This document shows, piece by piece, positions 1 to 60,364 of a stretch of DNA of 60,364 nt. Numbering within the stretch: position 1 is the first letter of the stretch; the number at the start of each line of letters is the position of its first letter. The notes below the pieces were generated by a model. The model saw only the letters and a program-made list of their open reading frames with translations. It ran no database searches and was not told the DNA's origin. Origin of the DNA: Bacteroidales bacterium (GTDB taxonomy: Bacteria; Bacteroidota; Bacteroidia; Bacteroidales; JAFGHD01); NCBI GenBank assembly GCA_016939365.1, contig JAFGHD010000087.1, positions 1-60,364 of the forward strand, written 5' to 3'. A program made the position numbers and the translations under genes.

Positions 1-11
1 GATCAGCATAT

Positions 12-89
12 TTCAGACGATAAATGTCTGAATTTTAAAACTGACGAAATCAGACAGTTTAAATTTGCAAACCTGATTTCCGTCAGTTT
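12..89. repeat. Two adjacent inverted repeats
   Basis: TTCAGAC (12-18) pairs perfectly with GTCTGAA (26-32) across a 7-nt loop. AAACTGACGAAATCAG (38-53) pairs with CTGATTTCCGTCAGTTT (73-89), differing by one extra base. These are seen directly. Their job is unknown: they could be the tail of a terminator from a gene left of the window, an operator, or the end of a mobile element. No T-run follows the second hairpin, which argues against a simple terminator. Confidence 0.6.
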
Positions 90-91
90 AC

Positions 92-388
92 ATGCTGCTG
101 GCCATCATCATGTTTGGTGCACTGTCAGCTGCACTTGGCGCCACCTGCAGCAAGCCCAAGGACGCCCAGTCACTTACCTTCTGTAGTGCACACCGGCACA
201 TGGCACCGGGGATGCATGGTCGGGATGGATACCATCGCCCGCACCGGGTGAAGGATGATCCGGTTTCATGGGCGGGCCTTCTGAATGAGATGCGGAGTTC
301 CCTGCAACGCATTCCGGTGAATGAATCTGCAATAATCGGGATATGCTTACGTCAGGATCCTCATCAACATGAATGTAAGTGTTTATGA
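92..388 (+). other. Doubtful ORF, possible exported protein or gene remnant
   Basis: A 98-codon open frame with a hydrophobic N terminus (residues 2-17, rich in Leu, Ile, Ala) followed by a Cys- and His-rich segment. It begins three bases after an inverted repeat, has no convincing A-rich ribosome binding site, and runs past the start of the methyltransferase gene in another frame. I recognise no family. It may be the degraded end of an exported metal-binding protein or simply non-coding. It is listed because the interval 1-384 holds nothing else that is convincing apart from the repeats. Confidence 0.2.
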
Positions 389-1002
389 ATCCAAAGATTG
401 AACTTTACCATCCGCGGGTGTTCAGCGATGAAAAATGGGCTGAAGGTTACTACCGGCGAAACGCGAAAAACATCATCAGAACAGGCCGGAGGCTCTCCGG
501 GATTCTCGCCCGGAGAGGATTCAGGGGATGCAGGATCCTGGATGCTGGATGCGGATTCGCCGCAGTGGCCATCGAACTGGCCAGGGCCTTTCCTCAGGCC
601 GAGATCGTGGGCGTTGACCTTGCAGAACCTTTGCTTGACACCGGGCGGTCACTGATCAGTAAAGCCGGAATGACGGAAAGGATCCACATCGGGCAGGGAG
701 ATGTCCACCACCTCGACTTCCCGGATCATGACTTCGATCTGACCGTCAGCAGCTACATGCTCCATATCGTTGAAGATCCGGTTCAGATGCTGAACGAGCT
801 GGAGCGTGTCACCAAGTCCGATGGCATCATCATGATCACGGATCTGCGGCGTATCTGGCTGGCGTTTCTGGCCGGGAAGCTGAGAACCGTATTTACAGCT
901 GAGGAGGCCCTCCAGGTGATTGAATCATCCTCAATAAGAAAGGGTAACATGTCCAGAGGACCTTTCTGGTGGGATTACATCGCGGGACTGCCGGTCAGGT
1001 AA
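385..1002 (+). CDS. Class I SAM-dependent methyltransferase
   Basis: This 205-residue protein looks like a small methyltransferase of the Methyltransf_11/25 type, which moves a methyl group from S-adenosylmethionine to an unknown acceptor. The SAM-binding motif I is clear (ILDAGCGFAAVAIELA, about residues 50-65). It is followed by an acidic motif II (EIVGVDLAEPLL) and a motif IV-like stretch (DFDLTVSSYMLHIVEDP). An in-frame GTG at 379 would add two residues; the ATG at 385 is preferred. The gene stands alone and faces the radical SAM gene downstream. Substrate unknown. Confidence 0.8.
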   Translation: MNPKIELYHPRVFSDEKWAEGYYRRNAKNIIRTGRRLSGILARRGFRGCRILDAGCGFAAVAIELARAFPQAEIVGVDLAEPLLDTGRSLISKAGMTERIHIGQGDVHHLDFPDHDFDLTVSSYMLHIVEDPVQMLNELERVTKSDGIIMITDLRRIWLAFLAGKLRTVFTAEEALQVIESSSIRKGNMSRGPFWWDYIAGLPVR

Positions 1003-1085
1003 ACCCATCAGATCAGGGAACCGGGCTGCAGGGGTACTCACAGATATCCAGGAAACCGTCCCGGTTCATCGATTTTCCGGTTTGT

Positions 1086-2108
1086 TTAAAGCCGGTCCAC
1101 CCTGAACAATCTGCCGGTGAGGGCATCATCAGTGAGAAAACTGACCCTGCGGTATTTATTTTGGAGCATGGTTTTATTGGCCGCGCGGTGACCGATCGCC
1201 CCGGTCAATTCCCCTTTGGGAACATATATGACGATATCTCCACCATAACCTTCCTTCAGTAGTAAAGGACTGAGTATATCACTCCAGATGGCGGTGAGCA
1301 CGAGGGCTCCGAAGGCCGGATGAAATGGTCCGGCCACCAGTTCGCTACCTGATATCAGCCCTTCTGAAGGGTGCAGACCCATGCGGATCACCCGGACAGC
1401 AGCCTGCTCAAACAGGATGACCAGATCTTTGGTCCTGCTCACGGCCTCATCAAGTGAAAGAGGCATATATTTCCCCTGAAGGAAAAGCGTTGCGAGGGGT
1501 GTGTTGCGGATCACGACGACCGGGTATATCCGCACCTCACCTGCACCCAGGCTGATGATCTTCTGTGCAGTGAGCATGGTTTTCAGACGGGTGTCGCCCG
1601 GCAATCCGGTCATCATCTGGAGGCCCAGGCTGAAGCCGGCATTCCGGACCATCTCCGAAGCTTTAACGGTATCGGATGCGGTATGACCTCTGCCGGAATT
1701 GAGGAGTACATCATCATCCATCGACTGGGCGCCCAGCTCAATGGTCGTTACCCTGAAGGCCTTGAGCATATCAAGGATTGCAGGCGTGATCATATCCGGC
1801 CGCGTGGATATCCGGATACCATGAATCATACCCTTTTCAAGATAAGGAACGGCCATCCGGAGGTAGGACTGCTGCATCTCCACATCCAGGCCGGTGAAGG
1901 TTCCACCAAAAAATGCCAGCTCAACTGAGTGATCCCGGAAGTCAATGGTGGATAACCGTTCCTCAATACACCGGATCACCTCCCTGTGTGACGGCATTTC
2001 CAGCCGGCCGGTAATACCACGCTGGTCGCAAAAGATGCAGGTTCCCGGGCAGGCGGCCCCCGGTATGAAAACAGGTATGTTGATATGTTTTCGAACCATG
2101 GAATCCAT
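1086..2108 (-). CDS. Elp3-like radical SAM protein
   Basis: This 340-residue protein carries an N-terminal radical SAM domain. The motif CPGTCIFC (about residues 20-27, CxxxCxxC) would bind a 4Fe-4S cluster and SAM. The surrounding pattern (IPVFIPGAACPGTCIFCDQR, then GITG) matches the Elp3-related radical SAM family found as stand-alone proteins in many anaerobes. Further radical SAM features are visible (FFGGTFTGL, ISTRPDMI, ELGAQSMDD). It lacks the C-terminal GNAT acetyltransferase domain of true Elp3, so a tRNA-modifying role is only inferred. An ATG three codons downstream (2099) could also be the start. It is transcribed toward the methyltransferase. Confidence 0.8.
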   Translation of the reverse strand: MDSMVRKHINIPVFIPGAACPGTCIFCDQRGITGRLEMPSHREVIRCIEERLSTIDFRDHSVELAFFGGTFTGLDVEMQQSYLRMAVPYLEKGMIHGIRISTRPDMITPAILDMLKAFRVTTIELGAQSMDDDVLLNSGRGHTASDTVKASEMVRNAGFSLGLQMMTGLPGDTRLKTMLTAQKIISLGAGEVRIYPVVVIRNTPLATLFLQGKYMPLSLDEAVSRTKDLVILFEQAAVRVIRMGLHPSEGLISGSELVAGPFHPAFGALVLTAIWSDILSPLLLKEGYGGDIVIYVPKGELTGAIGHRAANKTMLQNKYRRVSFLTDDALTGRLFRVDRL

Positions 2109-2124
2109 TCATCTGTAAAATTAA

Positions 2125-2132
2125 TACCTTTG
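2125..2132 (+). promoter_or_regulatory. Putative -7 element for the 2.2-6.9 kb cluster
   Basis: TACCTTTG matches the Bacteroidota -7 consensus TAnnTTTG and lies about 75 nt before the first start codon of the exported-protein cluster. No clear TTG-type -33 element is visible at the usual distance, so the call rests on the -7 element alone. Confidence 0.4.
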
Positions 2133-2207
2133 TGTTGAAAATAGCTGAATTAAAGCCTTTTTACCATACCAGACAGAGGATTACCAAACCAGAAAACCCT
2201 ATTCCAT

Positions 2208-2879
2208 ATGACTTCAAAATCAAACAGGGCACTATTCATTTTCAAGATGATTTTGCTCCTGATACTGGGCGGGGCAACCCTGACGTTAACACCCGGTTGC
2301 AAGAGCAAGAAAAAGCTGGCTATGGAACAGGCTGCCCGGGAGTACGCTGAAAAAGTTGAAAAAGCCAAGGCTGAACTCCGGGCAATCCTGAATGACGACG
2401 GAACCATGCCGATATCAGAAATGGAGCGGCGTTTGCTGGATATACGCAATCAAAACCTTAACGATCCTGAAGTGAACGAATTGATGGCTCAGGTTGAAGC
2501 AAAAATAGTGGCCATGAAGGAGGAACTCAGAAAAAGGGAGGAAGAGGAGCGCAAACGACAACAGGAAGAGGAAGAAGCGCAAAAAAAGAAACAAAGCTAT
2601 GATTATATCGAGGATTATTTCTTCCAGATCGCCGGCTCGAACGATATCAACGAAGCCAATACGAAGATCAGCGAAGCCATGAAGCTTTACAGCAGCGATC
2701 AGGTTCCTGTTCTGATCATTATCAGCCAGGAAGGCGATATCACTGACTACGACAAACCGACCACCATCGGCAATTATCTGAACTACCTGAAAGACGTGAA
2801 GAAATATGACTGCAAAATCCATCAGGCCAGGTTCGACGAATACGGACAGATCACCGAGTTGGAACTGATCAAAAAATAG
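2208..2879 (+). CDS. Putative lipoprotein with coiled coil
   Basis: This 223-residue protein of unknown function starts with a signal sequence (a hydrophobic stretch at about 14-30) that ends in LTPGC, a plausible lipobox with Cys-31 as the lipidated residue. A long, highly charged helix follows (about residues 35-127, rich in Glu, Lys and Arg), predicted as a coiled coil. The C-terminal 95 residues look globular (PVLIIISQEGDITDYDKP). This is the first gene of a four-gene run with short gaps or overlaps, so it is probably expressed with the LRR protein at its end. I recognise no named family. It may anchor a periplasmic complex, but that is inference. Confidence 0.75.
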   Translation: MTSKSNRALFIFKMILLLILGGATLTLTPGCKSKKKLAMEQAAREYAEKVEKAKAELRAILNDDGTMPISEMERRLLDIRNQNLNDPEVNELMAQVEAKIVAMKEELRKREEEERKRQQEEEEAQKKKQSYDYIEDYFFQIAGSNDINEANTKISEAMKLYSSDQVPVLIIISQEGDITDYDKPTTIGNYLNYLKDVKKYDCKIHQARFDEYGQITELELIKK

Positions 2880-2888
2880 GAAGAACCC

Positions 2889-3467
2889 ATGAGAAATCTC
2901 CTTGCATATACTATTGTTGCGCTCCTGTTATCCGGAACCACAGCATGGACCCAGGAGCATATCAGTCCCGAAAGAAAACAGGCTATCGATAGCCTTGCGC
3001 TGGAAAAGGTCCGGGATCTGAGCAAATACATCAGCCTCATCGGGGATAAGGAAACCCCGTTTTCCGAAGCCACCCGTGTTATTGACAGGGCTGTCGAACT
3101 TTTTATGGAAGGAAGCGAGGTAGGGGTCTCCTCGCTCTACCGGCCGGAAATCAGCTATTTTCCGGTAAAGCAGTACCTTGAACGCCTGATGCGGCTGAAT
3201 TACAGCCGTGTGGAAATTGAATGGTACAAAATTGAATATGTCAGTGACCTGGAGCCCCAACCCGACGGCACTTTTGTTGGCGTAATCACCATTTTCCAGA
3301 GGTTTTCCGGATATGACCAGGAAGGCGGACTGGTGTATCAGGATGTGACCAAAAAGGATATCACCGTTTACGTTAAACGGAAGGAAACCCAAATCGCCGG
3401 AAGACTTATCGGTTTCTGGGATGTCATGCTGGGCGATATCAGAGTGAAAGAAACCACCCCGAGGTGA
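2889..3467 (+). CDS. Exported protein of unknown function, NTF2-like candidate
   Basis: A 192-residue protein with a signal peptide (about residues 1-22, cleavage near TTAWTQ). The mature part has the pattern of a small alpha+beta domain: PVKQYLERLMRL, then alternating strands ending in IGFWDVMLGDIRV. A similar order of helices and strands appears in the N-terminal third of the LRR protein encoded two genes downstream (PLYKDVQAYLKDI, then strands), which suggests the two are distant relatives. The gene starts 10 nt after the upstream lipoprotein gene and overlaps the next gene by 4 nt (GTGA). Function unknown. Confidence 0.75.
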   Translation: MRNLLAYTIVALLLSGTTAWTQEHISPERKQAIDSLALEKVRDLSKYISLIGDKETPFSEATRVIDRAVELFMEGSEVGVSSLYRPEISYFPVKQYLERLMRLNYSRVEIEWYKIEYVSDLEPQPDGTFVGVITIFQRFSGYDQEGGLVYQDVTKKDITVYVKRKETQIAGRLIGFWDVMLGDIRVKETTPR

Positions 3468-4300
3468 TCCGGCATACCTGGACCTGCAGCCTGCTGCTTT
3501 TGTTCTGCTTCCCAATTCCTGCCCAGAACATTCATATCTCCGATCTGGATGGGGATGAATCCATGCTTTATGCCCAAACCAAACAGGTCAACCAGTTTTT
3601 CCGGAGATTCAACGGTGAGGAGAACCAGCACGGGGAACGGTATCATACCGGCGACAGTCTTTACCGTGACATACAGCTGAGACTCGGTTATCTGCCCATG
3701 CTTTTTGATCAGCAAAATCCCAATATTGAAAAGGATGACATAAAAAACTTCATTGCAAAGTTGACCGATCCTGTCCAAACGGCTTTCCTCGATTTTCACG
3801 GTCAAGATTGGTTTGCAGAGCTTCCCGCCACATTCCTGACATACAGGAAACGCGAGAACCTGATACTGTTTCTTTGCCTTGAACAGGAAAGACTGGGTTA
3901 CAAATGGTCGATCACCAATGTCTATTATGAAAGATTTTTAAAGCTTTATTACAAGGGTGAGGCAGAGATGGTGATGAAAACTTTCCTGCATCCGATGTCC
4001 CACGAACTGGACTTCATGAACATCAGAAAGGTTTTCCAGAATCCCGACTATGTAGAGTACTATGCCTGCAAATCCTTTCATCCTGATTTTATTTCACTTC
4101 TGACCTATGAAGTGAAGCAGGGCAATATGAAATTCGAAGGATCCGGAGATCCCAAATTCCATTTTTTTCAGATACCCGGTTGGTATTTCGAGGTGTCTTT
4201 TGTCAACAGGCCTGGTTATAATACCGGTTGGCTGATCACCAAACTCATCCGGATTACAGAGGAAGAGCGGAGGGAACTGATCAACTTCTATCAGCCATGA
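3464..4300 (+). CDS. Exported protein of unknown function
   Basis: A 278-residue protein starting at GTG, which overlaps the stop of the previous gene by 4 nt (translational coupling). A short signal peptide (CSLLLLFCFPIPAQ, about residues 8-21) is followed by a mature domain rich in aromatic residues. The C terminus (GYNTGWLITKLIRITEEER) looks like another beta-rich domain. I recognise no family. Its tight coupling to both neighbours argues that all four products act together at the cell envelope. Confidence 0.75.
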   Translation: MIRHTWTCSLLLLFCFPIPAQNIHISDLDGDESMLYAQTKQVNQFFRRFNGEENQHGERYHTGDSLYRDIQLRLGYLPMLFDQQNPNIEKDDIKNFIAKLTDPVQTAFLDFHGQDWFAELPATFLTYRKRENLILFLCLEQERLGYKWSITNVYYERFLKLYYKGEAEMVMKTFLHPMSHELDFMNIRKVFQNPDYVEYYACKSFHPDFISLLTYEVKQGNMKFEGSGDPKFHFFQIPGWYFEVSFVNRPGYNTGWLITKLIRITEEERRELINFYQP

Positions 4301-6897
4301 AATGGTTATTCACCTTTCTCCTGCCGTTCTTCGTTTACGGGTTCGGAGGTTCCCTGAGGGGTCAGCAAAACCCTGCCCTGTCGGCTTCAGAGGTTGAGGC
4401 TTATAAGGCTCAGTCAGGAAGACTGGTGGAATACCTTGAAGGGACCCTCAATTTCCTGGGAGATCCCGATGAGGTCAACAAAGAGAAGCAGATCGTCATT
4501 GAAGAAAGTTACCTGAAGATTTTCCGCGATGAAAAGGTTCAGATCGAGGACGATCTTGATGAAGGAAGGGATGTTCCGCTTTACAAGGATGTTCAGGCAT
4601 ACCTGAAGGATATCCGTTTTTTTTACAGGCAGATTGCCTTTACATTTCAGATATCGGAAATCGGCCATTACCTGAATGACAGGGATCAGCATTATTTCAG
4701 GGTTACTTTGACGAGAACCCTTGACGGCATTACCATTCGTAAGGATTCGGTCTTCACCAGGGCTGTCCGGTTCATTGAGATCAACCTGGATCCTGCATCC
4801 GGTGTCCTGAAGATCGCCAGCATCTACACTACCAAGCCTGAAGAGAAGGAAGAGCTGGAAAAATGGTGGAACCAGCTTTCATGGGATTGGAAGGCCTGTT
4901 TCGGAAAGGGAATCAAGATAATGGACAGTATACCGTTACAGGAGATCAGTCGCTTTGGAGGAGGATATTATGTGCGTTCCCGGCCGGTTTTGGGTTTTCA
5001 GGGGCTGTCCCTGCCCGCAACCGGGAGCATCCCTGTTGCTGATTCAACCCTCATGGATTGCGATACGGTTTATACGGATCTCAGCGAGCTATACTCCCGT
5101 ATTTCTGGCATCATGAAAATGCAGGAGATCGATTTGTCGGGGAACAGGGTAATCAGAAATATGGATCCCTTGTCGAAACTCACCGACCTGAGGGTGATCA
5201 ACTGTTCGGGTACGCATGTGACCGACCTCTTTCCTCTGAGAAATCTCAGCCATCTGGAGGTGTTGAATTGTTCCCATACGAATCTGTCGGACCTGTCACC
5301 TATGATTTATGCCACTTCACTGCGGAATCTGGATATCAGCCACACCCAGATTGAGGATATTCAGGCTGTCAGGAATTTCAGGCGACTGGAGAGGCTGGAT
5401 TGTTCCGGGACCCTTTTGCAGGATCTTTCACCGTTGGAACCGCTGGAAGAATTGCATGAATTGCAGTGCGACAGCATCGAGATTTATTCCATCAGTTTCA
5501 TTTCCAGCCTGATCCGTCTCGAACGGCTTGATGTCTCCCATACCTTTGTATCAGATCTGACACCTTTGGAATCCCTTACCAGACTCAACCATCTCAACTG
5601 TGAATATACTCTGGTCACCTCCCTGGAATCCCTGGGTCATCTGGAGGAACTGGAATATCTTTTCATCTCGGGTACGGGTGTCAGCAGCCTTGATCCGTTG
5701 GAGGGACTTGGCACACTGAAACGGATTTATTGCGACAACACCAGAGTTTCCGCGCAACATGCCTTGCGGTTCATGCGTAATCACCCAGGATGCCTGGTTG
5801 TTTTCGAAAGCGATGAATTGCTGAACCTCTGGCAAAACCTGGGGCCGGAGTGGAAAGAGGTGTTCCGGATGTATGTAGTGGTCAGTGATCATCCGGGCAA
5901 AGAGGAGCTTCATGATTTACTCCGACTGGAAAAGCTGGATCTGTCAGGCCATCCTGTTATTAATAATCTGGAACCCGTCCGTAAGCTTTACAACCTGAAA
6001 GAGCTGAATGCCTCAGGCATCGGAGTGTCCGATATCTTTCCCCTGTCAGATCTTCTGGGGCTGGAAATCCTTGACCTTTCCAACACCTCCATCAGTGAGC
6101 TGGATGCTCTGTCGGGATTACGGAACCTGATGGATCTGAATATCGCAAACACCGGCGTGCCTTCCCTTGCCCCTCTCTCAGGCCTGCCCCGTCTGAGGCA
6201 TATCAGCGCTGACAAGACCCCGCTGAGTGATGCCGCTGTATTCAGTTTCAGGGCGGACCGCCCTGACTGCCTGGTGGTTTATAAAACCTACGAGATGAAC
6301 AGGTGGTGGGAGACATTGAGCAGATCCTGGCAGAACCTGTTTGCATCAGTACTCAAAATGGACTCTCCACCCACTCCCGACCAGCTGCACCAGTTACTTT
6401 TCCTCAATGAGCTCATCATAAAAGACCATCCTGACATTCATGATCTCACTCCCCTGACCCGGTTGAAGGGACTGAAAAAGATCTCATTGATATCAACCGC
6501 TGTCACCCAGATACAGCCGCTTTCCCTACTGCAGGAACTGGGTTCGCTCACATGCTCACAATGCCCACTCCAGGACTTAAGTCCTGTCATGGAGCTTCAT
6601 GATTTGACCTATCTGAACGTTGAAAACACCTCCGTATCGGACCTGAGTCCCCTGAGTCAGCTCTCCAATCTTGAAAGCCTTATCATTTCTGGAACACAGG
6701 TCAGAGACCTGAAATCCCTCTCGGCAGTGATCAGCCTGAGACTCCTTGAATGCAGCAATACGGGTGTAAAGAAGCTCAAACCCCTGTATGACCTTCCGGC
6801 CCTGATATCCGTAAAATGCTTCAATACACGCATCAGTGACCGTGAGGTGCAAAAGTTCAGGGAATCCAAACCCGATTGTGAGATTCTTCATTACTGA
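4297..6897 (+). CDS. Exported leucine-rich-repeat protein, three modules
   Basis: An 866-residue protein. I place the start at 4297, where ATGA overlaps the upstream stop and a signal peptide begins at once (MKWLFTFLLPFFVYGFGG); an earlier in-frame ATG at 4228 would bury that signal. Residues about 25-185 form a non-repeat domain resembling the product of 2889-3467. The rest is LRR of the form LxxLxxLxxLxxLxCSxTxVxDLxPL. Three blocks each begin with a tryptophan-rich cap (W near 190, 512 and 670; pattern WxxLxxxWxxxF) and end with a Pro-Cys segment (HPGCLVVF, RPDCLVVY, KPDCEILHY). LRRs usually bind proteins; the partner is unknown. No type IX C-terminal signal was recognised. Confidence 0.85.
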   Translation: MKWLFTFLLPFFVYGFGGSLRGQQNPALSASEVEAYKAQSGRLVEYLEGTLNFLGDPDEVNKEKQIVIEESYLKIFRDEKVQIEDDLDEGRDVPLYKDVQAYLKDIRFFYRQIAFTFQISEIGHYLNDRDQHYFRVTLTRTLDGITIRKDSVFTRAVRFIEINLDPASGVLKIASIYTTKPEEKEELEKWWNQLSWDWKACFGKGIKIMDSIPLQEISRFGGGYYVRSRPVLGFQGLSLPATGSIPVADSTLMDCDTVYTDLSELYSRISGIMKMQEIDLSGNRVIRNMDPLSKLTDLRVINCSGTHVTDLFPLRNLSHLEVLNCSHTNLSDLSPMIYATSLRNLDISHTQIEDIQAVRNFRRLERLDCSGTLLQDLSPLEPLEELHELQCDSIEIYSISFISSLIRLERLDVSHTFVSDLTPLESLTRLNHLNCEYTLVTSLESLGHLEELEYLFISGTGVSSLDPLEGLGTLKRIYCDNTRVSAQHALRFMRNHPGCLVVFESDELLNLWQNLGPEWKEVFRMYVVVSDHPGKEELHDLLRLEKLDLSGHPVINNLEPVRKLYNLKELNASGIGVSDIFPLSDLLGLEILDLSNTSISELDALSGLRNLMDLNIANTGVPSLAPLSGLPRLRHISADKTPLSDAAVFSFRADRPDCLVVYKTYEMNRWWETLSRSWQNLFASVLKMDSPPTPDQLHQLLFLNELIIKDHPDIHDLTPLTRLKGLKKISLISTAVTQIQPLSLLQELGSLTCSQCPLQDLSPVMELHDLTYLNVENTSVSDLSPLSQLSNLESLIISGTQVRDLKSLSAVISLRLLECSNTGVKKLKPLYDLPALISVKCFNTRISDREVQKFRESKPDCEILHY

Positions 6898-6914
6898 ACC
6901 GCTGGCATTTACCG

Positions 6915-6944
6915 TTTGATGGATTCAGGGTTTTGTTATTTTTG
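6915..6944 (+). promoter_or_regulatory. Bacteroidota-type promoter for the kinase gene
   Basis: A TTTG -33 element at 6915-6918 and a TATTTTTG -7 element (TAnnTTTG) at 6937-6944 are separated by 18 nt. They lie just upstream of the TPR histidine kinase start at 6970, giving a leader of about 20 nt. Confidence 0.55.
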
Positions 6945-6969
6945 TACCTGTTGAAACCATCCTGCCCCA

Positions 6970-8796
6970 ATGCGTGATTTCATTTCACTCCTGATTTGGA
7001 TTCTCATTGTGTTCTGGCATAGTGCCCTGGCCTCACAGGATATTGACAGTCTTGAGCAGTTGCTTCAGGATGCCCGCTCTGATTCGGTCCGGGCATCGCT
7101 GTTATACAGGATTGCAAAAAACGGTTTCAATTCAGACCCGGAAAGGAGCCTCCGGTATGCCAGTGAATCTGCAGAAATAGCCAGAAACCGTGGTGACAGC
7201 GCTCTCTGGGCCATGTCCATGCAGATCGCCGGAGTGGTTTACAAGAACCGGGGAGATTATACGCGCGCATTGGAGCAACAGCTCCGGGCAGTCCGGATCA
7301 TCGAAAAGCTCGGGAATAAAAAACTGCTCGCCTCTTCATACAACGATCTCGGAGTGCTCAATAAAAACCTGGGAAACTGGGACCTGGCCATCGGATATTA
7401 CCGGAGTTCACTGGCCATTATTGAAGAGCTGGGCAATAAACGGATCTCGGCCCTGCTCCTGAACAATATCGGAACGATTTACGATGCCAAGAACCGCCCG
7501 GACAGCGCTGAATACTATTACACGCTCTCATTGGAGATCAGTTCAGAGACCGGTGATCCTGAAGGAATGGCGCTGTCACTTAATAATCTGGGAGAGCTTC
7601 ACGCAAGTGAAGGCGATCATCGCAAAGCACTGGATTGTTTTACCCGCACCCTCGAAATCGATCAGGAGACTGGTAACCGGATGGGTGAGATCTATTCCTG
7701 CCTGAATATGGCCGGGGCGTACCTTGAGCTTGCAGATCTGAAAAGAGCCCTTGAGTATTTCGACCGCGCTGAAGAATTGTCCCTGGAAATGGATGCGGCA
7801 TCATTGCTCAGCCAGGCTTACCGGGGGAAATCCTCTGTGTTTCGAAGGATGGGAAACTTCAGGAATGCCCTGGACTACCTGGAAAAGCATAAATCGATCC
7901 AGGATTCCCTGATGAATGAGCGCAAGTCGGAACAGATTGCGGAGATGCAGGCCCGGTTCGAATCCGAGAAGAATGAAGCCGAAATTGAGTTGCTGAAAAA
8001 GGAGCAGCGGATCAACGGGCTGCTTATAGCGAAACAGAAGAATCACATTCTGGTGCTCATTCTCGGCATCGCGATGGTGGCCGGACTGGGGGTATTTCTG
8101 GTCTACCGGACCCGGCAACGTCATCAGGCCATCATGCAAAAGGAGATCATCAGGCAAAAAGAGTTAGGTCTCAGGGCCGTTTTTGAGGCACAGGAAGAGG
8201 AACGAAAACGAATAGCCAAGGACCTTCATGACGGGATCGGGCAAACCCTGTCCGGCCTGAGGCTGGCCTGGGAGGCCCTGACCCGCCAACTTTCCGGGAT
8301 TTCCGAAGCCGAGCGGAATCGGATGCACGAACTGACCGCTGTGATCGACGGTGCCTGTCAGGATGTCCGAACGATTTCCCACCAGATGATGCCCAGGCAG
8401 CTCTCCGAACTGGGGCTTATCCCTGCCCTCGAGGATATGCTGGTAAAGAGCTTTGGAAATACCGGGATCAATTACAGGTTTGAGCATTTCGGAATAGACG
8501 GCCGTTTCAGTGAAAATGTCGAAATCGCCCTTTACCGCATCGCCCAGGAGCTTGTCAACAACGTGATCAAACATTCAGGTGCCACCAGGGTATCCTTTCA
8601 GGTCCTCCGTAACCGGAATTTTCTGGTCATGATCGTGGAAGATAACGGCCGGGGATTCAATTACGGGGAAAAGCAGGGATCAGGCATTGGATTGCTGAAT
8701 ATAGCCAGCAGGATCGGGACCGTGAATGGTGAGATCAATTACGAACCCAGCCCGGGAAGCGGGACTGTGGCAACAATCAGGGTGCCGGTAGCATGA
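6970..8796 (+). CDS. TPR-containing sensor histidine kinase (NarX/HisKA_3 class)
   Basis: A 608-residue sensor kinase. A signal peptide (about 1-22) is followed by a periplasmic tetratricopeptide array (about 50-310; repeats such as LNNIGTIYDAKNRPDSAEYY), a short coiled coil and one membrane helix (about 358-378, LVLILGIAMVAGLGVFLVY). The cytoplasmic part has a HisKA_3 dimerisation domain with phospho-acceptor His-420 in KDLHDGIGQ. A HATPase domain follows, with N box (IAQELVNNVIKHSG), G1 (VEDNGRGF) and G2 (GSGIGLLNIASRI). It would phosphorylate the response regulator encoded by the overlapping downstream gene. The TPRs probably sense an exported protein or peptide; the signal is unknown. Confidence 0.92.
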   Translation: MRDFISLLIWILIVFWHSALASQDIDSLEQLLQDARSDSVRASLLYRIAKNGFNSDPERSLRYASESAEIARNRGDSALWAMSMQIAGVVYKNRGDYTRALEQQLRAVRIIEKLGNKKLLASSYNDLGVLNKNLGNWDLAIGYYRSSLAIIEELGNKRISALLLNNIGTIYDAKNRPDSAEYYYTLSLEISSETGDPEGMALSLNNLGELHASEGDHRKALDCFTRTLEIDQETGNRMGEIYSCLNMAGAYLELADLKRALEYFDRAEELSLEMDAASLLSQAYRGKSSVFRRMGNFRNALDYLEKHKSIQDSLMNERKSEQIAEMQARFESEKNEAEIELLKKEQRINGLLIAKQKNHILVLILGIAMVAGLGVFLVYRTRQRHQAIMQKEIIRQKELGLRAVFEAQEEERKRIAKDLHDGIGQTLSGLRLAWEALTRQLSGISEAERNRMHELTAVIDGACQDVRTISHQMMPRQLSELGLIPALEDMLVKSFGNTGINYRFEHFGIDGRFSENVEIALYRIAQELVNNVIKHSGATRVSFQVLRNRNFLVMIVEDNGRGFNYGEKQGSGIGLLNIASRIGTVNGEINYEPSPGSGTVATIRVPVA

Positions 8797-9443
8797 AAAA
8801 AATCCGGGTGATCATAGCCGACGACCACCACCTGATCATCGACGGAATCAGGTCGCTGCTAGAAGAGGCGGACGATATCGCCATTGTTGGAGAGGCATCC
8901 AACGGCAGAGAGCTGATCGAACTGCTCTTCCTGGTATCTGCCGATGTCATTCTCCTGGATGTCGAAATGCCCGTGATGAACGGGATTGAAGCCGCAAGGA
9001 ACATCAAGACCAACCACAGGGACGTCCGGATCATCATTCTGACCATGCATCAGGAACGGGGGTTGATACAGCAGCTGATAGACCTGGGTGCCGACGGATA
9101 TTTATTGAAAAATTCCGACAGGACTGAGCTGATCCAAGCCATCCGTCGCGTGGCTTCCGGAGTTCCCTATTTCTCCCATCAGGTCACCCTCGCCCTGCTC
9201 AATAAAACCGCACCCATGTCCAGATCCTCTGAGGATGGGCATCTGCTTTCGCTGCTTACACCCCGGGAGATCGAAATCATGAAACTGATCGCCGAGGGCC
9301 ATTCCAACCGCCAGATCGGCGAATCCCTCTTTATCAGTCACAGAACCGTGGATACCCACAGGACCAATCTGATGAAAAAGATCGGAGCCGCCAATATTGC
9401 TGCTCTGATACGATTTGCCGTCAGAAACGGATTCATTGAATAG
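8793..9443 (+). CDS. NarL/FixJ-family response regulator
   Basis: A 216-residue two-component regulator. The receiver domain (1-120) has the acidic pair Asp-10/Asp-11, the phospho-acceptor Asp-56 (LLDVEMPVMNG) and a conserved Lys in YLLKNSD. The C-terminal LuxR-type helix-turn-helix (about 150-212) contains LTPREIEIMKLIAEGHSNRQ and SHRTVDTHRTNL. The start codon overlaps the kinase stop by 4 nt (ATGA), so the two are cognate partners. The gene converges on the alpha-2-macroglobulin gene with a 15-nt gap. Its targets are unknown. Confidence 0.93.
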   Translation: MKKIRVIIADDHHLIIDGIRSLLEEADDIAIVGEASNGRELIELLFLVSADVILLDVEMPVMNGIEAARNIKTNHRDVRIIILTMHQERGLIQQLIDLGADGYLLKNSDRTELIQAIRRVASGVPYFSHQVTLALLNKTAPMSRSSEDGHLLSLLTPREIEIMKLIAEGHSNRQIGESLFISHRTVDTHRTNLMKKIGAANIAALIRFAVRNGFIE

Positions 9444-9458
9444 ACCTGCCCGTTGTCT

Positions 9459-12400
9459 TCACTCCACCCGTATCTCTGTCCCTTCTGTATGAGCCGCAAA
9501 CTCTGGCGCATAGAGACACTGTATGGTAGTGATCCCGTTGGAGAAGCTGCCTGAGTGTGATACGATCAGGGGATACTCAATCACCCATGTTCCTTTGGGG
9601 AGGAGATCGAAAAAGAAATTCATGGCCGCATCACGAGGATTCTGATAATACCCGAGTCCGTCCTGGTATCTGTATCCGGAAACCTGGAGCGGTGGCTCCA
9701 GACCGGAAGCCCGCAAATCCTTCAGGTGGATAAACTCCATATCCCGGTCTGACCGGATCACCATTCTGACCTTGATTTTATCTCCGACACTGAGCGGATG
9801 ATCCCCGTCCACCGTTTCCAGTATGGGGCCACGGCTGGTGTTCACCTCTCTCAGCAGTTGCTTTTCCACATGCAGGGGGGAGGAACTGCCGGTGATTTTG
9901 TCCATATCTTCGAAGTATTGCCAGTATGCAGCACCCCAGGCAATGCCGGGATTTTCATTGGTCACTTTGATGTCTGCCATTTCGGAAGAGATGCTGCCGG
10001 AGGGCCAGGAGTGCTTGAAATAACCGGTGCCGGCCTCAATCCGGCTTCCGCCGTCACCCAAGGGATCAATGGTTTCACTTCCAACCTTTACACTGATGGG
10101 GGTCTGCCCGGTGATCCAGCGGTCCCCCCTTTCCAGCAGGGCAAAAACCGCTTCGGCGGTTGCCCTGGAGGTCTTCCATCCTCTGGTTTGCTTCTGCCTG
10201 AGAAGGTAGGTCCTGATCAGGTCCACCGATAAGGTATCCCCTGTGATCGTAGTGAAAACCTCTGCCATCATAGCCTGAGTCTCGACAGGGGATTCATACC
10301 ACCGGAAACCACCGGATTCCGACCCCCAGTACATACCCATTTCTTCATGATATGATGCATTTTCCTTCAGGGAAGCTGCGATCAGGGATGGAAGGCTTTT
10401 CACTCCCAGATGATGCATGGCCAGTGCGATCATGCCCTGAAGATGTGTATTGAATTCGAGCCAGTATCTGGTTGCCTGGTCCCTGAAATACTGGAAAGGC
10501 GTGGTCATGTCAGCAGGCAGGGGAATATCTTTGAAAAAACTGCTGCGGGCATATAGGTACTGTATCTGGATGGCGGTAAGATGGTTCTTATCCATCTCAT
10601 CAGGATGATGTTCGCTAAGTTTTTCATAATCCTCCTGTATTCGTGCGTCGAGGTAGGTGATGGCCTGCAGGAGCATGGCCCGTGTCCCGTCCTCCTTCAT
10701 GGGATCCATGATCCCCAGTTGCCTGAGATGGGCGAAACCCAGCACGATTTCCTGGGTGATACTCCGGTTGTCACGCATTCCATCAAACCAGGGCCATCCC
10801 CCGTTGGGAGACTGCATGGTTATTAGCTTCATCAAAGCCGCATCCATGGAATGCCTCATCCTGTTTTCATCGAAGAGCATGGCCATCCTTCTCTTATTCC
10901 GGTTCTCTTCGCCGGCTTCCGTGACCCATGGGGTCTCCTCAAGCAGCAGGTTTTTGAGTTCCTGGTTTTTTTCAAGCGGAGAAGCGAGTGCCTCGGGTGT
11001 CAACCTGATCCAGGAATCGAATACCTGCCTGATTTCAGGAAAATCTGATACCAGGTGGGATCCGATCCGGTTCGCATAATATCGCCTGAATATCTCATCG
11101 CTCGATTCCCGGGTACCTTCCATCATGACGGGCAGGGACTGAACCGCAAGCCATATGGGATTTGATGTGAATTCCACGGTGAAACGGTGATGGCTCAGCG
11201 AAAGACCGGTCTGTTTGAAAGTACCGGCAAGGCGTTCCATCCTGAAGGTACGTTCTTCCTTACCCCTGACCGGCATGGGCAAAGTCTCGGTTACAAGTGT
11301 TCTGTTGGTCAGTACCGGCAGGGATGTCTCCTCCCCATCTGTGAACTGTCCTGATACGGCTTCGAACCGGCACCCGATCAGCCCGGAATAGGAAGGCACT
11401 GTGATATCCCAGGCTACCAATGCGGTCTCTCCCTGATCACTTTCAAAACCAAGCGTATATTTTCCCCCAGGGGTGATGTTCTCCAAAGGCTGCTGTGTAA
11501 GAGCATCGAAGAGAGAAAGGGAGGCCTCGCCTTTCATCGATTGACCGGAAAGGTTGACGATCCCGGCCGACAACCTGATCCGGTCGCCCTCTCTCAGGAA
11601 ACGGGGAAGATTCGGTATAACCATCAGATCCTTGGCGGTCGTGATCTCTTTTTTGAAAAGGACATGGCTGAGGTCTTCGGTATGAGCCAGTCCCAGCAGT
11701 TTCCATCGGGTCGTGGATTCAGGCATGGTGAAGGAGACGACTAACCTTCCCGAGTCATCAGTCCGCAACGCCGGATAGAAGAAAGCGGTTTCCCTGAAAT
11801 CTCTTCTTATCTGTATTGCCGGAAGGGAAATACGTCCGGCGGGTCCGGCCGGGCTTTCTCCGGTCTTCGGCAGAGGCTCTGCTTCCTGCTGCACGGCCTC
11901 CTGAGCGCCCATGTCATCCATCTCTGGCATGAAGGGTTGACCCGGCGGCAACATGAGATGATCGTCCTTTCCAAACCTTGAATGCCGGAAGCCGCTTCCG
12001 AAATAATGGAAACCAAACCAGTTGAGGTGGTCATATTCCCGCGGCGCAGGATACATCAGAGGCCCTGCCGGAGGATGGTACAGAAATGCAGGCTCCGTGC
12101 GGAATGCATGGAAGACATCCCATCCGGGCAAACCGAACAGGTCAAGAAATATATGAAAGCTCCAGTCATGCGGGGAAATGGCATCAAGGGATGCATCATA
12201 CATGGAGGTCAGTACTTCGGCAGCTATCCGCTCCCCGGTTTTCCGGTCTATCCTGATCTTCCATTCCTCCTTTTGACCCGGCAGCAAACGGTCCCGGAAG
12301 GTTTCAAAGGTAACGCCGAGCTGCCTGTCCGTCTGGGGTACCCTGACCAGCAAACTTTTCTGCATCGGTCTGTTCCGAAGCACAGCGACCAGATTCACCG

Positions 12401-15400
12401 TACAGTTACCCGTGCAATCTTTTCCGATGGGGATGGTGATCCGTTTCATCTCGCTGTTCAGCCTGATCCATTGCCTGCTGATGATATTGCGTTCGCATAC
12501 CACTTCACATACCACCCGGAGGTCACGGCCGGCGCTCCCGACAAGGACCGTGGACGAGGATCCCGGTTCCGCCTCTTCCTGCATCAGGTGCGACCAGAAT
12601 ATCTCATGAACCGGGCAGGATGAGCTTTGAGGATCAAAGAGGGTGAAGATCTGTTCGCCCCTGACTTCGCTCCCAAAGGCGTCCCTCGTCAGGATGGTGG
12701 CAAGGTACCTTCCCGGTTCCCATCCGGCCATGCCTTCCGGGACAAGCAAAGAGTCGTCCGGAGTCCGGTAGCTCGTATGAAATAACTGCTCCTCCTTTTC
12801 AAACCCTGTAGGAAGGTACTCCTCTCCGAAGGGGTCGTAAGGGAAGTCCCTGATGAAATCATCCTGGTCCATGACATGTTCGTCAGGAGCTTCCCATAGG
12901 CGGGTGCGGAACAGGCGCCCGGGTTCGCTGAGGCGGAATACGGCGATTTCCCCCTCTGAAGGAAGCGGACGGCCGGCAGGGTTGGTCGTGATGATCCTGA
13001 AAGCGGGTGTAACACTCCGGTCGACTTGTTCCGGAATGTCAAAACCTGCGATCATGGCATTATACCCTACCGAAACCGTAGTTTCTCCCGACCGGGTTTC
13101 TCCGTTGACAGCGGTTACCTCTGCGGTGATCCGGTAATTGAATACCGGCTTGGCGGATTCGGGGACCGAGAGATCGGGCAGTGCCTGGAACGGAACACTG
13201 AAAGCACCATCCCCGTCGGTTTCGGTGAATCCGCTGACGATTTCCGTTTCGCCCTGCAGGGGCATGAAGTCTGTTACCCCGAATATCCTGTAAGGAAAGC
13301 GGGCTGTACGAACCACCCGGTAGCTCACCCGTGCATGATCCACAGGGGCTCCGCTGAATGAAACGGTTTTTCCCGGTACCTGCAATGATTCGTTGAGCTT
13401 GTAGGCCCCTTCCATTGGCCTGAAAGTGACTTCAAACTCAGGCCGCTTGTATTCCTCAACCTTGACGGCAACCGACCCGGACTCATTCCGGATGTTCATC
13501 ATTCCCGTTAGCCCGGTGACCGGGGCTGTGAAGGATCCGTGAAAAGATCCGAATTCATTGGTTGTGAACTCCAGTACCTCTACCTGTTGGTTGTTGGCAT
13601 CGAAAAATTCCACCCGTGTCTTTTTACCCTTTTGTGGTAACGTGCTTTTTTCGGACCGTTCGGTGACGATCCCCTTGAACCAGATGGTCTGTCCCGGCCT
13701 GTAAACGGAGCGGTCTGTAAAGAAGAAAGTCCGGACATCCGGCTTCCTGCCACGGTAATCGGGAGTACGCTGGTAGAAGTAATTCTCAGTAAGCAAATGC
13801 TGTTCCTTGTATTCAAATTCCAGAAAGAAAGACCGGGCTTTGCCTCCTTCATCCGAAGGTGTGATCTCAAGGTATCCTGCCTCATCTGAAAAGTACTCTC
13901 CTGCGAACTGGTGTTCATATGTTCTGGAATTGTAGTTGTAAAATCTCTCGAACAGTTTTGTTTTCACGTTCTTAAGAGGCATACCGGTCTCACGGTCCAG
14001 GACATAGACCTGGTATGTCCCTTCACGGTCCTTCCGGGTAATATAGCTGATATCGGTGGACCAAACCGGGGTGTATGCCATGAATGTCTGATCGGGGTTG
14101 AACGCATCCGAGCCTGAAGCCAGAAGGATGTAATATCCTTCTGCAAGGGCGGTTACGGGAACTTCGGCAGCATGCCACTGATAATCACCCGTATCGGGCA
14201 GGGCCTGCGAAAAGGAATGCTGGAAAGGAAGCGCAGCATATTGAGCGATCAGCTCCTTTCTGTTGGGATACTGTTTCAGATAATCACGATCGGCTTCAGG
14301 TGAAATGGAGATCAAGCGGAAATGCAGTTGCTTCAGGTTCCTGAATTTGACCAGTCCGAGGAATTTCTGACCAGGCGAAACCCCTGCAGGGGCCTGGACC
14401 GAAATGCCGGTTTCAAGGATTTGCTGTTCCAGTAACTTGCAGCGTTTTGCGCCCCCGGAGCCGGGATGAGCTGACATCTCCTCCCTGCATATTTCAAGGG
14501 CGGTCCGGATATTCCACCGGTTTTTCCCGGAAACCTTAGGCTGATACTCAAGACCTAAATCATACTGGTGGCTGGCCATCTGGTATCCTGCATCTGTGGA
14601 AGCGGGATGCTGCCTGAATCCGGACCTGATCGTTCCCAGGGCCACAGAATACAGGCTGTCCTTCTCTGGCATGACAGCCTTATTATACATATATTGCAGC
14701 CGTTTCAGGTCGGCATCGATGAGGGCAGCGGGATCCTCATCGCCAAGATGAAAATCAAGGATCTCCCTGAAGATCCTGAATGCCTCGTAGCCTCCGGACA
14801 AGGGACTGTCATATCCCGGTTCAAATTTCACGAAACGCCCCGCTTCCGCCAGATAGTCATCCTGATTCACCTCAAACTGTCTTGCCGGTCGGGTCAGTGC
14901 CGATTCGTCATTCATGAAAAAATCCACAGCCCGGTGCGCGAGGAAATCGTAAAGGGTGGGCCGTACCATCCGGGATTCCCCCGACCCTTCGAGGATTGCA
15001 TCATATAAGCCTATCCGGTTGGTTTTCAGTATTTTGGGATCCTCAAGAGATGCCTGGTAATGTCGAAAGACCTCCTCCTGGAGTGTCCGGAGATCCCACG
15101 TGGTGATATCCTCCTTTTTGATGAAATCGGCATAGGTTCTTTCCAGGAACCGGTAACGATTGGATTGGTAATAATTCCAGTATATCTCACCAAGAATGCT
15201 GTGCAATATCTGCTTCAGGGGTGGCCCGGAAACGGTGATCAATGCGTTCAGCTCTTCCGAAATGCCTTTGATTATATTTTCTTCAAATGCAGCCTGCAGT
15301 CTGAACCTGTACAGGAGGGATTTGACTACCTGTGGATGGTTCTCTTCCACCTGTGCCGCATGATAGATTGAATCCACAATTTCCAGTGCGGTACGGGGTA

Positions 15401-15572
15401 GGCCTATGTTCACAAGCGAATCGACTTTTTTCCAGGCTTCAGGATAGGTGCTGTAATCCTCTTTCTGACTTCCGGCTCCGATACCGGTTCCAATGAAACA
15501 GTGGACAGCGGTACCCGATGTGATGGCCAGCAGTACTGCAAAGGCTACAAGAAACAACCATCTCTTTTTCAT
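9459..15572 (-). CDS. Alpha-2-macroglobulin family protein lacking the thioester
   Basis: A very large exported protein (2037 residues) with a signal peptide (about 1-24). After an N-terminal helical region, the MG2-type domains include the family hallmark of a carrier domain (FFFTDRSVYRPGQTIWFKGI) and an alpha-2-macroglobulin domain (TRWKLLGLAHTEDL). A terpenoid-cyclase-like TED region follows (SPNGGWPWFDGMRDNRSITQ). At the site where trapping family members have a CxEQ thioester, this protein has SSDE (residues 1490-1493, nt 11094-11105) before IFRRYYANR. It therefore cannot form a covalent thioester trap. YfaS-type bacterial homologues also lack the motif. A structural or inhibitory periplasmic role is inferred. 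Confidence 0.92.
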   Translation of the reverse strand: MKKRWLFLVAFAVLLAITSGTAVHCFIGTGIGAGSQKEDYSTYPEAWKKVDSLVNIGLPRTALEIVDSIYHAAQVEENHPQVVKSLLYRFRLQAAFEENIIKGISEELNALITVSGPPLKQILHSILGEIYWNYYQSNRYRFLERTYADFIKKEDITTWDLRTLQEEVFRHYQASLEDPKILKTNRIGLYDAILEGSGESRMVRPTLYDFLAHRAVDFFMNDESALTRPARQFEVNQDDYLAEAGRFVKFEPGYDSPLSGGYEAFRIFREILDFHLGDEDPAALIDADLKRLQYMYNKAVMPEKDSLYSVALGTIRSGFRQHPASTDAGYQMASHQYDLGLEYQPKVSGKNRWNIRTALEICREEMSAHPGSGGAKRCKLLEQQILETGISVQAPAGVSPGQKFLGLVKFRNLKQLHFRLISISPEADRDYLKQYPNRKELIAQYAALPFQHSFSQALPDTGDYQWHAAEVPVTALAEGYYILLASGSDAFNPDQTFMAYTPVWSTDISYITRKDREGTYQVYVLDRETGMPLKNVKTKLFERFYNYNSRTYEHQFAGEYFSDEAGYLEITPSDEGGKARSFFLEFEYKEQHLLTENYFYQRTPDYRGRKPDVRTFFFTDRSVYRPGQTIWFKGIVTERSEKSTLPQKGKKTRVEFFDANNQQVEVLEFTTNEFGSFHGSFTAPVTGLTGMMNIRNESGSVAVKVEEYKRPEFEVTFRPMEGAYKLNESLQVPGKTVSFSGAPVDHARVSYRVVRTARFPYRIFGVTDFMPLQGETEIVSGFTETDGDGAFSVPFQALPDLSVPESAKPVFNYRITAEVTAVNGETRSGETTVSVGYNAMIAGFDIPEQVDRSVTPAFRIITTNPAGRPLPSEGEIAVFRLSEPGRLFRTRLWEAPDEHVMDQDDFIRDFPYDPFGEEYLPTGFEKEEQLFHTSYRTPDDSLLVPEGMAGWEPGRYLATILTRDAFGSEVRGEQIFTLFDPQSSSCPVHEIFWSHLMQEEAEPGSSSTVLVGSAGRDLRVVCEVVCERNIISRQWIRLNSEMKRITIPIGKDCTGNCTVNLVAVLRNRPMQKSLLVRVPQTDRQLGVTFETFRDRLLPGQKEEWKIRIDRKTGERIAAEVLTSMYDASLDAISPHDWSFHIFLDLFGLPGWDVFHAFRTEPAFLYHPPAGPLMYPAPREYDHLNWFGFHYFGSGFRHSRFGKDDHLMLPPGQPFMPEMDDMGAQEAVQQEAEPLPKTGESPAGPAGRISLPAIQIRRDFRETAFFYPALRTDDSGRLVVSFTMPESTTRWKLLGLAHTEDLSHVLFKKEITTAKDLMVIPNLPRFLREGDRIRLSAGIVNLSGQSMKGEASLSLFDALTQQPLENITPGGKYTLGFESDQGETALVAWDITVPSYSGLIGCRFEAVSGQFTDGEETSLPVLTNRTLVTETLPMPVRGKEERTFRMERLAGTFKQTGLSLSHHRFTVEFTSNPIWLAVQSLPVMMEGTRESSDEIFRRYYANRIGSHLVSDFPEIRQVFDSWIRLTPEALASPLEKNQELKNLLLEETPWVTEAGEENRNKRRMAMLFDENRMRHSMDAALMKLITMQSPNGGWPWFDGMRDNRSITQEIVLGFAHLRQLGIMDPMKEDGTRAMLLQAITYLDARIQEDYEKLSEHHPDEMDKNHLTAIQIQYLYARSSFFKDIPLPADMTTPFQYFRDQATRYWLEFNTHLQGMIALAMHHLGVKSLPSLIAASLKENASYHEEMGMYWGSESGGFRWYESPVETQAMMAEVFTTITGDTLSVDLIRTYLLRQKQTRGWKTSRATAEAVFALLERGDRWITGQTPISVKVGSETIDPLGDGGSRIEAGTGYFKHSWPSGSISSEMADIKVTNENPGIAWGAAYWQYFEDMDKITGSSSPLHVEKQLLREVNTSRGPILETVDGDHPLSVGDKIKVRMVIRSDRDMEFIHLKDLRASGLEPPLQVSGYRYQDGLGYYQNPRDAAMNFFFDLLPKGTWVIEYPLIVSHSGSFSNGITTIQCLYAPEFAAHTEGTEIRVE

Positions 15573-15574
15573 CG

Positions 15575-15588
15575 TATAATATATTATA
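15575..15588. promoter_or_regulatory. AT-rich palindrome upstream of the macroglobulin gene
   Basis: TATAATATATTATA is a perfect 14-bp palindrome starting 3 nt upstream of the macroglobulin start codon. It may be part of the promoter or a binding site. No standard TAnnTTTG element was found in this 99-nt interval (15573-15671). Confidence 0.3.
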
Positions 15589-15671
15589 TAATGTATGCAT
15601 CAGATCGTTAAGAAGGCATAATCCCGAAGGTTCAATGAACCTGTGGCGGAAAATCAATCGGGACACAGCCA

Positions 15672-16475
15672 TCAATACTTTTCGATCAGGGATGTGAACG
15701 GATGTGAGAGGCCTTCATATTCCATCAGTTCCATCTTGATGTTCCCCACAATCACTGCTGACTGGGCGAGGATAGGTATCTTGTTCAGATCATCCGAAAT
15801 CCAGAGGGTCATGGGATATTGCTCTGAAAAGACTTCTCCCACAACCATCCGGGGTTTGAAGCGCATGCAACGCACCCTCCCCATCCCGATGTCCACAACC
15901 TCCCTTCCTTCAAAAATAATCACGGATGTGTAGACGGAATCATCCAGGAAAAAATCGATTTGGATATGTTCCCCGATCTTCAGATTGCTTACATCAAAGG
16001 TTCTGGCGTAGTATACTGCAGAGACGATATCCTGTATATAGGGTGGAGTGGCCATTGAATCCCTTCGGCTCACAGCGTAATTCCCGTTGAAGTGAAAGGA
16101 GACGTCATCATCCTTCACATAGCTTCCTTCATGTGTCCGGCGTAAGAACAGGTACGGAGCCAGGGCCTGCTTGTCTGTATAGGAATCGAACTGGTCATAT
16201 ACCTTGTAGAAGAGATTGAAAAGCCCCTTTGACCTGCCCTCAGTGTCGAAGTGCCAGACTTCCCTTGCGTCGAACCTCCGGTCGGTTTCCTTTACCTCGG
16301 CGATGCCGATTCCGGCGGTCACCTTCCCGGTAAGCCAGGCATCATAGTAGAACCGGAACTGCAGTTTTTCCCCGGCACGGAATGCATCGTGTGAAACCGT
16401 ACGGATCCCTTCCTGGGCTGTGACACCGGTCATGATGATGACCGCGACAAAGAAAATGATCCGGCTGAATATCAT
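15672..16475 (-). CDS. DUF3108 domain-containing exported protein
   Basis: A 267-residue protein of the DUF3108 family, which is common in Bacteroidota. A signal peptide (MIFSRIIFFVAVIIMTGVTA) begins at the chosen ATG at 16475; an upstream in-frame start at 16544 would add a charged 23-residue leader and hide the signal. Family features are visible: FRAGEKLQFRFYYDAWLTGK near the mature N terminus, then a beta-rich fold (IDFFLDDSVYTSVIIFEGRE, MTLWISDDLNKIPI). It lies just downstream of leuS on the same strand and upstream of the macroglobulin gene. Its role is unknown, probably in the periplasm or outer membrane. Confidence 0.85.
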   Translation of the reverse strand: MIFSRIIFFVAVIIMTGVTAQEGIRTVSHDAFRAGEKLQFRFYYDAWLTGKVTAGIGIAEVKETDRRFDAREVWHFDTEGRSKGLFNLFYKVYDQFDSYTDKQALAPYLFLRRTHEGSYVKDDDVSFHFNGNYAVSRRDSMATPPYIQDIVSAVYYARTFDVSNLKIGEHIQIDFFLDDSVYTSVIIFEGREVVDIGMGRVRCMRFKPRMVVGEVFSEQYPMTLWISDDLNKIPILAQSAVIVGNIKMELMEYEGLSHPFTSLIEKY

Positions 16476-16559
16476 TTTTTTCGGTTTGAACGAATGTGCT
16501 GTGATCTTTTGTGATTTCTGATTACTCTGGGAAACGAAAACCATACCAAACAGATACTT

Positions 16560-19343
16560 TCAAACCACAACATTGATGATTTTCCGGGGAATGAATATGA
16601 TTTTCCTGACCGGTTGATCACCGATCCATTTGCGGGAGATTTCTTCGCTCAGCACCGCATTCCGTACCTCTTCCTCAGGTATATCCAACGGCAGGCGTAG
16701 CCTGAAACGCAACTTACCGTTGAAAGAAACCGGGTATTCATAAGTGTTTTCAGCAACATAATCCTCCCTGAATTCAGGGAATGAAGCCCCGGAAATACTT
16801 GGGGAATGACCCAGCGATTCCCAGAGCTCTTCAGCGATATGAGGTGCATAGGGGGAGACGAGTATGGCGAGCGGCTCAAGGATCTGTCTCTTGTGACAGT
16901 TCAGTTCGGTCAGCTCGTTAACGCAGATCATGAATTGACTGACGGCCGTATTGAATGAGAACCGTTCAATATCATCCCGGATTTTCCGGATGGTCGTATG
17001 AAGGACCTTCAGTTCTTCCGGGGAGGGTTCCCCATCGGTGACGATCAGTTTCCCCTCGTCATTCCGGAACAATCTCCACAGCTTCCGGATAAAGCGGTAA
17101 ACGCCTTCAATTCCCTTTGTGTCCCATGGTTTATGACTTTCGAGGGGGCCGAGGAACATCTCATAAAGGCGGAAGGTATCAGCGCCGTAATGGTCGATCA
17201 GGTCATCCGGGTTGACCACGTTGTGCTTCGACTTTGACATCTTCTCGATCTCCCATCCGCAGATGTATCTGCCTTCCTCAAGAATAAATGCCGCATTGCT
17301 GAACTCGGATCGCCAGTTTATAAATGCCTCGGTATTGAGAACATCATTATCCACAAGCCCGATATCCACGTGCAGGGGGGTGCAGTTATAATTGTCCCTG
17401 AGATGAAAGGATACGAAGGTGTTGGTGCCGTTGATCCGGTACACCAGGCTGCTCCTTCCCTGTATCTTTCCCTGGTTGATGAGTTTTTTGAAGGGTTCCG
17501 CTTCGCACACCAGCCCCATATCAAAGAGAAACATGTTCCAGAACCGGGCATAGATGAGGTGGCCGGTGGCATGTTCATCGCCACCGATATAGAGGTCGAC
17601 ATCCCTCCAGTACTCGTTGGCTTCGCGGGAGAAATAGGCATCGTCATTCCACGGGTCCATATACCTCAGGTAGTAACCGCTCGATCCGGCGAATCCGGGC
17701 ATGGTGTTGGTTTCGATTGGGTATCCCTCAGGGGTTTTCCAGTTTTTCGCGCGCGCCAGGGGTGGGTCTCCCGTTTCGGTGGGGAGGTATTTATCCACTT
17801 CAGGCAGCTCGAGGGGGAGCAGGCTTTCATCCATCGGGTAGGGTATACCGTCGCGGTAGAATACCGGAAAGGGTTCCCCCCAGTAACGCTGGCGGCTGAA
17901 AATGGCATCACGGAGCTTGAAGTTCACCTTCCCGGTACCCATTTTTTTCTCTTCCAGGAACCGGATGGTGGCACTGATGGCCTCAGTGACATTCATGCCG
18001 GTGATGAATCCTGACTGGATCATCCGGCCCTCCTTGGAATCATATGAGTCGTCCCAGGACAGTGGGTCAGAAGGTTCTTCCCCATCACGCACCACCACCT
18101 GGATTATGGGAAGGCTGAAGTGCCGTGCAAAAGCGAAATCCCTGCTGTCATGGGCGGGCACTGCCATAATGGCTCCCGTTCCGTATCCGGCCAGCACATA
18201 ATCAGCCACCCAGATGGGTATCTCCTGACCATTGACCGGATTGATACCAAATGCACCGGTGAACTCACCCGAGATTTTTTTCACTTCGGCCATCCGGTCG
18301 CGTTCCGGCCGGTTTTTTGCCCAGGCCACATACTGCTGCACACCCTCACGTCTTTCAGGCTTGGTGATCTTTTCTACCAGTTCATGCTCGGGTGCCAGTA
18401 CCATAAAGGTGGCACCCCAGAGGGTGTCGGGCCGGGTAGTGAAGACCTCAATGGTATCTGTGTGGTTTTTGATGCCGAAGATCACTGAAGCACCTTCGGA
18501 ACGGCCGATCCAGTAACGCTGCATCTCTTTCAGTGATTCAGGCCATTCGATCCTGTCAAGCCCGTCAAGGAGCCGCTGGGCGTAAGCCGTGATCCGCAGC
18601 GACCATTGCCTCATCAGTTTGCGCTCTACAGGGTGACCGCCCCGTTCCGAAAAGCCGTCTTTCACCTCATCGTTGGCCAGCACGGTACCCAGCGCCGGAC
18701 ACCAGTTGACCCAGGTGTCTGAAAGGTAGGCCAGCCTGTAGTTCATCAAAACCTCCTGCTGTTCATGCCCGGTCATGCCATGCCACTGATCCGCAGTAAA
18801 ACTTCCGGCGGGACCGCATACGGCATCGGTATTCAGGTTCCCGGAACGCTCAAATTCACGGATCAACTCCTCCACAGGCTCGGCACGATCGGTCTTCCTG
18901 TTATACCAATGCTTAAAAAACTGCAGGAAGGTCCATTGTGTCCATTTGTAGTACTTCGGATCACAGGTTTTCACCTCCCGGTCCCAGTCAAATGAGAATC
19001 CGATCCGGTCGAGCTGCTTCCTGTATCGCTGTATGTTCTTTTCAGTGGTAACGGAAGGGTGGGTGCCGGTCTGAATGGCATATTGCTCCGCAGGAAGCCC
19101 GTATGCATCGTATCCCATCGGATGCAGTACATTGAATCCCATGAGCCTCTTGTATCGGGCGAAGATATCTGAAGCGATGTAACCGAGGGGATGTCCCACA
19201 TGCAAACCGGCACCCGATGGGTAAGGGAACATGTCCAAGACGTAATACTTCGGCCTGCGCCTGTCGGCGACGGCTTTGAAGGTTTTGTTTTTGGCCCAGT
19301 ATTCCTGCCATTTCCTCTCAGTCTCCCTGTGGTTATATTCCAT
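16560..19343 (-). CDS. leuS: Leucyl-tRNA synthetase
   Basis: A class Ia aminoacyl-tRNA synthetase that charges tRNA-Leu. The 927-residue length fits Bacteroidota LeuRS. The ATP-binding HIGH motif is HVGH (48-51) and the KMSKS motif is present exactly at 701-705. The editing domain (CP1) lies between them, including [20 protein letters not shown] and [19 protein letters not shown], so mischarged tRNA can be hydrolysed. The anticodon-binding domain is C-terminal ([20 protein letters not shown]). I chose ATG 19343 over the in-frame TTG at 19352. It is probably cotranscribed with the DUF3108 gene downstream. Confidence 0.98.
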
Positions 19344-19512
19344 AATCTTCAAGCAGTATAACTGTTACATCATCAGGGGTGCGAAAATAACAAAAAAAGG
19401 GGAGAGGTTCGGGCCGTGTGAGGTCATTTCCAGAGATGAAAACTCATGCCCATATGCTTTTCCGGTAGCATGTTTTTATTATTATTGCATGCAGCTGCAG
19501 ACAGAATGTCAT

Positions 19513-19689
19513 ATGAGCAAACCACCGAACTATCATACCATCGTGTTCCTCGGTGACAGCCTGACGGAGGGTTTTGACCTCAGCCTTTACATTCCCCGAC
19601 CAGGTCTTGTAAACCGAGGCATCAGCGGCGACATGACCCTGCATATCCTTTACCGGAGATCCACCCATGAGCGGTATCAAATTCATTGA
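19513..19689 (+). pseudogene. GDSL/SGNH-hydrolase remnant
   Basis: From ATG 19513 the frame encodes the N terminus of a GDSL esterase. Block I (VFLGDSLTEGF, with the nucleophile Ser in GDSL) and block II (NRGISGDMT, with the oxyanion Gly) are both well preserved. The frame then stops at 19687-19689 after 58 codons, where the family should have about 200 residues. Beyond the stop the same frame gives TTVIYLGTGKD, which loosely resembles the GxND block III, but no catalytic DxxH is visible. This looks like an internally deleted, decayed gene between leuS and glyS. The rest of 19344-19783 holds nothing else I can support. Confidence 0.65.
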
Positions 19690-19783
19690 AAGGCAACAAC
19701 GGTCATATATCTCGGTACCGGGAAAGATCATTAATCAGTCGGTGACATCCAGGTACCGGATGACCTGCCGGAAGGCCGGGTAA

Positions 19784-21310
19784 TCAGTTTCTTTTTGCTA
19801 TTTTCTCCGCAATTATGCCGGAAATCCGGTCGGTATGAACCCGTTCCTGGATCATGGTATCCCTTTCCCGGATTGTGACCGTCTGATCTTCAAGTGTCTG
19901 GTGGTCGATGGTGATACAATAGGGTGTGCCGATGGCGTCCTGACGCCGGTAGCGCCTACCGATTGAATCTTTCTCCTCATAGAAGCACATATATTCGAAC
20001 TTCAGACGATCGAAAATCTCCATGGCTTTTTCGGGGAGTCCATCCTTTTTGATGAGGGGAAGGACGGCAGCCTTTATGGGAGCAAGGAATGGCATTATTT
20101 TCAAAACTACCCTTTCGGATCCGTCATCCAGCTTCTCCTCGGTATAGGCATAGCTCAGCACAGCCATAAAAGTCCGGTCAAGTCCGATTGATGTCTCCAC
20201 CACATAGGGGACATAACTCACGTTGAGTTCAGGGTCAAAATACTGAATCTTTCTACCCGAGAATTTCTGATGGGAAGTCAAATCGAAATCGGTGCGGGAA
20301 TGAATACCTTCCAGTTCCTTGTACCCGATGGGAAATCCAAATTCGATGTCGAAGGCAGCATTGGCATAATGGGCCAGTTTTTCATGTTCATGGAAACGGT
20401 AGTAATGTTCAGGTATCCCCATTCCGAGATGCCATTTCATGCGTTCCTCCTTCCAGTATTCGAACCAGCGTTTCTCATCACCGGGCCTGACGAAGAACTG
20501 CAATTCCATCTGCTCGAATTCCCTCATCCTGAACACAAATTGTCTCGCCACGATCTCATTGCGGAATGCCTTGCCGGTCTGCGCGATACCGAAGGGGATC
20601 TTCATCCTGCCGGTTTTCTGCACGTTGAGATAATTGACAAAGATACCCTGGGCTGTTTCAGGCCGCAGGTAGACAGTTCCGGCACCATCACCAAGCGACC
20701 CCATCTGTGTCGAGAACATCAGGTTGAACTGGCGCACATCTGTCCAGTTCCTGGTACCGGAGATGGGGCATGTGATCCCGAGCTCCTCGATCAAAGCCCT
20801 GAGCTCTGCCAGTTCGTTGTTTGCAAGGGATGAATAGAGCCTGCTGCGGATTTTTTCCGATTCGTTGCGGTACTCAATGACCCGGGGGTTCGTCTGCAGG
20901 AACATCTCCCTGTCGAAGGCATCTCCAAAACGTCTGGATGCTTTATCGACCTCCCTGGATATCTTGTCATCCAGTTTGGCAATGTAATCTTCCACCAGTA
21001 CATCGGCGCGGTAGCGTTTTTTGGAATCCTTGTTGTCGATCATCGGATCATTGAAGGCATCCACATGACCGGAGGCTTTCCAGACGGTTGGGTGCATGAA
21101 GATGGCCGAGTCCAGCCCGACGATATTCTCATGGTGCTGAACCATTGATTTCCACCAATACTCCCGGATGTTGTTTTTCAGCTCAACGCCGTACTGACCG
21201 TAATCATAAACGGCTGCAAGCCCATCGTATATCTCGCTGGATGGAAAGACAAACCCATACTCCTTGGCATGGGCGATGATTTTTTTGAAAAGCTCTTCGT
21301 TATTCGCCAT
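19784..21310 (-). CDS. glyS: Glycyl-tRNA synthetase (dimeric, single-chain type)
   Basis: A class IIa synthetase that charges tRNA-Gly. At 508 residues it is the alpha2 form also found in eukaryotes and many bacteria, not the alpha2beta2 form. Class II motif 2 is seen in YLRPETAQGIFVNYLNV and FRNEIVARQFVFRMREFEQME. Motif 3 lies near VVETSIGLDRTFMAVL. The C-terminal anticodon-binding domain starts near PIKAAVLPLIKKDGLPEKA. The start ATG at 21310 follows a TAnnTTTG promoter element by only 4 nt, so the mRNA may be leaderless. It lies downstream of the M48 protease gene, with a terminator-like hairpin between them. Confidence 0.97.
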   Translation of the reverse strand: MANNEELFKKIIAHAKEYGFVFPSSEIYDGLAAVYDYGQYGVELKNNIREYWWKSMVQHHENIVGLDSAIFMHPTVWKASGHVDAFNDPMIDNKDSKKRYRADVLVEDYIAKLDDKISREVDKASRRFGDAFDREMFLQTNPRVIEYRNESEKIRSRLYSSLANNELAELRALIEELGITCPISGTRNWTDVRQFNLMFSTQMGSLGDGAGTVYLRPETAQGIFVNYLNVQKTGRMKIPFGIAQTGKAFRNEIVARQFVFRMREFEQMELQFFVRPGDEKRWFEYWKEERMKWHLGMGIPEHYYRFHEHEKLAHYANAAFDIEFGFPIGYKELEGIHSRTDFDLTSHQKFSGRKIQYFDPELNVSYVPYVVETSIGLDRTFMAVLSYAYTEEKLDDGSERVVLKIMPFLAPIKAAVLPLIKKDGLPEKAMEIFDRLKFEYMCFYEEKDSIGRRYRRQDAIGTPYCITIDHQTLEDQTVTIRERDTMIQERVHTDRISGIIAEKIAKRN

Positions 21311-21314
21311 GCTG

Positions 21315-21322
21315 CAAAAGTA
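21315..21322 (-). promoter_or_regulatory. -7 element immediately before glyS
   Basis: On the minus strand the sequence reads TACTTTTG (TAnnTTTG) followed by CAGC and then the glyS ATG. A start site 4-7 nt past this element would fall on or beside the start codon. Confidence 0.5.
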
Positions 21323-21340
21323 AACCGAAATATAAAATGC

Positions 21341-21364
21341 TCCCCGGGGGAATAAACCGGGGGA
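21341..21364 (-). terminator. Terminator-like hairpin after the M48 protease gene
   Basis: TCCCCGGG (21341-21348) pairs with CCGGGGGA (21357-21364) with one mismatch and an 8-nt loop. On the minus strand the hairpin follows the M48 stop codon and is followed by T-rich sequence (ATTTTATATTT). It probably separates that gene from glyS. Confidence 0.5.
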
Positions 21365-21367
21365 TGA

Positions 21368-22183
21368 TCAGGGCAGGCTGTTGATGAATTGGTTGTAGCG
21401 GTTCGGGAATTGTTCTCCCGTCGGGCTTCCCAGGCTTTGCCAGACCTCGTTGATGCGATCATAGCGGTTTTCCGGATGGGGATGTGTGCTGAGGAATTCC
21501 GGGAGCTGTGGAGCCTCGTCGAGTTTCTGAAAGAAACCTCCAACCCCCAGGGGATCATAGTCGGTTTCGCTGAGGTATTTGACGCTGTACTCATCCGCCT
21601 CATACTCGGCATCGCGGCTGAATGCCAGGGTGGCGACACCCGCGGCCAGTGATGCGGCGATCTCAGCCAGCATGCTGGGATTATTCCCCAAAACGATGCT
21701 CAGTAATATCTGAATTCCGTATGCCTTGGTCAGCTGGTCGGTGGAGTGCCGCCGGTCGGCATGCGCCATTTCATGACCCATCACACCGGCACATTGCGCT
21801 TCATGATCAAGGAACTTGATCAGCCCTGTATAGAAATAAATGTATCCGCCGGGAGCACAAAAAGCATTCAGCACCTCATCGTCTTTTATGATATAAATCT
21901 CCCACTCGAATTTGCTGGCATGGATCATCCTCCCGGAAGCAAGAACCGCATCCCGGATCCTGTATATGTGACTGTATGCTTCGGCATACTGGGTTTTATC
22001 CAGCAAGGGATATTCCTGAGGATTCGCTTCTATTTCCTGCCGGAGCTGCTTGCCCAGGGCGATATCATCCTCGACGGAAAAAATATTGAAGGTGTTGTCC
22101 CCGTCATCATTCTTTGAGCAGGAAATCAACATGACGCCGGCAATGAAAGCCGGTACTGTCCATAATATCAGTATCCGTTTCAT
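21368..22183 (-). CDS. M48-family zinc metalloprotease, lipoprotein
   Basis: A 271-residue M48 peptidase related to BepA/LoiP, which act in outer-membrane quality control. From ATG 22183 the signal sequence runs straight to a lipobox (MLISC, Cys-22); an upstream in-frame start at 22267 would bury it. The zinc site HEMAH is at 137-141 (VMGHEMAHADRRHSTDQL). The third ligand is a Glu in the DAEYEADEYS segment near 193-195. The NAFCAPGGYIYFYTGLI stretch before the zinc site is typical of the family. It lies between glyS and the YitT gene on the same strand. A periplasmic role on misfolded envelope proteins is inferred. Confidence 0.93.
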   Translation of the reverse strand: MKRILILWTVPAFIAGVMLISCSKNDDGDNTFNIFSVEDDIALGKQLRQEIEANPQEYPLLDKTQYAEAYSHIYRIRDAVLASGRMIHASKFEWEIYIIKDDEVLNAFCAPGGYIYFYTGLIKFLDHEAQCAGVMGHEMAHADRRHSTDQLTKAYGIQILLSIVLGNNPSMLAEIAASLAAGVATLAFSRDAEYEADEYSVKYLSETDYDPLGVGGFFQKLDEAPQLPEFLSTHPHPENRYDRINEVWQSLGSPTGEQFPNRYNQFINSLP

Positions 22184-22308
22184 GAGCGTGTTTTTGGATT
22201 CACCCTGTTGATTATTTGGGCTAAGCGTGATATAAAACAAAATTACAAAAATCAACAGGAATGCCACCTTCCCATCCTCAAAAACATGTGCATCATTGAG
22301 GACACATC

Positions 22309-23202
22309 TTAATCTGTAATTTTATCATTGAGAGACCTGAATCCTTCACCCAGTATTTCATTGGCATTGATCACCGTCATGAATGCCCGGGGATCTGTTT
22401 GATGGATAAAATCCTTGAGCATGGTCAGTTCCCTGCGGTTTACCACGGTATAGATGATGTTTTTCTCTTTGCCGGAGAACATACCCGTTCCCTGGAGGAA
22501 CGTGCCTCCACGGTTCAGGTCATGGATGATTTTATCCCTGATTTCAGGCGATTTGTCGGAAATGATAAAAAGCGTTTTATCGTAGCTGATTCCCTGCAGC
22601 ACCACGTCGATCACCCTTCCTGTGATAAAAATGACAATCAGGGAATAGAGGGGGATTTTCCAGTCCTGAAATGCGACCAGTCCGACCAGTACTATTGCCG
22701 AATCCACCGTGATCATCAGATATCCCAGGGGAAGCCTGGTGAACTTTCCGAGTATCATGGCCACGATATCGGAGCCGCCGGAAGTGGCCTTGGCTTTGAA
22801 GATCAGCCCCAGACCCAGCCCTGCGAGCAGTCCGCCGAAAATCGAGGAAAGCAGGGCATCGCCCTCCACCAGTGGGGCTTCTCCACGGATCAGGGTAAGG
22901 ACATCCACGAAAAGGGCAGTCAATACGAAGCCCACTACCGTCTTGATACCGAACCGTGGCCCAAGGATACGGATGCCGATCAGTGTCAGGGGTATGTCGA
23001 AAAGAAGAGCTACCAGGCCCACCGGGGTGCCGATCATGTGGTGGAGTACGATGGAAATGCCGTAAACCCCGCCGGGTACGATACGGTAAGGTGTAATGAA
23101 GTACACAAAACCGGAAGCCAGAATGAAGGTTCCCAGAAGGATCATACCGTAAGCCATGAACCATTTCCTGGAGAAAATCCGTTCTTTTTGAAGAAAAGCC
23201 AT
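22309..23202 (-). CDS. YitT family membrane protein (DUF161/DUF2179)
   Basis: A 297-residue integral membrane protein with about five or six hydrophobic helices in the first 205 residues (for example MILLGTFILASGFVYFITPY and IFGGLLAGLGLGLIFKA). The family motif GGVYGISIVLHH and the GLIFKAKATSGGSDIVA loop are visible. The C-terminal soluble domain (about 210-290; SDKSPEIRDKIIHDLNRGGT) is DUF2179. The family is widespread and its transport substrate is not established. The neighbours do not indicate a function. Confidence 0.9.
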   Translation of the reverse strand: MAFLQKERIFSRKWFMAYGMILLGTFILASGFVYFITPYRIVPGGVYGISIVLHHMIGTPVGLVALLFDIPLTLIGIRILGPRFGIKTVVGFVLTALFVDVLTLIRGEAPLVEGDALLSSIFGGLLAGLGLGLIFKAKATSGGSDIVAMILGKFTRLPLGYLMITVDSAIVLVGLVAFQDWKIPLYSLIVIFITGRVIDVVLQGISYDKTLFIISDKSPEIRDKIIHDLNRGGTFLQGTGMFSGKEKNIIYTVVNRRELTMLKDFIHQTDPRAFMTVINANEILGEGFRSLNDKITD

Positions 23203-23224
23203 ATGAGTCTGTTTTTGTGGGGCA

Positions 23225-23232
23225 CAAATGTA
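23225..23232 (-). promoter_or_regulatory. -7 element for the YitT gene
   Basis: The minus strand reads TACATTTG (TAnnTTTG), 22 nt upstream of the start codon at 23202. The -33 region is not clear. Confidence 0.45.
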
Positions 23233-23659
23233 ACCGTTTACTTTTTGCCTGAAATATGTAGATGTTTCGGAAATTGCGGAATATCCTTCATTTTCGGATA
23301 GACTGTTTATCCGCTAACAGAATGTGTTCCGGCGGATCAAACAAGCAACCATCATATTCATACGGTTGTCTTCTCAGTAAAGCTGATCAAAAGGAACTAA
23401 AATTCTCCCGGATACGTTATCCTGATTGTCCGGTAAAAATCGCCAGCAGAAGAGAAGGAAGGACGGCAAGGATTACGGCTAAGGGTATAGGAACGCTGTG
23501 TTCAAATTATAAAAAATGAGCGCCATGACTACCATCACCCGTACCGATTCAGTTTGGTACAATTCCTGTAACACGGAGTTTCCCGATTGCCATTGCCGGA
23601 AAGGGCAGCTCCTGAGGATTACAGACCAGCCGGATAGATCAGTGATTAAAAAAATTATA
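23233..23659. other. Intergenic region without a supported gene
   Basis: About 430 nt lie between the divergent YitT and type IX secretion promoters. Open frames are present, but none has a recognisable protein, a convincing ribosome binding site or conserved motif. No tRNA or known RNA was recognised. Confidence 0.5.
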
Positions 23660-23667
23660 TATCTTTG
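23660..23667 (+). promoter_or_regulatory. -7 element of the type IX secretion cluster
   Basis: TATCTTTG matches TAnnTTTG and lies 40 nt upstream of the chosen start of the PorP/SprF gene (16 nt upstream of the alternative start). It is the only good promoter match ahead of the cluster. Confidence 0.5.
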
Positions 23668-23707
23668 CACGCTTTGTGCAGGGATGAACAGGAACGAAAA
23701 GAAGTCG

Positions 23708-24658
23708 ATGAGGATACTTTTGTTTCCCATGTTGCTGTTGTGGCTGATGCCTGTTTCCGTCATGTCACAGCAGGAGGCACACTGGGTGCACAATATGTTT
23801 AACCAGGTGGCGGTGAATCCGGGATATGCCGGCAGCATGAATGCCATATGTGCTACAGGTCTGGCCAGGCAGCAGTGGGCAGGTTTCAAGGATGAGGATG
23901 GTAATAATGTGGCCCCTGAGACATATCAGCTTTCCATAAATTCTCCGGTCAATTTCCTTCATGGAGGTCTGGGTGCAACCATCCTCCAGGACAAGGTGGG
24001 ATTCAGCAAAGAACTGGCCGTGAAACTGATGTATGCCTACCGCCTTGACATGGGCATGGGAAATCTGGGTTTCGGTTTGCAGGTGGGCTTTCTGAACGGA
24101 TATATCGATTACTCGAAGTTCAAGCCGCGGGAAACCGGCGATCTTGTCATTGAGAACAAACAGGGCGAACAAAGTGATATGTTGCTGGACTTCGGGTTCG
24201 GACTGCATTATTTCGTACCGAACAAGTTCTCTATCGGCTTGTCATCCACGCGTCTGACTGAATCCGAATCCCCCGGGGATATCCTGGCCTACAAGACCAA
24301 AAGGCATTATTACCTGAATGCGGATTATGATTATGCCTGGCCGGGCAATCCGGCAATATTGATTACACCTTCCGTGCTGGTCAAATCGGATGGGGTGAAA
24401 ACACAGTTTGACATCGCGGGGACACTGAAATACAATAACAAAGTCTGGGGTGGCGTTAGTTACAGTACTGTCAGGGTACTTGATCCGCTTGCCGTTCTCA
24501 TTGGGCTCAGCATCAAAGACATACGTATCGGATACTCATACGGAATACCGGTTTCATCCATAGGCAGCGGGGGAAGTCATGAGATCATGGTGGGATATTG
24601 CTTCAAGATCGAATTTGACAGTGGGCGAAGGAGTTATAAAAATACCCGCTATCTCTGA
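23708..24658 (+). CDS. PorP/SprF family type IX secretion membrane protein
   Basis: A 316-residue outer-membrane protein of the PorP/SprF family, part of the type IX secretion system of Bacteroidota. The signal peptide (MRILLFPMLLLWLMPVSVMS) is followed by the family hallmark at the mature N terminus (NMFNQVAVNPGYAGS). The rest alternates short strands, as in a beta barrel, and ends in an aromatic-containing strand (EIMVGYCFKIEF). I chose ATG 23708, which follows an A/G-rich ribosome binding site; ATG 23684 would add eight residues. It heads the cluster with gldK, gldL, gldM and gldN, the order seen in P. gingivalis porPKLMN. Confidence 0.93.
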   Translation: MRILLFPMLLLWLMPVSVMSQQEAHWVHNMFNQVAVNPGYAGSMNAICATGLARQQWAGFKDEDGNNVAPETYQLSINSPVNFLHGGLGATILQDKVGFSKELAVKLMYAYRLDMGMGNLGFGLQVGFLNGYIDYSKFKPRETGDLVIENKQGEQSDMLLDFGFGLHYFVPNKFSIGLSSTRLTESESPGDILAYKTKRHYYLNADYDYAWPGNPAILITPSVLVKSDGVKTQFDIAGTLKYNNKVWGGVSYSTVRVLDPLAVLIGLSIKDIRIGYSYGIPVSSIGSGGSHEIMVGYCFKIEFDSGRRSYKNTRYL

Positions 24659-24742
24659 TTAGGATGAAACAAAATTGACTTTATTGAGTAAAAGGATAGA
24701 ACCAGGGAAAAAACAGAGAATACGAAATAAATCAGCGAAAAA

Positions 24743-26107
24743 ATGAGACGGACCCTCTTGTATTTTGCCATTCTGCTGCTGCTGGGCAGTTGCGGCAATA
24801 CAGGTAATGGCGAGCTGATCGGGGTTCAAAACAGGAAACCGTATTATCAGCCGATGCCTTACGGAATGGCATATGTCCCCTTGGGGAGCTTTACGATGGG
24901 TGTCAGCGATCAGGATCTTCCCTATGCTTTGATCCATCAGCCAAAGACGGTTACGATCACTCCATTTTTTATGGATGAAACCGAGATCACCAACAACGAA
25001 TACAGGCAGTTCGTCTTCTGGGTCAGGGATTCCATTGCCAGATACATGTTGAGTGAGGTGATGCCTGAGGAGTACTCTATTGAGGAAAACAGGAGAACCG
25101 GAGAGATCTACGACCCGCCCTATCTGAACTGGACCAGGCGGATTGACTGGGAAGGAGAGGAGGAAAGGAGCATACTTGAGGATCTGTTTATTCCGGAGCA
25201 TGAAAAGTATTTCAGGAAGCGGGATATTGACTCCAGAAAACTGAAATACAAGTATTACTGGATTGATCTCAAAGCCGCATCGAAGAAGGATTTCACCCAG
25301 GACGGCGATCCCGAGGCGGGAGGCCTGGCCAACCGGCCCCAGGGTCTTCAGGACAGGTCTGTTTATGTCCGCCAGGAGGTTATCAACGTTTACCCGGATA
25401 CCCTTTGCTGGCTGTTTGATTATACTTATGCATACAATGAACCATGGACCAAATACTATTTCTGGCATCCATCTTACGATAATTACCCGGTAGTCGGTGT
25501 GAGCTGGGAACAGGCCAAGGCATTCTGCGTCTGGAGGACCATGTGGAAGAACCGTTACCTGGCAAGCAAAAAGGGCGAATCTGACGTCAGTGATTTCAGG
25601 CTTCCTACTGAAGCCGAGTGGGAATGGGCTGCCCGTGGCGGCCATGATCTGAATCCCTTCCCCTGGGGAGGTCCCTATGTCAGAAATGACAAAGGATGCT
25701 TCCTCGGCAACTATAAACCTCTTCGTGGCAACTACTCTGACGACGGCGGAGCCAAACCCATCATCGTTGCGCATTACCCGCCAAATGACTGGGGCCTTTT
25801 TGACATGGCAGGAAATGTCGCGGAATGGACAGGAGACGCCTTCGATGAGTCATCCTGCAACTTCTCATGGGACCTCGATCCTTTTTACGAGTACAATGCT
25901 ACCGATATGGATCCGGCCGTTCTCAAAAGGAAGGTCGTCAGAGGCGGCTCCTGGAAGGATATCGGCTATTACCTCCAGGTGGCCACCCGGACATATGAGT
26001 ACCAGGACACGGCCAAATCATATATCGGTTTCCGTTGTGTGCAGTCCTACCTGGGCCGCCAGAAAGACGACAACCCGGCGAAAGCTTCTCATATTTACCA
26101 GAAATAA
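24743..26107 (+). CDS. gldK: GldK/PorK, type IX secretion lipoprotein
   Basis: A 454-residue lipoprotein with a signal ending in LLGSCG (lipidated Cys-17). It belongs to the GldK/PorK family, which forms the periplasmic outer-membrane ring with GldN/PorN. A fold like the formylglycine-generating enzyme fills the protein: YVPLGSFTMG near the start, FFMDETEITNNEYRQFV, WEQAKAFC, RLPTEAEWEWAARGG and VRGGSWKDIGYY near the end. In this family the fold is structural, not catalytic. It lies between the PorP gene and gldL in a same-strand run. Confidence 0.96.
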   Translation: MRRTLLYFAILLLLGSCGNTGNGELIGVQNRKPYYQPMPYGMAYVPLGSFTMGVSDQDLPYALIHQPKTVTITPFFMDETEITNNEYRQFVFWVRDSIARYMLSEVMPEEYSIEENRRTGEIYDPPYLNWTRRIDWEGEEERSILEDLFIPEHEKYFRKRDIDSRKLKYKYYWIDLKAASKKDFTQDGDPEAGGLANRPQGLQDRSVYVRQEVINVYPDTLCWLFDYTYAYNEPWTKYYFWHPSYDNYPVVGVSWEQAKAFCVWRTMWKNRYLASKKGESDVSDFRLPTEAEWEWAARGGHDLNPFPWGGPYVRNDKGCFLGNYKPLRGNYSDDGGAKPIIVAHYPPNDWGLFDMAGNVAEWTGDAFDESSCNFSWDLDPFYEYNATDMDPAVLKRKVVRGGSWKDIGYYLQVATRTYEYQDTAKSYIGFRCVQSYLGRQKDDNPAKASHIYQK

Positions 26108-26131
26108 TTCAAGGTTGATAAGGTAATTCAG

Positions 26132-26148
26132 ATTGATTATTAATCAAT
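26132..26148 (+). promoter_or_regulatory. Small hairpin between gldK and gldL
   Basis: ATTGATT (26132-26138) and AATCAAT (26142-26148) form a perfect 7-bp stem with a 3-nt loop, 7 nt before the gldL start codon. It could tune gldL translation or mRNA stability. Its low G+C content and position make it unlikely to stop transcription. Confidence 0.4.
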
Positions 26149-26155
26149 TTTAAAA

Positions 26156-27337
26156 ATGGGACTGAATAATATCGTAAAAAGCAGGGGATTCAGGAATTTC
26201 ATGGCCAAATTGTATGGCTGGGGTGCATCCGTCGTGATCCTGGGTGCATTGTTCAAGATCAACCACTATCCGGGTGCAGAATACATGCTTATTATCGGAT
26301 TGGGAACCGAATCCATCATATTCTTCTTTTCTGCATTTGAACCCCCTCATGTGGAGCCCGACTGGAGCCTCGTCTATCCTGAACTGGCCGGTATGTACCA
26401 TGGGATCACAGCCGAGACGGAAATTGAGGAGAAGCTGGGTAAAGAGGGACTGACCGGGGATCTTGACCAGATGCTCGCCGAAGCCAAAATCGGCCCGGAG
26501 CTCATCGAGAGCCTGGGCCAGGGATTGAGAAACCTGAGCGAGAATACTTCAAGGCTCAGGGATGTTACGGAGGCCACATTGGCTACTTCTGAATTCACGG
26601 AAAACATGCGCTCAGCTTCCACTTCCCTTGGAAAACTGTCGGAAGGCTATGATAAACAGTCAGAGACCCTGGCCAGTGACATAAATGCCTCCCAGACATA
26701 TGTCAACTCCATCAGGAACGCGGCCGGATCTGCCTCGGGTCTTTCAGAAGCCTATGCCCAGGCCTCCCAGGCAATTAAGAAAGACCTCTCAGCCACCGAA
26801 GCCTTTGCCGAGAGCATCAAAACCGCTACCCAGTCTGCCAACCAGCTGACTGACCGTTATGCCAAATCTTCTGAGATACTGTCCAAGACCGCAGAGGCTC
26901 TTGATTTCACCAAGCTGAAGGAACACAATTACGGAGAACAACTCCAGAAGATATCGCAGAACCTTGCTTCCCTCAATACGGTCTATGAAATGCAGCTTCA
27001 GCAGAGCAGGCATCAAGCCGACGCTTCCGGCAAGCTTCAGCAAACCATGGAGACATTTCTGAGCACATTGAATGGTTCCATAGAAAATACCTCCAGATAT
27101 CGTGAAGCCCTTACAGCCCTGAATACCGTTTTTGAGTCCCAGATGAAAGGATCGGCCGAACAGGTTGAAACAACAGCCCGACTCCAGAAAACACTGGACG
27201 CCTTCCTTGCCAAACTGAATGAATCAGCTGACAAAACGGTGCAATACAACCAGGGACTGGAGGAATTGTCACGGAAGGTGACGGCCCTGAATACCGTTTA
27301 TGGCAATATGCTGAGCGCAATGAATGTCAAGGTGTAA
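26156..27337 (+). CDS. gldL: GldL/PorL, type IX secretion inner-membrane motor protein
   Basis: GldL/PorL pairs with GldM in the inner membrane and forms the proton-driven motor of type IX secretion. The N terminus has the family signature (KLYGWGASVVILGALFKINH) and two membrane helices (about 15-35 and 42-62), followed by the conserved SAFEPPH. After that comes an unusually long soluble tail of about 320 residues, mostly helical, with repeating ALNTVY/ALNTVF units (near 290, 320 and 380). At 393 residues it is longer than P. gingivalis PorL (about 300) and Flavobacterium GldL. Confidence 0.95.
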   Translation: MGLNNIVKSRGFRNFMAKLYGWGASVVILGALFKINHYPGAEYMLIIGLGTESIIFFFSAFEPPHVEPDWSLVYPELAGMYHGITAETEIEEKLGKEGLTGDLDQMLAEAKIGPELIESLGQGLRNLSENTSRLRDVTEATLATSEFTENMRSASTSLGKLSEGYDKQSETLASDINASQTYVNSIRNAAGSASGLSEAYAQASQAIKKDLSATEAFAESIKTATQSANQLTDRYAKSSEILSKTAEALDFTKLKEHNYGEQLQKISQNLASLNTVYEMQLQQSRHQADASGKLQQTMETFLSTLNGSIENTSRYREALTALNTVFESQMKGSAEQVETTARLQKTLDAFLAKLNESADKTVQYNQGLEELSRKVTALNTVYGNMLSAMNVKV

Positions 27338-27373
27338 GTTTGTTGTTGGACCCTGAAATAAACAGATTGAAAA

Positions 27374-28978
27374 ATGGCAGGATATAAGGAGACACCGCGG
27401 CAAAAAATGATTGCCATGATGTATCTGGTGCTGACGGCGCTTCTTGCCCTTAATGTCTCCCGGGAAATGTTGCACGCTTTTCTGGTAGTGAACGAAAGTA
27501 TCAGTGAAACCAATGAGAAATTCGCCCAGAAGATTGAGGAGACCTATGCGGAGTTCCAGAAGCAGTATTCCATCAGCCAGGCCAAGGTTGAGCCTTTCTG
27601 GCTGAAAGCCCAGGAGGTGCAGCGCCTGACTGACGAGATGGTGGCTTACATTGAGGATCACAAATACAAGGTCATTGCCCTTACAGAAGGGATCACGGTC
27701 GAAAAGGCCAAAACGACTCCCTTGTTGGAAATAGATAAAAAGGACAACTTTGACCGGCCGACCAACTATTTCATCGGGCCGGAATATAACGGGGAAGCCT
27801 ATGCCATCCGGAAACGGATTGATGAGTATAGGAACAACCTGCTCAGCCTCATAGAAGACGAAAAAACACGTGAGAATTTCAATGCCAAGCTGGGGCTGAA
27901 AACAGACGGTGATTATTACAACGCCGACAAGGAAAAGGAGCCATGGGAGAGGCACAGTTTTTATCATACCATTCTTGCTGCTGATGTCACCATCCTGAAT
28001 AAAATCATCGCCGAGATATACAACGCCGAATCCGACATCGTCAATTATCTCCTTTCTTCGATCACTGCCGAGGACTTCAAGTTTGACCGCGTCGGAGCTA
28101 AGGTGATTCCCGTGAGCAACAGGATTTACGTGGGAGATGAATACAGTGCAGAGATCCTTGTGGCAGGATATGACACCAAGAAAAATCCCGAGGTTTTCAT
28201 TCTCGAAGGGGTGGATTCTCTTACCCCCAGCCTTTTCAATTCCGCCAGAATGATCCCCGGTGAAAATGGCCTTGTCAGGCTCAGCCTGCCCGCCTCAAGG
28301 GAAGGTTTGCAGAAATATGCCGGCATCATCCGCCTGACCACTCCATGGGGCGAGGTGAGTGACTACCACTTTCATCAGTCATATATGGTCTCCCGGCCGA
28401 CGGCTGCCATTTCTCCCACGAAAATGAATGTATTTTACAGGGGCGTTGACAATCCGGTCTCCATCTCAGCCTCAGGTGTGGCAAACAACCTGTTGCACAT
28501 CGATATCTCGACCGGAGAGATTACGCGGGTGGATACCGGGTATATCGTAAAAGGACTTCCGGATAATGCCACGGGTGCCACCATCAAGGTCTGGGCAGAG
28601 GACAACGGCCAAAGGCGCCTGATGGGTCAACAGTTTTTCCGTGTTAAACCGCTTCCTGATCCCATTGCCATGATTCGTGGTGCGGAAAATGGAAAAATAA
28701 CCAAAAGCAAACTCCTTACAAACGCTTTTCTCCATTGCCAGTTACCGGAATGGGTCGAATTTCAGTACCCCTTCAGAGTCGTATCCTTTACAATGATCCT
28801 GCCGGCTGCCGGTGGATATATCCAACCTGAAAAATCGGAAAGCAACAAGTTCACGGATCGAATGATCAATGTGATTCAAAATCTCGGGAAGGACAGCAGG
28901 ATCATTTTTGAGGACATAAAGGCCCAGGGCCCTGAGGGACTCCGGACCATTCAGAGTATCAACATCACCATTCTTTGA
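27374..28978 (+). CDS. gldM: GldM/PorM, type IX secretion periplasmic shaft protein
   Basis: GldM/PorM is anchored by one N-terminal helix that packs with GldL, and its periplasmic domains reach the GldK-GldN ring. The start is characteristic: GYKETPRQKMIAMMYLVLTA leads into the membrane helix (about 11-29), then NVSREMLHAF. The helical domain D1 spans about 35-220, followed by beta-rich domains (PVSNRIYVGDEYSAEILV, NVFYRGVDNPVSISASGV, and a C-terminal region with ENGKITKSKLLTN). The 534-residue length is normal. It sits 36 nt after gldL. Confidence 0.96.
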   Translation: MAGYKETPRQKMIAMMYLVLTALLALNVSREMLHAFLVVNESISETNEKFAQKIEETYAEFQKQYSISQAKVEPFWLKAQEVQRLTDEMVAYIEDHKYKVIALTEGITVEKAKTTPLLEIDKKDNFDRPTNYFIGPEYNGEAYAIRKRIDEYRNNLLSLIEDEKTRENFNAKLGLKTDGDYYNADKEKEPWERHSFYHTILAADVTILNKIIAEIYNAESDIVNYLLSSITAEDFKFDRVGAKVIPVSNRIYVGDEYSAEILVAGYDTKKNPEVFILEGVDSLTPSLFNSARMIPGENGLVRLSLPASREGLQKYAGIIRLTTPWGEVSDYHFHQSYMVSRPTAAISPTKMNVFYRGVDNPVSISASGVANNLLHIDISTGEITRVDTGYIVKGLPDNATGATIKVWAEDNGQRRLMGQQFFRVKPLPDPIAMIRGAENGKITKSKLLTNAFLHCQLPEWVEFQYPFRVVSFTMILPAAGGYIQPEKSESNKFTDRMINVIQNLGKDSRIIFEDIKAQGPEGLRTIQSINITIL

Positions 28979-28997
28979 CAGGTCAATCCTTGAAATC

Positions 28998-29846
28998 ATG
29001 AAATATCATCTTGTTTGCTTCATTATCGGTCTCACATTCCTGACCTGTACCGGAGGATTCACACAGATCCTCGACAGTCCGAGGGACGGCGTGTATGATA
29101 AGATCCATACCGATGAGCGAAAACCGATCCCCTATACACCGGTCAGGGAAGCAGATGTGATATGGCAGAAAAGGATCTGGCGTGCTATGGATCTTAAGCA
29201 AAAAATTAATCACCCGTTCTATTATCCGGAAACTCAGCAAAAGCACTGGAGAAGCTTCATGACCGTCATCCTTGATGCGTTGAAGGAAGGTACCATCACG
29301 GCCTATGACGTGAATGACGACCAGTTTTTAGTGCCTCTCACCTATACAGAGTTGATGAAGAAGCACACCAAAACAGAAACACAGGCTGTGTATGATCCGG
29401 ATAATCCTGATGTTATTACAGGTTATAAAGAGGTTCAGCAGGAAATCAGACCCTCTGAGATTTTCAAAATCCTCATCAAGGAAGATTGGTTCTTTGACAA
29501 ACAACGATCGGTAATGGATGTGAGAATTCTCGGAATATGTCCGGTATATGACAAATACGACAATCAGGGTATTTATCAGGGCCAGGTCAAGTTTTTCTGG
29601 ATTTATTTCCCTGAGGCAAGACCTGTGTTTGCCAGGGCTGAAGTATTTAACCGCCATAACGGAGCTGAGCGAAGGACATACGATGACCTGTTCTGGAAGA
29701 GGATGTTCGGAAGCTACGTTTACAAGGAGGAAAACGTTTATGACAGGGAGATCGTCGAATATGCCACGGGCATGGACGCCCTCCTTGAAGCGGAACGGAT
29801 CAAGAATGAGCTCTTTCAGTTCGAGCACAGCCTCTGGGAATTCTGA
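28998..29846 (+). CDS. gldN: GldN/PorN, type IX secretion ring component
   Basis: A 282-residue exported protein of the GldN/PorN family that joins GldK in the periplasmic ring. A signal peptide is present (about 1-23, ending near TCTGGFT). Family features include ADVIWQKRIWRAMDLKQKIN, FYYPE and the C-terminal block VFARAEVFNRHNGAERRTYD, then FWKRMFGSYVYKEENVYDR. It ends the cluster; a strong intrinsic terminator follows 25 nt later. Confidence 0.95.
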   Translation: MKYHLVCFIIGLTFLTCTGGFTQILDSPRDGVYDKIHTDERKPIPYTPVREADVIWQKRIWRAMDLKQKINHPFYYPETQQKHWRSFMTVILDALKEGTITAYDVNDDQFLVPLTYTELMKKHTKTETQAVYDPDNPDVITGYKEVQQEIRPSEIFKILIKEDWFFDKQRSVMDVRILGICPVYDKYDNQGIYQGQVKFFWIYFPEARPVFARAEVFNRHNGAERRTYDDLFWKRMFGSYVYKEENVYDREIVEYATGMDALLEAERIKNELFQFEHSLWEF

Positions 29847-29871
29847 CCCTGCAAAGACTATTTCATATACG

Positions 29872-29907
29872 GCTGCCTTTCCGACCAGGGAGGCAGCTTT
29901 TTTTTTT
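29872..29907 (+). terminator. Rho-independent terminator after gldN
   Basis: GCTGCCT (29872-29878) and AGGCAGC (29891-29897) form a perfect 7-bp stem, followed at once by ten T residues (29898-29907). It closes the type IX secretion unit and separates it from recG. Confidence 0.9.
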
Positions 29908-29924
29908 CACTGCCGGCACTTGGT

Positions 29925-29932
29925 TATATTTG
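29925..29932 (+). promoter_or_regulatory. -7 element for recG
   Basis: TATATTTG matches TAnnTTTG, 20 nt before the recG GTG start and just after the gldN terminator. Confidence 0.5.
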
Positions 29933-29952
29933 TGCTGAATTGATAGAATCAA

Positions 29953-32067
29953 GTGAACCGCTCATCGGATATCCTGGATACGCCCGTGGAATACCTGAAA
30001 GGTGTGGGACCCGCACGTGCCGATGCGCTGAAGAAGGAGCTGGGTGTTTTCACTTTCCGCGACCTGCTGGGGCATTACCCATTCAGGTATGTCGACAGAA
30101 GCAGGTTTCACAGCGCAGCCGAGATCCGCAGCGATGCAGCTTACGTACAACTGGTTGGTAGAATCAAGGATTTTCAAAAGGCGGGCCCCCCCAGAGCCGA
30201 AAGGCTCACCGCAACACTGACGGACAGCTCCGGCTCCATAGAGTTGGTCTGGTTCAAGGGGCTCAGGTGGATATTAAACAAAATCCGCCCCGATGTTGAC
30301 TATATCGTGTTCGGGAAACCTGCCTGGTTCAACGGCAAATACAATATTCCCCATCCCGAGATTGAACCCCTGGAAAACAGGACTTCAGGTGTTGCCGGTG
30401 AGAATCTACAACCGTTCTACAATTCGACGGAAAAGCTGAAATCCAGGGGTCTCGACAGCAAGGGTATCGCCAGGATCCTCCGCAACCTGATCCCGGCGGT
30501 TCAGGGCCATATCCCTGAAAATCTTCCCCAGGTACTCCTCAGGGAAATGGGATTCATAACCAGGGAGGAGGCATTGGTGAATGTCCATTTCCCGTCCTCT
30601 CCCGATATTCTGAACCAGGCCCGTAACCGGCTGAAGTTTGAAGAGCTGTTTTTTATCCAGCTGGATCTGCTGAATCACAAAATGCTGAGAACCGAAAAAT
30701 CGAAAGGGCATGTTTTTGAGGCAATTGGCTCGTATTTCAATGATTTTTACCATCACCATCTTCCTTTTGAACTGACGGAAGCCCAGAAGAGGGTTTTGCG
30801 TGAGATCAGATCCGATCAGAAATCGGGCCGCCAGATGAACCGCCTGCTCCAGGGGGATGTGGGCAGCGGTAAAACCTTGGTTGCCCTCATGACCATGCTG
30901 ATGGCACTGGACAACGGATACCAGGCCTGCCTGATGGCCCCAACAGAGATACTGGCCGGACAGCATTTTGCTACTGTGACCCGGATGCTCGGCTCCCTGG
31001 ATGTGAGGGTCGCTCTTCTTACCGGATCGACAAGGACTCCTGAGAGAAAAAAAATCCATCTGGGTTTGCAGGATGGAACCCTGCAGATTCTTATCGGGAC
31101 ACATGCACTGATCGAAGAATCCGTCAGATTTACCGACCTTGGAGTGGTCATCATTGATGAGCAGCACCGTTTCGGTGTGGCACAGAGGGCACGGATGTGG
31201 TCGAAGAACATCATCCCGCCCCATATACTGGTCATGACTGCAACACCTATTCCCCGCACGCTGGCCATGACTTTGTATGGGGACCTGGATATTTCGGTGA
31301 TTGATGAGTTGCCGCCGGGAAGGAAACCGGTAAAAACCGTTCATTTCTATGATAAGGACCGCCTCAGGGTGTTCGGTTTCATCAGGGAAAAGATCCGGGA
31401 AGGGAGGCAGGTATACATCATTTACCCGCTGATTCAGGAATCGGAGAAGCTCGATCTGAAGGACCTTCAGGATGGATACGAAAGCATCACCCGGGAATTC
31501 CCACTTCCCGGATATGCGGTCAGCATGGTGCACGGAAAAATGGCTTCGCCGGATAAGGAATACGAGATGCAGCGGTTCAAGAAGGGTGAGACACAGATCA
31601 TGGTCTCTACTACTGTGATCGAGGTGGGGGTGGATATTCCCAATGCTTCGGTCATGATCATCGAAAACGCGGAACGATTCGGTCTGTCACAGCTTCACCA
31701 GCTGAGGGGGCGCGTGGGCCGGGGAGCCGATCAGTCTTACTGCATCCTGATGTCCAAATATGAGTTGACCCACGAAGCCCGAAGACGCCTGCAAACCATG
31801 GTTCGTACCCATGACGGCTTTGAAATCGCTGAAGAGGACCTGAAACTGAGAGGGCCGGGTGACCTGCAGGGTACACAGCAAAGCGGAATTCTCGACCTGA
31901 AGATCGCTGACCTGGTGAAAGATGAAAAAATCTTGCGGCTGGCCCGGGAAAAAGCCATCCGGCTCCTCGAAACCGATCCCCGCCTCGAACAGCAGGAGAA
32001 TAAACCTGTGGTCGCATTCCTACAGTCAATGAAAAGGCACAGAGCCGACTGGAGCCGGATCAGCTGA
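29953..32067 (+). CDS. recG: ATP-dependent DNA helicase RecG
   Basis: A 704-residue superfamily 2 helicase that remodels stalled replication forks and Holliday junctions. It begins with GTG. The N-terminal wedge domain carries an OB fold (YVQLVGRIKDFQKAGPPRAE). Helicase motifs follow: Walker A GDVGSGKT (301-308), motif II DEQH (402-405) with HRFGVAQR, motif III MTATPIPRTLAMT, and motif VI QLRGRVGRG. The C-terminal TRG wedge is present (GPGDLQGTQQSG). It has its own promoter, and pheT follows with its own -7 element. Confidence 0.98.
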   Translation: MNRSSDILDTPVEYLKGVGPARADALKKELGVFTFRDLLGHYPFRYVDRSRFHSAAEIRSDAAYVQLVGRIKDFQKAGPPRAERLTATLTDSSGSIELVWFKGLRWILNKIRPDVDYIVFGKPAWFNGKYNIPHPEIEPLENRTSGVAGENLQPFYNSTEKLKSRGLDSKGIARILRNLIPAVQGHIPENLPQVLLREMGFITREEALVNVHFPSSPDILNQARNRLKFEELFFIQLDLLNHKMLRTEKSKGHVFEAIGSYFNDFYHHHLPFELTEAQKRVLREIRSDQKSGRQMNRLLQGDVGSGKTLVALMTMLMALDNGYQACLMAPTEILAGQHFATVTRMLGSLDVRVALLTGSTRTPERKKIHLGLQDGTLQILIGTHALIEESVRFTDLGVVIIDEQHRFGVAQRARMWSKNIIPPHILVMTATPIPRTLAMTLYGDLDISVIDELPPGRKPVKTVHFYDKDRLRVFGFIREKIREGRQVYIIYPLIQESEKLDLKDLQDGYESITREFPLPGYAVSMVHGKMASPDKEYEMQRFKKGETQIMVSTTVIEVGVDIPNASVMIIENAERFGLSQLHQLRGRVGRGADQSYCILMSKYELTHEARRRLQTMVRTHDGFEIAEEDLKLRGPGDLQGTQQSGILDLKIADLVKDEKILRLAREKAIRLLETDPRLEQQENKPVVAFLQSMKRHRADWSRIS

Positions 32068-32106
32068 TCGCGAAACTCTGCCAGGCATTGGGATTTCCGA
32101 AATCAC

Positions 32107-32114
32107 TACATTTG
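32107..32114 (+). promoter_or_regulatory. -7 element for pheT
   Basis: TACATTTG matches TAnnTTTG, 25 nt before the pheT ATG. An ATTG lies 16 nt further upstream (32087-32090), slightly closer than usual for a -33 element. Confidence 0.45.
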
Positions 32115-32139
32115 CATTTTTCCAGAAAATGATCTGTCC

Positions 32140-34614
32140 ATGAAGATCTCCTACAAATGGCTGAAGGATTATCTCAATTTCGACCTTTCTCCGGCTGACC
32201 TGTCGCTGTTGATGACCAACTGCGGGCTTGAGGTGGAGCGAATGGAAGAGTGGGAGTCTGTTAAGGGTGGCCTTAAGGGTGTTGTGATCGGGGAGGTGAT
32301 ATCGTGCCGGACTCATCCCGATGCAGACCGGCTGAGCCTTACACAGGTGAATGTCGGTTCAGGCGAGCCGCTGGAGATCGTTTGCGGCGCTCCCAATGTG
32401 GCTGCCGGCCAGAAAGTGGTGGTCGCTCTTCCGGGTGCGGTACTCTATCAGGGCGATACCTCTTTCGAGATCAAAAAAACAAAGATCCGTGGTGCCTGGT
32501 CCTCAGGGATGATCTGTGCAGAGGACGAGGTGGGGCTCGGTGATTCGCATGCCGGAATCATGGTCCTGGCACCGGAGGCTGTTCCCGGAACACCGGCGGC
32601 AGAATGGTTCGGGGTGGACAGGGATATCGTTTTCGAAATCGGACTGACACCCAACCGGACGGATGCCATATCACATATCGGCGTGGCCAGGGATATCAGG
32701 GCTGCCCTGGATGCCAGGGCTTTCCTGCAAGGCGAGGAAATCTCTCTGGAATTTCGTCTCCCTGATGTCAATGCCTTTCGGCCCGATAACGAAGAACAGG
32801 TGATAACGGTCGAGGTGATGGACCCGGATCTGTGTCCGCGGTATACGGGCCTGACCATCACGGGAATTCAGGTCGGTGAATCTCCAAGGTGGCTGAAAAA
32901 CAGGCTTCTGGCAATCGGTCAGCGACCCATCAATAACATTGTCGACATCACAAATTTTGTACTGCATGAAACCGGACAGCCCCTGCATGCATTTGATGCA
33001 TCCCACATTCCCGATAATAGGGTGATTGTCCGCAGGCTCCATCCAGGCACCCTCTTCACAACCCTCGACGGAATTGAAAGAACGCTGGAAGGTGACGAGT
33101 TGATGATATGCAACACCAGGGAAGGAATGTGTATCGGTGGGGTTTTTGGTGGCATCTTTTCGGGTGTGGTCGAGCAGACCACATCGGTCTTTCTTGAAAG
33201 TGCATGCTTCCATCCCGCCTCCATCAGGAGAACATCGAAACGCCACGACCTGCAGACCGAGGCCAGCTTCAGGTTCGAGAGGGGCGTGGATCCGGAAATG
33301 ACACTTTATGCCCTGAAAAGGGCTGCCCTACTGATCAGGGAAATCGCAGGCGGAACCATCTCCTCACCCATTCAGGATGTCTTTCCATCCGTTAAACCGG
33401 GAAAGGTCATCCACACGAACCAGGAACGGATCGAGTCACTCATCGGAAAAAAAATCGGCAGGCCGGTTACACTCAGAATTCTGAAATCACTGGATTTCGA
33501 AGTAACGGAAAAGATTGAAGGCACTTACAGCCTGAAGCCTCCCGGCTACAGGGTGGAGGTGACCCGGGAAGCCGATGTGATCGAAGAGATCCTCAGGATA
33601 TACGGATACGACCGCGTGGAGATACCGGGGAAATTGACATCCTCCCTCTCGCACCCGGAAAAGCCCGGCAGGCATCAGATCCAGGTAAAGATCTCGGAGT
33701 ACCTGACGGGGAATGGCTTCTATGAAATCATGAACAACAGCCTGACCCGGAATTCTTACTTTGAGAATAACCCCGATTTCCCTGATCATGTTTCCGTCAG
33801 GATTCTCAATCCTTTGAGCCGGGACCTTGGCACCATGCGACAGACAATGCTTTACGGAGGTCTGGAGACCATCCTGTTCAACATCAACCGGAAAGCGGCC
33901 GACCTGAAGCTCTTCGAGTTCGGGAATGTCTATATGAAAGAAGCCGGAGCACCTTCTGACGGGAAGGTTACAGAGCGTTTCAGCGAGCAGTTCCGTCTGG
34001 ATATTCTTATGACAGGAAGAAGATACAGGGAAAGCTGGTATTGTGGGGATGAAACGGTCGATTTTTTCCAGTTGAAGGCGTTCGTCGTGAATGTCCTGAA
34101 ACTGATGGGCTTTTCTGACAGCAGGTTAACCCTTGAACCCGTGTCCCGGGGATACCTCGAATCGGGCCAGGTGGCACGTTCAGGTGATTCTGATGTTTTT
34201 GAGCTGGGAAAAGTAAACCAGGAACTGCTCCGGAAAATGGATATCCGCCAGGATGTTTATTATGCCTCGTTTGATTGGGATTATATCATGAAGCATCTGG
34301 ACAGGAAGACCATCCGTTTTTCAGAGATTCCCAGGTTCCCTGAAGTGAGGCGGGATCTTGCCCTGTTGCTTGACCGCCAGGTGCGCTATGAGGACATTGA
34401 AAGGATCGCAATGGAAACCGGGATAAAAAACCTCAGGGAGGTGAACCTCTTCGATGTTTATGAAGGAGAGGGACTCGAACCGGAAAAAAAATCCTATGCC
34501 GTCAGTTTTATATTGAGGGATGCCGAAAAGACCCTTACCGACCATGAGATTGACCGGATAATGGAGCGGTTGATCGAAGCCCTGACCCGCCGTTTGAATG
34601 CCAGGATCAGATAA
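32140..34614 (+). CDS. pheT: Phenylalanyl-tRNA synthetase beta subunit
   Basis: The 824-residue beta chain of the alpha2beta2 PheRS. Domains in order: an N-terminal tRNA-binding OB fold (about 42-150; HPDADRLSLTQVNVGSGEP), the B3/B4 editing domain (about 210-385), B5 (about 405-475), a catalytic-like core, and a C-terminal anticodon-binding FDX-ACB domain (about 730-823; FSEIPRFPEVRRDLALLL). The start MKISYKWLKDYL is typical. pheS is not in the window, so the two subunits are encoded apart. A DUF218 gene starts 3 nt after the stop and is probably cotranscribed. Confidence 0.97.
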   Translation: MKISYKWLKDYLNFDLSPADLSLLMTNCGLEVERMEEWESVKGGLKGVVIGEVISCRTHPDADRLSLTQVNVGSGEPLEIVCGAPNVAAGQKVVVALPGAVLYQGDTSFEIKKTKIRGAWSSGMICAEDEVGLGDSHAGIMVLAPEAVPGTPAAEWFGVDRDIVFEIGLTPNRTDAISHIGVARDIRAALDARAFLQGEEISLEFRLPDVNAFRPDNEEQVITVEVMDPDLCPRYTGLTITGIQVGESPRWLKNRLLAIGQRPINNIVDITNFVLHETGQPLHAFDASHIPDNRVIVRRLHPGTLFTTLDGIERTLEGDELMICNTREGMCIGGVFGGIFSGVVEQTTSVFLESACFHPASIRRTSKRHDLQTEASFRFERGVDPEMTLYALKRAALLIREIAGGTISSPIQDVFPSVKPGKVIHTNQERIESLIGKKIGRPVTLRILKSLDFEVTEKIEGTYSLKPPGYRVEVTREADVIEEILRIYGYDRVEIPGKLTSSLSHPEKPGRHQIQVKISEYLTGNGFYEIMNNSLTRNSYFENNPDFPDHVSVRILNPLSRDLGTMRQTMLYGGLETILFNINRKAADLKLFEFGNVYMKEAGAPSDGKVTERFSEQFRLDILMTGRRYRESWYCGDETVDFFQLKAFVVNVLKLMGFSDSRLTLEPVSRGYLESGQVARSGDSDVFELGKVNQELLRKMDIRQDVYYASFDWDYIMKHLDRKTIRFSEIPRFPEVRRDLALLLDRQVRYEDIERIAMETGIKNLREVNLFDVYEGEGLEPEKKSYAVSFILRDAEKTLTDHEIDRIMERLIEALTRRLNARIR

Positions 34615-34617
34615 TAC

Positions 34618-35373
34618 ATGAAAGGCAGCCGGCAGATAAATCCTGGTCAGTTCCATCCATTCTGGGGTAAGGCATATGCATTACTGAAATGGGTACTGAT
34701 AGTTTTCGGCCTGTTTTCGTTGGTCTTTATCCTGATGGGATTCACTCATCTTCCTTTCCGGTGCTATTACTGGCTGGGGACATCACTGAGCGGTACCCCG
34801 GCGAATCCGGACTATATTGTCGTTCTGGGAGGAGGAGGTATGCCCAGCCGTTCCGGTCTGATCAGATGCTGGCATGCAGGAATGGCCTCAGATTTCTTTG
34901 ATTCTGCCCTTGTGATCCTGGCATTGCCCGGTGATACTGTTACTGTACCCGGTGACCTGTCCCGGATGTTTGACGAGCTGGTGAGGCAGGGAATAGATCC
35001 CGGGCGCATACTCACCGAGCCCAGGGGTGCAAATACCCGGGCGCAGGCTCTGAATGTCCGAAAAATGACAGCTGCCTGTAAACCGGTGTGCGAGATCCTG
35101 CTGGTGACCTCTCCTGAACATATGAGAAGGTCGGTTTTATCATTCCGGAAAGCAGGTTTCGATTCTGTGAACGGATGGCCGGCTTTTGACCGTGCCCTTG
35201 AAGGAAACCTGAGCTTCAACGATGACCAACTGGGCGGTAAAGGACGCTGGGTGCCCGGTATCGGTGACAATATCAAAATCAGATACCGTTTCTGGGATTA
35301 CCTGCAATATGAGATCATGATCATGAGGGAATTGAGTGCCCTGGGCTACTACCGCCTGAAAGGGTGGATATGA
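34618..35373 (+). CDS. YdcF/ElyC-type DUF218 membrane protein
   Basis: A 251-residue protein with one N-terminal membrane helix (about 19-45) and a DUF218 domain. The domain is marked by PDYIVVLGGGGMPSRSGLIR, the GANTRAQALNVRKM segment and LLVTSPEHMRRSVLSFRKAG. Family members such as SanA, ElyC and YdcF are linked to envelope integrity, but the reaction is not settled. It follows pheT by 3 nt. The domain probably faces the periplasm. The unusual APGDTVTVPGDL-like region within the domain shows it is a divergent member. Confidence 0.85.
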   Translation: MKGSRQINPGQFHPFWGKAYALLKWVLIVFGLFSLVFILMGFTHLPFRCYYWLGTSLSGTPANPDYIVVLGGGGMPSRSGLIRCWHAGMASDFFDSALVILALPGDTVTVPGDLSRMFDELVRQGIDPGRILTEPRGANTRAQALNVRKMTAACKPVCEILLVTSPEHMRRSVLSFRKAGFDSVNGWPAFDRALEGNLSFNDDQLGGKGRWVPGIGDNIKIRYRFWDYLQYEIMIMRELSALGYYRLKGWI

Positions 35374-35412
35374 TATTATAATGGAGTTATCAAATCAAAT
35401 TCTGGGATAATT

Positions 35413-37077
35413 ATGAAAAAGGAAGAAATGATCTATTCGGTGAACCCGGCGGGAGAACAGTTCCCCCTTCCCCGGCCGGAAGAGTACGAGGCAGAATACA
35501 AAAGGGTTTCGCAACTGGCCTCAGCAGCCAGGGAAGATGGAATGGAAATCGTGGTGGTGATGGGTGTGGGATTTGTCGGAGCGGTAATGGCCGCGATTAT
35601 TGCCGACACAACGGATGAAAAGGGCAAATCCACCAAGTTTGTCATCGGTTGTCAGCGGCCAAGCACCAGAAGTTACTGGAAAATACCAATGTTGAACCGT
35701 GGCGAGTCTCCCGTGAAGGCTGAGGATCCGGAAGTCGATCAACTGATCAGCAGGACTGTCATGGACCGTAAGACACTGATTGCAACCTACAACAGCGATT
35801 GCCTGAAACTGGCAGATTGCGTCGTGGTTGACGTTCAATGTGACTATACCAAGCTGGACCTGGGTGATATGAGGACCGGCGAAGCGGATATGGCTGCACT
35901 GGAGGCCACCATGAAGACAATAGGTGAGAAAATCCCGCCCCATTGCCTGGTACTTATAGAAACAACCGTTGCCCCGGGAACTACTGAATTTGTGGCGTGG
36001 CCGATATTGAAAAAGGCTTTTTCCCGAAGGGGCCTTAAAGAAACCCCTTTGCTCGCACACAGTTTCGAGAGGGTAATGCCCGGGAGGGAATATGTTTCCA
36101 GTATCCGTGATTTCTGGAGGGTTTGTTCCGGATGTACTCCCGAAGCCAGACAAAGGGTGGAACGCTTCCTTCACGATGTGCTGAATACCAAGGATTTCCC
36201 CCTCACCGTAATGGACCGCCCCATTGAGTCGGAGACCACAAAGATCGTTGAAAACTCCTACCGTGCTACGATCCTTGCCTTCCTCAATGAGTGGAGCCTC
36301 TTCTCGGAGCGCAACGGAGTGGACCTGACCAAGGTGATCAAGGCGATCAAAATGAGACCTACCCACAGCAACATGATCTTCCCGGGCCCGGGTATCGGGG
36401 GATATTGCCTCCCCAAGGACGGTGGGCTGGGCTATTGGGCTTACCGGCATATCCTCGGCTTTGAAGATGGTGACGAAGTCTTCCGTATCACCCCAACTGC
36501 CATCGACATCAACGATACGAGAGGATTACATGTCGCGGAACTTACCCGCGATGCCCTTCGGAACATGGGCAGGTATATTGCCGGATCGGAAGTACTGATC
36601 TGTGGAGCCAGCTACAGGCAGGACGTGGGAGACACACGTTACAGCGGCAGCGAAATGGTAGTCAGGAAACTGGCTGAAATGGGCGCTGAAATGAGAATCC
36701 ATGATCCTTATGTGGAACACTGGTACGAGCTGGAAAACCAGGATGCCTATCCGGCTCCCGGATGGTCGTGGAGTCGCTTTTTCCGGAATCAGGAACATCT
36801 GGCCGATCTCAGGGTCCAGAGAGACCTGGAATCATCCCTCCCAGGTGTGGAAGCCGTCATACTGGCCGTTCCCCATTCTGAATACCTGAATCTCGATCCC
36901 GGTCAGGTCGTTAAATGGGCCGGCAATCCCATTGCCGTGATCGATTGCTTCGGCATTTTGTCCGATGATAAAATCCGCCGGTACTTCGAGCTGGGCTGTG
37001 AAGTAAAAGCATTGGGCAGGGGTCATATTCAAAGGATCAAGGAGGAGGTCAGAAAGCAGAAGCAAAAATCCTGCTGA
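35413..37077 (+). CDS. Nucleotide-sugar dehydrogenase (UDP-ManNAcA/UDP-Glc DH family)
   Basis: An NAD-dependent four-electron dehydrogenase that oxidises a UDP- or GDP-sugar to its uronic acid for surface glycans. The NAD-binding motif GVGFVG lies at 51-56, preceded by an atypical N-terminal extension of about 45 residues. The central domain contains the catalytic Cys-332 in PGPGIGGYCLPKD, and the upstream VLIETTVAPGTTE is conserved. The C-terminal substrate-binding domain has GASYRQDVGDTRYSGSEMVV. At 554 residues it is about 100 longer than typical family members. Which sugar it uses cannot be told from sequence; WecC-like UDP-ManNAc is a guess. Confidence 0.88.
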   Translation: MKKEEMIYSVNPAGEQFPLPRPEEYEAEYKRVSQLASAAREDGMEIVVVMGVGFVGAVMAAIIADTTDEKGKSTKFVIGCQRPSTRSYWKIPMLNRGESPVKAEDPEVDQLISRTVMDRKTLIATYNSDCLKLADCVVVDVQCDYTKLDLGDMRTGEADMAALEATMKTIGEKIPPHCLVLIETTVAPGTTEFVAWPILKKAFSRRGLKETPLLAHSFERVMPGREYVSSIRDFWRVCSGCTPEARQRVERFLHDVLNTKDFPLTVMDRPIESETTKIVENSYRATILAFLNEWSLFSERNGVDLTKVIKAIKMRPTHSNMIFPGPGIGGYCLPKDGGLGYWAYRHILGFEDGDEVFRITPTAIDINDTRGLHVAELTRDALRNMGRYIAGSEVLICGASYRQDVGDTRYSGSEMVVRKLAEMGAEMRIHDPYVEHWYELENQDAYPAPGWSWSRFFRNQEHLADLRVQRDLESSLPGVEAVILAVPHSEYLNLDPGQVVKWAGNPIAVIDCFGILSDDKIRRYFELGCEVKALGRGHIQRIKEEVRKQKQKSC

Positions 37078-37162
37078 ATCCCTTTGTGACGGCTGCCGGA
37101 TGTCCGGGGCATGACCATGCAAAATCCCCGGCACCGTTGTTGAGATGGACCTTCTCACTCGA

Positions 37163-37194
37163 AACATCAGTTTCCTGAAAATGACACTGATGTT
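37163..37194. repeat. Inverted repeat upstream of the sigma-54 activator
   Basis: AACATCAGT (37163-37171) and ACTGATGTT (37186-37194) form a perfect 9-bp stem with a 14-nt loop in the 258-nt gap before the activator gene. A second arm pair, CCGGGG (37104-37109) with CCCCGG (37126-37131), lies just upstream. Neither is followed by a T-run. They may be operators or Rho-type termination structures. Confidence 0.45.
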
Positions 37195-37335
37195 CAGAAT
37201 GAACACGGCCGTTGTGACCTCCTTCGGATCATCCCATTGTGCTGTTTGTTAGGGAATTAACAATATTTAAGAATATCCGAGCCAAAATTTGACTAATTTT
37301 ACCCGGACGATAATGAAACGGAATAGCCCAGGGTA

Positions 37336-38565
37336 ATGGAAATTCAGGCGATCAAACAACGTTTTGGGATCATCGGCACATCGCCATTGCTGGACCGGGC
37401 GATCCATATTGCCATGCAGGTATCCCCGACCGATCTGACCGTTCTGATCACAGGGGAGAGTGGTGTGGGTAAAGAGTTTTTTCCCAAGATCATTCACCAG
37501 TTGAGTGCCAGGAAGCATGGTGCCTACATTGCAGTCAACTGTGGAGCCATACCCGAAGGGACCATAGATTCAGAGCTTTTCGGACATGAAAGGGGATCCT
37601 TCACCGGTGCACACGAAGCACGCAAGGGATACTTCGAAGTCGTAAACGGAGGTACCATTTTCCTGGATGAAGTGGCGGAACTGCCCCTCTCAACGCAGGT
37701 TCGCCTGTTGCGTGTGCTGGAAACGGGAGAATTTCTCAAGGTGGGTTCCTCCAACGTGCTGAAGACAGATGCCCGGATCGTAGCCGCCACCAATGTGGAC
37801 ATCCTCGAACTCATCGGCCTGGGGAAATTCAGGGAAGATCTCTATTACCGCCTGAATACGGTACCTATTTATGTACCCTCCCTCAGGGAACGAAAGGAGG
37901 ATATCCACCTGCTGTTCAGGAAATTTGCGGCTGACTTCGCGGAAAAATACCGCATGCCTCCTGTCCAGCTGGATGAGGAATCCATAAAGCTGCTCACCAG
38001 CTACCGCTGGCAGGGTAACGTGCGCCAGTTGAAAAACATTACCGAGCAGATTTCCATAATAGAGAAAAACCGGAACATCTCCGCAGGCACACTGGAAAGA
38101 TATCTTCCCGATGCACATTTCAGGGATTTGCCGGTGCTATACAGAAGAGAGGAAGAGAAGAAGGAAATCAATGAACGTGACCTTCTGTATCGTGTACTGT
38201 TTGATATGAAGCGGGATATCAATGACCTGAAACGGATCGTGGGGGACATTGTCCAGAATGAAAATCTGATCAAGGAGCTTCAGCAAACCAATCCACAGCT
38301 GCTGTCCAGGATTCTGAACGAAGGGATTGAGCCCGAAAGGACCAGGCCAGGGGATGAATTCCACCCGGAGCAAGAGGAATCCTTAACAGAACCGTTTGAG
38401 GAATCAGAAGTGATTGAGGAATCCCTCTCCCTCCAGGAAAGGGAAATCGACCTGATCAAAAAGGCATTGGCCAGACATCAGGGGAAGAGGAAGAATGCCT
38501 CCCGCGAACTGGGCATCTCAGAAAGAACCCTCTACAGAAAAATCAAGGAATACAATATAAACTGA
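37336..38565 (+). CDS. Sigma-54-dependent transcriptional activator
   Basis: A 409-residue bacterial enhancer-binding protein that uses ATP to open promoters held by RNA polymerase with sigma-54. The AAA+ domain starts almost at the N terminus: Walker A GESGVGKE, the sigma-54 contact loop GSFTGA (87-92), Walker B GGTIFLDEVAELPL and the arginine-finger region. There is no receiver or GAF domain ahead of it, so it is not a two-component partner. A Glu-rich linker (about 265-355) joins a Fis-type helix-turn-helix at the C terminus (NASRELGISERTLYRKIKEY). It heads a run with lptE and secG. A sigma-54-like promoter lies 2 kb downstream, before groES. Confidence 0.95.
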   Translation: MEIQAIKQRFGIIGTSPLLDRAIHIAMQVSPTDLTVLITGESGVGKEFFPKIIHQLSARKHGAYIAVNCGAIPEGTIDSELFGHERGSFTGAHEARKGYFEVVNGGTIFLDEVAELPLSTQVRLLRVLETGEFLKVGSSNVLKTDARIVAATNVDILELIGLGKFREDLYYRLNTVPIYVPSLRERKEDIHLLFRKFAADFAEKYRMPPVQLDEESIKLLTSYRWQGNVRQLKNITEQISIIEKNRNISAGTLERYLPDAHFRDLPVLYRREEEKKEINERDLLYRVLFDMKRDINDLKRIVGDIVQNENLIKELQQTNPQLLSRILNEGIEPERTRPGDEFHPEQEESLTEPFEESEVIEESLSLQEREIDLIKKALARHQGKRKNASRELGISERTLYRKIKEYNIN

Positions 38566-38571
38566 GCTGCC

Positions 38572-39084
38572 TTGCCGACCGGCCGTTGTCATATTTGCGC
38601 ATTTACCCTGTTGTCACTATTCTTACAGGCCTGCTCTGTGAACTATTCCTTTACCGGGGCATCCATACCACCGGAAGCCAAAACCATACAGATCAATTAC
38701 TTTCAAAATACAGCCTCACTTGTTGAACCATCACTGAGCCAAATCCTTACCGATGCGCTAAAAGATAAATTCACCTCCGAAACCAGCCTGATTCCGGTGA
38801 ATCAGGGAGGCGATCTGATCCTGGAAGGGCGGATAACGGATTACGCTACCCAGCCAGTGGCTATTCAGGGGAATGATCAGGCAGCCCTGAACAGGCTGAC
38901 CATCACCATACAGGTGAAATACACCAATACCGTAAGTGAAAAGGACAGTTATGAATCATCTTTTTCCAGGTATTCGGATTATTCCAGCAGCCGGAATCTC
39001 AGCGAAGTGCAGGAAGGACTGATCAGCGAGATCGTTCAATGGCTGGTGGAGGACGTATTCAATAAATCTGTAGTGAACTGGTAA
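38572..39084 (+). CDS. lptE: LptE-family LPS-assembly lipoprotein
   Basis: A 170-residue lipoprotein beginning with TTG, 6 nt after the activator stop. The signal ends at LFLQACS (lipidated Cys about 21). The Bacteroidota LptE pattern follows: VNYSFTGASIPPEAKTIQIN, YFQNTASLVEPSLSQILTDA and LILEGRITDY. LptE plugs the LptD barrel and helps insert LPS in the outer leaflet. The order activator - lptE - TPR - secG is a conserved Bacteroidota neighbourhood. The weak start codon may limit its output or depend on coupling. Confidence 0.88.
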   Translation: MPTGRCHICAFTLLSLFLQACSVNYSFTGASIPPEAKTIQINYFQNTASLVEPSLSQILTDALKDKFTSETSLIPVNQGGDLILEGRITDYATQPVAIQGNDQAALNRLTITIQVKYTNTVSEKDSYESSFSRYSDYSSSRNLSEVQEGLISEIVQWLVEDVFNKSVVNW

Positions 39085-39120
39085 ACAGTGGCTTACGCGC
39101 CATAACCAAGGCCCAATACG

Positions 39121-39981
39121 ATGAACGTCAGGCAGCTGACCGGCTATTTTAGCAATCCCGCAACTCTGCAAAGGGACAATATCACGGACCTGGAACAGCT
39201 TACAGATGAGTATCCCTACTGGCAGGGTGCCCGGTTACTGTTTGCACTGTCTCTTTTCATGGAACAGGACTACAGATTCAGTCAACAGCTGAGAATTGCC
39301 GCGGTTTATGCCGCAGACCGCACCTTGCTCAAACAGCATATTCTTTCGTTGGAACAGAGGGTCGATAGGGCAGATGCACCACTGCAACCGGCTCCTCCTA
39401 TTTCCGGACCAGGGAGAATCCCTGAAGATGAAGAGTGGGATCAAAACAAAAGCGAAAGGCTGTCAGACCTTCTTCATGAGCTCGAGGCAGAGATCAGATC
39501 GTCCCTGGGGCGTCACGAAAAGGATGCTGCCAGTTCCAACTATCTGTTGGTCCAGGATATAATTTTCAGACTGGAGGACATGCTCAAAGGTCTCCGCATT
39601 GAACGGGGGTATAAAACGGAAAATTTAGGTGGGGCTTATACATCGGTTGCCGGGGAATACTCCCTCGAGCATCTGGCTGACATCAACGAACAAAATCCGG
39701 CTATGCGGTCCCAAAGCGAGATCATCGACCTGTTCATACGATCTGATCCGAGAATGCCGCCTCCCTTAAAAACGGATTTCTTCAAACCGGAGGAGTCAGC
39801 AAAACGCAGTCTGGTTGATAACGAGGAGGTCATCTCGGAAACCCTCGCTAAACTTTATGTCATCCAGGGTAACCTGAAAAAGGCCATCTCTATCTACAGA
39901 AAATTAAGCTTGATTTTTCCGGAAAAAAGCAGTTACTTTGCAGCCCGGATAAAAAATCTGGAACAAGAGTTATCCGGATAA
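39121..39981 (+). CDS. Hypothetical protein with C-terminal TPR
   Basis: A 286-residue protein without a signal peptide, probably cytoplasmic. The C terminus carries one clear TPR-like helix pair (ETLAKLYVIQGNLKKAISIY, then RKLSLIFPEKSSYFAARI). The middle is acidic and probably flexible. Proteins of this type commonly lie between lptE and secG in Bacteroidota, but no function is established. It begins 36 nt after lptE and ends 18 nt before secG. Confidence 0.85.
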   Translation: MNVRQLTGYFSNPATLQRDNITDLEQLTDEYPYWQGARLLFALSLFMEQDYRFSQQLRIAAVYAADRTLLKQHILSLEQRVDRADAPLQPAPPISGPGRIPEDEEWDQNKSERLSDLLHELEAEIRSSLGRHEKDAASSNYLLVQDIIFRLEDMLKGLRIERGYKTENLGGAYTSVAGEYSLEHLADINEQNPAMRSQSEIIDLFIRSDPRMPPPLKTDFFKPEESAKRSLVDNEEVISETLAKLYVIQGNLKKAISIYRKLSLIFPEKSSYFAARIKNLEQELSG

Positions 39982-39999
39982 AAATCAATTAATTATAAC

Positions 40000-40350
40000 A
40001 TGGGAGCATTCGTTATTGTGGCGGTACTGATCATAGTGACCTGCGTGTTGCTGACACTGATCGTCCTGGTGCAGAGTTCCAAAGGTGGGGGTCTTGCCTC
40101 GAATTTCTCTTCATCCAATCAGTTCATGGGAGTGAGAAAGACTGCGGATTTTCTTGAAAAAACAACATGGACCCTGGCGATCGTCCTCCTGGTTCTCAGC
40201 CTGATATCGATTTTCGTAATTCCCCGTGGAACCAGATTGCAGACACAGACTGATACTGAGCTCAGGGAGCAGATCGAAAATGCACCGGACCTTCAGCCTG
40301 TTGAAGATTATGTTCCACCCCCTGACCAAACGGAAACAACAGAAGAATAA
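40000..40350 (+). CDS. secG: Preprotein translocase subunit SecG
   Basis: A 116-residue SecG. Two membrane helices (about 3-24 and 53-74) are joined by the conserved loop VLVQSSKGGGLASNF. A Pro- and Glu-rich cytoplasmic tail follows, longer than in E. coli. SecG assists SecYE-SecA in moving proteins across the inner membrane. It closes the activator-lptE-TPR run and is followed by a hairpin terminator. Confidence 0.95.
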   Translation: MGAFVIVAVLIIVTCVLLTLIVLVQSSKGGGLASNFSSSNQFMGVRKTADFLEKTTWTLAIVLLVLSLISIFVIPRGTRLQTQTDTELREQIENAPDLQPVEDYVPPPDQTETTEE

Positions 40351-40370
40351 ATCAGGAGTAGTTACCGGAA

Positions 40371-40406
40371 AATGTCAGAATGTTATGACATTCTGGCATT
40401 TTTTTT
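40371..40406 (+). terminator. Rho-independent terminator after secG
   Basis: AATGTCAGAATGT (40371-40383) pairs with ACATTCTGGCATT (40388-40400) over 13 bp including one G-T pair, with a 4-nt loop. A run of eight T residues (40399-40406) follows. It separates secG from the groES promoter. Confidence 0.85.
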
Positions 40407-40522
40407 GTCATGAAGTGACCTCTTGGGAACCCACTCCCTGTCAAGCCCTCTACATCCTTCCCTCAGCCAGCACCAAAGGACATGTATATAACCGGACGAT
40501 GGCGGGCACGCTCAATTCAATT

Positions 40523-40538
40523 TGGCACAAATTATGCT
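40523..40538 (+). promoter_or_regulatory. Putative sigma-54 promoter of groES-groEL
   Basis: TGGCACAAATTATGCT matches the sigma-54 consensus TGGCAC-N5-TTGC with one mismatch. It keeps the invariant GG (40524-40525) and GC (40536-40537) exactly 10 bp apart. Predicted transcription starts near 40549, about 55 nt before the groES ATG. No CIRCE-type operator is present. A sigma-54 activator gene lies 2 kb upstream. Confidence 0.65.
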
Positions 40539-40603
40539 AAAGGCGCAACGTCGATCTGTTAGAATTGTCATTAAGAACCATTATACACTAAAAGACTAAA
40601 AGT

Positions 40604-40882
40604 ATGGAAAAGGTGAATGTTAAACCATTGGGAGACAGGGTTTTGGTGTTGCCTGCTCCCGCGGAAGAAAAAACAGCCGGGGGTATTATCATTCCTGACA
40701 CTGCCAAGGAAAAGCCTCAGAAGGGTGTAATTGTGGCAGTAGGACCGGGTACCAAGGATCAGAAGATGACGGTCAAGGCAGGTGATCAGGTACTATATGG
40801 TAAGTATTCCGGCACGGAGATCAATTACGAAGGGAAGTCGTATATGATCATGAAAGAGTCTGATATCTACGCAATTATTTGA
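40604..40882 (+). CDS. groES: Co-chaperonin GroES
   Basis: The 92-residue GroES caps the GroEL ring during protein folding. The signature begins [20 protein letters not shown], followed by the mobile loop ([16 protein letters not shown]) and the conserved VAVGPGTKD and [10 protein letters not shown] segments. groEL follows after 26 nt in the same unit. The apparent promoter is of sigma-54 type, which is unusual for this operon. Confidence 0.98.
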
Positions 40883-40908
40883 GAAACAAACCAATAAAAC
40901 TGATAAAC

Positions 40909-42540
40909 ATGGCAAAAGACATTATTTTCGACCTGAAAGCCAGGGAAGCACTGAAAAAAGGTGTGGACTCCCTGAGCAATGCGGTAAAGGTTACTCTGGG
41001 CCCCAAGGGCAGAAATGTGATCATGGACAAATCCTATGGTTCACCTGTGATCACAAAGGATGGTGTCACTGTGGCCAAGGAAATTGAGCTCAAGGACGGT
41101 GTGGAGAACATGGGAGCCCAGATGGTCAAGGAGGTCGCTTCCAAGACCAATGATATTGCGGGTGACGGCACCACCACAGCCACCGTTCTGGCTCAGTCCA
41201 TTTTTACCACCGGACTGAAGAATGTTACAGCAGGCGCCAACCCGATGGACCTGAAACGTGGCATTGACAAGGCAGTTGCCGAGGTGATCAAGTCCCTTAA
41301 AAGTCAGACCAAGCAAATCGGTGATGAATCTGAAAAGATCGAGCAGGTTGCTACTGTCTCGGCCAACAACGACAGCACTATCGGTAAGCTGATCGCAGAG
41401 GCGATGGGCAAGGTGAAGAAGGATGGGGTCATCACCATTGAAGAGGCCAAGAGCATGGAGACTTCCGTTGACCTTGTCGAAGGAATGCAGTTTGACAGGG
41501 GTTATATTTCGCCCTACTTTGTTACGGATACCGAGAAGATGGAGTCCGTGTATGAAAATCCATTCATTCTCATCCATGACAAAAAGATCTCCGTGATGAA
41601 GGACCTCCTTCCCATTCTCGAGAAGATTGTTCAGACAGGCAGGCCTTTGCTCATCATCGCAGAGGACGTGGAAACGGAGGCGCTGGCTACGCTGGTGGTC
41701 AACAAGTTGCGGGGTGGCCTCAAAGTGGTGGCTGTGAAAGCTCCCGGTTTCGGTGACAGAAGAAAAGAGATGCTGGAGGACATTGCCGTATTGACCGGCG
41801 GAACTGTGATCTCCGAAGAGAAAGGATACAAGCTTGAAGACACCACCCTGGATCTTCTTGGAAATGCCGAGAAGATCACTGTGAGCAAGGATAATACCAC
41901 CATTGTCAGCGGCAAGGGATCCAAGGATTCGATCCATGCCAGGATCAATCAGATCAAAGCCCAGATCGAGGCCACTACCTCCGACTATGACCGTGAAAAG
42001 CTCCAGGAACGGCTGGCCAAGCTGTCAGGTGGTGTGGCGGTGATCTATGTGGGTGCTGCAAGCGAAGTGGAAATGAAGGAAAGGAAAGACCGTTTCAACG
42101 ATGCACTCAACGCAACCCGGGCCGCCATTGAGGAAGGAATCATTCCCGGCGGTGGTGTTGCATACATCCGTGCCGTTGACAGCATTAATAAACTGAAAGG
42201 TGATAATGAGGATGAAGATACAGGTATCGGTATCATTCTGAGGGCCCTGGAAGAGCCGCTGCGGCAGATCGTCGAAAATGCAGGCCTTGAAGGTTCCGTC
42301 GTGGTTCAGAAGGTGAGGGAAGGGAAAAATGACTTCGGCTACAACGCCCGGACGGATGTTTATGAGAACCTGTTTAAAGCCGGTGTCATCGACCCAACCA
42401 AGGTGGCCCGCGTAGCCCTGGAAAATGCCGCATCCATCGCCGGTATGCTGCTTACCACCGAATGCGTCGTGGTTGAGCGGAAAGAGGATAAGGAAGCCCC
42501 TAAAATGCCCCCGGGTGCTGGAATGGGCGATATGTATTAA
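40909..42540 (+). CDS. groEL: Chaperonin GroEL
   Basis: The 543-residue 60-kDa chaperonin. The correct start is ATG 40909 ([20 protein letters not shown]). Family marks include the ATP-binding [32 protein letters not shown] and [13 protein letters not shown], ending in the short tail GAGMGDMY. It is cotranscribed with groES and followed by an intrinsic terminator. Confidence 0.99.
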
Positions 42541-42568
42541 AAACAAAATTTCTCCTTTGCATAATAAA

Positions 42569-42590
42569 CCCCTCTCCGGAGGGGTTTTTT
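42569..42590 (+). terminator. Rho-independent terminator after groEL
   Basis: CCCCTC (42569-42574) pairs with GAGGGG (42579-42584) around a TCCG loop, followed by six T residues (42585-42590). It ends the groESL message. Confidence 0.85.
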
Positions 42591-42601
42591 ATTTTTACAG
42601 T
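42590..42601 (+). promoter_or_regulatory. TATTTTTACAGT promoter-like element, copy 1
   Basis: TATTTTTA resembles the -7 consensus TAnnTTTG with the last base changed, and lies 4 nt from the start at 42606. The same 12-mer recurs before the Na/Pi transporter gene (43309-43320), again only 1 nt from the start codon. Confidence 0.35.
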
Positions 42602-42605
42602 GCCA

Positions 42606-43208
42606 ATGATCAACATCCGGATTATGAACCTGAAGAAGCCTCCGATCCCTTATCACTTCCCGGGTCTGAAAAGCATCGTCCGTCTTCCGATGTCTTTTGG
42701 AATGCTGGTTATCCTCATGCAGGGAATGGGTCAGGTAAACTTGCCCATTGATGAAAGCACCGGCCTGATTACTTTCAGGGAAGTGATTCAGGAGGAAGGA
42801 ACCAGCCAGGAATTGTTCAACAGGGCGGTGGGCTGGATAAACATCACTTTTACGAATCCCACCGATGTTACCCGTGTCAGGGATCCTGAAACGGGAGAGA
42901 TCAAGGGCCTTCACCGGTTTAAGATATTCAATGCAGATAAGGAGGGGAACACCACGGATGCAGGTATCATTCAATATGAGTTCGTTCTGGAGTTCAAGGA
43001 GGGAAGATACCGCTATACCCTCAACAATTTTGTATTAAAGCAATCATCCAGGATACACATAGAGAAATGGCTGAACCGTGAGGATCCGCAATATATTCCT
43101 GCATGGGACTCTTACCTGGAACAGGTTCACCAGTTCGTAAAGGATTGGATAAAGAGCCTGGAGAAGGGGTTGAAACCACCCGTTACCGTGGATGATGACG
43201 ACTGGTGA
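42606..43208 (+). CDS. DUF4468 domain-containing protein
   Basis: A 200-residue protein of the DUF4468 family (TBP-like fold), common in Bacteroidota and usually exported. A hydrophobic stretch (LPMSFGMLVILMQGMGQ, about residues 27-43) acts as signal or anchor, but its N-terminal region is long, so a start further downstream is possible. The domain begins at LPIDESTGLITFREVIQEEG and includes AVGWINITF and YEFVLEFKEGRYRYTLNNF. The function is unknown. It stands between the groEL terminator and the Na/Pi transporter. Confidence 0.8.
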   Translation: MINIRIMNLKKPPIPYHFPGLKSIVRLPMSFGMLVILMQGMGQVNLPIDESTGLITFREVIQEEGTSQELFNRAVGWINITFTNPTDVTRVRDPETGEIKGLHRFKIFNADKEGNTTDAGIIQYEFVLEFKEGRYRYTLNNFVLKQSSRIHIEKWLNREDPQYIPAWDSYLEQVHQFVKDWIKSLEKGLKPPVTVDDDDW

Positions 43209-43308
43209 TTTGATTTTTCCAGGGCCATTTTTTGATTGATGCAGCGTCCATCCGGGAAAGATTTCCGGTATGCAGAGGCACCTGAATCCCGACGGTAGGA
43301 CGATTTTG

Positions 43309-43320
43309 TATTTTTACAGT
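43309..43320 (+). promoter_or_regulatory. TATTTTTACAGT promoter-like element, copy 2
   Basis: The identical 12-mer found at 42590-42601. It ends 1 nt before the ATG at 43322. If it is a -7 element, the Na/Pi transporter mRNA would have almost no leader. Confidence 0.35.
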
Positions 43321-43321
43321 A

Positions 43322-45052
43322 ATGGATCTTCAGGAAACCCACCAGTCATTCCCCCTGGGAATGATATTGCTGAGCCTGGCCGGGGGGCTGGCCTTTTTCC
43401 TTTACGGACTGCATCAGTTGAGCAACGGGCTGCGGAAGTCGTCAGGGGAAGGCCTTCGTAAGATGTTGGCCAGAATGACGGCCAGCCGTTATGCAGGTTT
43501 TGCCACCGGCGCCGTTTTCACCGCAGTGGTTCAGAGCAGCAGTGCTACAACCGTCATGCTGGTCGGGCTCGTCAAATCCGGTATTCTGAATTACTCACAA
43601 TGCCTGGGAGTGATATTGGGGGCGGATGTGGGAACCACTATTACTGCTCAGCTGATCGCTTTCCGGTTGTCAGATTACTCCCTGATCATGGTGATCACCG
43701 GTTTCCTCCTGGCCACCTACTTCAGGCGGGATACCTGGAGACACGCGGGTGAAGCCATCCTGGGATTCGGGATTTTGTTTTTCGGAATGAAAATGATGTC
43801 GGATGCGATTTCCCCTCTGAAATCCTATGGACCTGTGCTGGATTTCCTTCAGCAACTGGAGCATCCCGTCACCGGGCTGGTGGCCGGGTTGCTGATGACT
43901 GCAATCCTGCAAAGCAGCAGCGCCTTTATCGGGATACTGATCGTTATCTCCCAGCAGGGGCTGCTCACCCTGGAGTCGGGAATACCCCTGATCCTTGGGG
44001 CCAACATCGGAACCTGCATCACAGCAATGCTGGCCAGTATGGGAGCTGGTATCGAGGCCGGAAGGGTGGCTTTGGCCCATGTGGTTTTCAAGGTGGCGGG
44101 AGTAATGGTCTTTGTTTTCTGGATCCCGGATTTTGCACATATCATCAGGGAAATCTCACCAACGGATTACAGCATGTCTGCGACCGCCACTGAGACACCT
44201 CGGCAGATAGCCAATGCCCACAGCCTTTTCAATGTCAGCATCGGCTTGCTTTTTTTGCCCTTTACGAGATGGTTCGACCGGCTGAACGAGAGGCTGTTAC
44301 CGCCCAAAACTGCTTTACGCGACAAGACTCCTTATGCAAGAAAGCTTGACACCCGCCTGCTGAGTACCCCTGGCCTGGCCATTGATATGATCCGCAGGCA
44401 AATAGCATTGATGGCGGAAGTGATTCTTTCCATGCTGGAGCGGGTGATTGACCCCCTCGCCGGGGAAAAGGCATCATTCCGGCCGGATAACCATGACCTG
44501 CCCGTTATGGATTTGATACACCGGCAGGAGAGAAAGGTCGACATCATGCAGGACAAGATCACGGCGTATCTGCTTCTCATTGCCAGGCAGCAGTTGAGCG
44601 AAAGGCAGTCACGTGAGGTTCATTCTCTGATCGTCGTGGTGAAATACCTGGAGAGCATCGGAGATATTGTTGACAGGAGCCTGAAGCGATTGGCCGTTAA
44701 AAGAGAATCCCAGGGTATCGAGCTTTCTCAGGAAGGGAGGGAGGAGATCCGTCACTATCATGAAAAGGCGTGCAAACAGATACACCGTCTGATCAAGGTC
44801 TTTTCCGAAAGGGATATCATGAAAGCAGAAAAGATCGTAGCCCGGGAGATCTCATACGATGAGATGGAAAAATCACTGGGACAACTGCACCTGGATCGTC
44901 TTACAAAACAAAGACATGAAACGGTGGCAAGCCATGAGGTGCATATGGATATCATGGAGGCACTGAGACAGGTACACATCTATGCGGTGGAAATTGCCAG
45001 GATCATGCTGGCCACCCTGCCTCTGCCCCGCGAAGAGCAAACGGATCAGTGA
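43322..45052 (+). CDS. Na/Pi cotransporter family protein with PhoU-like tail
   Basis: A 576-residue inner-membrane protein. Two inverted Na/Pi-cotransporter repeats each carry the QSSS hallmark: VQSSSATTVMLVGLVKSG near residue 62 and LQSSSAFIGILIVISQQG near 195. About eight membrane helices fill the first 330 residues. The remaining 240 residues form a helical PhoU-like regulatory domain (LIVVVKYLESIGDIVDRSLK). It probably imports phosphate with sodium. Its stop overlaps the convergent S46 peptidase gene by 7 nt. Confidence 0.93.
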   Translation: MDLQETHQSFPLGMILLSLAGGLAFFLYGLHQLSNGLRKSSGEGLRKMLARMTASRYAGFATGAVFTAVVQSSSATTVMLVGLVKSGILNYSQCLGVILGADVGTTITAQLIAFRLSDYSLIMVITGFLLATYFRRDTWRHAGEAILGFGILFFGMKMMSDAISPLKSYGPVLDFLQQLEHPVTGLVAGLLMTAILQSSSAFIGILIVISQQGLLTLESGIPLILGANIGTCITAMLASMGAGIEAGRVALAHVVFKVAGVMVFVFWIPDFAHIIREISPTDYSMSATATETPRQIANAHSLFNVSIGLLFLPFTRWFDRLNERLLPPKTALRDKTPYARKLDTRLLSTPGLAIDMIRRQIALMAEVILSMLERVIDPLAGEKASFRPDNHDLPVMDLIHRQERKVDIMQDKITAYLLLIARQQLSERQSREVHSLIVVVKYLESIGDIVDRSLKRLAVKRESQGIELSQEGREEIRHYHEKACKQIHRLIKVFSERDIMKAEKIVAREISYDEMEKSLGQLHLDRLTKQRHETVASHEVHMDIMEALRQVHIYAVEIARIMLATLPLPREEQTDQ

Positions 45053-47271
45053 TCCGGTGTTTTTTCCATAGCAGGCTTATCCTGTTTCACCTTTTCCCCG
45101 GAAGGTGCCGCCCGTTTCCTGACCAGCGTCATTTCGTCAATCAGGTGGGAAGCCCCGGCATATTTATCAATGATGAAAAGGACATACCTGATGTCGACAT
45201 TGATGGTCCGCTGCAGGTCAGGCTCAAATGCAATATCACCGCTCATCGCTTCCCAGTTGCCGTCAAACGCCAGTCCGATCAGCTCGCCTTTACCATTGAG
45301 AACCGGACTTCCGGAATTTCCTCCTGTGATATCATGGTTGGTGATGAAGCAAACCCTCATGGTTCCGTTCTCCCCATATGGCCCAAAATCCTGATTTGCA
45401 TACAGATCTTTGAGCTTTTGCGGAACAACAAACTCCCAGTTATCCGGATCTTCTTTCTCCATCACTCCGGTGAGGCTGGTATAATATTCATAATGGACGG
45501 CATCAGCCGGATAATAGTCCAGTACCTGCCCATAGGTAAGACGCATTGTGAAATTGGCATCAGGGTAAAACTTCTGCTCAGGTTGCATTTCCCGGAGACC
45601 AGCGATCCATTTCCTGTAACCCCGGCTCAGGAGGCTGTCGGCTTCTGAAAGTACAGGTGAAATGGTGCCTGAATAATGATCCTCAAAAACCGTTATCAAC
45701 TCAAAGGCAGGATCTTTCAGAATGGCCCTGGCCGATGGTTTTTCCAGTAAACCGACGGTTCTCTCTTTCTGAGAGAAAAGGGAACGTGAAAAGATAAAGG
45801 CGGCATAGTCATCAAAATCCAGTTTGAACCGGGCGGCCTTATCCCTGAACAAGGCAGGCTGGTATTCCATCGGTACATCTTCATAATACATTTCAAGCAT
45901 GGCAGCCAGGAGTTTCTGGTCGGTAGGTGCGTGATAATCCTTGAAATATTCCCCCGCTTGCTGTCTCAAGGTCCGGATCATACCTGCAAGCTTTTGTTCC
46001 TCCGTATCTTCCTTTTCAAGCATGTCCTTCAGCCTGACAAACCTGCCTGCAAATGACAGGATCTCGCTGCCCCTCTGTATGGCTTCGCTGTAGTACACGC
46101 GGGCGAGCTCCACCTTTGATTTCATCTGGTAACCGGCATTAATGTCCTCAAGGGCGGATCCGTAAATTACAGAATATGAGGGATTTTCGTTGCACCAGGC
46201 GGTAAAGCGCGACTCAAGTTCTTCCTTTTCCCGGTATACCCCAAGGCGTTTCAATCCCCGTGTCTGACCAATATAATATTTCCAATAGTTCGAAGTTCTT
46301 GCATATTTGGATGCATATTGTATCCGAACCTGGTCACTGGCCTCCATCGACTCCCTCATGATCCCGAGTTTCCGGTCCCTGATGTTCACAATGGTCGGAT
46401 TGGTGATCCGGATGGCCATATCCACTCCATATGATGACAAATAACGTTCTGTACTGCCCGGATATCCCAGAATAAATGAAAAATCACCCTTGCTCACGCC
46501 ATCCAGAGATACAGGGAGATAGTGCTTCGGTTTCAGGGGTATGTTATCGGGGGAGTAATCGGCAGGCTTTCCGTCTTTGCCTGTGTAAACCCTGAAGAGG
46601 GAAAAATCACCGGTATGCCTGGGCCACATCCAGTTGTCTGTATCGGCTCCGAATTTTCCGATGGATGAGGGGGGTGCGCCGACCAGTCTGACATCCCGGT
46701 ATGTTTCATAGACGATGAGATAGTATTCATTTCCTGCGAAGAAACTCCTGACAGATGCGTCATAGTGGGTATCGAGGGTGGCCTCTTCCTGGATTTCCTT
46801 GCTGACTTTCCTTATCGCTTCCTCCCTTTCTGATTCATCCTGAGTATCTCCTATGGCAGCGATGACCCGGCCGGTTACATCTTCGATACGGACCAGGAAC
46901 CTCACAGTCAGTGTCGGATTGGCCAGTTCATCTTCCTTTGAGGCCGCCCAGAAACCATCCGTGAGGTAGTCATGATCAAGACTGGAATGAGACTGGATGA
47001 GTCCGTAACCGCAATGATGATTCGTCAGCAGCAGGCCCTGATCCGAAATGAGTTCGCTGGTGCACCCCCTGCCGAAGATCGGAACGGCATCCTTCAGACT
47101 GGAATGGTTCACCGAATAGATCTCTTCAGGTGTCAGCTGAAGACCCATCTTTTGCATATCCACATAGTTGAGCCGTTCTATGAACAGCGGCAGCCACATG
47201 CCTTCATCCGGCCTGCCTGAGCCGGAAAATATCACCATTAATAATAAAACCAACCAAACTTGCCTTATCAT
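45046..47271 (-). CDS. S46-family dipeptidyl peptidase, DPP7 type
   Basis: A 741-residue exported serine peptidase that removes dipeptides in the periplasm. A signal peptide (about 1-20) is followed by the S46 pattern MWLPLFIERLN. The catalytic His lies in LLTNHHCGYG (85/86) and the catalytic Ser is Ser-653 in GGNSGSPVLNG. The residue 18 positions after that Ser decides specificity in known S46 enzymes: Gly in DPP7 (hydrophobic P1) and Arg in DPP11 (acidic P1). Here it is Gly-671, so DPP7-like specificity is predicted. Such enzymes support amino-acid use by asaccharolytic Bacteroidota. Confidence 0.94.
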   Translation of the reverse strand: MIRQVWLVLLLMVIFSGSGRPDEGMWLPLFIERLNYVDMQKMGLQLTPEEIYSVNHSSLKDAVPIFGRGCTSELISDQGLLLTNHHCGYGLIQSHSSLDHDYLTDGFWAASKEDELANPTLTVRFLVRIEDVTGRVIAAIGDTQDESEREEAIRKVSKEIQEEATLDTHYDASVRSFFAGNEYYLIVYETYRDVRLVGAPPSSIGKFGADTDNWMWPRHTGDFSLFRVYTGKDGKPADYSPDNIPLKPKHYLPVSLDGVSKGDFSFILGYPGSTERYLSSYGVDMAIRITNPTIVNIRDRKLGIMRESMEASDQVRIQYASKYARTSNYWKYYIGQTRGLKRLGVYREKEELESRFTAWCNENPSYSVIYGSALEDINAGYQMKSKVELARVYYSEAIQRGSEILSFAGRFVRLKDMLEKEDTEEQKLAGMIRTLRQQAGEYFKDYHAPTDQKLLAAMLEMYYEDVPMEYQPALFRDKAARFKLDFDDYAAFIFSRSLFSQKERTVGLLEKPSARAILKDPAFELITVFEDHYSGTISPVLSEADSLLSRGYRKWIAGLREMQPEQKFYPDANFTMRLTYGQVLDYYPADAVHYEYYTSLTGVMEKEDPDNWEFVVPQKLKDLYANQDFGPYGENGTMRVCFITNHDITGGNSGSPVLNGKGELIGLAFDGNWEAMSGDIAFEPDLQRTINVDIRYVLFIIDKYAGASHLIDEMTLVRKRAAPSGEKVKQDKPAMEKTPDH

Positions 47272-47292
47272 GCTTACTATTATGGATTTATA

Positions 47293-48387
47293 TTATACAA
47301 ATGATTCTCCTTTTTCCACGCGGATCAGGTTCACAATTTCCCGAAGACTCTGTTCCTCGGTTTTCCGGCAGATGAGCAGCATGTTGTCATACTCTACCAC
47401 AATGAAGTCATCCATACCCTGAAGCACGACCAGTTTGTCTTGAGGCATGTGAACGATGCAATTCCGGGTATCAAATGTCATGACATGCTTTCCCACAACG
47501 GCGTTCCCATTGGTATCCTTGGATATCATATCGTAGACCGATCCCCAGGTGCCCACATCAGACCAGCCGAAATCTGCCGCAAGAACATACACATTGTTTG
47601 CTTTTTCCATCAGTCCGTAGTCGATGGAAATATTCTTGCAGAGGGGATATGTCCTGTCGATGAATTCCTGTTCTTCAGGTGTTCCGTACTTTTCCATGCC
47701 TTCCCTGAAGACCTGGCTGACTTCAGGGAGATGCTCCTTCAGAGCCTCCTGGATGGTTAGTGCGGACCAAATAAAAATGCCTGAGTTCCAGAGAAAATCG
47801 CCACTTTCCAGAAAGGTCCGGGCCAGCTCCAGGTCGGGCTTTTCAGTGAAGGTTTTTACTTTTTTTATCCTGATATCCTCCGGGTATGGAGCAGTATTGC
47901 AGAACTGGATATATCCATAACCTGTATCCGGCCGGCTGGGGGTGATACCCAGTGTCAGGAGCCAGGGATTTTCACCGGCCGCTTTTATAGCCGAAAGGAT
48001 CACTTCCGTAAAGTCATCATCCTTTTGGATGTTGTGGTCGGAAGGGGCAACCACTATGATGGCATCAGGATTTTGAGACCGTATCTTATGCGTTGCATAG
48101 GCGATGCATGGAGCTGTATTTCTCCTCATCGGCTCGCAGAGAACCTGGTGCGGCTGTATTCCCTCCAGCTGGGAAAGAACCAGTTCACGGTACAGGGTAT
48201 TGGTAACAATATAAATATTCTCCATCGGGCATATTCTGAGGAACCGGCTGAAAGTCTGCTGTATCAGTGTCTGTCCGGTGCCCAGGATGTCAATGAACTG
48301 CTTGGGATGTGCTATGCGGCTCATGGGCCAGAATCTTGCGCCGATACCTCCTGCCATGATCACACAATAATGGTTCGGATTCATCAT
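47293..48387 (-). CDS. manC: Mannose-1-phosphate guanylyltransferase
   Basis: Makes GDP-mannose from mannose 1-phosphate and GTP, for surface glycans. The start is ATG 48387 or the next ATG; both give MNPNHYCVIMAGGIGARFWP, the N-terminal nucleotide-binding signature, completed by KQFIDILG. FTEKPDLELA and the GDVGTW-like DVGTWGSVYD motif are also present. It is the single-domain form (364 residues), without the C-terminal isomerase of bifunctional ManC. It follows the SprT-like gene on the same strand but has its own promoter. Confidence 0.94.
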   Translation of the reverse strand: MMNPNHYCVIMAGGIGARFWPMSRIAHPKQFIDILGTGQTLIQQTFSRFLRICPMENIYIVTNTLYRELVLSQLEGIQPHQVLCEPMRRNTAPCIAYATHKIRSQNPDAIIVVAPSDHNIQKDDDFTEVILSAIKAAGENPWLLTLGITPSRPDTGYGYIQFCNTAPYPEDIRIKKVKTFTEKPDLELARTFLESGDFLWNSGIFIWSALTIQEALKEHLPEVSQVFREGMEKYGTPEEQEFIDRTYPLCKNISIDYGLMEKANNVYVLAADFGWSDVGTWGSVYDMISKDTNGNAVVGKHVMTFDTRNCIVHMPQDKLVVLQGMDDFIVVEYDNMLLICRKTEEQSLREIVNLIRVEKGESFV

Positions 48388-48411
48388 GAGTTGTCTTTCA
48401 GAAAGATGATG

Positions 48412-48440
48412 CAAATATAACAAAAGATAGACAGGGCAAT
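48412..48440 (-). promoter_or_regulatory. Promoter of manC
   Basis: The minus strand reads ATTG (48440-48437), 17 nt, then TATATTTG (48419-48412), a full TAnnTTTG element. The leader would be about 20 nt. The -33 element falls inside the hairpin at 48436-48456. Confidence 0.55.
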
Positions 48441-48487
48441 GGCTGAAATCCATTGCTGCTAAGGATTCTGAGGAGCTGAGAATCCTT
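48436..48487. repeat. Tandem perfect hairpins between sprT-like and manC genes
   Basis: GCAATGG (48436-48442) pairs with CCATTGC (48450-48456), a 7-bp stem. AAGGATTCT (48461-48469) pairs with AGAATCCTT (48479-48487), a 9-bp stem with a 9-nt loop. Both lie in the gap after the SprT-like gene and could stop or slow its transcription. No T-run follows. Confidence 0.6.
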
Positions 48488-48518
48488 GCATTCCTGATAA
48501 TCAAGGGGATAAGCCTGA

Positions 48519-49151
48519 TCAGGATGATGAGGAAGGTTTTTCCCCGGGCAGATGGTCCACCTGCCAGATACGGATGCCGCCATTGACCAGGTAGAACCGT
48601 CCGTTATTAAGGCATTTGCAGCGATAGCGGCTTCTCAGACGTTCCATCTTCAGAAAAGTACGTTTCTGATGAATTCTGAAAAGCGCGCCGTCAGGGAGTG
48701 ATTCAAGCGGAACCCTTCCGTCCACAGGATCCCATTGCTCCAGCAATCGGTCCAGCCTCAGTCGCCCCGGACATCTCCGGTTCCGTGCCGCACTACGTAT
48801 ATGGCTTTCGATCGCGGAGGGGAAAATACCCTGATCGGCCATTATCTCCATCATTCCAATGTACTCTGACTGCCATTCCGGACCATGAGGTCTTGCATTA
48901 CGCCCGTAACCGACCCATACCCTGAGATGGGCCAGTTCGTGGAGAAGGATCAGTAGAAACCTGTATTTGTTCAGGTCTCCGTTTATTGATATCCTGTGAA
49001 AACCCCCATTTACGGGTGGCCGGTAGTCGCCGAATTTGGAAATCCTGTTACGGGTGATCCTGATGCGGACAGGGTATTGCGACAACCATCCGGTGACTGG
49101 ATCAACGGATGCTTCAGGCAGATAATCAGAAAGCTGTTTCCGGTAATTCAT
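48519..49151 (-). CDS. SprT-like zinc metalloprotease domain protein
   Basis: A 210-residue protein with a SprT-like domain. The zinc site is HELAH (71-75) with a third His at 89 (RPHGPEW). The C terminus resembles the SprT zinc-ribbon region (YRCKCLNNGRFYLV), but only two Cys are left, so the ribbon is incomplete. SprT/Spartan proteins cut DNA-protein crosslinks in eukaryotes; the bacterial role is not settled. I prefer ATG 49151 over the GTG at 49187. Its 5' end overlaps the small lipoprotein gene by 26 nt. Confidence 0.88.
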   Translation of the reverse strand: MNYRKQLSDYLPEASVDPVTGWLSQYPVRIRITRNRISKFGDYRPPVNGGFHRISINGDLNKYRFLLILLHELAHLRVWVGYGRNARPHGPEWQSEYIGMMEIMADQGIFPSAIESHIRSAARNRRCPGRLRLDRLLEQWDPVDGRVPLESLPDGALFRIHQKRTFLKMERLRSRYRCKCLNNGRFYLVNGGIRIWQVDHLPGEKPSSSS

Positions 49152-49341
49152 ATAACGCAAAGCCAGATTGGTTTTCCTGGGGCACACCGGGGATGATTAT
49201 CTGGCAACCGCAGTCATTGTCCTTCTTATTCCACTTCTTGTTCCTGTACTTGCTGGCTGTACATGATGACATCAGGGACATCGCGCACAGCAACAGTAAG
49301 GTGAGGATTGTGAACTTGATATTTCGCTTGAAAGCAGTCAC
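49126..49341 (-). CDS. Small lipoprotein
   Basis: A 71-residue predicted lipoprotein with a GTG start. A charged N terminus and hydrophobic core (FTILTLLLLCAMSLMSSC) end in a lipobox with the lipidated Cys near 27. A short basic stretch (KYRNKKWNKK) and a CGC motif follow. Short lipoproteins with this Lys-rich-then-CGC pattern are frequent in Bacteroidota. The 26-nt overlap with the SprT-like gene suggests coupled translation. No function is known. Confidence 0.7.
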   Translation of the reverse strand: MTAFKRNIKFTILTLLLLCAMSLMSSCTASKYRNKKWNKKDNDCGCQIIIPGVPQENQSGFALYELPETAF

Positions 49342-49446
49342 TTACAACGGCTGATCAGTCTGACAGGTCAACGATTTTCCTCCGGTTTTATTCTGAAACC
49401 CTATTGCGAATTTCAGTAATTTAGCGGAAAGATAATCCCCAGTCAG

Positions 49447-50181
49447 ATGATTTTCGAGCTTGGAAGATATATACTTCTGATGTTCAGGGTTTTCAGGAAG
49501 CCGGAAAAATGGTCTGTTTTTCGGAGCCAGTTTTTGGTTGAAATAAATAACCTGGGTTTGGAATCACTGGGCATTGTTGCCATCATATCGGTGTTCATGG
49601 GCGCGGTTGTCGCGATCCAGACCTCCTATAACATTGACAGCCCGTTGATCCCCCTGACCATGGTGGGTTTTACTACAAGGCAATCGGTTATACTTGAGTT
49701 TTCACCAACGATCATCAGCCTGATTCTGGCCGGTAAGATTGGATCGAGGATCGCGTCCGAAATCGGTACCATGCGTGTGACAGAGCAGATAGATGCGCTG
49801 GAGGTTATGGGTATCAATCCTGCCAACTACCTCATCCTGCCCAAGCTGACGGCAGCTGTCTTCATCAATCCGTTTATCATTATCCTCAGTATTGGTTTCG
49901 CCCTTGTTGGGGGATGGCTTGTGGCATTGCTGACACATCTGGTCACAACACATGATTATATCACGGGCATTCGTTACGATTTCGACAGCTATACCATCAT
50001 TTACGCACTGATCAAGACTGTTTTCTTTGCTTTCCTGATCACCACCATCGCCGGATACAAAGGATTCTTCACCAGGGGCGGCGCCCTGGAAGTCGGTGAT
50101 GCCAGCACCAAAGCCGTGGTTTGGAGCTGTATATTTATCATCCTTTTCAACCTGATCCTGACTCAGATCCTGCTCTCATGA
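49447..50181 (+). CDS. mlaE: MlaE-family ABC transporter permease
   Basis: A 244-residue inner-membrane permease for lipid transport between the membranes (Mla system). The family pattern is clear: SLGIVAIISVFMGAVVAIQT, the conserved EFSPTIISLILAGKIGSRIA, and the EIGTMRVTEQIDALEVMGIN coupling segment. About five membrane helices are present. The stop overlaps the start of mlaF by 4 nt (ATGA). The MCE-domain partner (MlaD) is not in the window. Confidence 0.95.
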   Translation: MIFELGRYILLMFRVFRKPEKWSVFRSQFLVEINNLGLESLGIVAIISVFMGAVVAIQTSYNIDSPLIPLTMVGFTTRQSVILEFSPTIISLILAGKIGSRIASEIGTMRVTEQIDALEVMGINPANYLILPKLTAAVFINPFIIILSIGFALVGGWLVALLTHLVTTHDYITGIRYDFDSYTIIYALIKTVFFAFLITTIAGYKGFFTRGGALEVGDASTKAVVWSCIFIILFNLILTQILLS

Positions 50182-50927
50182 TCGAAGTATTGAATATATC
50201 CAAGTCATTTGGGAACAAGCAGGTCCTTAATGATGTCTCCATGCAGTTTGAAAAGGGGAAAACAAACCTTATCATCGGTCAGAGCGGATCGGGGAAAACC
50301 GTCCTGATGAAATGCCTGGTCGGGCTGATGCCTGTCGATCAGGGAAAAATCATGTTCGACGGAAGAAGTTTCCACGAGATGAGTTTCAGAAAGCAGAAGG
50401 AGATCAGAAAGGAGATCGGTATGCTTTTTCAGGGAGGGGCTCTGTTCGACTCCCTGACGGTCGAGGAGAATGTGATTTTTCCCCTGACCATGTTCACCGC
50501 TCAGTCAGAAGAAGAGAAAAGGGAACGGGCCAATTTCTGCCTTCAGCGGGTGAATCTGAAAAATTCCAACCATCTTTACCCCTCCGAGCTGAGTGGCGGA
50601 ATGATCAAGAGGGTCGCCATTGCCCGGGCTATTGCCATGAATCCTCCGTATCTGTTTTGCGATGAGCCCAATTCGGGTCTCGATCCGATCACCTCAGGTG
50701 TGATCGATGAACTGATCAGTGAACTCACGGAGGAGTTTCAGATGACGACCGTCGTCAATACACATGACATGAACTCTGTGATCAGGATCGGCGATAAGGT
50801 TTTTTTCATCAATGACGGCAGGTTGTGGTGGGAGGGTGACAAACACCAGGTGCTTTACTCTGACAATGAGGAGCTGAATGATTTTGTCTTTGCCACAGAG
50901 TTGACAAGACGTTTGAAAGCGAACTGA
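50178..50927 (+). CDS. mlaF: MlaF-family ABC transporter ATPase
   Basis: The 249-residue ATPase partner of MlaE. ATP-binding motifs are Walker A GQSGSGKT (34-41), signature LSGGMIKRVAIARAIA, Walker B YLFCDEPNSGLDP and the switch His in VVNTHDM. I use ATG 50178, which overlaps the mlaE stop; an earlier in-frame start at 50121 would lie inside mlaE. It powers movement of phospholipids to or from the outer membrane; the direction is debated. The CvpA gene starts 5 nt after its stop. Confidence 0.95.
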   Translation: MIEVLNISKSFGNKQVLNDVSMQFEKGKTNLIIGQSGSGKTVLMKCLVGLMPVDQGKIMFDGRSFHEMSFRKQKEIRKEIGMLFQGGALFDSLTVEENVIFPLTMFTAQSEEEKRERANFCLQRVNLKNSNHLYPSELSGGMIKRVAIARAIAMNPPYLFCDEPNSGLDPITSGVIDELISELTEEFQMTTVVNTHDMNSVIRIGDKVFFINDGRLWWEGDKHQVLYSDNEELNDFVFATELTRRLKAN

Positions 50928-50932
50928 AAGGT

Positions 50933-51460
50933 ATGAATCTTCTCGATATTCTGATAGTAGTTCCGGCCATATGGTTTGCCTATCAGGGATTCCGGAAGGG
51001 ATTCATCTTTGAGCTGGCCTCCCTGGCCGGTCTTGTCCTGGGTATATATGCAGGGATCCACTTCTCAGATGAATTTGCCATTTGGCTGGAACGCCTTTTC
51101 CATATCAACGAAAGATACCTGCCGGTGGTCTCCTTTGCCATTCTTTTTATTCTGGTAGTCCTGCTGGTTTATCTGGCAGGCCGCATCCTGGAGGGTATGG
51201 TAAATCTTCTGGCAGCAGGTTTTCTCAACAAACTTGCCGGTATCCTTTTCGGCACCGTGAAAGGATTGATCATGATCAGCGTGGTGTTTCTGATCATCAA
51301 CACCTTTAATCCGAAAATCATTCCTGAGGAGAGGAAGCAGGGTTCTTGGCTTTACAGCCCGGTTTCAGGTATTGCACCCTTCCTGTGGAACAGTATCAGA
51401 ATCCTTTCTCCGGACTCCCGGCCTGCTCCGGGGGTAGCGGACGCCTCATGGATGTATTGA
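50933..51460 (+). CDS. CvpA family membrane protein
   Basis: A 175-residue integral membrane protein with four hydrophobic helices. The CvpA/colicin V production family pattern is visible: LDILIVVPAIWFAYQGFRKG at the start, a second helix (ASLAGLVLGIYAGI), and KLAGILFGTVKGLIM near 105. CvpA proteins are linked to envelope stress and colicin or bile resistance; the mechanism is unknown. It is the third gene in the mlaE-mlaF unit and converges with pgk. Confidence 0.88.
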   Translation: MNLLDILIVVPAIWFAYQGFRKGFIFELASLAGLVLGIYAGIHFSDEFAIWLERLFHINERYLPVVSFAILFILVVLLVYLAGRILEGMVNLLAAGFLNKLAGILFGTVKGLIMISVVFLIINTFNPKIIPEERKQGSWLYSPVSGIAPFLWNSIRILSPDSRPAPGVADASWMY

Positions 51461-51491
51461 ATCGAAGGGCTTTGGCGGAACGATGTGCCGG

Positions 51492-52682
51492 CTATTTTCT
51501 GATGGCTTCCACTCCCGGAAGTTCTTTGCCCTCGATATACTCCAGCATGGCACCGCCACCGGTCGATACGTAGCTTACCCGCTGGGCCAAACCAAATCGG
51601 TTCACGGCAGCCACCGAATCACCGCCACCGATCAATGAAAAGGTCCCCTGTTGTGTGGCTTCTGCAACTGCCATGGCGATTTCACGGGTCCCTTCCATGA
51701 AATTTTCGAACTCAAAAACTCCCATGGGACCGTTCCAGAGGATGGTTTTTGACCGACCGATCACCTCCTTGAAATGGCGGATTGTATCGGGTCCAATATC
51801 CAGACCCATCCAGTTATCCGGAATCTCGTTGACATCGCAGATTTTCCGGACAGCTTCGTTGTCGAACCTGTCAGCAATCACTGCATCAACCGGCAGATGC
51901 AACTGCACACCCATATCCCTGGCTCCTTCCATTACATTGAGCGCCACTTCAAAAAGTTCATCCTCCACCAGCGACTTGCCAACATGGCCTCCGAGGGCGT
52001 TGATAAAGGTGAACATCATACCTCCCCCGATCAGGAGGTGGTCCACCTTGCTCAGAAGGTTATTGATGATCTCAATTTTACCTGATACCTTGGCTCCACC
52101 CAGAATGGCTGTAAAGGGCCTTTGCGTCTGGTGCAGCACCCGGTCAATATTCCGGAGCTCGTTTTCCATGACATACCCGAAAAGTTTGTTACCCGGGAAG
52201 TATTGGGCGATGGTGGCGGTTGATGCGTGGGCCCTGTGGGCCGTACCGAAGGCATCATTAACATAGACATCTCCCAGGCTGGCAAGTTTCCGGGCAAATC
52301 CGGGATCACCCTTGGTTTCTTCCTTGTGAAACCTGAGATTTTCAAGCAATAATATTTCGCCGGGCTGAAGGCTTTTGGCAAGACGGTCAGCCGGTTCTCC
52401 GGCACAGTCATCTGCAAATTTGACGGAAGCCCCGGCTACCTTTGAAATATATCCTACCAGGTGTTTCAGAGAATACCTCTCTTCAGGCCCTTCCTTCGGC
52501 CTGCCCAGATGTGACATCAGGATGACTGAGCCTCCGTCAACCAGTATCTTTTGGATGGTCGGAATGGCTGCGTCAATCCGTGTCGTATCTGTAATGTCAT
52601 GTTTTTCGTTCAGCGGTACATTAAAATCAACCCTGATCAAAACCCGCTTGCCCCTGAAATTGAAGTTGTCAATATTTGCCAT
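51492..52682 (-). CDS. pgk: Phosphoglycerate kinase
   Basis: Converts 1,3-bisphosphoglycerate and ADP to 3-phosphoglycerate and ATP in glycolysis. The 396-residue length is normal. The signature RVDFNVPL is at 17-24, followed by [11 protein letters not shown] and [14 protein letters not shown]. The nucleotide site is near WNGPMGVFE, and [13 protein letters not shown] lies near the end. It is a single gene facing cvpA. Confidence 0.98.
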
Positions 52683-53226
52683 ATCCCACTGGTTGTTATT
52701 TCTGTGTCATTACCCGGATTAAACCCTGTTCCCGAAGGAGAGATCCGTTACGCTGCATCCGACTTGATGGCTCAAAATTAAAAAAAACGGATAACTTTCA
52801 CCCGGGGGAAATACCCAGGGCATCCTTTACGGAAGGTTGATCTGATCATCAATGTGTCGTTATATTTGAGCCTTCCGAAAAAACACGGTTTATGCAAACC
52901 TTCGAACGGGGCTATCAAACTCTAACAGGGGTATCCTGATTTCGGGATATCGCCTGAACTCATCGGTCTTTTAAACAAATACATGAAAAAGGGATTCGAC
53001 CGGTACGTACCGTGAGGAAACACTTGTGGTCACTTTCAGTGCAGAACGGCTCCTTTCGTTCAGAAAAGCATTTCACACCGGACCTGACCGGGATCCTTTC
53101 GGACTCAGGCATTCCAGGGGTCAGGCATCAGCATCTGCTGACCGGCTCAACCGGATAAGGATTTCCGGTACAAGTTGGAAGGTAAAGGATTTTTGCTTTA
53201 ATTCGCATTGTTTTCGCTAAGGCGTT
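52683..53226 (+). other. Long non-coding leader upstream of trkA
   Basis: About 540 nt with no supported gene. A promoter match at 52837-52868 would give trkA a leader of roughly 350 nt. Inside lie a 12-bp palindrome CGGTACGTACCG (53001-53012), an imperfect hairpin GGTATCC / GGATATC near 52934-52955, and two tiny open frames (52892-52939, 15 codons; 52983-53015, 10 codons). I recognise no known riboswitch. A longer frame at 53026-53220 has no protein-like features. Confidence 0.5.
52837..52868 (+). promoter_or_regulatory. Putative promoter of trkA-trkH
   Basis: TTG (52837-52839) and TATATTTG (52861-52868, TAnnTTTG) are 21 nt apart. If used, the mRNA carries a leader of about 350 nt before the trkA ATG at 53227. 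Confidence 0.45.
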
Positions 53227-54567
53227 ATGGATATTATTATTGCAGGTGACGGTGAGGTGGGGTTTTATGTTGCGAAATTGCTCCGCGATGAAAACCACAA
53301 CATCACCATTGTAGACCCACGCGAGGAGTTACTGAAAATGGTGGAATCCCAGACTGATCTGCTCACCATTACGGGAGATTCCACCTCCATATCCGTTCTC
53401 AACCGTGCAAGGGTCAGGAAGGCGGATCTCCTGATTGCAGTATTGCATGAGGAGGAGACCAATTTGCTCACCTGTATTCTAGGAAAAAAGCTCGGGGTCA
53501 GGAGAACCATTGCCCGGATCAACAATACCGAGTATCTGGAGCCTGAAAACAGGGAAATCCTGAAGCAACTCGGGATTGATGAACTGGTTTGTCCGGAACG
53601 GATCGCCGCAGATGAGATCATCGACTTGCTGAAACAGACCGCTGCCACAGAGATTTTCAATTTTTCACAAGGGAGGCTTTCTCTCTTTCTCATCAAACTG
53701 GATGAGCATGCCCTGGTAATCAATAAAACGCTCAACGAAATCGCCAGCGAGTATTCCCATCTTGATTTCAGGGCAGTGGCGGTCCACCGGAACGGGAAGA
53801 CCCTCATCCCGAGGGGAAACGACCGGTTTCTGCTGAATGATCTGGCTTACGTCATTACCAAACCTGACGGAATTGCACAGCTACTTAAGCTGGGAGGTAA
53901 ACAACGTATCGATATCCGGAATATCATGATCGTTGGAGGTGGCAGGATCGGCAGGAAAACCTCCCTCAGGCTTGAGAACAGCATGAGTATCAAGCTGATA
54001 GAGATCAGCAAGGAAAGATGTCAACAGTTGGCAAATTCCCTGGACAACACTCTGGTGATCAATGGCGATGCACGGGATATAGAGCTCCTCAGGGAAGAAG
54101 GCATTGAGAATATCGATGCATTCATTGCAGTGACCGACAACTCCGAAAGCAATATCATTACCTGCCTGCATGCCATGAAACTGGGTGTCAGAAGAACAAT
54201 CGCCCTGGTCGAGAATATCGACTATATTGATATCTCCCAGAATATCGGCATTGATACCATTATCAACAAGAAACTGATCACAGCCAGCCATATCACAAGG
54301 TTCACCATGGATGCCGAAGTTCTGTCCATCAAGTGCCTGAGCGGGATCAATGCAGAGGTTCTTGAGTTTGTGGCCAAGCCGGGATCGGAAGTGACCAGAA
54401 GGCTCATCAGAAGGCTCAGGATGCCTGACGGAGCGATTATCGGTGGCATAGTCCGCGGCAATTCGAGTTTCATCGCCATAGGTGATTTCCAGATTGAAGA
54501 AAACGACCGCGTGGTGGTCTTTTCTCTTCCGGAAGCCGTTCATAAGGTAGATAAACTGTTCAATTGA
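53227..54567 (+). CDS. trkA: Trk potassium uptake regulatory subunit TrkA
   Basis: The 446-residue NAD-binding gate of the Trk potassium channel complex. Two RCK units are seen in tandem, each with TrkA-N and TrkA-C parts. The first nucleotide motif is GDGEVG (7-12) with IVDPREELL; the second is GGGRIG (237-242) with LIEISKERC. Each has a following VNGDARD- or TGDST-like loop (LTITGDSTS, LVINGDARD). It precedes trkH by 9 nt, so channel and gate are made together. The long leader may carry regulation. Confidence 0.96.
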   Translation: MDIIIAGDGEVGFYVAKLLRDENHNITIVDPREELLKMVESQTDLLTITGDSTSISVLNRARVRKADLLIAVLHEEETNLLTCILGKKLGVRRTIARINNTEYLEPENREILKQLGIDELVCPERIAADEIIDLLKQTAATEIFNFSQGRLSLFLIKLDEHALVINKTLNEIASEYSHLDFRAVAVHRNGKTLIPRGNDRFLLNDLAYVITKPDGIAQLLKLGGKQRIDIRNIMIVGGGRIGRKTSLRLENSMSIKLIEISKERCQQLANSLDNTLVINGDARDIELLREEGIENIDAFIAVTDNSESNIITCLHAMKLGVRRTIALVENIDYIDISQNIGIDTIINKKLITASHITRFTMDAEVLSIKCLSGINAEVLEFVAKPGSEVTRRLIRRLRMPDGAIIGGIVRGNSSFIAIGDFQIEENDRVVVFSLPEAVHKVDKLFN

Positions 54568-54576
54568 TATAACCGG

Positions 54577-56037
54577 ATGACCCTCCCGAAGATCAATTTC
54601 CGGATCATCCTTTATATCCTGGGATTCCTGCTGATGCTGGAGGGTATTTTCATGGTCACCGGCATGCCTTTTTCCATTATTTATTGTAAAAGAAGCTGTT
54701 ATGTTCTGCTGATAAGCGGCTGCATCACCTCGGGCTCTGGTTTTCTGGTTTGGTATCTGGCCAGAAAGAACCTGAACAAGCTTATCGGACGCAGGGAAGC
54801 ATATCTCATTGTCACCGGAGCCTGGATTGTCATTTCTCTGTTCGGAGCACTTCCTTACATCATGAGCGGTTCAATCCCGGGCTTCACCGACGCCTTTTTT
54901 GAAACAATATCCGGCTTCACCACAACAGGGGCCTCAATTCTTCAGGATATCGAGATCCTGCCGAAAGGGATCCTGTTCTGGAGGGCAATGACCCACTGGA
55001 TCGGAGGAATGGGAATCATTGTCCTTTCGGTGGCCATCCTGCCCCTTCTGGGTATCGGAGGAATGCAGCTCTTCATCGCCGAAATGCCGGGTATTACACC
55101 CGACAAGCTCCATCCGCGTATCACCCAGACTGCCAAAAGGCTCTGGCTGATCTACGTGATGCTGACTTTGGTACAGACCCTGCTCCTCATGACCGGAGGA
55201 ATGGATCTGTTTGACGCCCTGTGTCATGCCTTTGCCACAATGGCCACCGGAGGATTCTCGACAAAAAATGCCAGCCTCGCTGCCTTTTCTCCGTTCATTC
55301 AATATGTTACCATAGTTTTCATGATTCTTGCGGGTACCAGCTTTACATTGCACTATCTGATGATCCGTGGCAGAATAAGGGAATTGTGGAGGAACGAAGA
55401 GTACAGATACTACCTCTATATCCTCTCCATCTTCACTGTGATCCTCGCCCTCCTTTTACTTCTTAAGGCCGGCACAGGTCTGGAACAATCATTCAGGGAC
55501 GCCTTGTTCCAGGTGGTATCAATCATCACCACAACCGGTTTCATCACATCTGATTATGAGACCTGGCCCGGATACCTCTGGATTTTTATTTTCCTGCTCA
55601 TGTTTGTCGGGGGATGTGCAGGTTCAACAGGAGGCGGCATCAAGGTAGCACGACAGATTTTGCTCTGGAAGAACTCCGGCCTGGAGCTGAAAAGACTGAT
55701 GCATCCCCAGGGGATCATACCGGTAAAGTTCAACGGCAAAGCGGTGCCACAGAATATCCTGCTGCTGGTTATGGCTTTCTTCCTGTTCTATATTTTCACC
55801 TTCGTGATCGGAACATTCATCATGTCCTTACTTGGCCTTGATTTCAGGACTGCCACCGGCTCCACATTGTCAGCTCTCGGTAATATCGGACCGGGATTCG
55901 GGTCGGTAGGGCCGGTGTATAATTATGCCCACCTGCCCTCATTTGGAAAATGGTTTCTTTCCTTTTTGATGCTCCTGGGCCGTTTGGAGTTGTTCACCGT
56001 ACTGATCTTACTGACCCCGGGTTTCTGGAAAAAATGA
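54577..56037 (+). CDS. trkH: Trk potassium channel subunit TrkH
   Basis: The 486-residue membrane subunit that conducts K+. Four pore-like repeats carry selectivity-filter Gly residues, for example ETISGFTTTGAS, HAFATMATGGFST, VSIITTTGFITSDY and STLSALGNIGPGFG. About ten membrane helices are present. The conserved CAGSTGGGIKVAR loop lies near 348-360. Its stop abuts the convergent waaA stop with no spacer. Confidence 0.96.
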   Translation: MTLPKINFRIILYILGFLLMLEGIFMVTGMPFSIIYCKRSCYVLLISGCITSGSGFLVWYLARKNLNKLIGRREAYLIVTGAWIVISLFGALPYIMSGSIPGFTDAFFETISGFTTTGASILQDIEILPKGILFWRAMTHWIGGMGIIVLSVAILPLLGIGGMQLFIAEMPGITPDKLHPRITQTAKRLWLIYVMLTLVQTLLLMTGGMDLFDALCHAFATMATGGFSTKNASLAAFSPFIQYVTIVFMILAGTSFTLHYLMIRGRIRELWRNEEYRYYLYILSIFTVILALLLLLKAGTGLEQSFRDALFQVVSIITTTGFITSDYETWPGYLWIFIFLLMFVGGCAGSTGGGIKVARQILLWKNSGLELKRLMHPQGIIPVKFNGKAVPQNILLLVMAFFLFYIFTFVIGTFIMSLLGLDFRTATGSTLSALGNIGPGFGSVGPVYNYAHLPSFGKWFLSFLMLLGRLELFTVLILLTPGFWKK

Positions 56038-57291
56038 TCACGTCACAGGAAGGATGGTATCCAGGTATTCTATGATCCTGCGTGTAGCTCCGCGTTTCGC
56101 CTGCATATATTTCAGACACACCTTTTCACAACGACAGTACCATTCTTTGTCGGAAAGCAACCTGTCCGATACAGTCGCAATCTCCTGGTGATTCCTGACG
56201 GGAAATGCACCCTGAAGTCTGACCAGGTCGGTTGCCTCCCTGAATTTCATATAGCGGGGGCCGAAAAGGACCGGTTTCCCGAAAGCGGTAGCTTCCAGAA
56301 TGTTATGGATCCCTCTTCCGAATCCTCCTCCGATATAGGCGATCCTGGCATATTGATAAAGCTGCGCCAGTACACCGATCCTGTCGATCAGCAATACATC
56401 CCCTTCAGGCGGTGCCTCTTCATCAAGATCGCTTATGGATATAACCCTGAATGACTTGAAATGCTTCAACAGGCGGATGATCCTGCCCTCATTGACCTCA
56501 TGCGGCGTAATGACCAGTCTGACCTGATCGGTTTTCCCGGCCAGCCATGCCGACAGCAAGGCCTCATCCTCGGGCCATGTGCTGCCTGCCACAATAACCG
56601 GCATCTCTCCGCAAAAGGCTTTTACTCCTGGAAAAGCGGCAGCCGTCGATGCGATCTCCATAACCCGGTCAAATCGGGTATCACCTCCAAGCAAAACCCT
56701 TGAATGGCCGGCCTTTTTCAGAAGACTCCCGGAGTCCTCATCCTGTATAAAAATCATTTTGTAGTATCCGAGCATTTTCCGGAACCAGGTGCCGTACCAT
56801 TTGAAGAAATATTGACCGGGCCTGAACACGGCTGATATGAGGACTGTCGGAACCGCTGTGTGGTGAAGCTCAAGAATGAAATTGAACCAGAATTCATACT
56901 TCACAAAGACCGCCAGGCTGGGTTTGAAGTGGCTGACAAACCACCGTGCGTTCCGGGGAGTATCTATGGGAAGGTATTCGATATAATCGGCATGGGGATA
57001 CTTTTTCCTCACTTCCAGCCCTGAGGGTGAGAAAAAGGTCAAAAGGATGTTCAATGAAGGATATTTCTTCCGGATTTCCTCGATGACCGGTCTCCCTTGC
57101 TCAAATTCCCCGAGTGAAGCTGCATGAAACCAAACCAGCGGTTTGCCTTTATTTTCATTCAACCATGCAGAACACCTTGCTTTCCAGCCCTTTCTTCCCT
57201 TCAGCCAGAGACCGGCCTTTGAATGAAACGGTCCTGCCATCCGGATTACCAGGAGATAAAGGAAAATGGCCAGGTTATACAGGAGTCGCAT
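56038..57291 (-). CDS. waaA: 3-deoxy-D-manno-octulosonic acid transferase
   Basis: Adds Kdo to lipid A in LPS synthesis (WaaA/KdtA, GT30). From ATG 57291 the N terminus has a membrane anchor (LLYNLAIFLYLLVI), then the glycosyltransferase N domain (PLVWFHAASLGEFEQGRPVI). The C half has GGDTRFDRV, VIVAGSTWPEDE, LVITPHEVNEGR and AYIGGGFGRGIHNILE, all characteristic. Its 417 residues are normal for Bacteroidota. An upstream in-frame start at 57462 would run into the neighbouring gene and is rejected. It follows the beta-barrel gene at 57318 by 26 nt. Confidence 0.95.
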   Translation of the reverse strand: MRLLYNLAIFLYLLVIRMAGPFHSKAGLWLKGRKGWKARCSAWLNENKGKPLVWFHAASLGEFEQGRPVIEEIRKKYPSLNILLTFFSPSGLEVRKKYPHADYIEYLPIDTPRNARWFVSHFKPSLAVFVKYEFWFNFILELHHTAVPTVLISAVFRPGQYFFKWYGTWFRKMLGYYKMIFIQDEDSGSLLKKAGHSRVLLGGDTRFDRVMEIASTAAAFPGVKAFCGEMPVIVAGSTWPEDEALLSAWLAGKTDQVRLVITPHEVNEGRIIRLLKHFKSFRVISISDLDEEAPPEGDVLLIDRIGVLAQLYQYARIAYIGGGFGRGIHNILEATAFGKPVLFGPRYMKFREATDLVRLQGAFPVRNHQEIATVSDRLLSDKEWYCRCEKVCLKYMQAKRGATRRIIEYLDTILPVT

Positions 57292-57317
57292 GGAACAGCT
57301 ATTCTCAGGCAAAGGTA

Positions 57318-58091
57318 TTAATGAAAGTAGTATTTTTCGGGCATCCGGGTGTATATGGGAATGATCCAGCCGGCCTTGATACCCCAGAGCAGATCCATTC
57401 GCTTCTGAGGTTGATCCGGTTTCATGGTATCGAAATTTACATCCCGGAGCGGGCGGGTCCATGCCACCACTCCTTCGATCGCTGCAAAAAAATTCACCAG
57501 CCGGCGGGCTCCCAGGTATTTGTAACCGAGCATCTGGCTCAGTGTAAAACCTCCTGTCAGGCGGTCGTATCCCCTTTTGTAATCACCTTGCAGCTGAGGT
57601 ACCGAATTGTTGACCACTTCGATCCGGATCTTGTGCTGAAGATACCCTCCACCGGTTAGCAGGAAGGGTCCGGAATTGGGATTCGGACTCCATATGGGAA
57701 ACAATTTGCCCAGCCGGGCAGTTACATAATAACCCCTTTCAAACAGGTTCACACTGGCGAAATTCCCGGCCTGATCGATGATATTTCCCCCGTCAGTCCT
57801 CAGATTGGCAAGCAGCTCATCCTTTCCCTTTATGTCTTTGCCGAACAGGTAATTGAAATCGGCTCCTGCCATCCAGTGGGCCCGGGTTTTATACAGAAAA
57901 CCGCCGCCGATGTTCGAATTCGGGCCAAAACGGTCACCCATATCCCCTCCGGGTACCTGGAAAGCATATGCAGCATAAAATAAAGGCACACGCATGGCAC
58001 TATCGCTGATGCGTTGCGCCTGCGGCATCAGCGGGATGAACATGAGCAATGCGGATGCCCAAGCCCTGTGAGAGATTCTTTTAACCTGCAC
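57318..58091 (-). CDS. Predicted outer-membrane beta-barrel protein
   Basis: A 257-residue exported protein. The signal peptide (about 1-25, ASALLMFIPLMPQAQ) is followed by alternating aromatic strands such as GGGFLYKTRAHWMAGADFNY, YYVTARLGKLFPIW and GPFLLTGGGYLQHKIRIEV, typical of an outer-membrane barrel. The end (GWIIPIYTRMPEKYYFH) has aromatic residues. It is encoded 26 nt before waaA on the same strand and appears unique to Bacteroidota-type genomes, though I name no family. The GTG start falls 4 nt after a TAnnTTTG element. Confidence 0.8.
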   Translation of the reverse strand: MQVKRISHRAWASALLMFIPLMPQAQRISDSAMRVPLFYAAYAFQVPGGDMGDRFGPNSNIGGGFLYKTRAHWMAGADFNYLFGKDIKGKDELLANLRTDGGNIIDQAGNFASVNLFERGYYVTARLGKLFPIWSPNPNSGPFLLTGGGYLQHKIRIEVVNNSVPQLQGDYKRGYDRLTGGFTLSQMLGYKYLGARRLVNFFAAIEGVVAWTRPLRDVNFDTMKPDQPQKRMDLLWGIKAGWIIPIYTRMPEKYYFH

Positions 58092-58095
58092 GCAG

Positions 58096-58125
58096 CAAAA
58101 TTATGAAAAGGCAATGAAGCCCAAA
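58096..58125 (-). promoter_or_regulatory. Promoter of the beta-barrel gene and waaA
   Basis: On the minus strand TTTG (58125-58122), 18 nt, then TAATTTTG (58103-58096) match both Bacteroidota elements. The GTG start codon (58091-58089) follows the -7 element after only CTGC, so the transcript would be leaderless or nearly so. Confidence 0.5.
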
Positions 58126-58177
58126 TTAATTAACGCGTTTGCTTTAAAAATAGCATATTTGTAAGTATAAAGATGAA

Positions 58178-59134
58178 ATGAAAACCCCAGGATTTCAATG
58201 GATCTTATGCCTGGTGATTACCCACACATGGATGCTCCAGGGGGAGGGAGCCAGGGGGCAGGACGATGACTCGTGGTGGAATAAAGTCCACAACTGGGAT
58301 GGGTATACCCACTGGTCGTCCTATATCATCCCTTCTCCATACTATATGGGACCCAATGCGCTGCCTGTTCCGGAGCATCAGAAGGGCAGGTTTGCCGATC
58401 ATGCTGAACTGGAAGCGGGTGTTGCAGGACATTGGCATCCGGGCGACCGGACATACAACCCCTTTCTCCGTCTGACCGTTCCACTGGCCCGGCAAAGAGT
58501 TGCGCTCTCTCTCGATGGCGTCCCTGTTGAGATCTACCGGATGGATGAGAAGACCGTCATAGAGCGCAGAACGAGAAACCGTTCCGGTAAGGGCACTGCA
58601 TCCGGGGACCTGACCATATCCACACTGATCACCTTGCTGAGGGACAAAGCCCCGGTTGACCTCCTTCTGGGTATCCATCTCAGGACATCCTCCGGGAACC
58701 GGCTTTCGGATGCACGATATACGGATGCTCCCGCCTATTTCTTCGACATCTCTTTTGCAGGCAGACCGGGTCCCCCGGAATCATCACGGCCTGTTTTCAG
58801 ACCTTTCGGTATGCTTGGCTTCTACGTATGGCAGACCGGCCTTGCCGAAAACAGGCAGGATGATGCCTTTTTATTCGGGATCGGAGCGGAAATCTCACAC
58901 CGGGAATGGAACATTTCAGGTTCACTGGATGGGTATGCCGGATATTGGGGTGATGACGCTGTTACGGTTGGCTCAACTGTTCCCGTGCCTTTTCGCGACA
59001 GACCCGTGGTGGCCAGGGTGGAGCTTTCACGTATGGCAGGTCCCTGGAAGTTCCGCGCAGGTTTACAGAAGGGAATCCATGATTTTCAATACCTCTCACT
59101 CAAATGTTCAGCCACTTACCGGTTTTTACCATAG
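58178..59134 (+). CDS. Exported protein, probable outer-membrane barrel
   Basis: A 318-residue protein with a signal peptide (about 1-27, ILCLVITHTWMLQGEGARGQ). The mature start is Trp- and Tyr-rich (DSWWNKVHNWDGYTHWSSYI). The rest has many short aromatic strands (HAELEAGVAGHWHPGDRTY, FGMLGFYVWQ, FRAGLQKGIHDFQYLSL) and ends at ATYRFLP, as in barrel proteins. I recognise no family. It is divergent from the 57318-58091 gene and not obviously coupled to DegT downstream. Confidence 0.75.
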   Translation: MKTPGFQWILCLVITHTWMLQGEGARGQDDDSWWNKVHNWDGYTHWSSYIIPSPYYMGPNALPVPEHQKGRFADHAELEAGVAGHWHPGDRTYNPFLRLTVPLARQRVALSLDGVPVEIYRMDEKTVIERRTRNRSGKGTASGDLTISTLITLLRDKAPVDLLLGIHLRTSSGNRLSDARYTDAPAYFFDISFAGRPGPPESSRPVFRPFGMLGFYVWQTGLAENRQDDAFLFGIGAEISHREWNISGSLDGYAGYWGDDAVTVGSTVPVPFRDRPVVARVELSRMAGPWKFRAGLQKGIHDFQYLSLKCSATYRFLP

Positions 59135-59160
59135 CCTGAAGCACCTTACCTCCTTCACGA

Positions 59161-59193
59161 TTTGGTGTTGGCTTGAAAATATCTCTAACTTTG
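59161..59193 (+). promoter_or_regulatory. Promoter of the DegT-type aminotransferase gene
   Basis: TTTG (59161-59164), 21 nt, then TAACTTTG (59186-59193, TAnnTTTG). The leader would be about 15-20 nt before the ATG at 59215. Confidence 0.55.
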
Positions 59194-59214
59194 CAGCCCT
59201 AATAAAAAAATGAG

Positions 59215-60348
59215 ATGAAACCCATCCGGATGGTCGACCTGAAATCGCAGTATGATAAAATCAATGCACAAATTGATGAAGAAATCAGGAAGGTGATGGA
59301 AGGGACAGCCTTTATCAATGGACCTGCAGTAAGTCAGTTTCAGGATTCACTTGAGAAATATCTGGGTATCAGGCATGTCATCCCTTGTGCCAATGGAACG
59401 GATGCCCTGCAGATTGCCATGATGGCACTGGGGCTGAAGCCTGGAGATGAGGTGATCACAGCCTCATTTACCTTTATTGCAACGGCTGAGGTGATCGCCC
59501 TGCTGAGGCTGAAACCGGTACTGGTTGAAGTGGACCCCGACACCTTCACCATTGATCCCGTTGCTGTTGAACGGGCCATCACCCCCCGGACCCGTGCCAT
59601 CGTTCCCGTTCACCTCTTCGGTCAGTGCGCGGATATGGCACCGATCATCGATATTGCACAAAAACACAATCTTTTTGTTATCGAGGACAATGCGCAGGCA
59701 ATAGGTGCAGATTATCGGTTTCCTGACGGTAATGTGAAAAAGGCAGGGACCATAGGTGATATCGGTTGTACATCCTTTTTCCCTTCAAAGAACCTGGGTT
59801 GTTATGGCGATGGAGGCGCTGTTTTTACCGATCATGACGAATATGCCCGGATGATCCGTGCCATTACCAATCATGGAAGTACGGTCAGATACTATCATGA
59901 TTATATCGGGGTGAATTCGAGGCTTGACAGCATACAGGCGGCCATACTCAATGTAAAGCTCAGGCATCTGGACGAATATGCGGAAGCCAGGAGAAAGGCT
60001 GCCGGCTTTTATGACAAGGCCTTTTCTGGCCACCCCGGATTGAAGACTCCTTTCCGGGCACCCTATTCCAACCATGTGTTCCATCAATACACACTTGTCA
60101 CAAGAGGTATCGACCGTGACGGGCTGAGAACCTACCTGGAGTCGAAGGGTATTCCGGCAATGGTGTATTACCCCGTTCCGCTCCATTTGCAGAAAGCCTA
60201 TATTGATCCCCGTTATGGCGAAGGCGACCTTCCGGTCACGGAGTCCCTTGCCAGACAGGTGATCTCACTCCCCATGCATACCGAACTCGAAGATGATCAG
60301 ATGAAATACATCACTGACCATGTATTGCGTTATTTTGATCACCAATGA
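59215..60348 (+). CDS. DegT/DnrJ/EryC1/StrS aminotransferase
   Basis: A 377-residue PLP-dependent sugar aminotransferase that adds an amino group to a keto-sugar nucleotide for surface polysaccharides. The PLP Lys is Lys-192 in SFFPSKNLGCYGDGGAV. Other family motifs are PCANGTDALQIAMMALGLKP, EDNAQAIGADY and HVFHQYTLV. The gene is complete. The next gene begins at its stop (ATGA overlap), so it heads a glycan operon that continues beyond the window. The exact sugar cannot be told. Confidence 0.94.
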   Translation: MKPIRMVDLKSQYDKINAQIDEEIRKVMEGTAFINGPAVSQFQDSLEKYLGIRHVIPCANGTDALQIAMMALGLKPGDEVITASFTFIATAEVIALLRLKPVLVEVDPDTFTIDPVAVERAITPRTRAIVPVHLFGQCADMAPIIDIAQKHNLFVIEDNAQAIGADYRFPDGNVKKAGTIGDIGCTSFFPSKNLGCYGDGGAVFTDHDEYARMIRAITNHGSTVRYYHDYIGVNSRLDSIQAAILNVKLRHLDEYAEARRKAAGFYDKAFSGHPGLKTPFRAPYSNHVFHQYTLVTRGIDRDGLRTYLESKGIPAMVYYPVPLHLQKAYIDPRYGEGDLPVTESLARQVISLPMHTELEDDQMKYITDHVLRYFDHQ

Positions 60349-60364
60349 TTATGGGAAAGGACTA
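60345..60364 (+). CDS. Start of a further gene, cut by the window end
   Basis: An ATG at 60345 overlaps the DegT stop, and another in-frame ATG lies at 60351. Only about six codons are visible (MIMGKD), too few to identify the product. The overlap suggests cotranscription with the aminotransferase. Confidence 0.4.

Follow-up and report, generated by a model that had tools for sequence, protein, structure and literature searches.

A cluster of four genes, ABCD, at positions 2208 to 6897 of the window (the whole 60,364-nucleotide stretch of Bacteroidales DNA that we analysed) encodes four exported proteins that are conserved and inherited together across much of Bacteroidales and also in another group of its class. 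The same four genes in the same order were found across many families, which places the cluster far beyond chance. Neither curated nor otherwise meaningful families were found for A, B or C in Pfam, NCBIfam or PADLOC, PHROGs and sequence searches of the PDB likewise gave nothing usable for these three proteins, and the family libraries searched name only the leucine-rich repeats (LRRs) of the four-protein set. The initial annotation had proposed an undescribed envelope system at this position, with four genes on one strand; both the position and the proposal are borne out, and our literature search found no description of an ABCD system. We consider it possible, at somewhat short of an even chance, that A to D form a lipid-tethered periplasmic recognition complex of NTF2-like domains, in which the LRRs of D would bind a ligand.

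All four genes are encoded on the forward strand. Gene A (2208..2879) specifies a 223-aa lipoprotein with Cys31, a variable spacer and a conserved C-terminal domain of about 100 aa (2577..2876); B (2889..3467, 192 aa) is an exported single-domain NTF2-like protein; C (3464..4300, 278 aa) is an exported alpha/beta protein with a GTG start that overlaps the B stop; and D (4297..6897, 866 aa) is an exported protein in which a B-like N-terminal domain is followed by three LRR blocks. For D, the ATG at 4297 was taken instead of a mechanically called 889-aa open reading frame (ORF) from TTG 4228. B overlaps C, and C overlaps D, by 4 nt, in agreement with the earlier annotation, but the A-B gap measures 9 nt and not 10 nt. 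Export signals had been assigned to all four products, and each indeed carries a hydrophobic N-terminal segment: the maximum 11-residue mean hydropathy, a crude measure of export, ranges from 2.15 to 2.94, compared with 0.15 to 1.88 for three cytosolic neighbours. Upstream of A, TACCTTTG (2125..2132, forward strand) fits TAnnTTTG, the Bacteroidota -7 promoter element, and is the probable promoter of the A-B couplet. Of 79 relatives, 61 have this motif no more than 150 nt ahead of their A ORF; shuffled sequences gave 7.2 such cases on average and 14 at most, and the opposite strand gave 18 of 79. RNA families were not found in the window.

Among 80 genomes of the order, 18 carry A, 20 carry B and 19 carry C, and every one of the 18 genomes with A (at E<1e-30) has B and C too. 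The three genome sets are identical except for one caspase-type genome with B and C and without A (G004) and one with a weak B only (G038); co-occurrence of B and C in the 80 genomes gives a Fisher p of 1.7e-17, with phylogeny ignored. The order A-B-C-D on a single contig was present in 14 of the 18 A-bearing genomes, and the same order in all five f88 genomes. At the level of loci, we named the best 80 of at least 559, a sample biased to close relatives: A directly precedes B in all 80, C and D lie downstream of AB in 53, and 26 contain AB only. We initially read the AB-only loci as possibly having lost C and D, a reading that was dropped since C is kept elsewhere in all 18 of the 26 AB-only genomes that were checked. 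In 14 of these 18, D lies within 1.5 kb of C; of the remaining four, three have D at a distance of about 5 kb, on the strand that carries C, and one has it on another contig. Shared descent could partly account for the retention of C in unlinked genomes. In the 53 relatives, drawn from the best 80 of at least 559 loci, median gaps are 6 nt for A-B, 138 nt for B-C and -4 nt for C-D, with genes picked greedily from ORFs and start codons uncertain. Two couplets, A-B and C-D, make up the basic unit and are joined as one operon in the window; the translational coupling first proposed for all four genes applies to the window but not generally, two couplets being the usual arrangement in the 53 relatives. 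Since AB and CD are separable, there may be two complexes instead of one. A neighbourhood comparison had been suggested as a check on the cluster, and in our comparison the four genes travel together and are not scattered singly, A, B and C sharing genomes even where they are unlinked.

Several neighbouring genes were considered as further parts and set aside. A histidine kinase gene follows D in a same-genus genome and not in other relatives, and the histidine kinase/response regulator pair downstream of D was therefore not counted. A divergent radical-SAM gene precedes A in 47 of the best 80 of at least 559 loci; we regard it as synteny, since it lies on the opposite strand and, in one comparison of relatives, was matched only in the same-genus genome. 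Genes inserted between B and C in L099, L101, L116, L133 and L138 (MBOAT-like or CarboxypepD-reg/lipoprotein, product names assigned by eye) are not common to most loci. The type IX secretion (T9SS) gene gldK is also encoded in the window (24767-26050). Its presence, the restriction of ABCD to Bacteroidota among the matches listed, and the occurrence in GldK and GldJ of the FGE-sulfatase folds that are found in sister cassettes (see below) would suit an accessory role in the type IX secretion or gliding machinery. We regard this as improbable, the least favoured of the alternatives: of the 80 genomes of the order, 77 have a GldK match that exceeds the cut-off and only 18 have A, and with GldK near-universal, co-occurrence with T9SS is uninformative; moreover, no NCBIfam model of a T9SS C-terminal sorting domain matched D at E<=1, a search that a very divergent domain could escape.

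B is the slowest-evolving of the four proteins, with a median pairwise identity of 65%. Its sequence gave no Pfam or NCBIfam match at E<=1, and a profile from a 40-row alignment found no match in the PDB. Its AlphaFold2 model (pLDDT 92.5), on the other hand, is predicted with high confidence to adopt an NTF2-like fold, a helix cone packed on a curved mixed beta-sheet. VIA-align superimposed the model on 3rob with Z 15.7 and rmsd 2.3 over 130 aligned residues; the top 50 matches listed span Z 12.8-15.7, many NTF2-like entries exceed Z 12, and 891 of the 1000 chains compared reach Z>=2. The initial annotation had stated that none of the products belongs to a nameable family, which stands for A, B and C with respect to family libraries and needs amending for the predicted fold of B and for the N-terminus of D, which is homologous to B (see below). 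The fold itself would be compatible with a small-molecule enzyme system, in which the NTF2-like domains, that of B included, catalyse reactions of the ketosteroid-isomerase, SnoaL or scytalone-dehydratase type and A and D are mere anchors, and both the extreme conservation of B and the presence of ketosteroid isomerases (Z 12.8-13.2), LinA and dehydratases among its best fold matches speak for it. Non-catalytic proteins, namely the CaMKII hub, NTF2 and TAP-p15, score right beside them (Z 12.8-13.1), however, and conservation runs along the whole B chain, first long helix included, which suits interfaces. As, in addition, the divergent radical-SAM gene was the only co-conserved metabolic gene found beside AB or CD, we consider an enzymatic role unlikely.

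The large LRR protein annotated at the end of the cluster is D: Pfam LRR_4 (PF12799) matches it in 11 stretches with 163.9 bits against a cut-off of 27 (E 4e-49), and the LRR region extends from residue 269 to 866 (5101..6894). In 16 homologues, each of the three LRR blocks is preceded by a segment with two invariant tryptophans (W191/W198, W512/W519 and W671/W678), and the protein ends in a short conserved tail. The N-terminal domain of D (residues 31-180; 4387..4836) yielded nothing usable in Pfam, NCBIfam, PADLOC, PHROGs or PDB sequence searches, yet profile-profile comparison with hhalign (alignments A7 vs A9) aligned it to B with probability 97.3 and E 2.4e-11, and B profiles also match D N-termini inside long frames. 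Judged from these profiles, the D N-terminus is homologous to B. Sequence identity is 30-35% in the LRR regions compared with 47% in the N-terminal domain; D varies little in length (43 ORFs, 807-937 aa), so that the greater variation of the LRRs does not by itself show ligand diversity.

A similar, though weaker, relationship emerged for A. As the annotation of a coiled-coil lipoprotein implied, Cys31 is invariant in 16 aligned homologues and is followed by KSKKK-like basic residues and, in the window, by a charged coiled-coil-like stretch; weak family matches of A (E 0.0026 and worse) were dismissed as coiled-coil noise. Using an 18-row B alignment, only a weak match to the full A profile was obtained, and the match to the A C-terminus rose with deeper alignments. 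In hhalign, the A C-terminus aligned with B at probability 88 over about 70 columns, a moderate match, with the C-terminus of the exported caspases of sister cassettes at 68 and with the D N-terminus at only 24, a poor match. This domain is thus probably homologous to B, as a short relative of its NTF2-like domain and of the caspase C-terminal domain. Median identity is 24% in the spacer and 41% in the C-terminal domain, ORF lengths range from 97 to 341 aa (some starts or fragments being unsure), and in f88 the spacer is a Pro/Glu-rich stretch with the anchor Cys and the C-terminal domain retained; variation of the spacer between a kept anchor and a kept end domain is what a tether would predict. 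Surface-exposed lipoproteins of Bacteroidota carry an export signal, K-(D/E)2 or Q-A-(D/E)2, past the lipidated Cys (PMC5080379). None of 86 A tails has two acidic residues at +2 to +6, and their mean number of basic residues is 3.56; the count leaves out 14 A matches in which the Cys pattern was not found, among them several that are truncated or carry a plain Cys that escaped the pattern. From the lack of this signal in A we predict that the complex should face the periplasm.

A lipid anchor, a variable spacer and a conserved end domain could also belong to a structural tether, in which A, B and D join the outer membrane to peptidoglycan or to an envelope protein without any signalling. Strong conservation would fit such a housekeeping role, as would copy number, a strong B match being single-copy in most genomes listed. 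We nevertheless doubt this explanation, as Pfam detected no peptidoglycan-binding domain in A to D and as no more than roughly one genome in five of the order carries ABCD.

The AlphaFold2 model of C (pLDDT 89.5) is alpha/beta, and fold comparison with Foldseek and VIA-align found no trustworthy match (best Z 4.0); weak matches titled NTF2-like or cystatin-like (3ub1, 7sjy and 4qan) are all under noise level. With respect to B, hhalign aligned the signal peptide only, and comparison with the other cluster members revealed no clear homology, a single weak match being partly signal peptide.

NTF2-like domains commonly dimerise. In the recognition complex that we tentatively prefer, lipoprotein A would hold the assembly, by way of its variable spacer, to the periplasmic side of a membrane, the outer membrane being the likeliest. 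The NTF2-like domains at the C-terminus of A, in B and at the N-terminus of D would assemble mutually, B being the invariant hub. C may join together with D, and the LRR arc of D may bind a periplasmic protein or peptide ligand.

The roles of the slots are read from related cassettes in Bacteroidota, which have an exported caspase in slot 1 and another module (FGE-sulfatase/lectin-like, TPR or barrel) in slot 4. Among 27 divergent B' ORFs, C' follows B' directly in 16 and a caspase-like gene directly precedes B' in nine, a count for which the HMM was derived from these very caspases; by Pfam, an independent measure, six of the nine upstream genes score above cut-off and two more (L197 and L198) below it, and the last (L199) has neither a Pfam match nor the His-Cys motif. 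Caspase His-Cys motifs are present in nine of ten aligned sister-cassette sequences, and the D-type N-terminal domain is elsewhere fused to FGE-sulfatase, Fib_succ_major, TPR or barrel modules. These cassettes share with ABCD the B-C order, homologous B and C, a similar slot-1 C-terminal domain and, in some cases, a D-like N-terminal domain in slot 4; they differ in that slot 1 is a caspase (Peptidase_C14) and not lipoprotein A, and in that slot 4, if present, carries FGE-sulfatase or other modules and no LRRs. In a midpoint-drawn B tree the caspase cassettes lie on the opposite side from the LRR-operon group, which has a support of 75/95 in a tree with many long branches. Peptidase_C14 was detected by Pfam in sister cassettes only and in none of A to D of the window. 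By this comparison recognition would fall to slot 4 and output or anchoring to slot 1, and the output of the version in the window would be tethering or recruitment and not proteolysis. The link to the caspase cassettes gives rise to a testable claim on what secreted bacterial caspases may attach to, and bears on NTF2-like domains as extracytoplasmic assembly parts.

More speculatively, at perhaps one chance in a few, A to D may represent a new class of extracytoplasmic receptor system in Bacteroidota, in which an NTF2-domain B-C scaffold carries exchangeable modules for recognition (LRR, FGE/lectin-like, TPR or barrel) and for output (an exported caspase or a lipid tether). Such a class would correspond, in the periplasm, to the modular receptors of innate immunity and cell death, with the ABCD operon of the window as its widespread protease-free LRR form.

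The conflict systems of Kaur et al. (eLife 2020, 2021; PMC7159879, PMC8195603), in the portions of these papers available to us, contain caspase, TPR and FGS parts, the same module pool as the caspase cassettes and other ABCD relatives. ABCD could therefore be an akin system for defence, fratricide or programmed death that has lost its protease, as the sister caspases with their His-Cys motifs and the FGE-sulfatase modules might suggest. Those systems, in the same portions, centre on intracellular NTPases; ABCD, by contrast, has no NTPase and all four of its products have export segments. Given also the single copy of B, the near-constant length of D and the lack of a meaningful match of ABCD to PADLOC anti-phage models, a defence function seems unlikely to us. 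The class 1 internalins resemble D in their LRRs (NCBIfam internalin_H, 168.5 bits), but with scores of 168.5 bits and lower, far below the curated cut-offs of 1050-1700 bits, D is not assigned to this class, which moreover occurs in other organisms. Class 1 internalins are surface proteins of Listeria. With the NTF2-like superfamily (ketosteroid isomerase, SnoaL, the CaMKII hub and NXF1-NXT1), B has in common the predicted fold; it differs in being exported, in matching no catalogued Pfam family or PDB chain by sequence and in occurring, among the matches listed, in Bacteroidota only. A paper retrieved with 'NTF2' and 'periplasm' (PMC4175972) was discarded, NTF2 being a strain name in the part available. 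A parallel to D in architecture, though not in descent, is NXF1, which likewise combines an NTF2-like domain and LRRs in one protein. NXT1 is a free NTF2-like protein that pairs with the NTF2-like domain of NXF1, and the complex of the two (4wyk) is among the fold matches listed for B.

Gene A (2208-2879), encoding a lipoprotein, gene B (2889-3467), encoding an NTF2-like protein, gene C (3464-4300), encoding an exported alpha/beta protein, and gene D (4297-6897), encoding an exported LRR protein, are ORFs on the forward strand of the window, which is one entire contig (60,364 bases) of a 3.67-Mb assembly. A and B are separated by 9 nt, and the B-C and C-D junctions overlap by 4 nt each, confirming the tightly spaced four-gene cluster described in the initial annotation. 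All four products have a hydrophobic N-terminus, as expected from the export signals it had claimed. We conclude that A-D constitute a real, conserved four-protein envelope system, the linkage and parts of which are well supported.

A radical-SAM gene (1086-2108, reverse strand) is divergent from A, and in 47 of the 80 named loci a gene of a family of this size is again the immediate upstream neighbour. Genes for a TPR-histidine kinase and a LuxR-type response regulator (6970-9443, forward) are found immediately 3' of D; in a same-genus genome (L048) histidine kinase matches likewise lie 3' of D, the kinase there reading as two ORFs. Further along are an alpha-2-macroglobulin-like protein of 2037 aa (9459-15572, reverse; Pfam MG2, A2M, bMG10) and, ~18 kb from A-D, a full-scoring GldK/PorK, the T9SS ring lipoprotein (24767-26050, forward; 575 bits).

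In a sample of 80 genomes of the order, including the genome under study, A (E<1e-30) was detected in 18, B in 20 and C in 19. B and C were present in all 18 A genomes, and in 14 of these the four genes lay in order on a single contig, showing that A-D do travel together, a linkage the initial annotation had proposed to check. A and B were separated by two ORFs in G017, AB and CD lay on separate contigs in G035, G036 and G078, and in G058 A, B and C were spread over three contigs and D was not seen. The additional genome with B and C (G004) carries a caspase-type cassette without A, and the additional B genome (G038) a distant paralogue. Matches to A in G042, G066 and G070 reached E values of about 1e-4 only and were discounted as chance coiled-coil similarity. 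In a wider sample of the order, comprising 392 genomes, 82 contained B. G078 stands out in carrying at least six B-like genes (L067, L072-L076) in differing contexts, a single copy being usual elsewhere.

The named collection yielded at least 559 B relatives, from Bacteroidales or other Bacteroidota MAGs and a few labelled Chlorobiota, and the best 80 of these were kept as loci. A was immediately 5' of B in 80/80 of these best loci, followed by C and D in 53, by C at a contig edge in one and by neither in 26. When 18 of the 26 genomes with AB-only loci were searched, C was found elsewhere in every one, with D adjoining it in 14; a search for D in the other four, together with two controls, placed it on the same strand as C and ~5 kb away in three, and on another contig in one. 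The set is rare phylum-wide (of 392 genomes, 7 have C and 10 have B), and it was complete in five of these genomes, all of family f88.

Across the 53 full loci, median gaps were 6 nt for A-B, 138 nt for B-C and -4 nt for C-D. TAnnTTTG, the Bacteroidota -7 motif, occurred in the 150 nt preceding A at 61 of 79 loci (mean of shuffled sequences 7.2; other strand 18). It was also present in 10 of the 34 gaps between B and C (mean after shuffling 3.1) and in 8 of 50 copies of a control stretch inside D (2.1). On these gap medians and motif counts, A-B and C-D are therefore two tightly spaced units, usually adjacent and in the window fused into one operon; a distinct promoter in the B-C gap is only weakly indicated.

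Of the four proteins, B shows the strongest conservation (65% median pairwise identity; C 42%, A 33%), and its AlphaFold2 model (pLDDT 92.5) has an NTF2-like fold, with Z scores of 15.7 to 3rob and >12 to ketosteroid isomerase, the CaMKII hub, NTF2 and TAP-p15. The N-terminal domain of D is a homologue of B (hhalign probability 97.3, E 2.4e-11), and D N-termini were also matched directly by B profiles. This domain (47% identity, versus 30-35% in the LRRs) is followed by three LRR blocks with invariant Trp pairs ahead of each, and D length is near-constant at 807-937 aa (43 ORFs). For the predicted model of C (pLDDT 89.5), fold comparison assigned no fold. In A, the lipid-type Cys is invariant, and the C-terminal 100 residues, which resemble B (hhalign probability 88), are 41% identical as against 24% in the spacer. 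The five residues after the Cys contain on average 3.56 basic and 0.08 acidic residues (86 tails), the opposite of the acidic signal for surface export of lipoproteins described in PMC5080379.

Divergent B homologues (B'; 27 ORFs, 26 loci) define sister cassettes, in which the C homologue C' lies immediately 3' of B' in 16 of 27 cases and a gene for a caspase-like protein with an export segment at its N-terminus lies immediately 5' in nine. Pfam Peptidase_C14 scored above cut-off in six of these nine genes, below it in two and was absent from one, which also lacked the His-Cys motif. The caspase C-terminal domain resembles both the A C-terminal domain (hhalign probability 68) and B (73), and hence A occupies the caspase's place. 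The D N-terminal domain is fused to FGE-sulfatase in L072 and L188 and also occurs fused to Fib_succ_major and to an outer-membrane-barrel domain; in L181, TPRs come after a D-type N-terminal domain. In the B tree, LRR-operon proteins form one group (support 75/95; 99/96 adding one further paralogue), and caspase-cassette B' proteins stand apart from it. One ~20-kb cluster (L188/L189, G548:C2) combines two B' genes, an exported caspase and two D-N-terminal fusions (FGE-sulfatase, Fib_succ_major). By eye, a distant B'-C' pair (L184, G269; 583-7937) adjoins a Clp-like gene of 854 aa and a PAAR-like gene, a neighbourhood reminiscent of a contractile injection locus, and a B'-C'-D-like cassette (L190, G513; 1596-7687) lies immediately 3' of several serine/threonine-kinase-like genes and an FHA-like gene.

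Our best reading, a reasoned proposal as to function and a tentative one, is that ABCD may form a lipid-tethered periplasmic complex, as supported by joint inheritance of the genes, their arrangement in couplets, the shared domain and module exchange in the first (caspase/A) and fourth (D) slots. A would anchor the complex, B would serve as its hub, C and D would join as a pair, and the LRRs of D might bind a periplasmic protein or peptide; physical binding, membrane side and ligand are what we infer.

The suggestion of an undescribed envelope system holds as far as the literature was searched: neither the ABCD set nor the exported caspase-B'-C' cassette was found described there, subscription journals lying mostly outside coverage. 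The available portions of PMC3501461, PMC7159879, PMC8195603 and PMC6426788 report NTPase-linked conflict systems as well as caspases of prokaryotes, of which some may be exported and some carry FGE-sulfatase domains, and contain no description of either arrangement. The proposed pairing of an NTF2-like and LRR protein (D) with a free NTF2-like protein (B) resembles NXF1-NXT1 (4wyk, among the structural matches listed), a likeness of architecture only.

Follow-up and report, generated by a model that had tools for sequence, protein, structure and literature searches.

The window, by which we mean the whole stretch of DNA analysed (60,364 nt, contig 100 of the Bacteroidota metagenome assembly G000), carries groES and groEL downstream of a gene for a sigma-54 activator, with an lptE-like gene and secG among those in between. 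The features of this part of the window, all on the plus strand, are:

37336 to 38565, plus strand: sigma-54 activator (enhancer-binding protein) with AAA+ domain (PF00158), lid (PF25601), Fis-type HTH (PF02954) and a GSFTGA loop
38572 to 39084, plus strand: lptE-like lipoprotein gene, a conserved neighbour (PF04390, E 2.3e-18)
39121 to 39981, plus strand: conserved protein between lptE and secG, without a Pfam match, with a homologue at the matching place in many loci
40000 to 40350, plus strand: secG (PF03840, E 3.1e-19)
40370 to 40410, plus strand: intrinsic terminator after secG, with a 14-bp stem, 4-nt loop and U run (-16.1 kcal/mol, z -5.73)
40386 to 40398, plus strand: candidate upstream activating site TGACATTCTGGCA (TGNCA-N3-TGNCA), roughly 157 nt upstream of the predicted start
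40523 to 40538, plus strand: putative groESL -24/-12 promoter box TGGCACAAATTATGCT, with GG at 40524-40525, N10 and GC at 40536-40537; predicted start at about 40549
40604 to 40882, plus strand: groES, 92 aa (PF00166, E 4e-33)
40909 to 42540, plus strand: groEL, 3' of groES and predicted, from its open reading frame and close position, to share its transcription unit

In bacteria groESL is normally under a heat-shock sigma factor or HrcA/CIRCE, CIRCE being the operator of HrcA, and sigma-54 promoters are mostly associated with nitrogen use and flagella. The initial annotation read the sequence before groES as a sigma-54 promoter with a single mismatch to consensus and exact GG-N10-GC spacing, separated from secG by a terminator and with a receiver-less sigma-54 activator encoded about 2 kb upstream, and each of these landmarks is indeed present. 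TGGCACAAATTATGCT, 65 nt from groES, departs from TGGCACRN4TTGCW only at position 12 (A for T), and from TGGCACGN4TTGCW at two positions; it has the -24 GG and the -12 GC, N10 apart, of a sigma-54-dependent promoter. The hairpin after secG was missed by a terminator scan and detected by folding. The activator open reading frame ends about 1.96 kb before the box, and a Pfam domain search found no N-terminal receiver in it. A sigma-70 promoter search found none here, and an Rfam search gave no match. Taken alone, the match of TGGCACAAATTATGCT is not significant, since such patterns occur at or near background: at up to three mismatches the window has 81 sites against 78 expected, and one-mismatch sites in the genome number 42 against 31 for a reversed control pattern.

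Conservation was assessed in 110 groES upstream regions from named genomes and further relatives, with minus-strand loci re-oriented and two duplicates dropped to leave 108. The pattern TGG[CT]A[CT]R-N6-G lies within 150 nt of the groES start codon in 103 of the 108 distinct Bacteroidota regions (median distance in this set 68 nt). This is far above chance, the shuffle mean being 0.7 (maximum 5); the other controls gave 3 on the opposite strand, 0 in reversed sequence and 1 further upstream. The five regions outside the pattern have variants such as TTAGCACGCTTTTTGCA. The initial annotation had suggested an alignment of this kind, in which loss of the motif from relatives with the same gene order would speak against it; the motif is instead conserved, being present throughout the orders sampled, whether or not secG and the activator adjoin, and also in three genomes (G060, G213, G028) whose groES is distant from the activator gene. 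The only same-genus genome (G001, locus L095) keeps the box as TTTTGGCATGGATTATGTC, with GT at -12. As in the window, groEL comes after groES in related loci. The box is asymmetric, with TGGCA fixed and a right arm without conservation beyond TG, which fits a -24/-12 element and not a simple operator dyad. A vegetative -33/-7 pair (TTTG / TAnnTTTG) is not conserved, occurring in only 8 of 108 regions; TAnnTTTG alone occurs in 19 of 108 (8.8 by shuffle), and no -7 element stands at a fixed spacing after the box. No other conserved promoter element was seen here before groES, and TGGCACAAATTATGCT is very probably a sigma-54 promoter of groESL.

CIRCE (TTAGCACTC-N9-GAGTGCTAA, up to three mismatches) does not occur in the window, nor was CIRCE found in the 108 Bacteroidota groES regions, and hrcA was not found in this genome; the locus thus resembles HrcA/CIRCE-controlled groESL in its target operon and in the position upstream of groES, and differs from it in these absences. 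HrcA was found in 0 of the 26 class Bacteroidia genomes sampled, in 0 of 6 genomes of family f120, and in 30 of the remaining genomes tested. In the sister lineages that have HrcA, groES is mostly preceded by CIRCE, without a -24/-12 box. Among HrcA-less sisters, seven f120 genomes and G099 have the canonical TTGG[CT]ACR-N4-TTGC before groES (e.g. TTTGGTACGGTAGTTGCA), and the textbook TTGGTACGN4TTGC is found at the corresponding groES place; overall, the canonical box was seen in two sister families lacking HrcA. Exceptions are G194 (CIRCE without a detected hrcA), G270 (neither) and G116 (the -24 half only), and in a few HrcA-containing genomes CIRCE is degenerate or unseen. Box and CIRCE are nearly mutually exclusive before groES. 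The presence of rpoN (below), the absence of HrcA and CIRCE, the canonical box in HrcA-less sisters and the lack of a conserved -33/-7 pair are together strong evidence for a sigma-54 promoter, which apparently took over the control of groESL from HrcA.

A similar box precedes dnaK: of 20 class Bacteroidia genomes, 19 have TGG[CT]A[CT]R-N4-TTG about 60-90 nt upstream of this gene, and the remaining one has the one-base variant CGGCACG. Of the reading given in the initial annotation, sigma-54 control of groESL is supported by conservation of the box, whereas the idea of an unusual local circuit does not hold, the box being near-universal in class Bacteroidia and common to dnaK. The box was not found before dnaK in f120. 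In two sister genomes with HrcA, G191 (L250) and G230 (L239), dnaK is preceded by a -24/-12-like box, which in G191 reads TGGCACGATGGTTGCA; dnaK may thus have come under sigma-54 before groES did.

We also note some boxes and genes apart from these operons: (i) A thioredoxin-glutaredoxin fusion gene has a -24/-12-like box, TTGGCATGCAAGTTGA, at 20 nt upstream, and after the fusion gene comes a diverged second groES-like gene (L172 1476-2375; G000:C39:15975-16874 in this genome); no groEL was seen beside this groES-like gene in L172, and second groES copies of similar kind occur in many relatives. (ii) A TGGTACGATGTTTGCA box lies 22 nt before an open reading frame resembling a small (ECF-type) sigma factor (L146, G000:C90:5906-5921). 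(iii) A public record titled as a Streptomyces griseus MAG (L042) has a Bacteroidota-type groESL and is probably a mislabelled genome.

Upstream of the groES box, TGNCA half-sites show a sixfold enrichment and form pairs with a spacing of 8. The resulting repeat, TGNCA-N3-TGNCA, is found in 71 of 108 Bacteroidota groES regions (shuffle mean 0.27) and 6 of 20 dnaK regions (0.07), and in 0 of 27 HrcA-containing outgroups. Only two such sites occur in the 60-kb window, one of them TGACATTCTGGCA, which forms part of the descending arm of the terminator stem after secG. At least 40 of the groES regions adjoin a secG whose terminator stem carries the repeat, and among regions without an adjacent secG it is still found in 16 of 40; the secG terminator may double as an enhancer. 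Terminators of secG carrying the repeat were also observed in many Bacteroidales and Flavobacteria.

The activator at 37336-38565 is one of seven in this genome. Its orthologue is full-length, the best match and well conserved in all 9 Bacteroidia genomes searched, where orthologues separate clearly from paralogues, and in G213 it is the only activator found. Beyond Bacteroidia, a comparison of activator and motif co-occurrence found full-length alignments only in some f120 genomes. The 33 orthologues in related loci all have GAFTGA or GSFTGA; LGISERTLYRKIK is conserved and the recognition helix invariant among them, which is what a single site fixed across the class would lead one to expect. 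We infer that this site is TGNCA-N3-TGNCA, which the activator would bind. Control of groESL by the neighbouring activator, as initially annotated, stands to the extent that this protein, with its conserved orthologues, is the best candidate; proximity is weak evidence, because groES keeps its box when far from the activator gene, as in the three genomes named above. On balance we lean towards this regulator acting on groESL.

The rpoN gene of this genome is an open frame of 502 codons, whose product has both PF00309, the activator-interacting domain, and the RpoN box, ARRTVAKYRE. Across Bacteroidota, all 247 genomes with a completeness of 90% or more have rpoN, and in a larger draw of 395 genomes it was found in 388. 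In G414 the groES box is kept and rpoN was not found in a 98%-complete assembly; this case and G482, also without an rpoN match, may reflect assembly gaps. rpoN-less genomes were set aside as a natural experiment on account of these possible gaps and the absence of tiny symbionts from the sample.

Most Bacteroidia groES boxes do not keep the -12 C, unlike textbook sigma-54 promoters. With rows aligned on TGGCA, position 13 is G in 95% and the next base is A in 59%, C in 27% and T in 13%; as doublets at -13/-12, the counts are GA 57, GC 28 and GT 17. The RpoN motif ARRTV.KYR is conserved, and its ARRTV, which reads -24, is unchanged between Bacteroidia and other classes. The HTH recognition helix, the part of sigma-54 that reads -12, is SRVANSK in all 15 Bacteroidia sequences compared, and none of 25 readable sequences from other classes (mostly SRVVNGK, some SRVVNSK) has alanine at that position. 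Since the helix change is a single evolutionary event, a tie between it and the relaxed -12 is only suggestive.

From these sequence comparisons we infer that sigma-54 would use the groES box. RNA polymerase with sigma-54 (RpoN) would transcribe groESL from 40523-40538, starting near 40549, and the promoter would require an AAA+ activator, the likeliest being the receiver-less regulator 37336-38565, bound at the upstream TGNCA-N3-TGNCA elements. Protein-folding stress would be the activating signal. The -24/-12 arrangement would then be the class-wide chaperone promoter of HrcA-less Bacteroidia, serving dnaK too.

The part of this proposal most exposed to an alternative is the identity of the activator. 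Sigma-54 could use the box while another of the seven activators drives groESL, leaving the neighbouring one to control lptE or further envelope genes; a role in the envelope is common among sigma-54 activators, and the box is kept far from genes of the 37336 type. Yet each of the nine Bacteroidia genomes searched has a well-conserved, full-length 37336 orthologue, in G213 it is the sole activator found, and its invariant recognition helix is what one fixed class-wide site would call for; we regard a different activator as the less likely case. Considerably less probable is that the box is an operator dyad, TTTGGCA-N6-TGCCAAA, for some other regulator, the real promoter being of the vegetative Bacteroidetes type (-33 TTTG / -7 TAnnTTTG). 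A few near-palindromic copies (L038 TGGCACAAAATGTGCC, L102 TGGCACAGTATGTGCC) and the excess of TAnnTTTG over shuffle would agree with this, but the right arm is not conserved past TG, -33/-7 pairs are rare with no -7 at a fixed spacing after the box, and the HrcA-less sisters have a textbook sigma-54 box at the corresponding place. The background-level counts in the window and near-background counts in the genome would even allow TGGCACAAATTATGCT to be a chance match, with groESL transcribed by readthrough from secG or from some promoter not seen here; this is hardly credible given the strong terminator after secG, and the comparison of 108 groES regions, with the box conserved in 103 and placed consistently relative to the start codon, led us to reject it. 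We thus retain a sigma-54 promoter with the 37336-38565 regulator as its likeliest activator.

Among known systems, the PspF/phage-shock promoter is similar in placing stress genes under sigma-54 and in having an activator without an N-terminal receiver; in the present activator the linker from the AAA+ domain to the HTH is longer and includes a conserved stretch similar to EREILYKVLFDMKSDLNDLKKL, and the targets differ. Its alignment to TIGR02974 runs along residues 12-405 and falls below the cut-off. Sigma-54 promoters are also known for rpoH in P. putida and ibpB in E. coli, where sigma-54 likewise feeds into heat-shock genes; there the sigma-54 promoter is accessory, whereas here no other conserved promoter element was seen before groES.

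That chaperone genes of Bacteroidota are under sigma-54 was already predicted in 2025 (PMC12316311, PLoS One). In the portions of that paper drawn on here, a sigma-54 chaperone regulon is predicted in Bacteroidota and Planctomycetota; GroEL, GroES, DnaK, DnaJ, GrpE and IbpA are placed under sigma-54 in Bacteroidota, the prediction for groES, groEL, dnaK, grpE and dnaJ covers Flavobacteriia, Bacteroidia and Cytophagia, and B. thetaiotaomicron groES is called sigma-54 dependent, citing Sabree 2009. The same portions do not describe the HrcA/CIRCE exchange, the TGNCA-N3-TGNCA repeat, a candidate activator or the -12 change; compared with these portions, the present analysis adds to the prediction the proposed HrcA replacement, the repeat, an activator candidate and the change in RpoN.

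We give even odds to a broader scenario in which the Bacteroidia ancestor exchanged HrcA, as the master regulator of groESL and dnaK, for a dedicated sigma-54 circuit consisting of the 37336 activator and TGNCA-N3-TGNCA enhancers. If so, RpoN would have become indispensable class-wide, with its -12 reader free to drift (RVVNGK to RVANSK), and the retention of rpoN in tiny endosymbionts such as Blattabacterium and Walczuchella would be explained. Walczuchella, Uzinura and Blattabacterium are reported to keep rpoN, a retention described as "unusual" in insect symbionts and given a tentative link to nitrogen, while the accompanying table gives rpoN as absent in Sulcia (PMC3971599); chaperone control by sigma-54 would account for such retention. 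The box, the repeat, the activator and the RpoN residues are now available as named parts for a simple test. If the proposal is true, the main chaperones of a class very common in gut and ocean are controlled by sigma-54 and an AAA+ activator instead of HrcA or a heat-shock sigma factor, and this would give a direct reason for the near-universal presence of rpoN in the phylum and for its survival in some insect symbionts.
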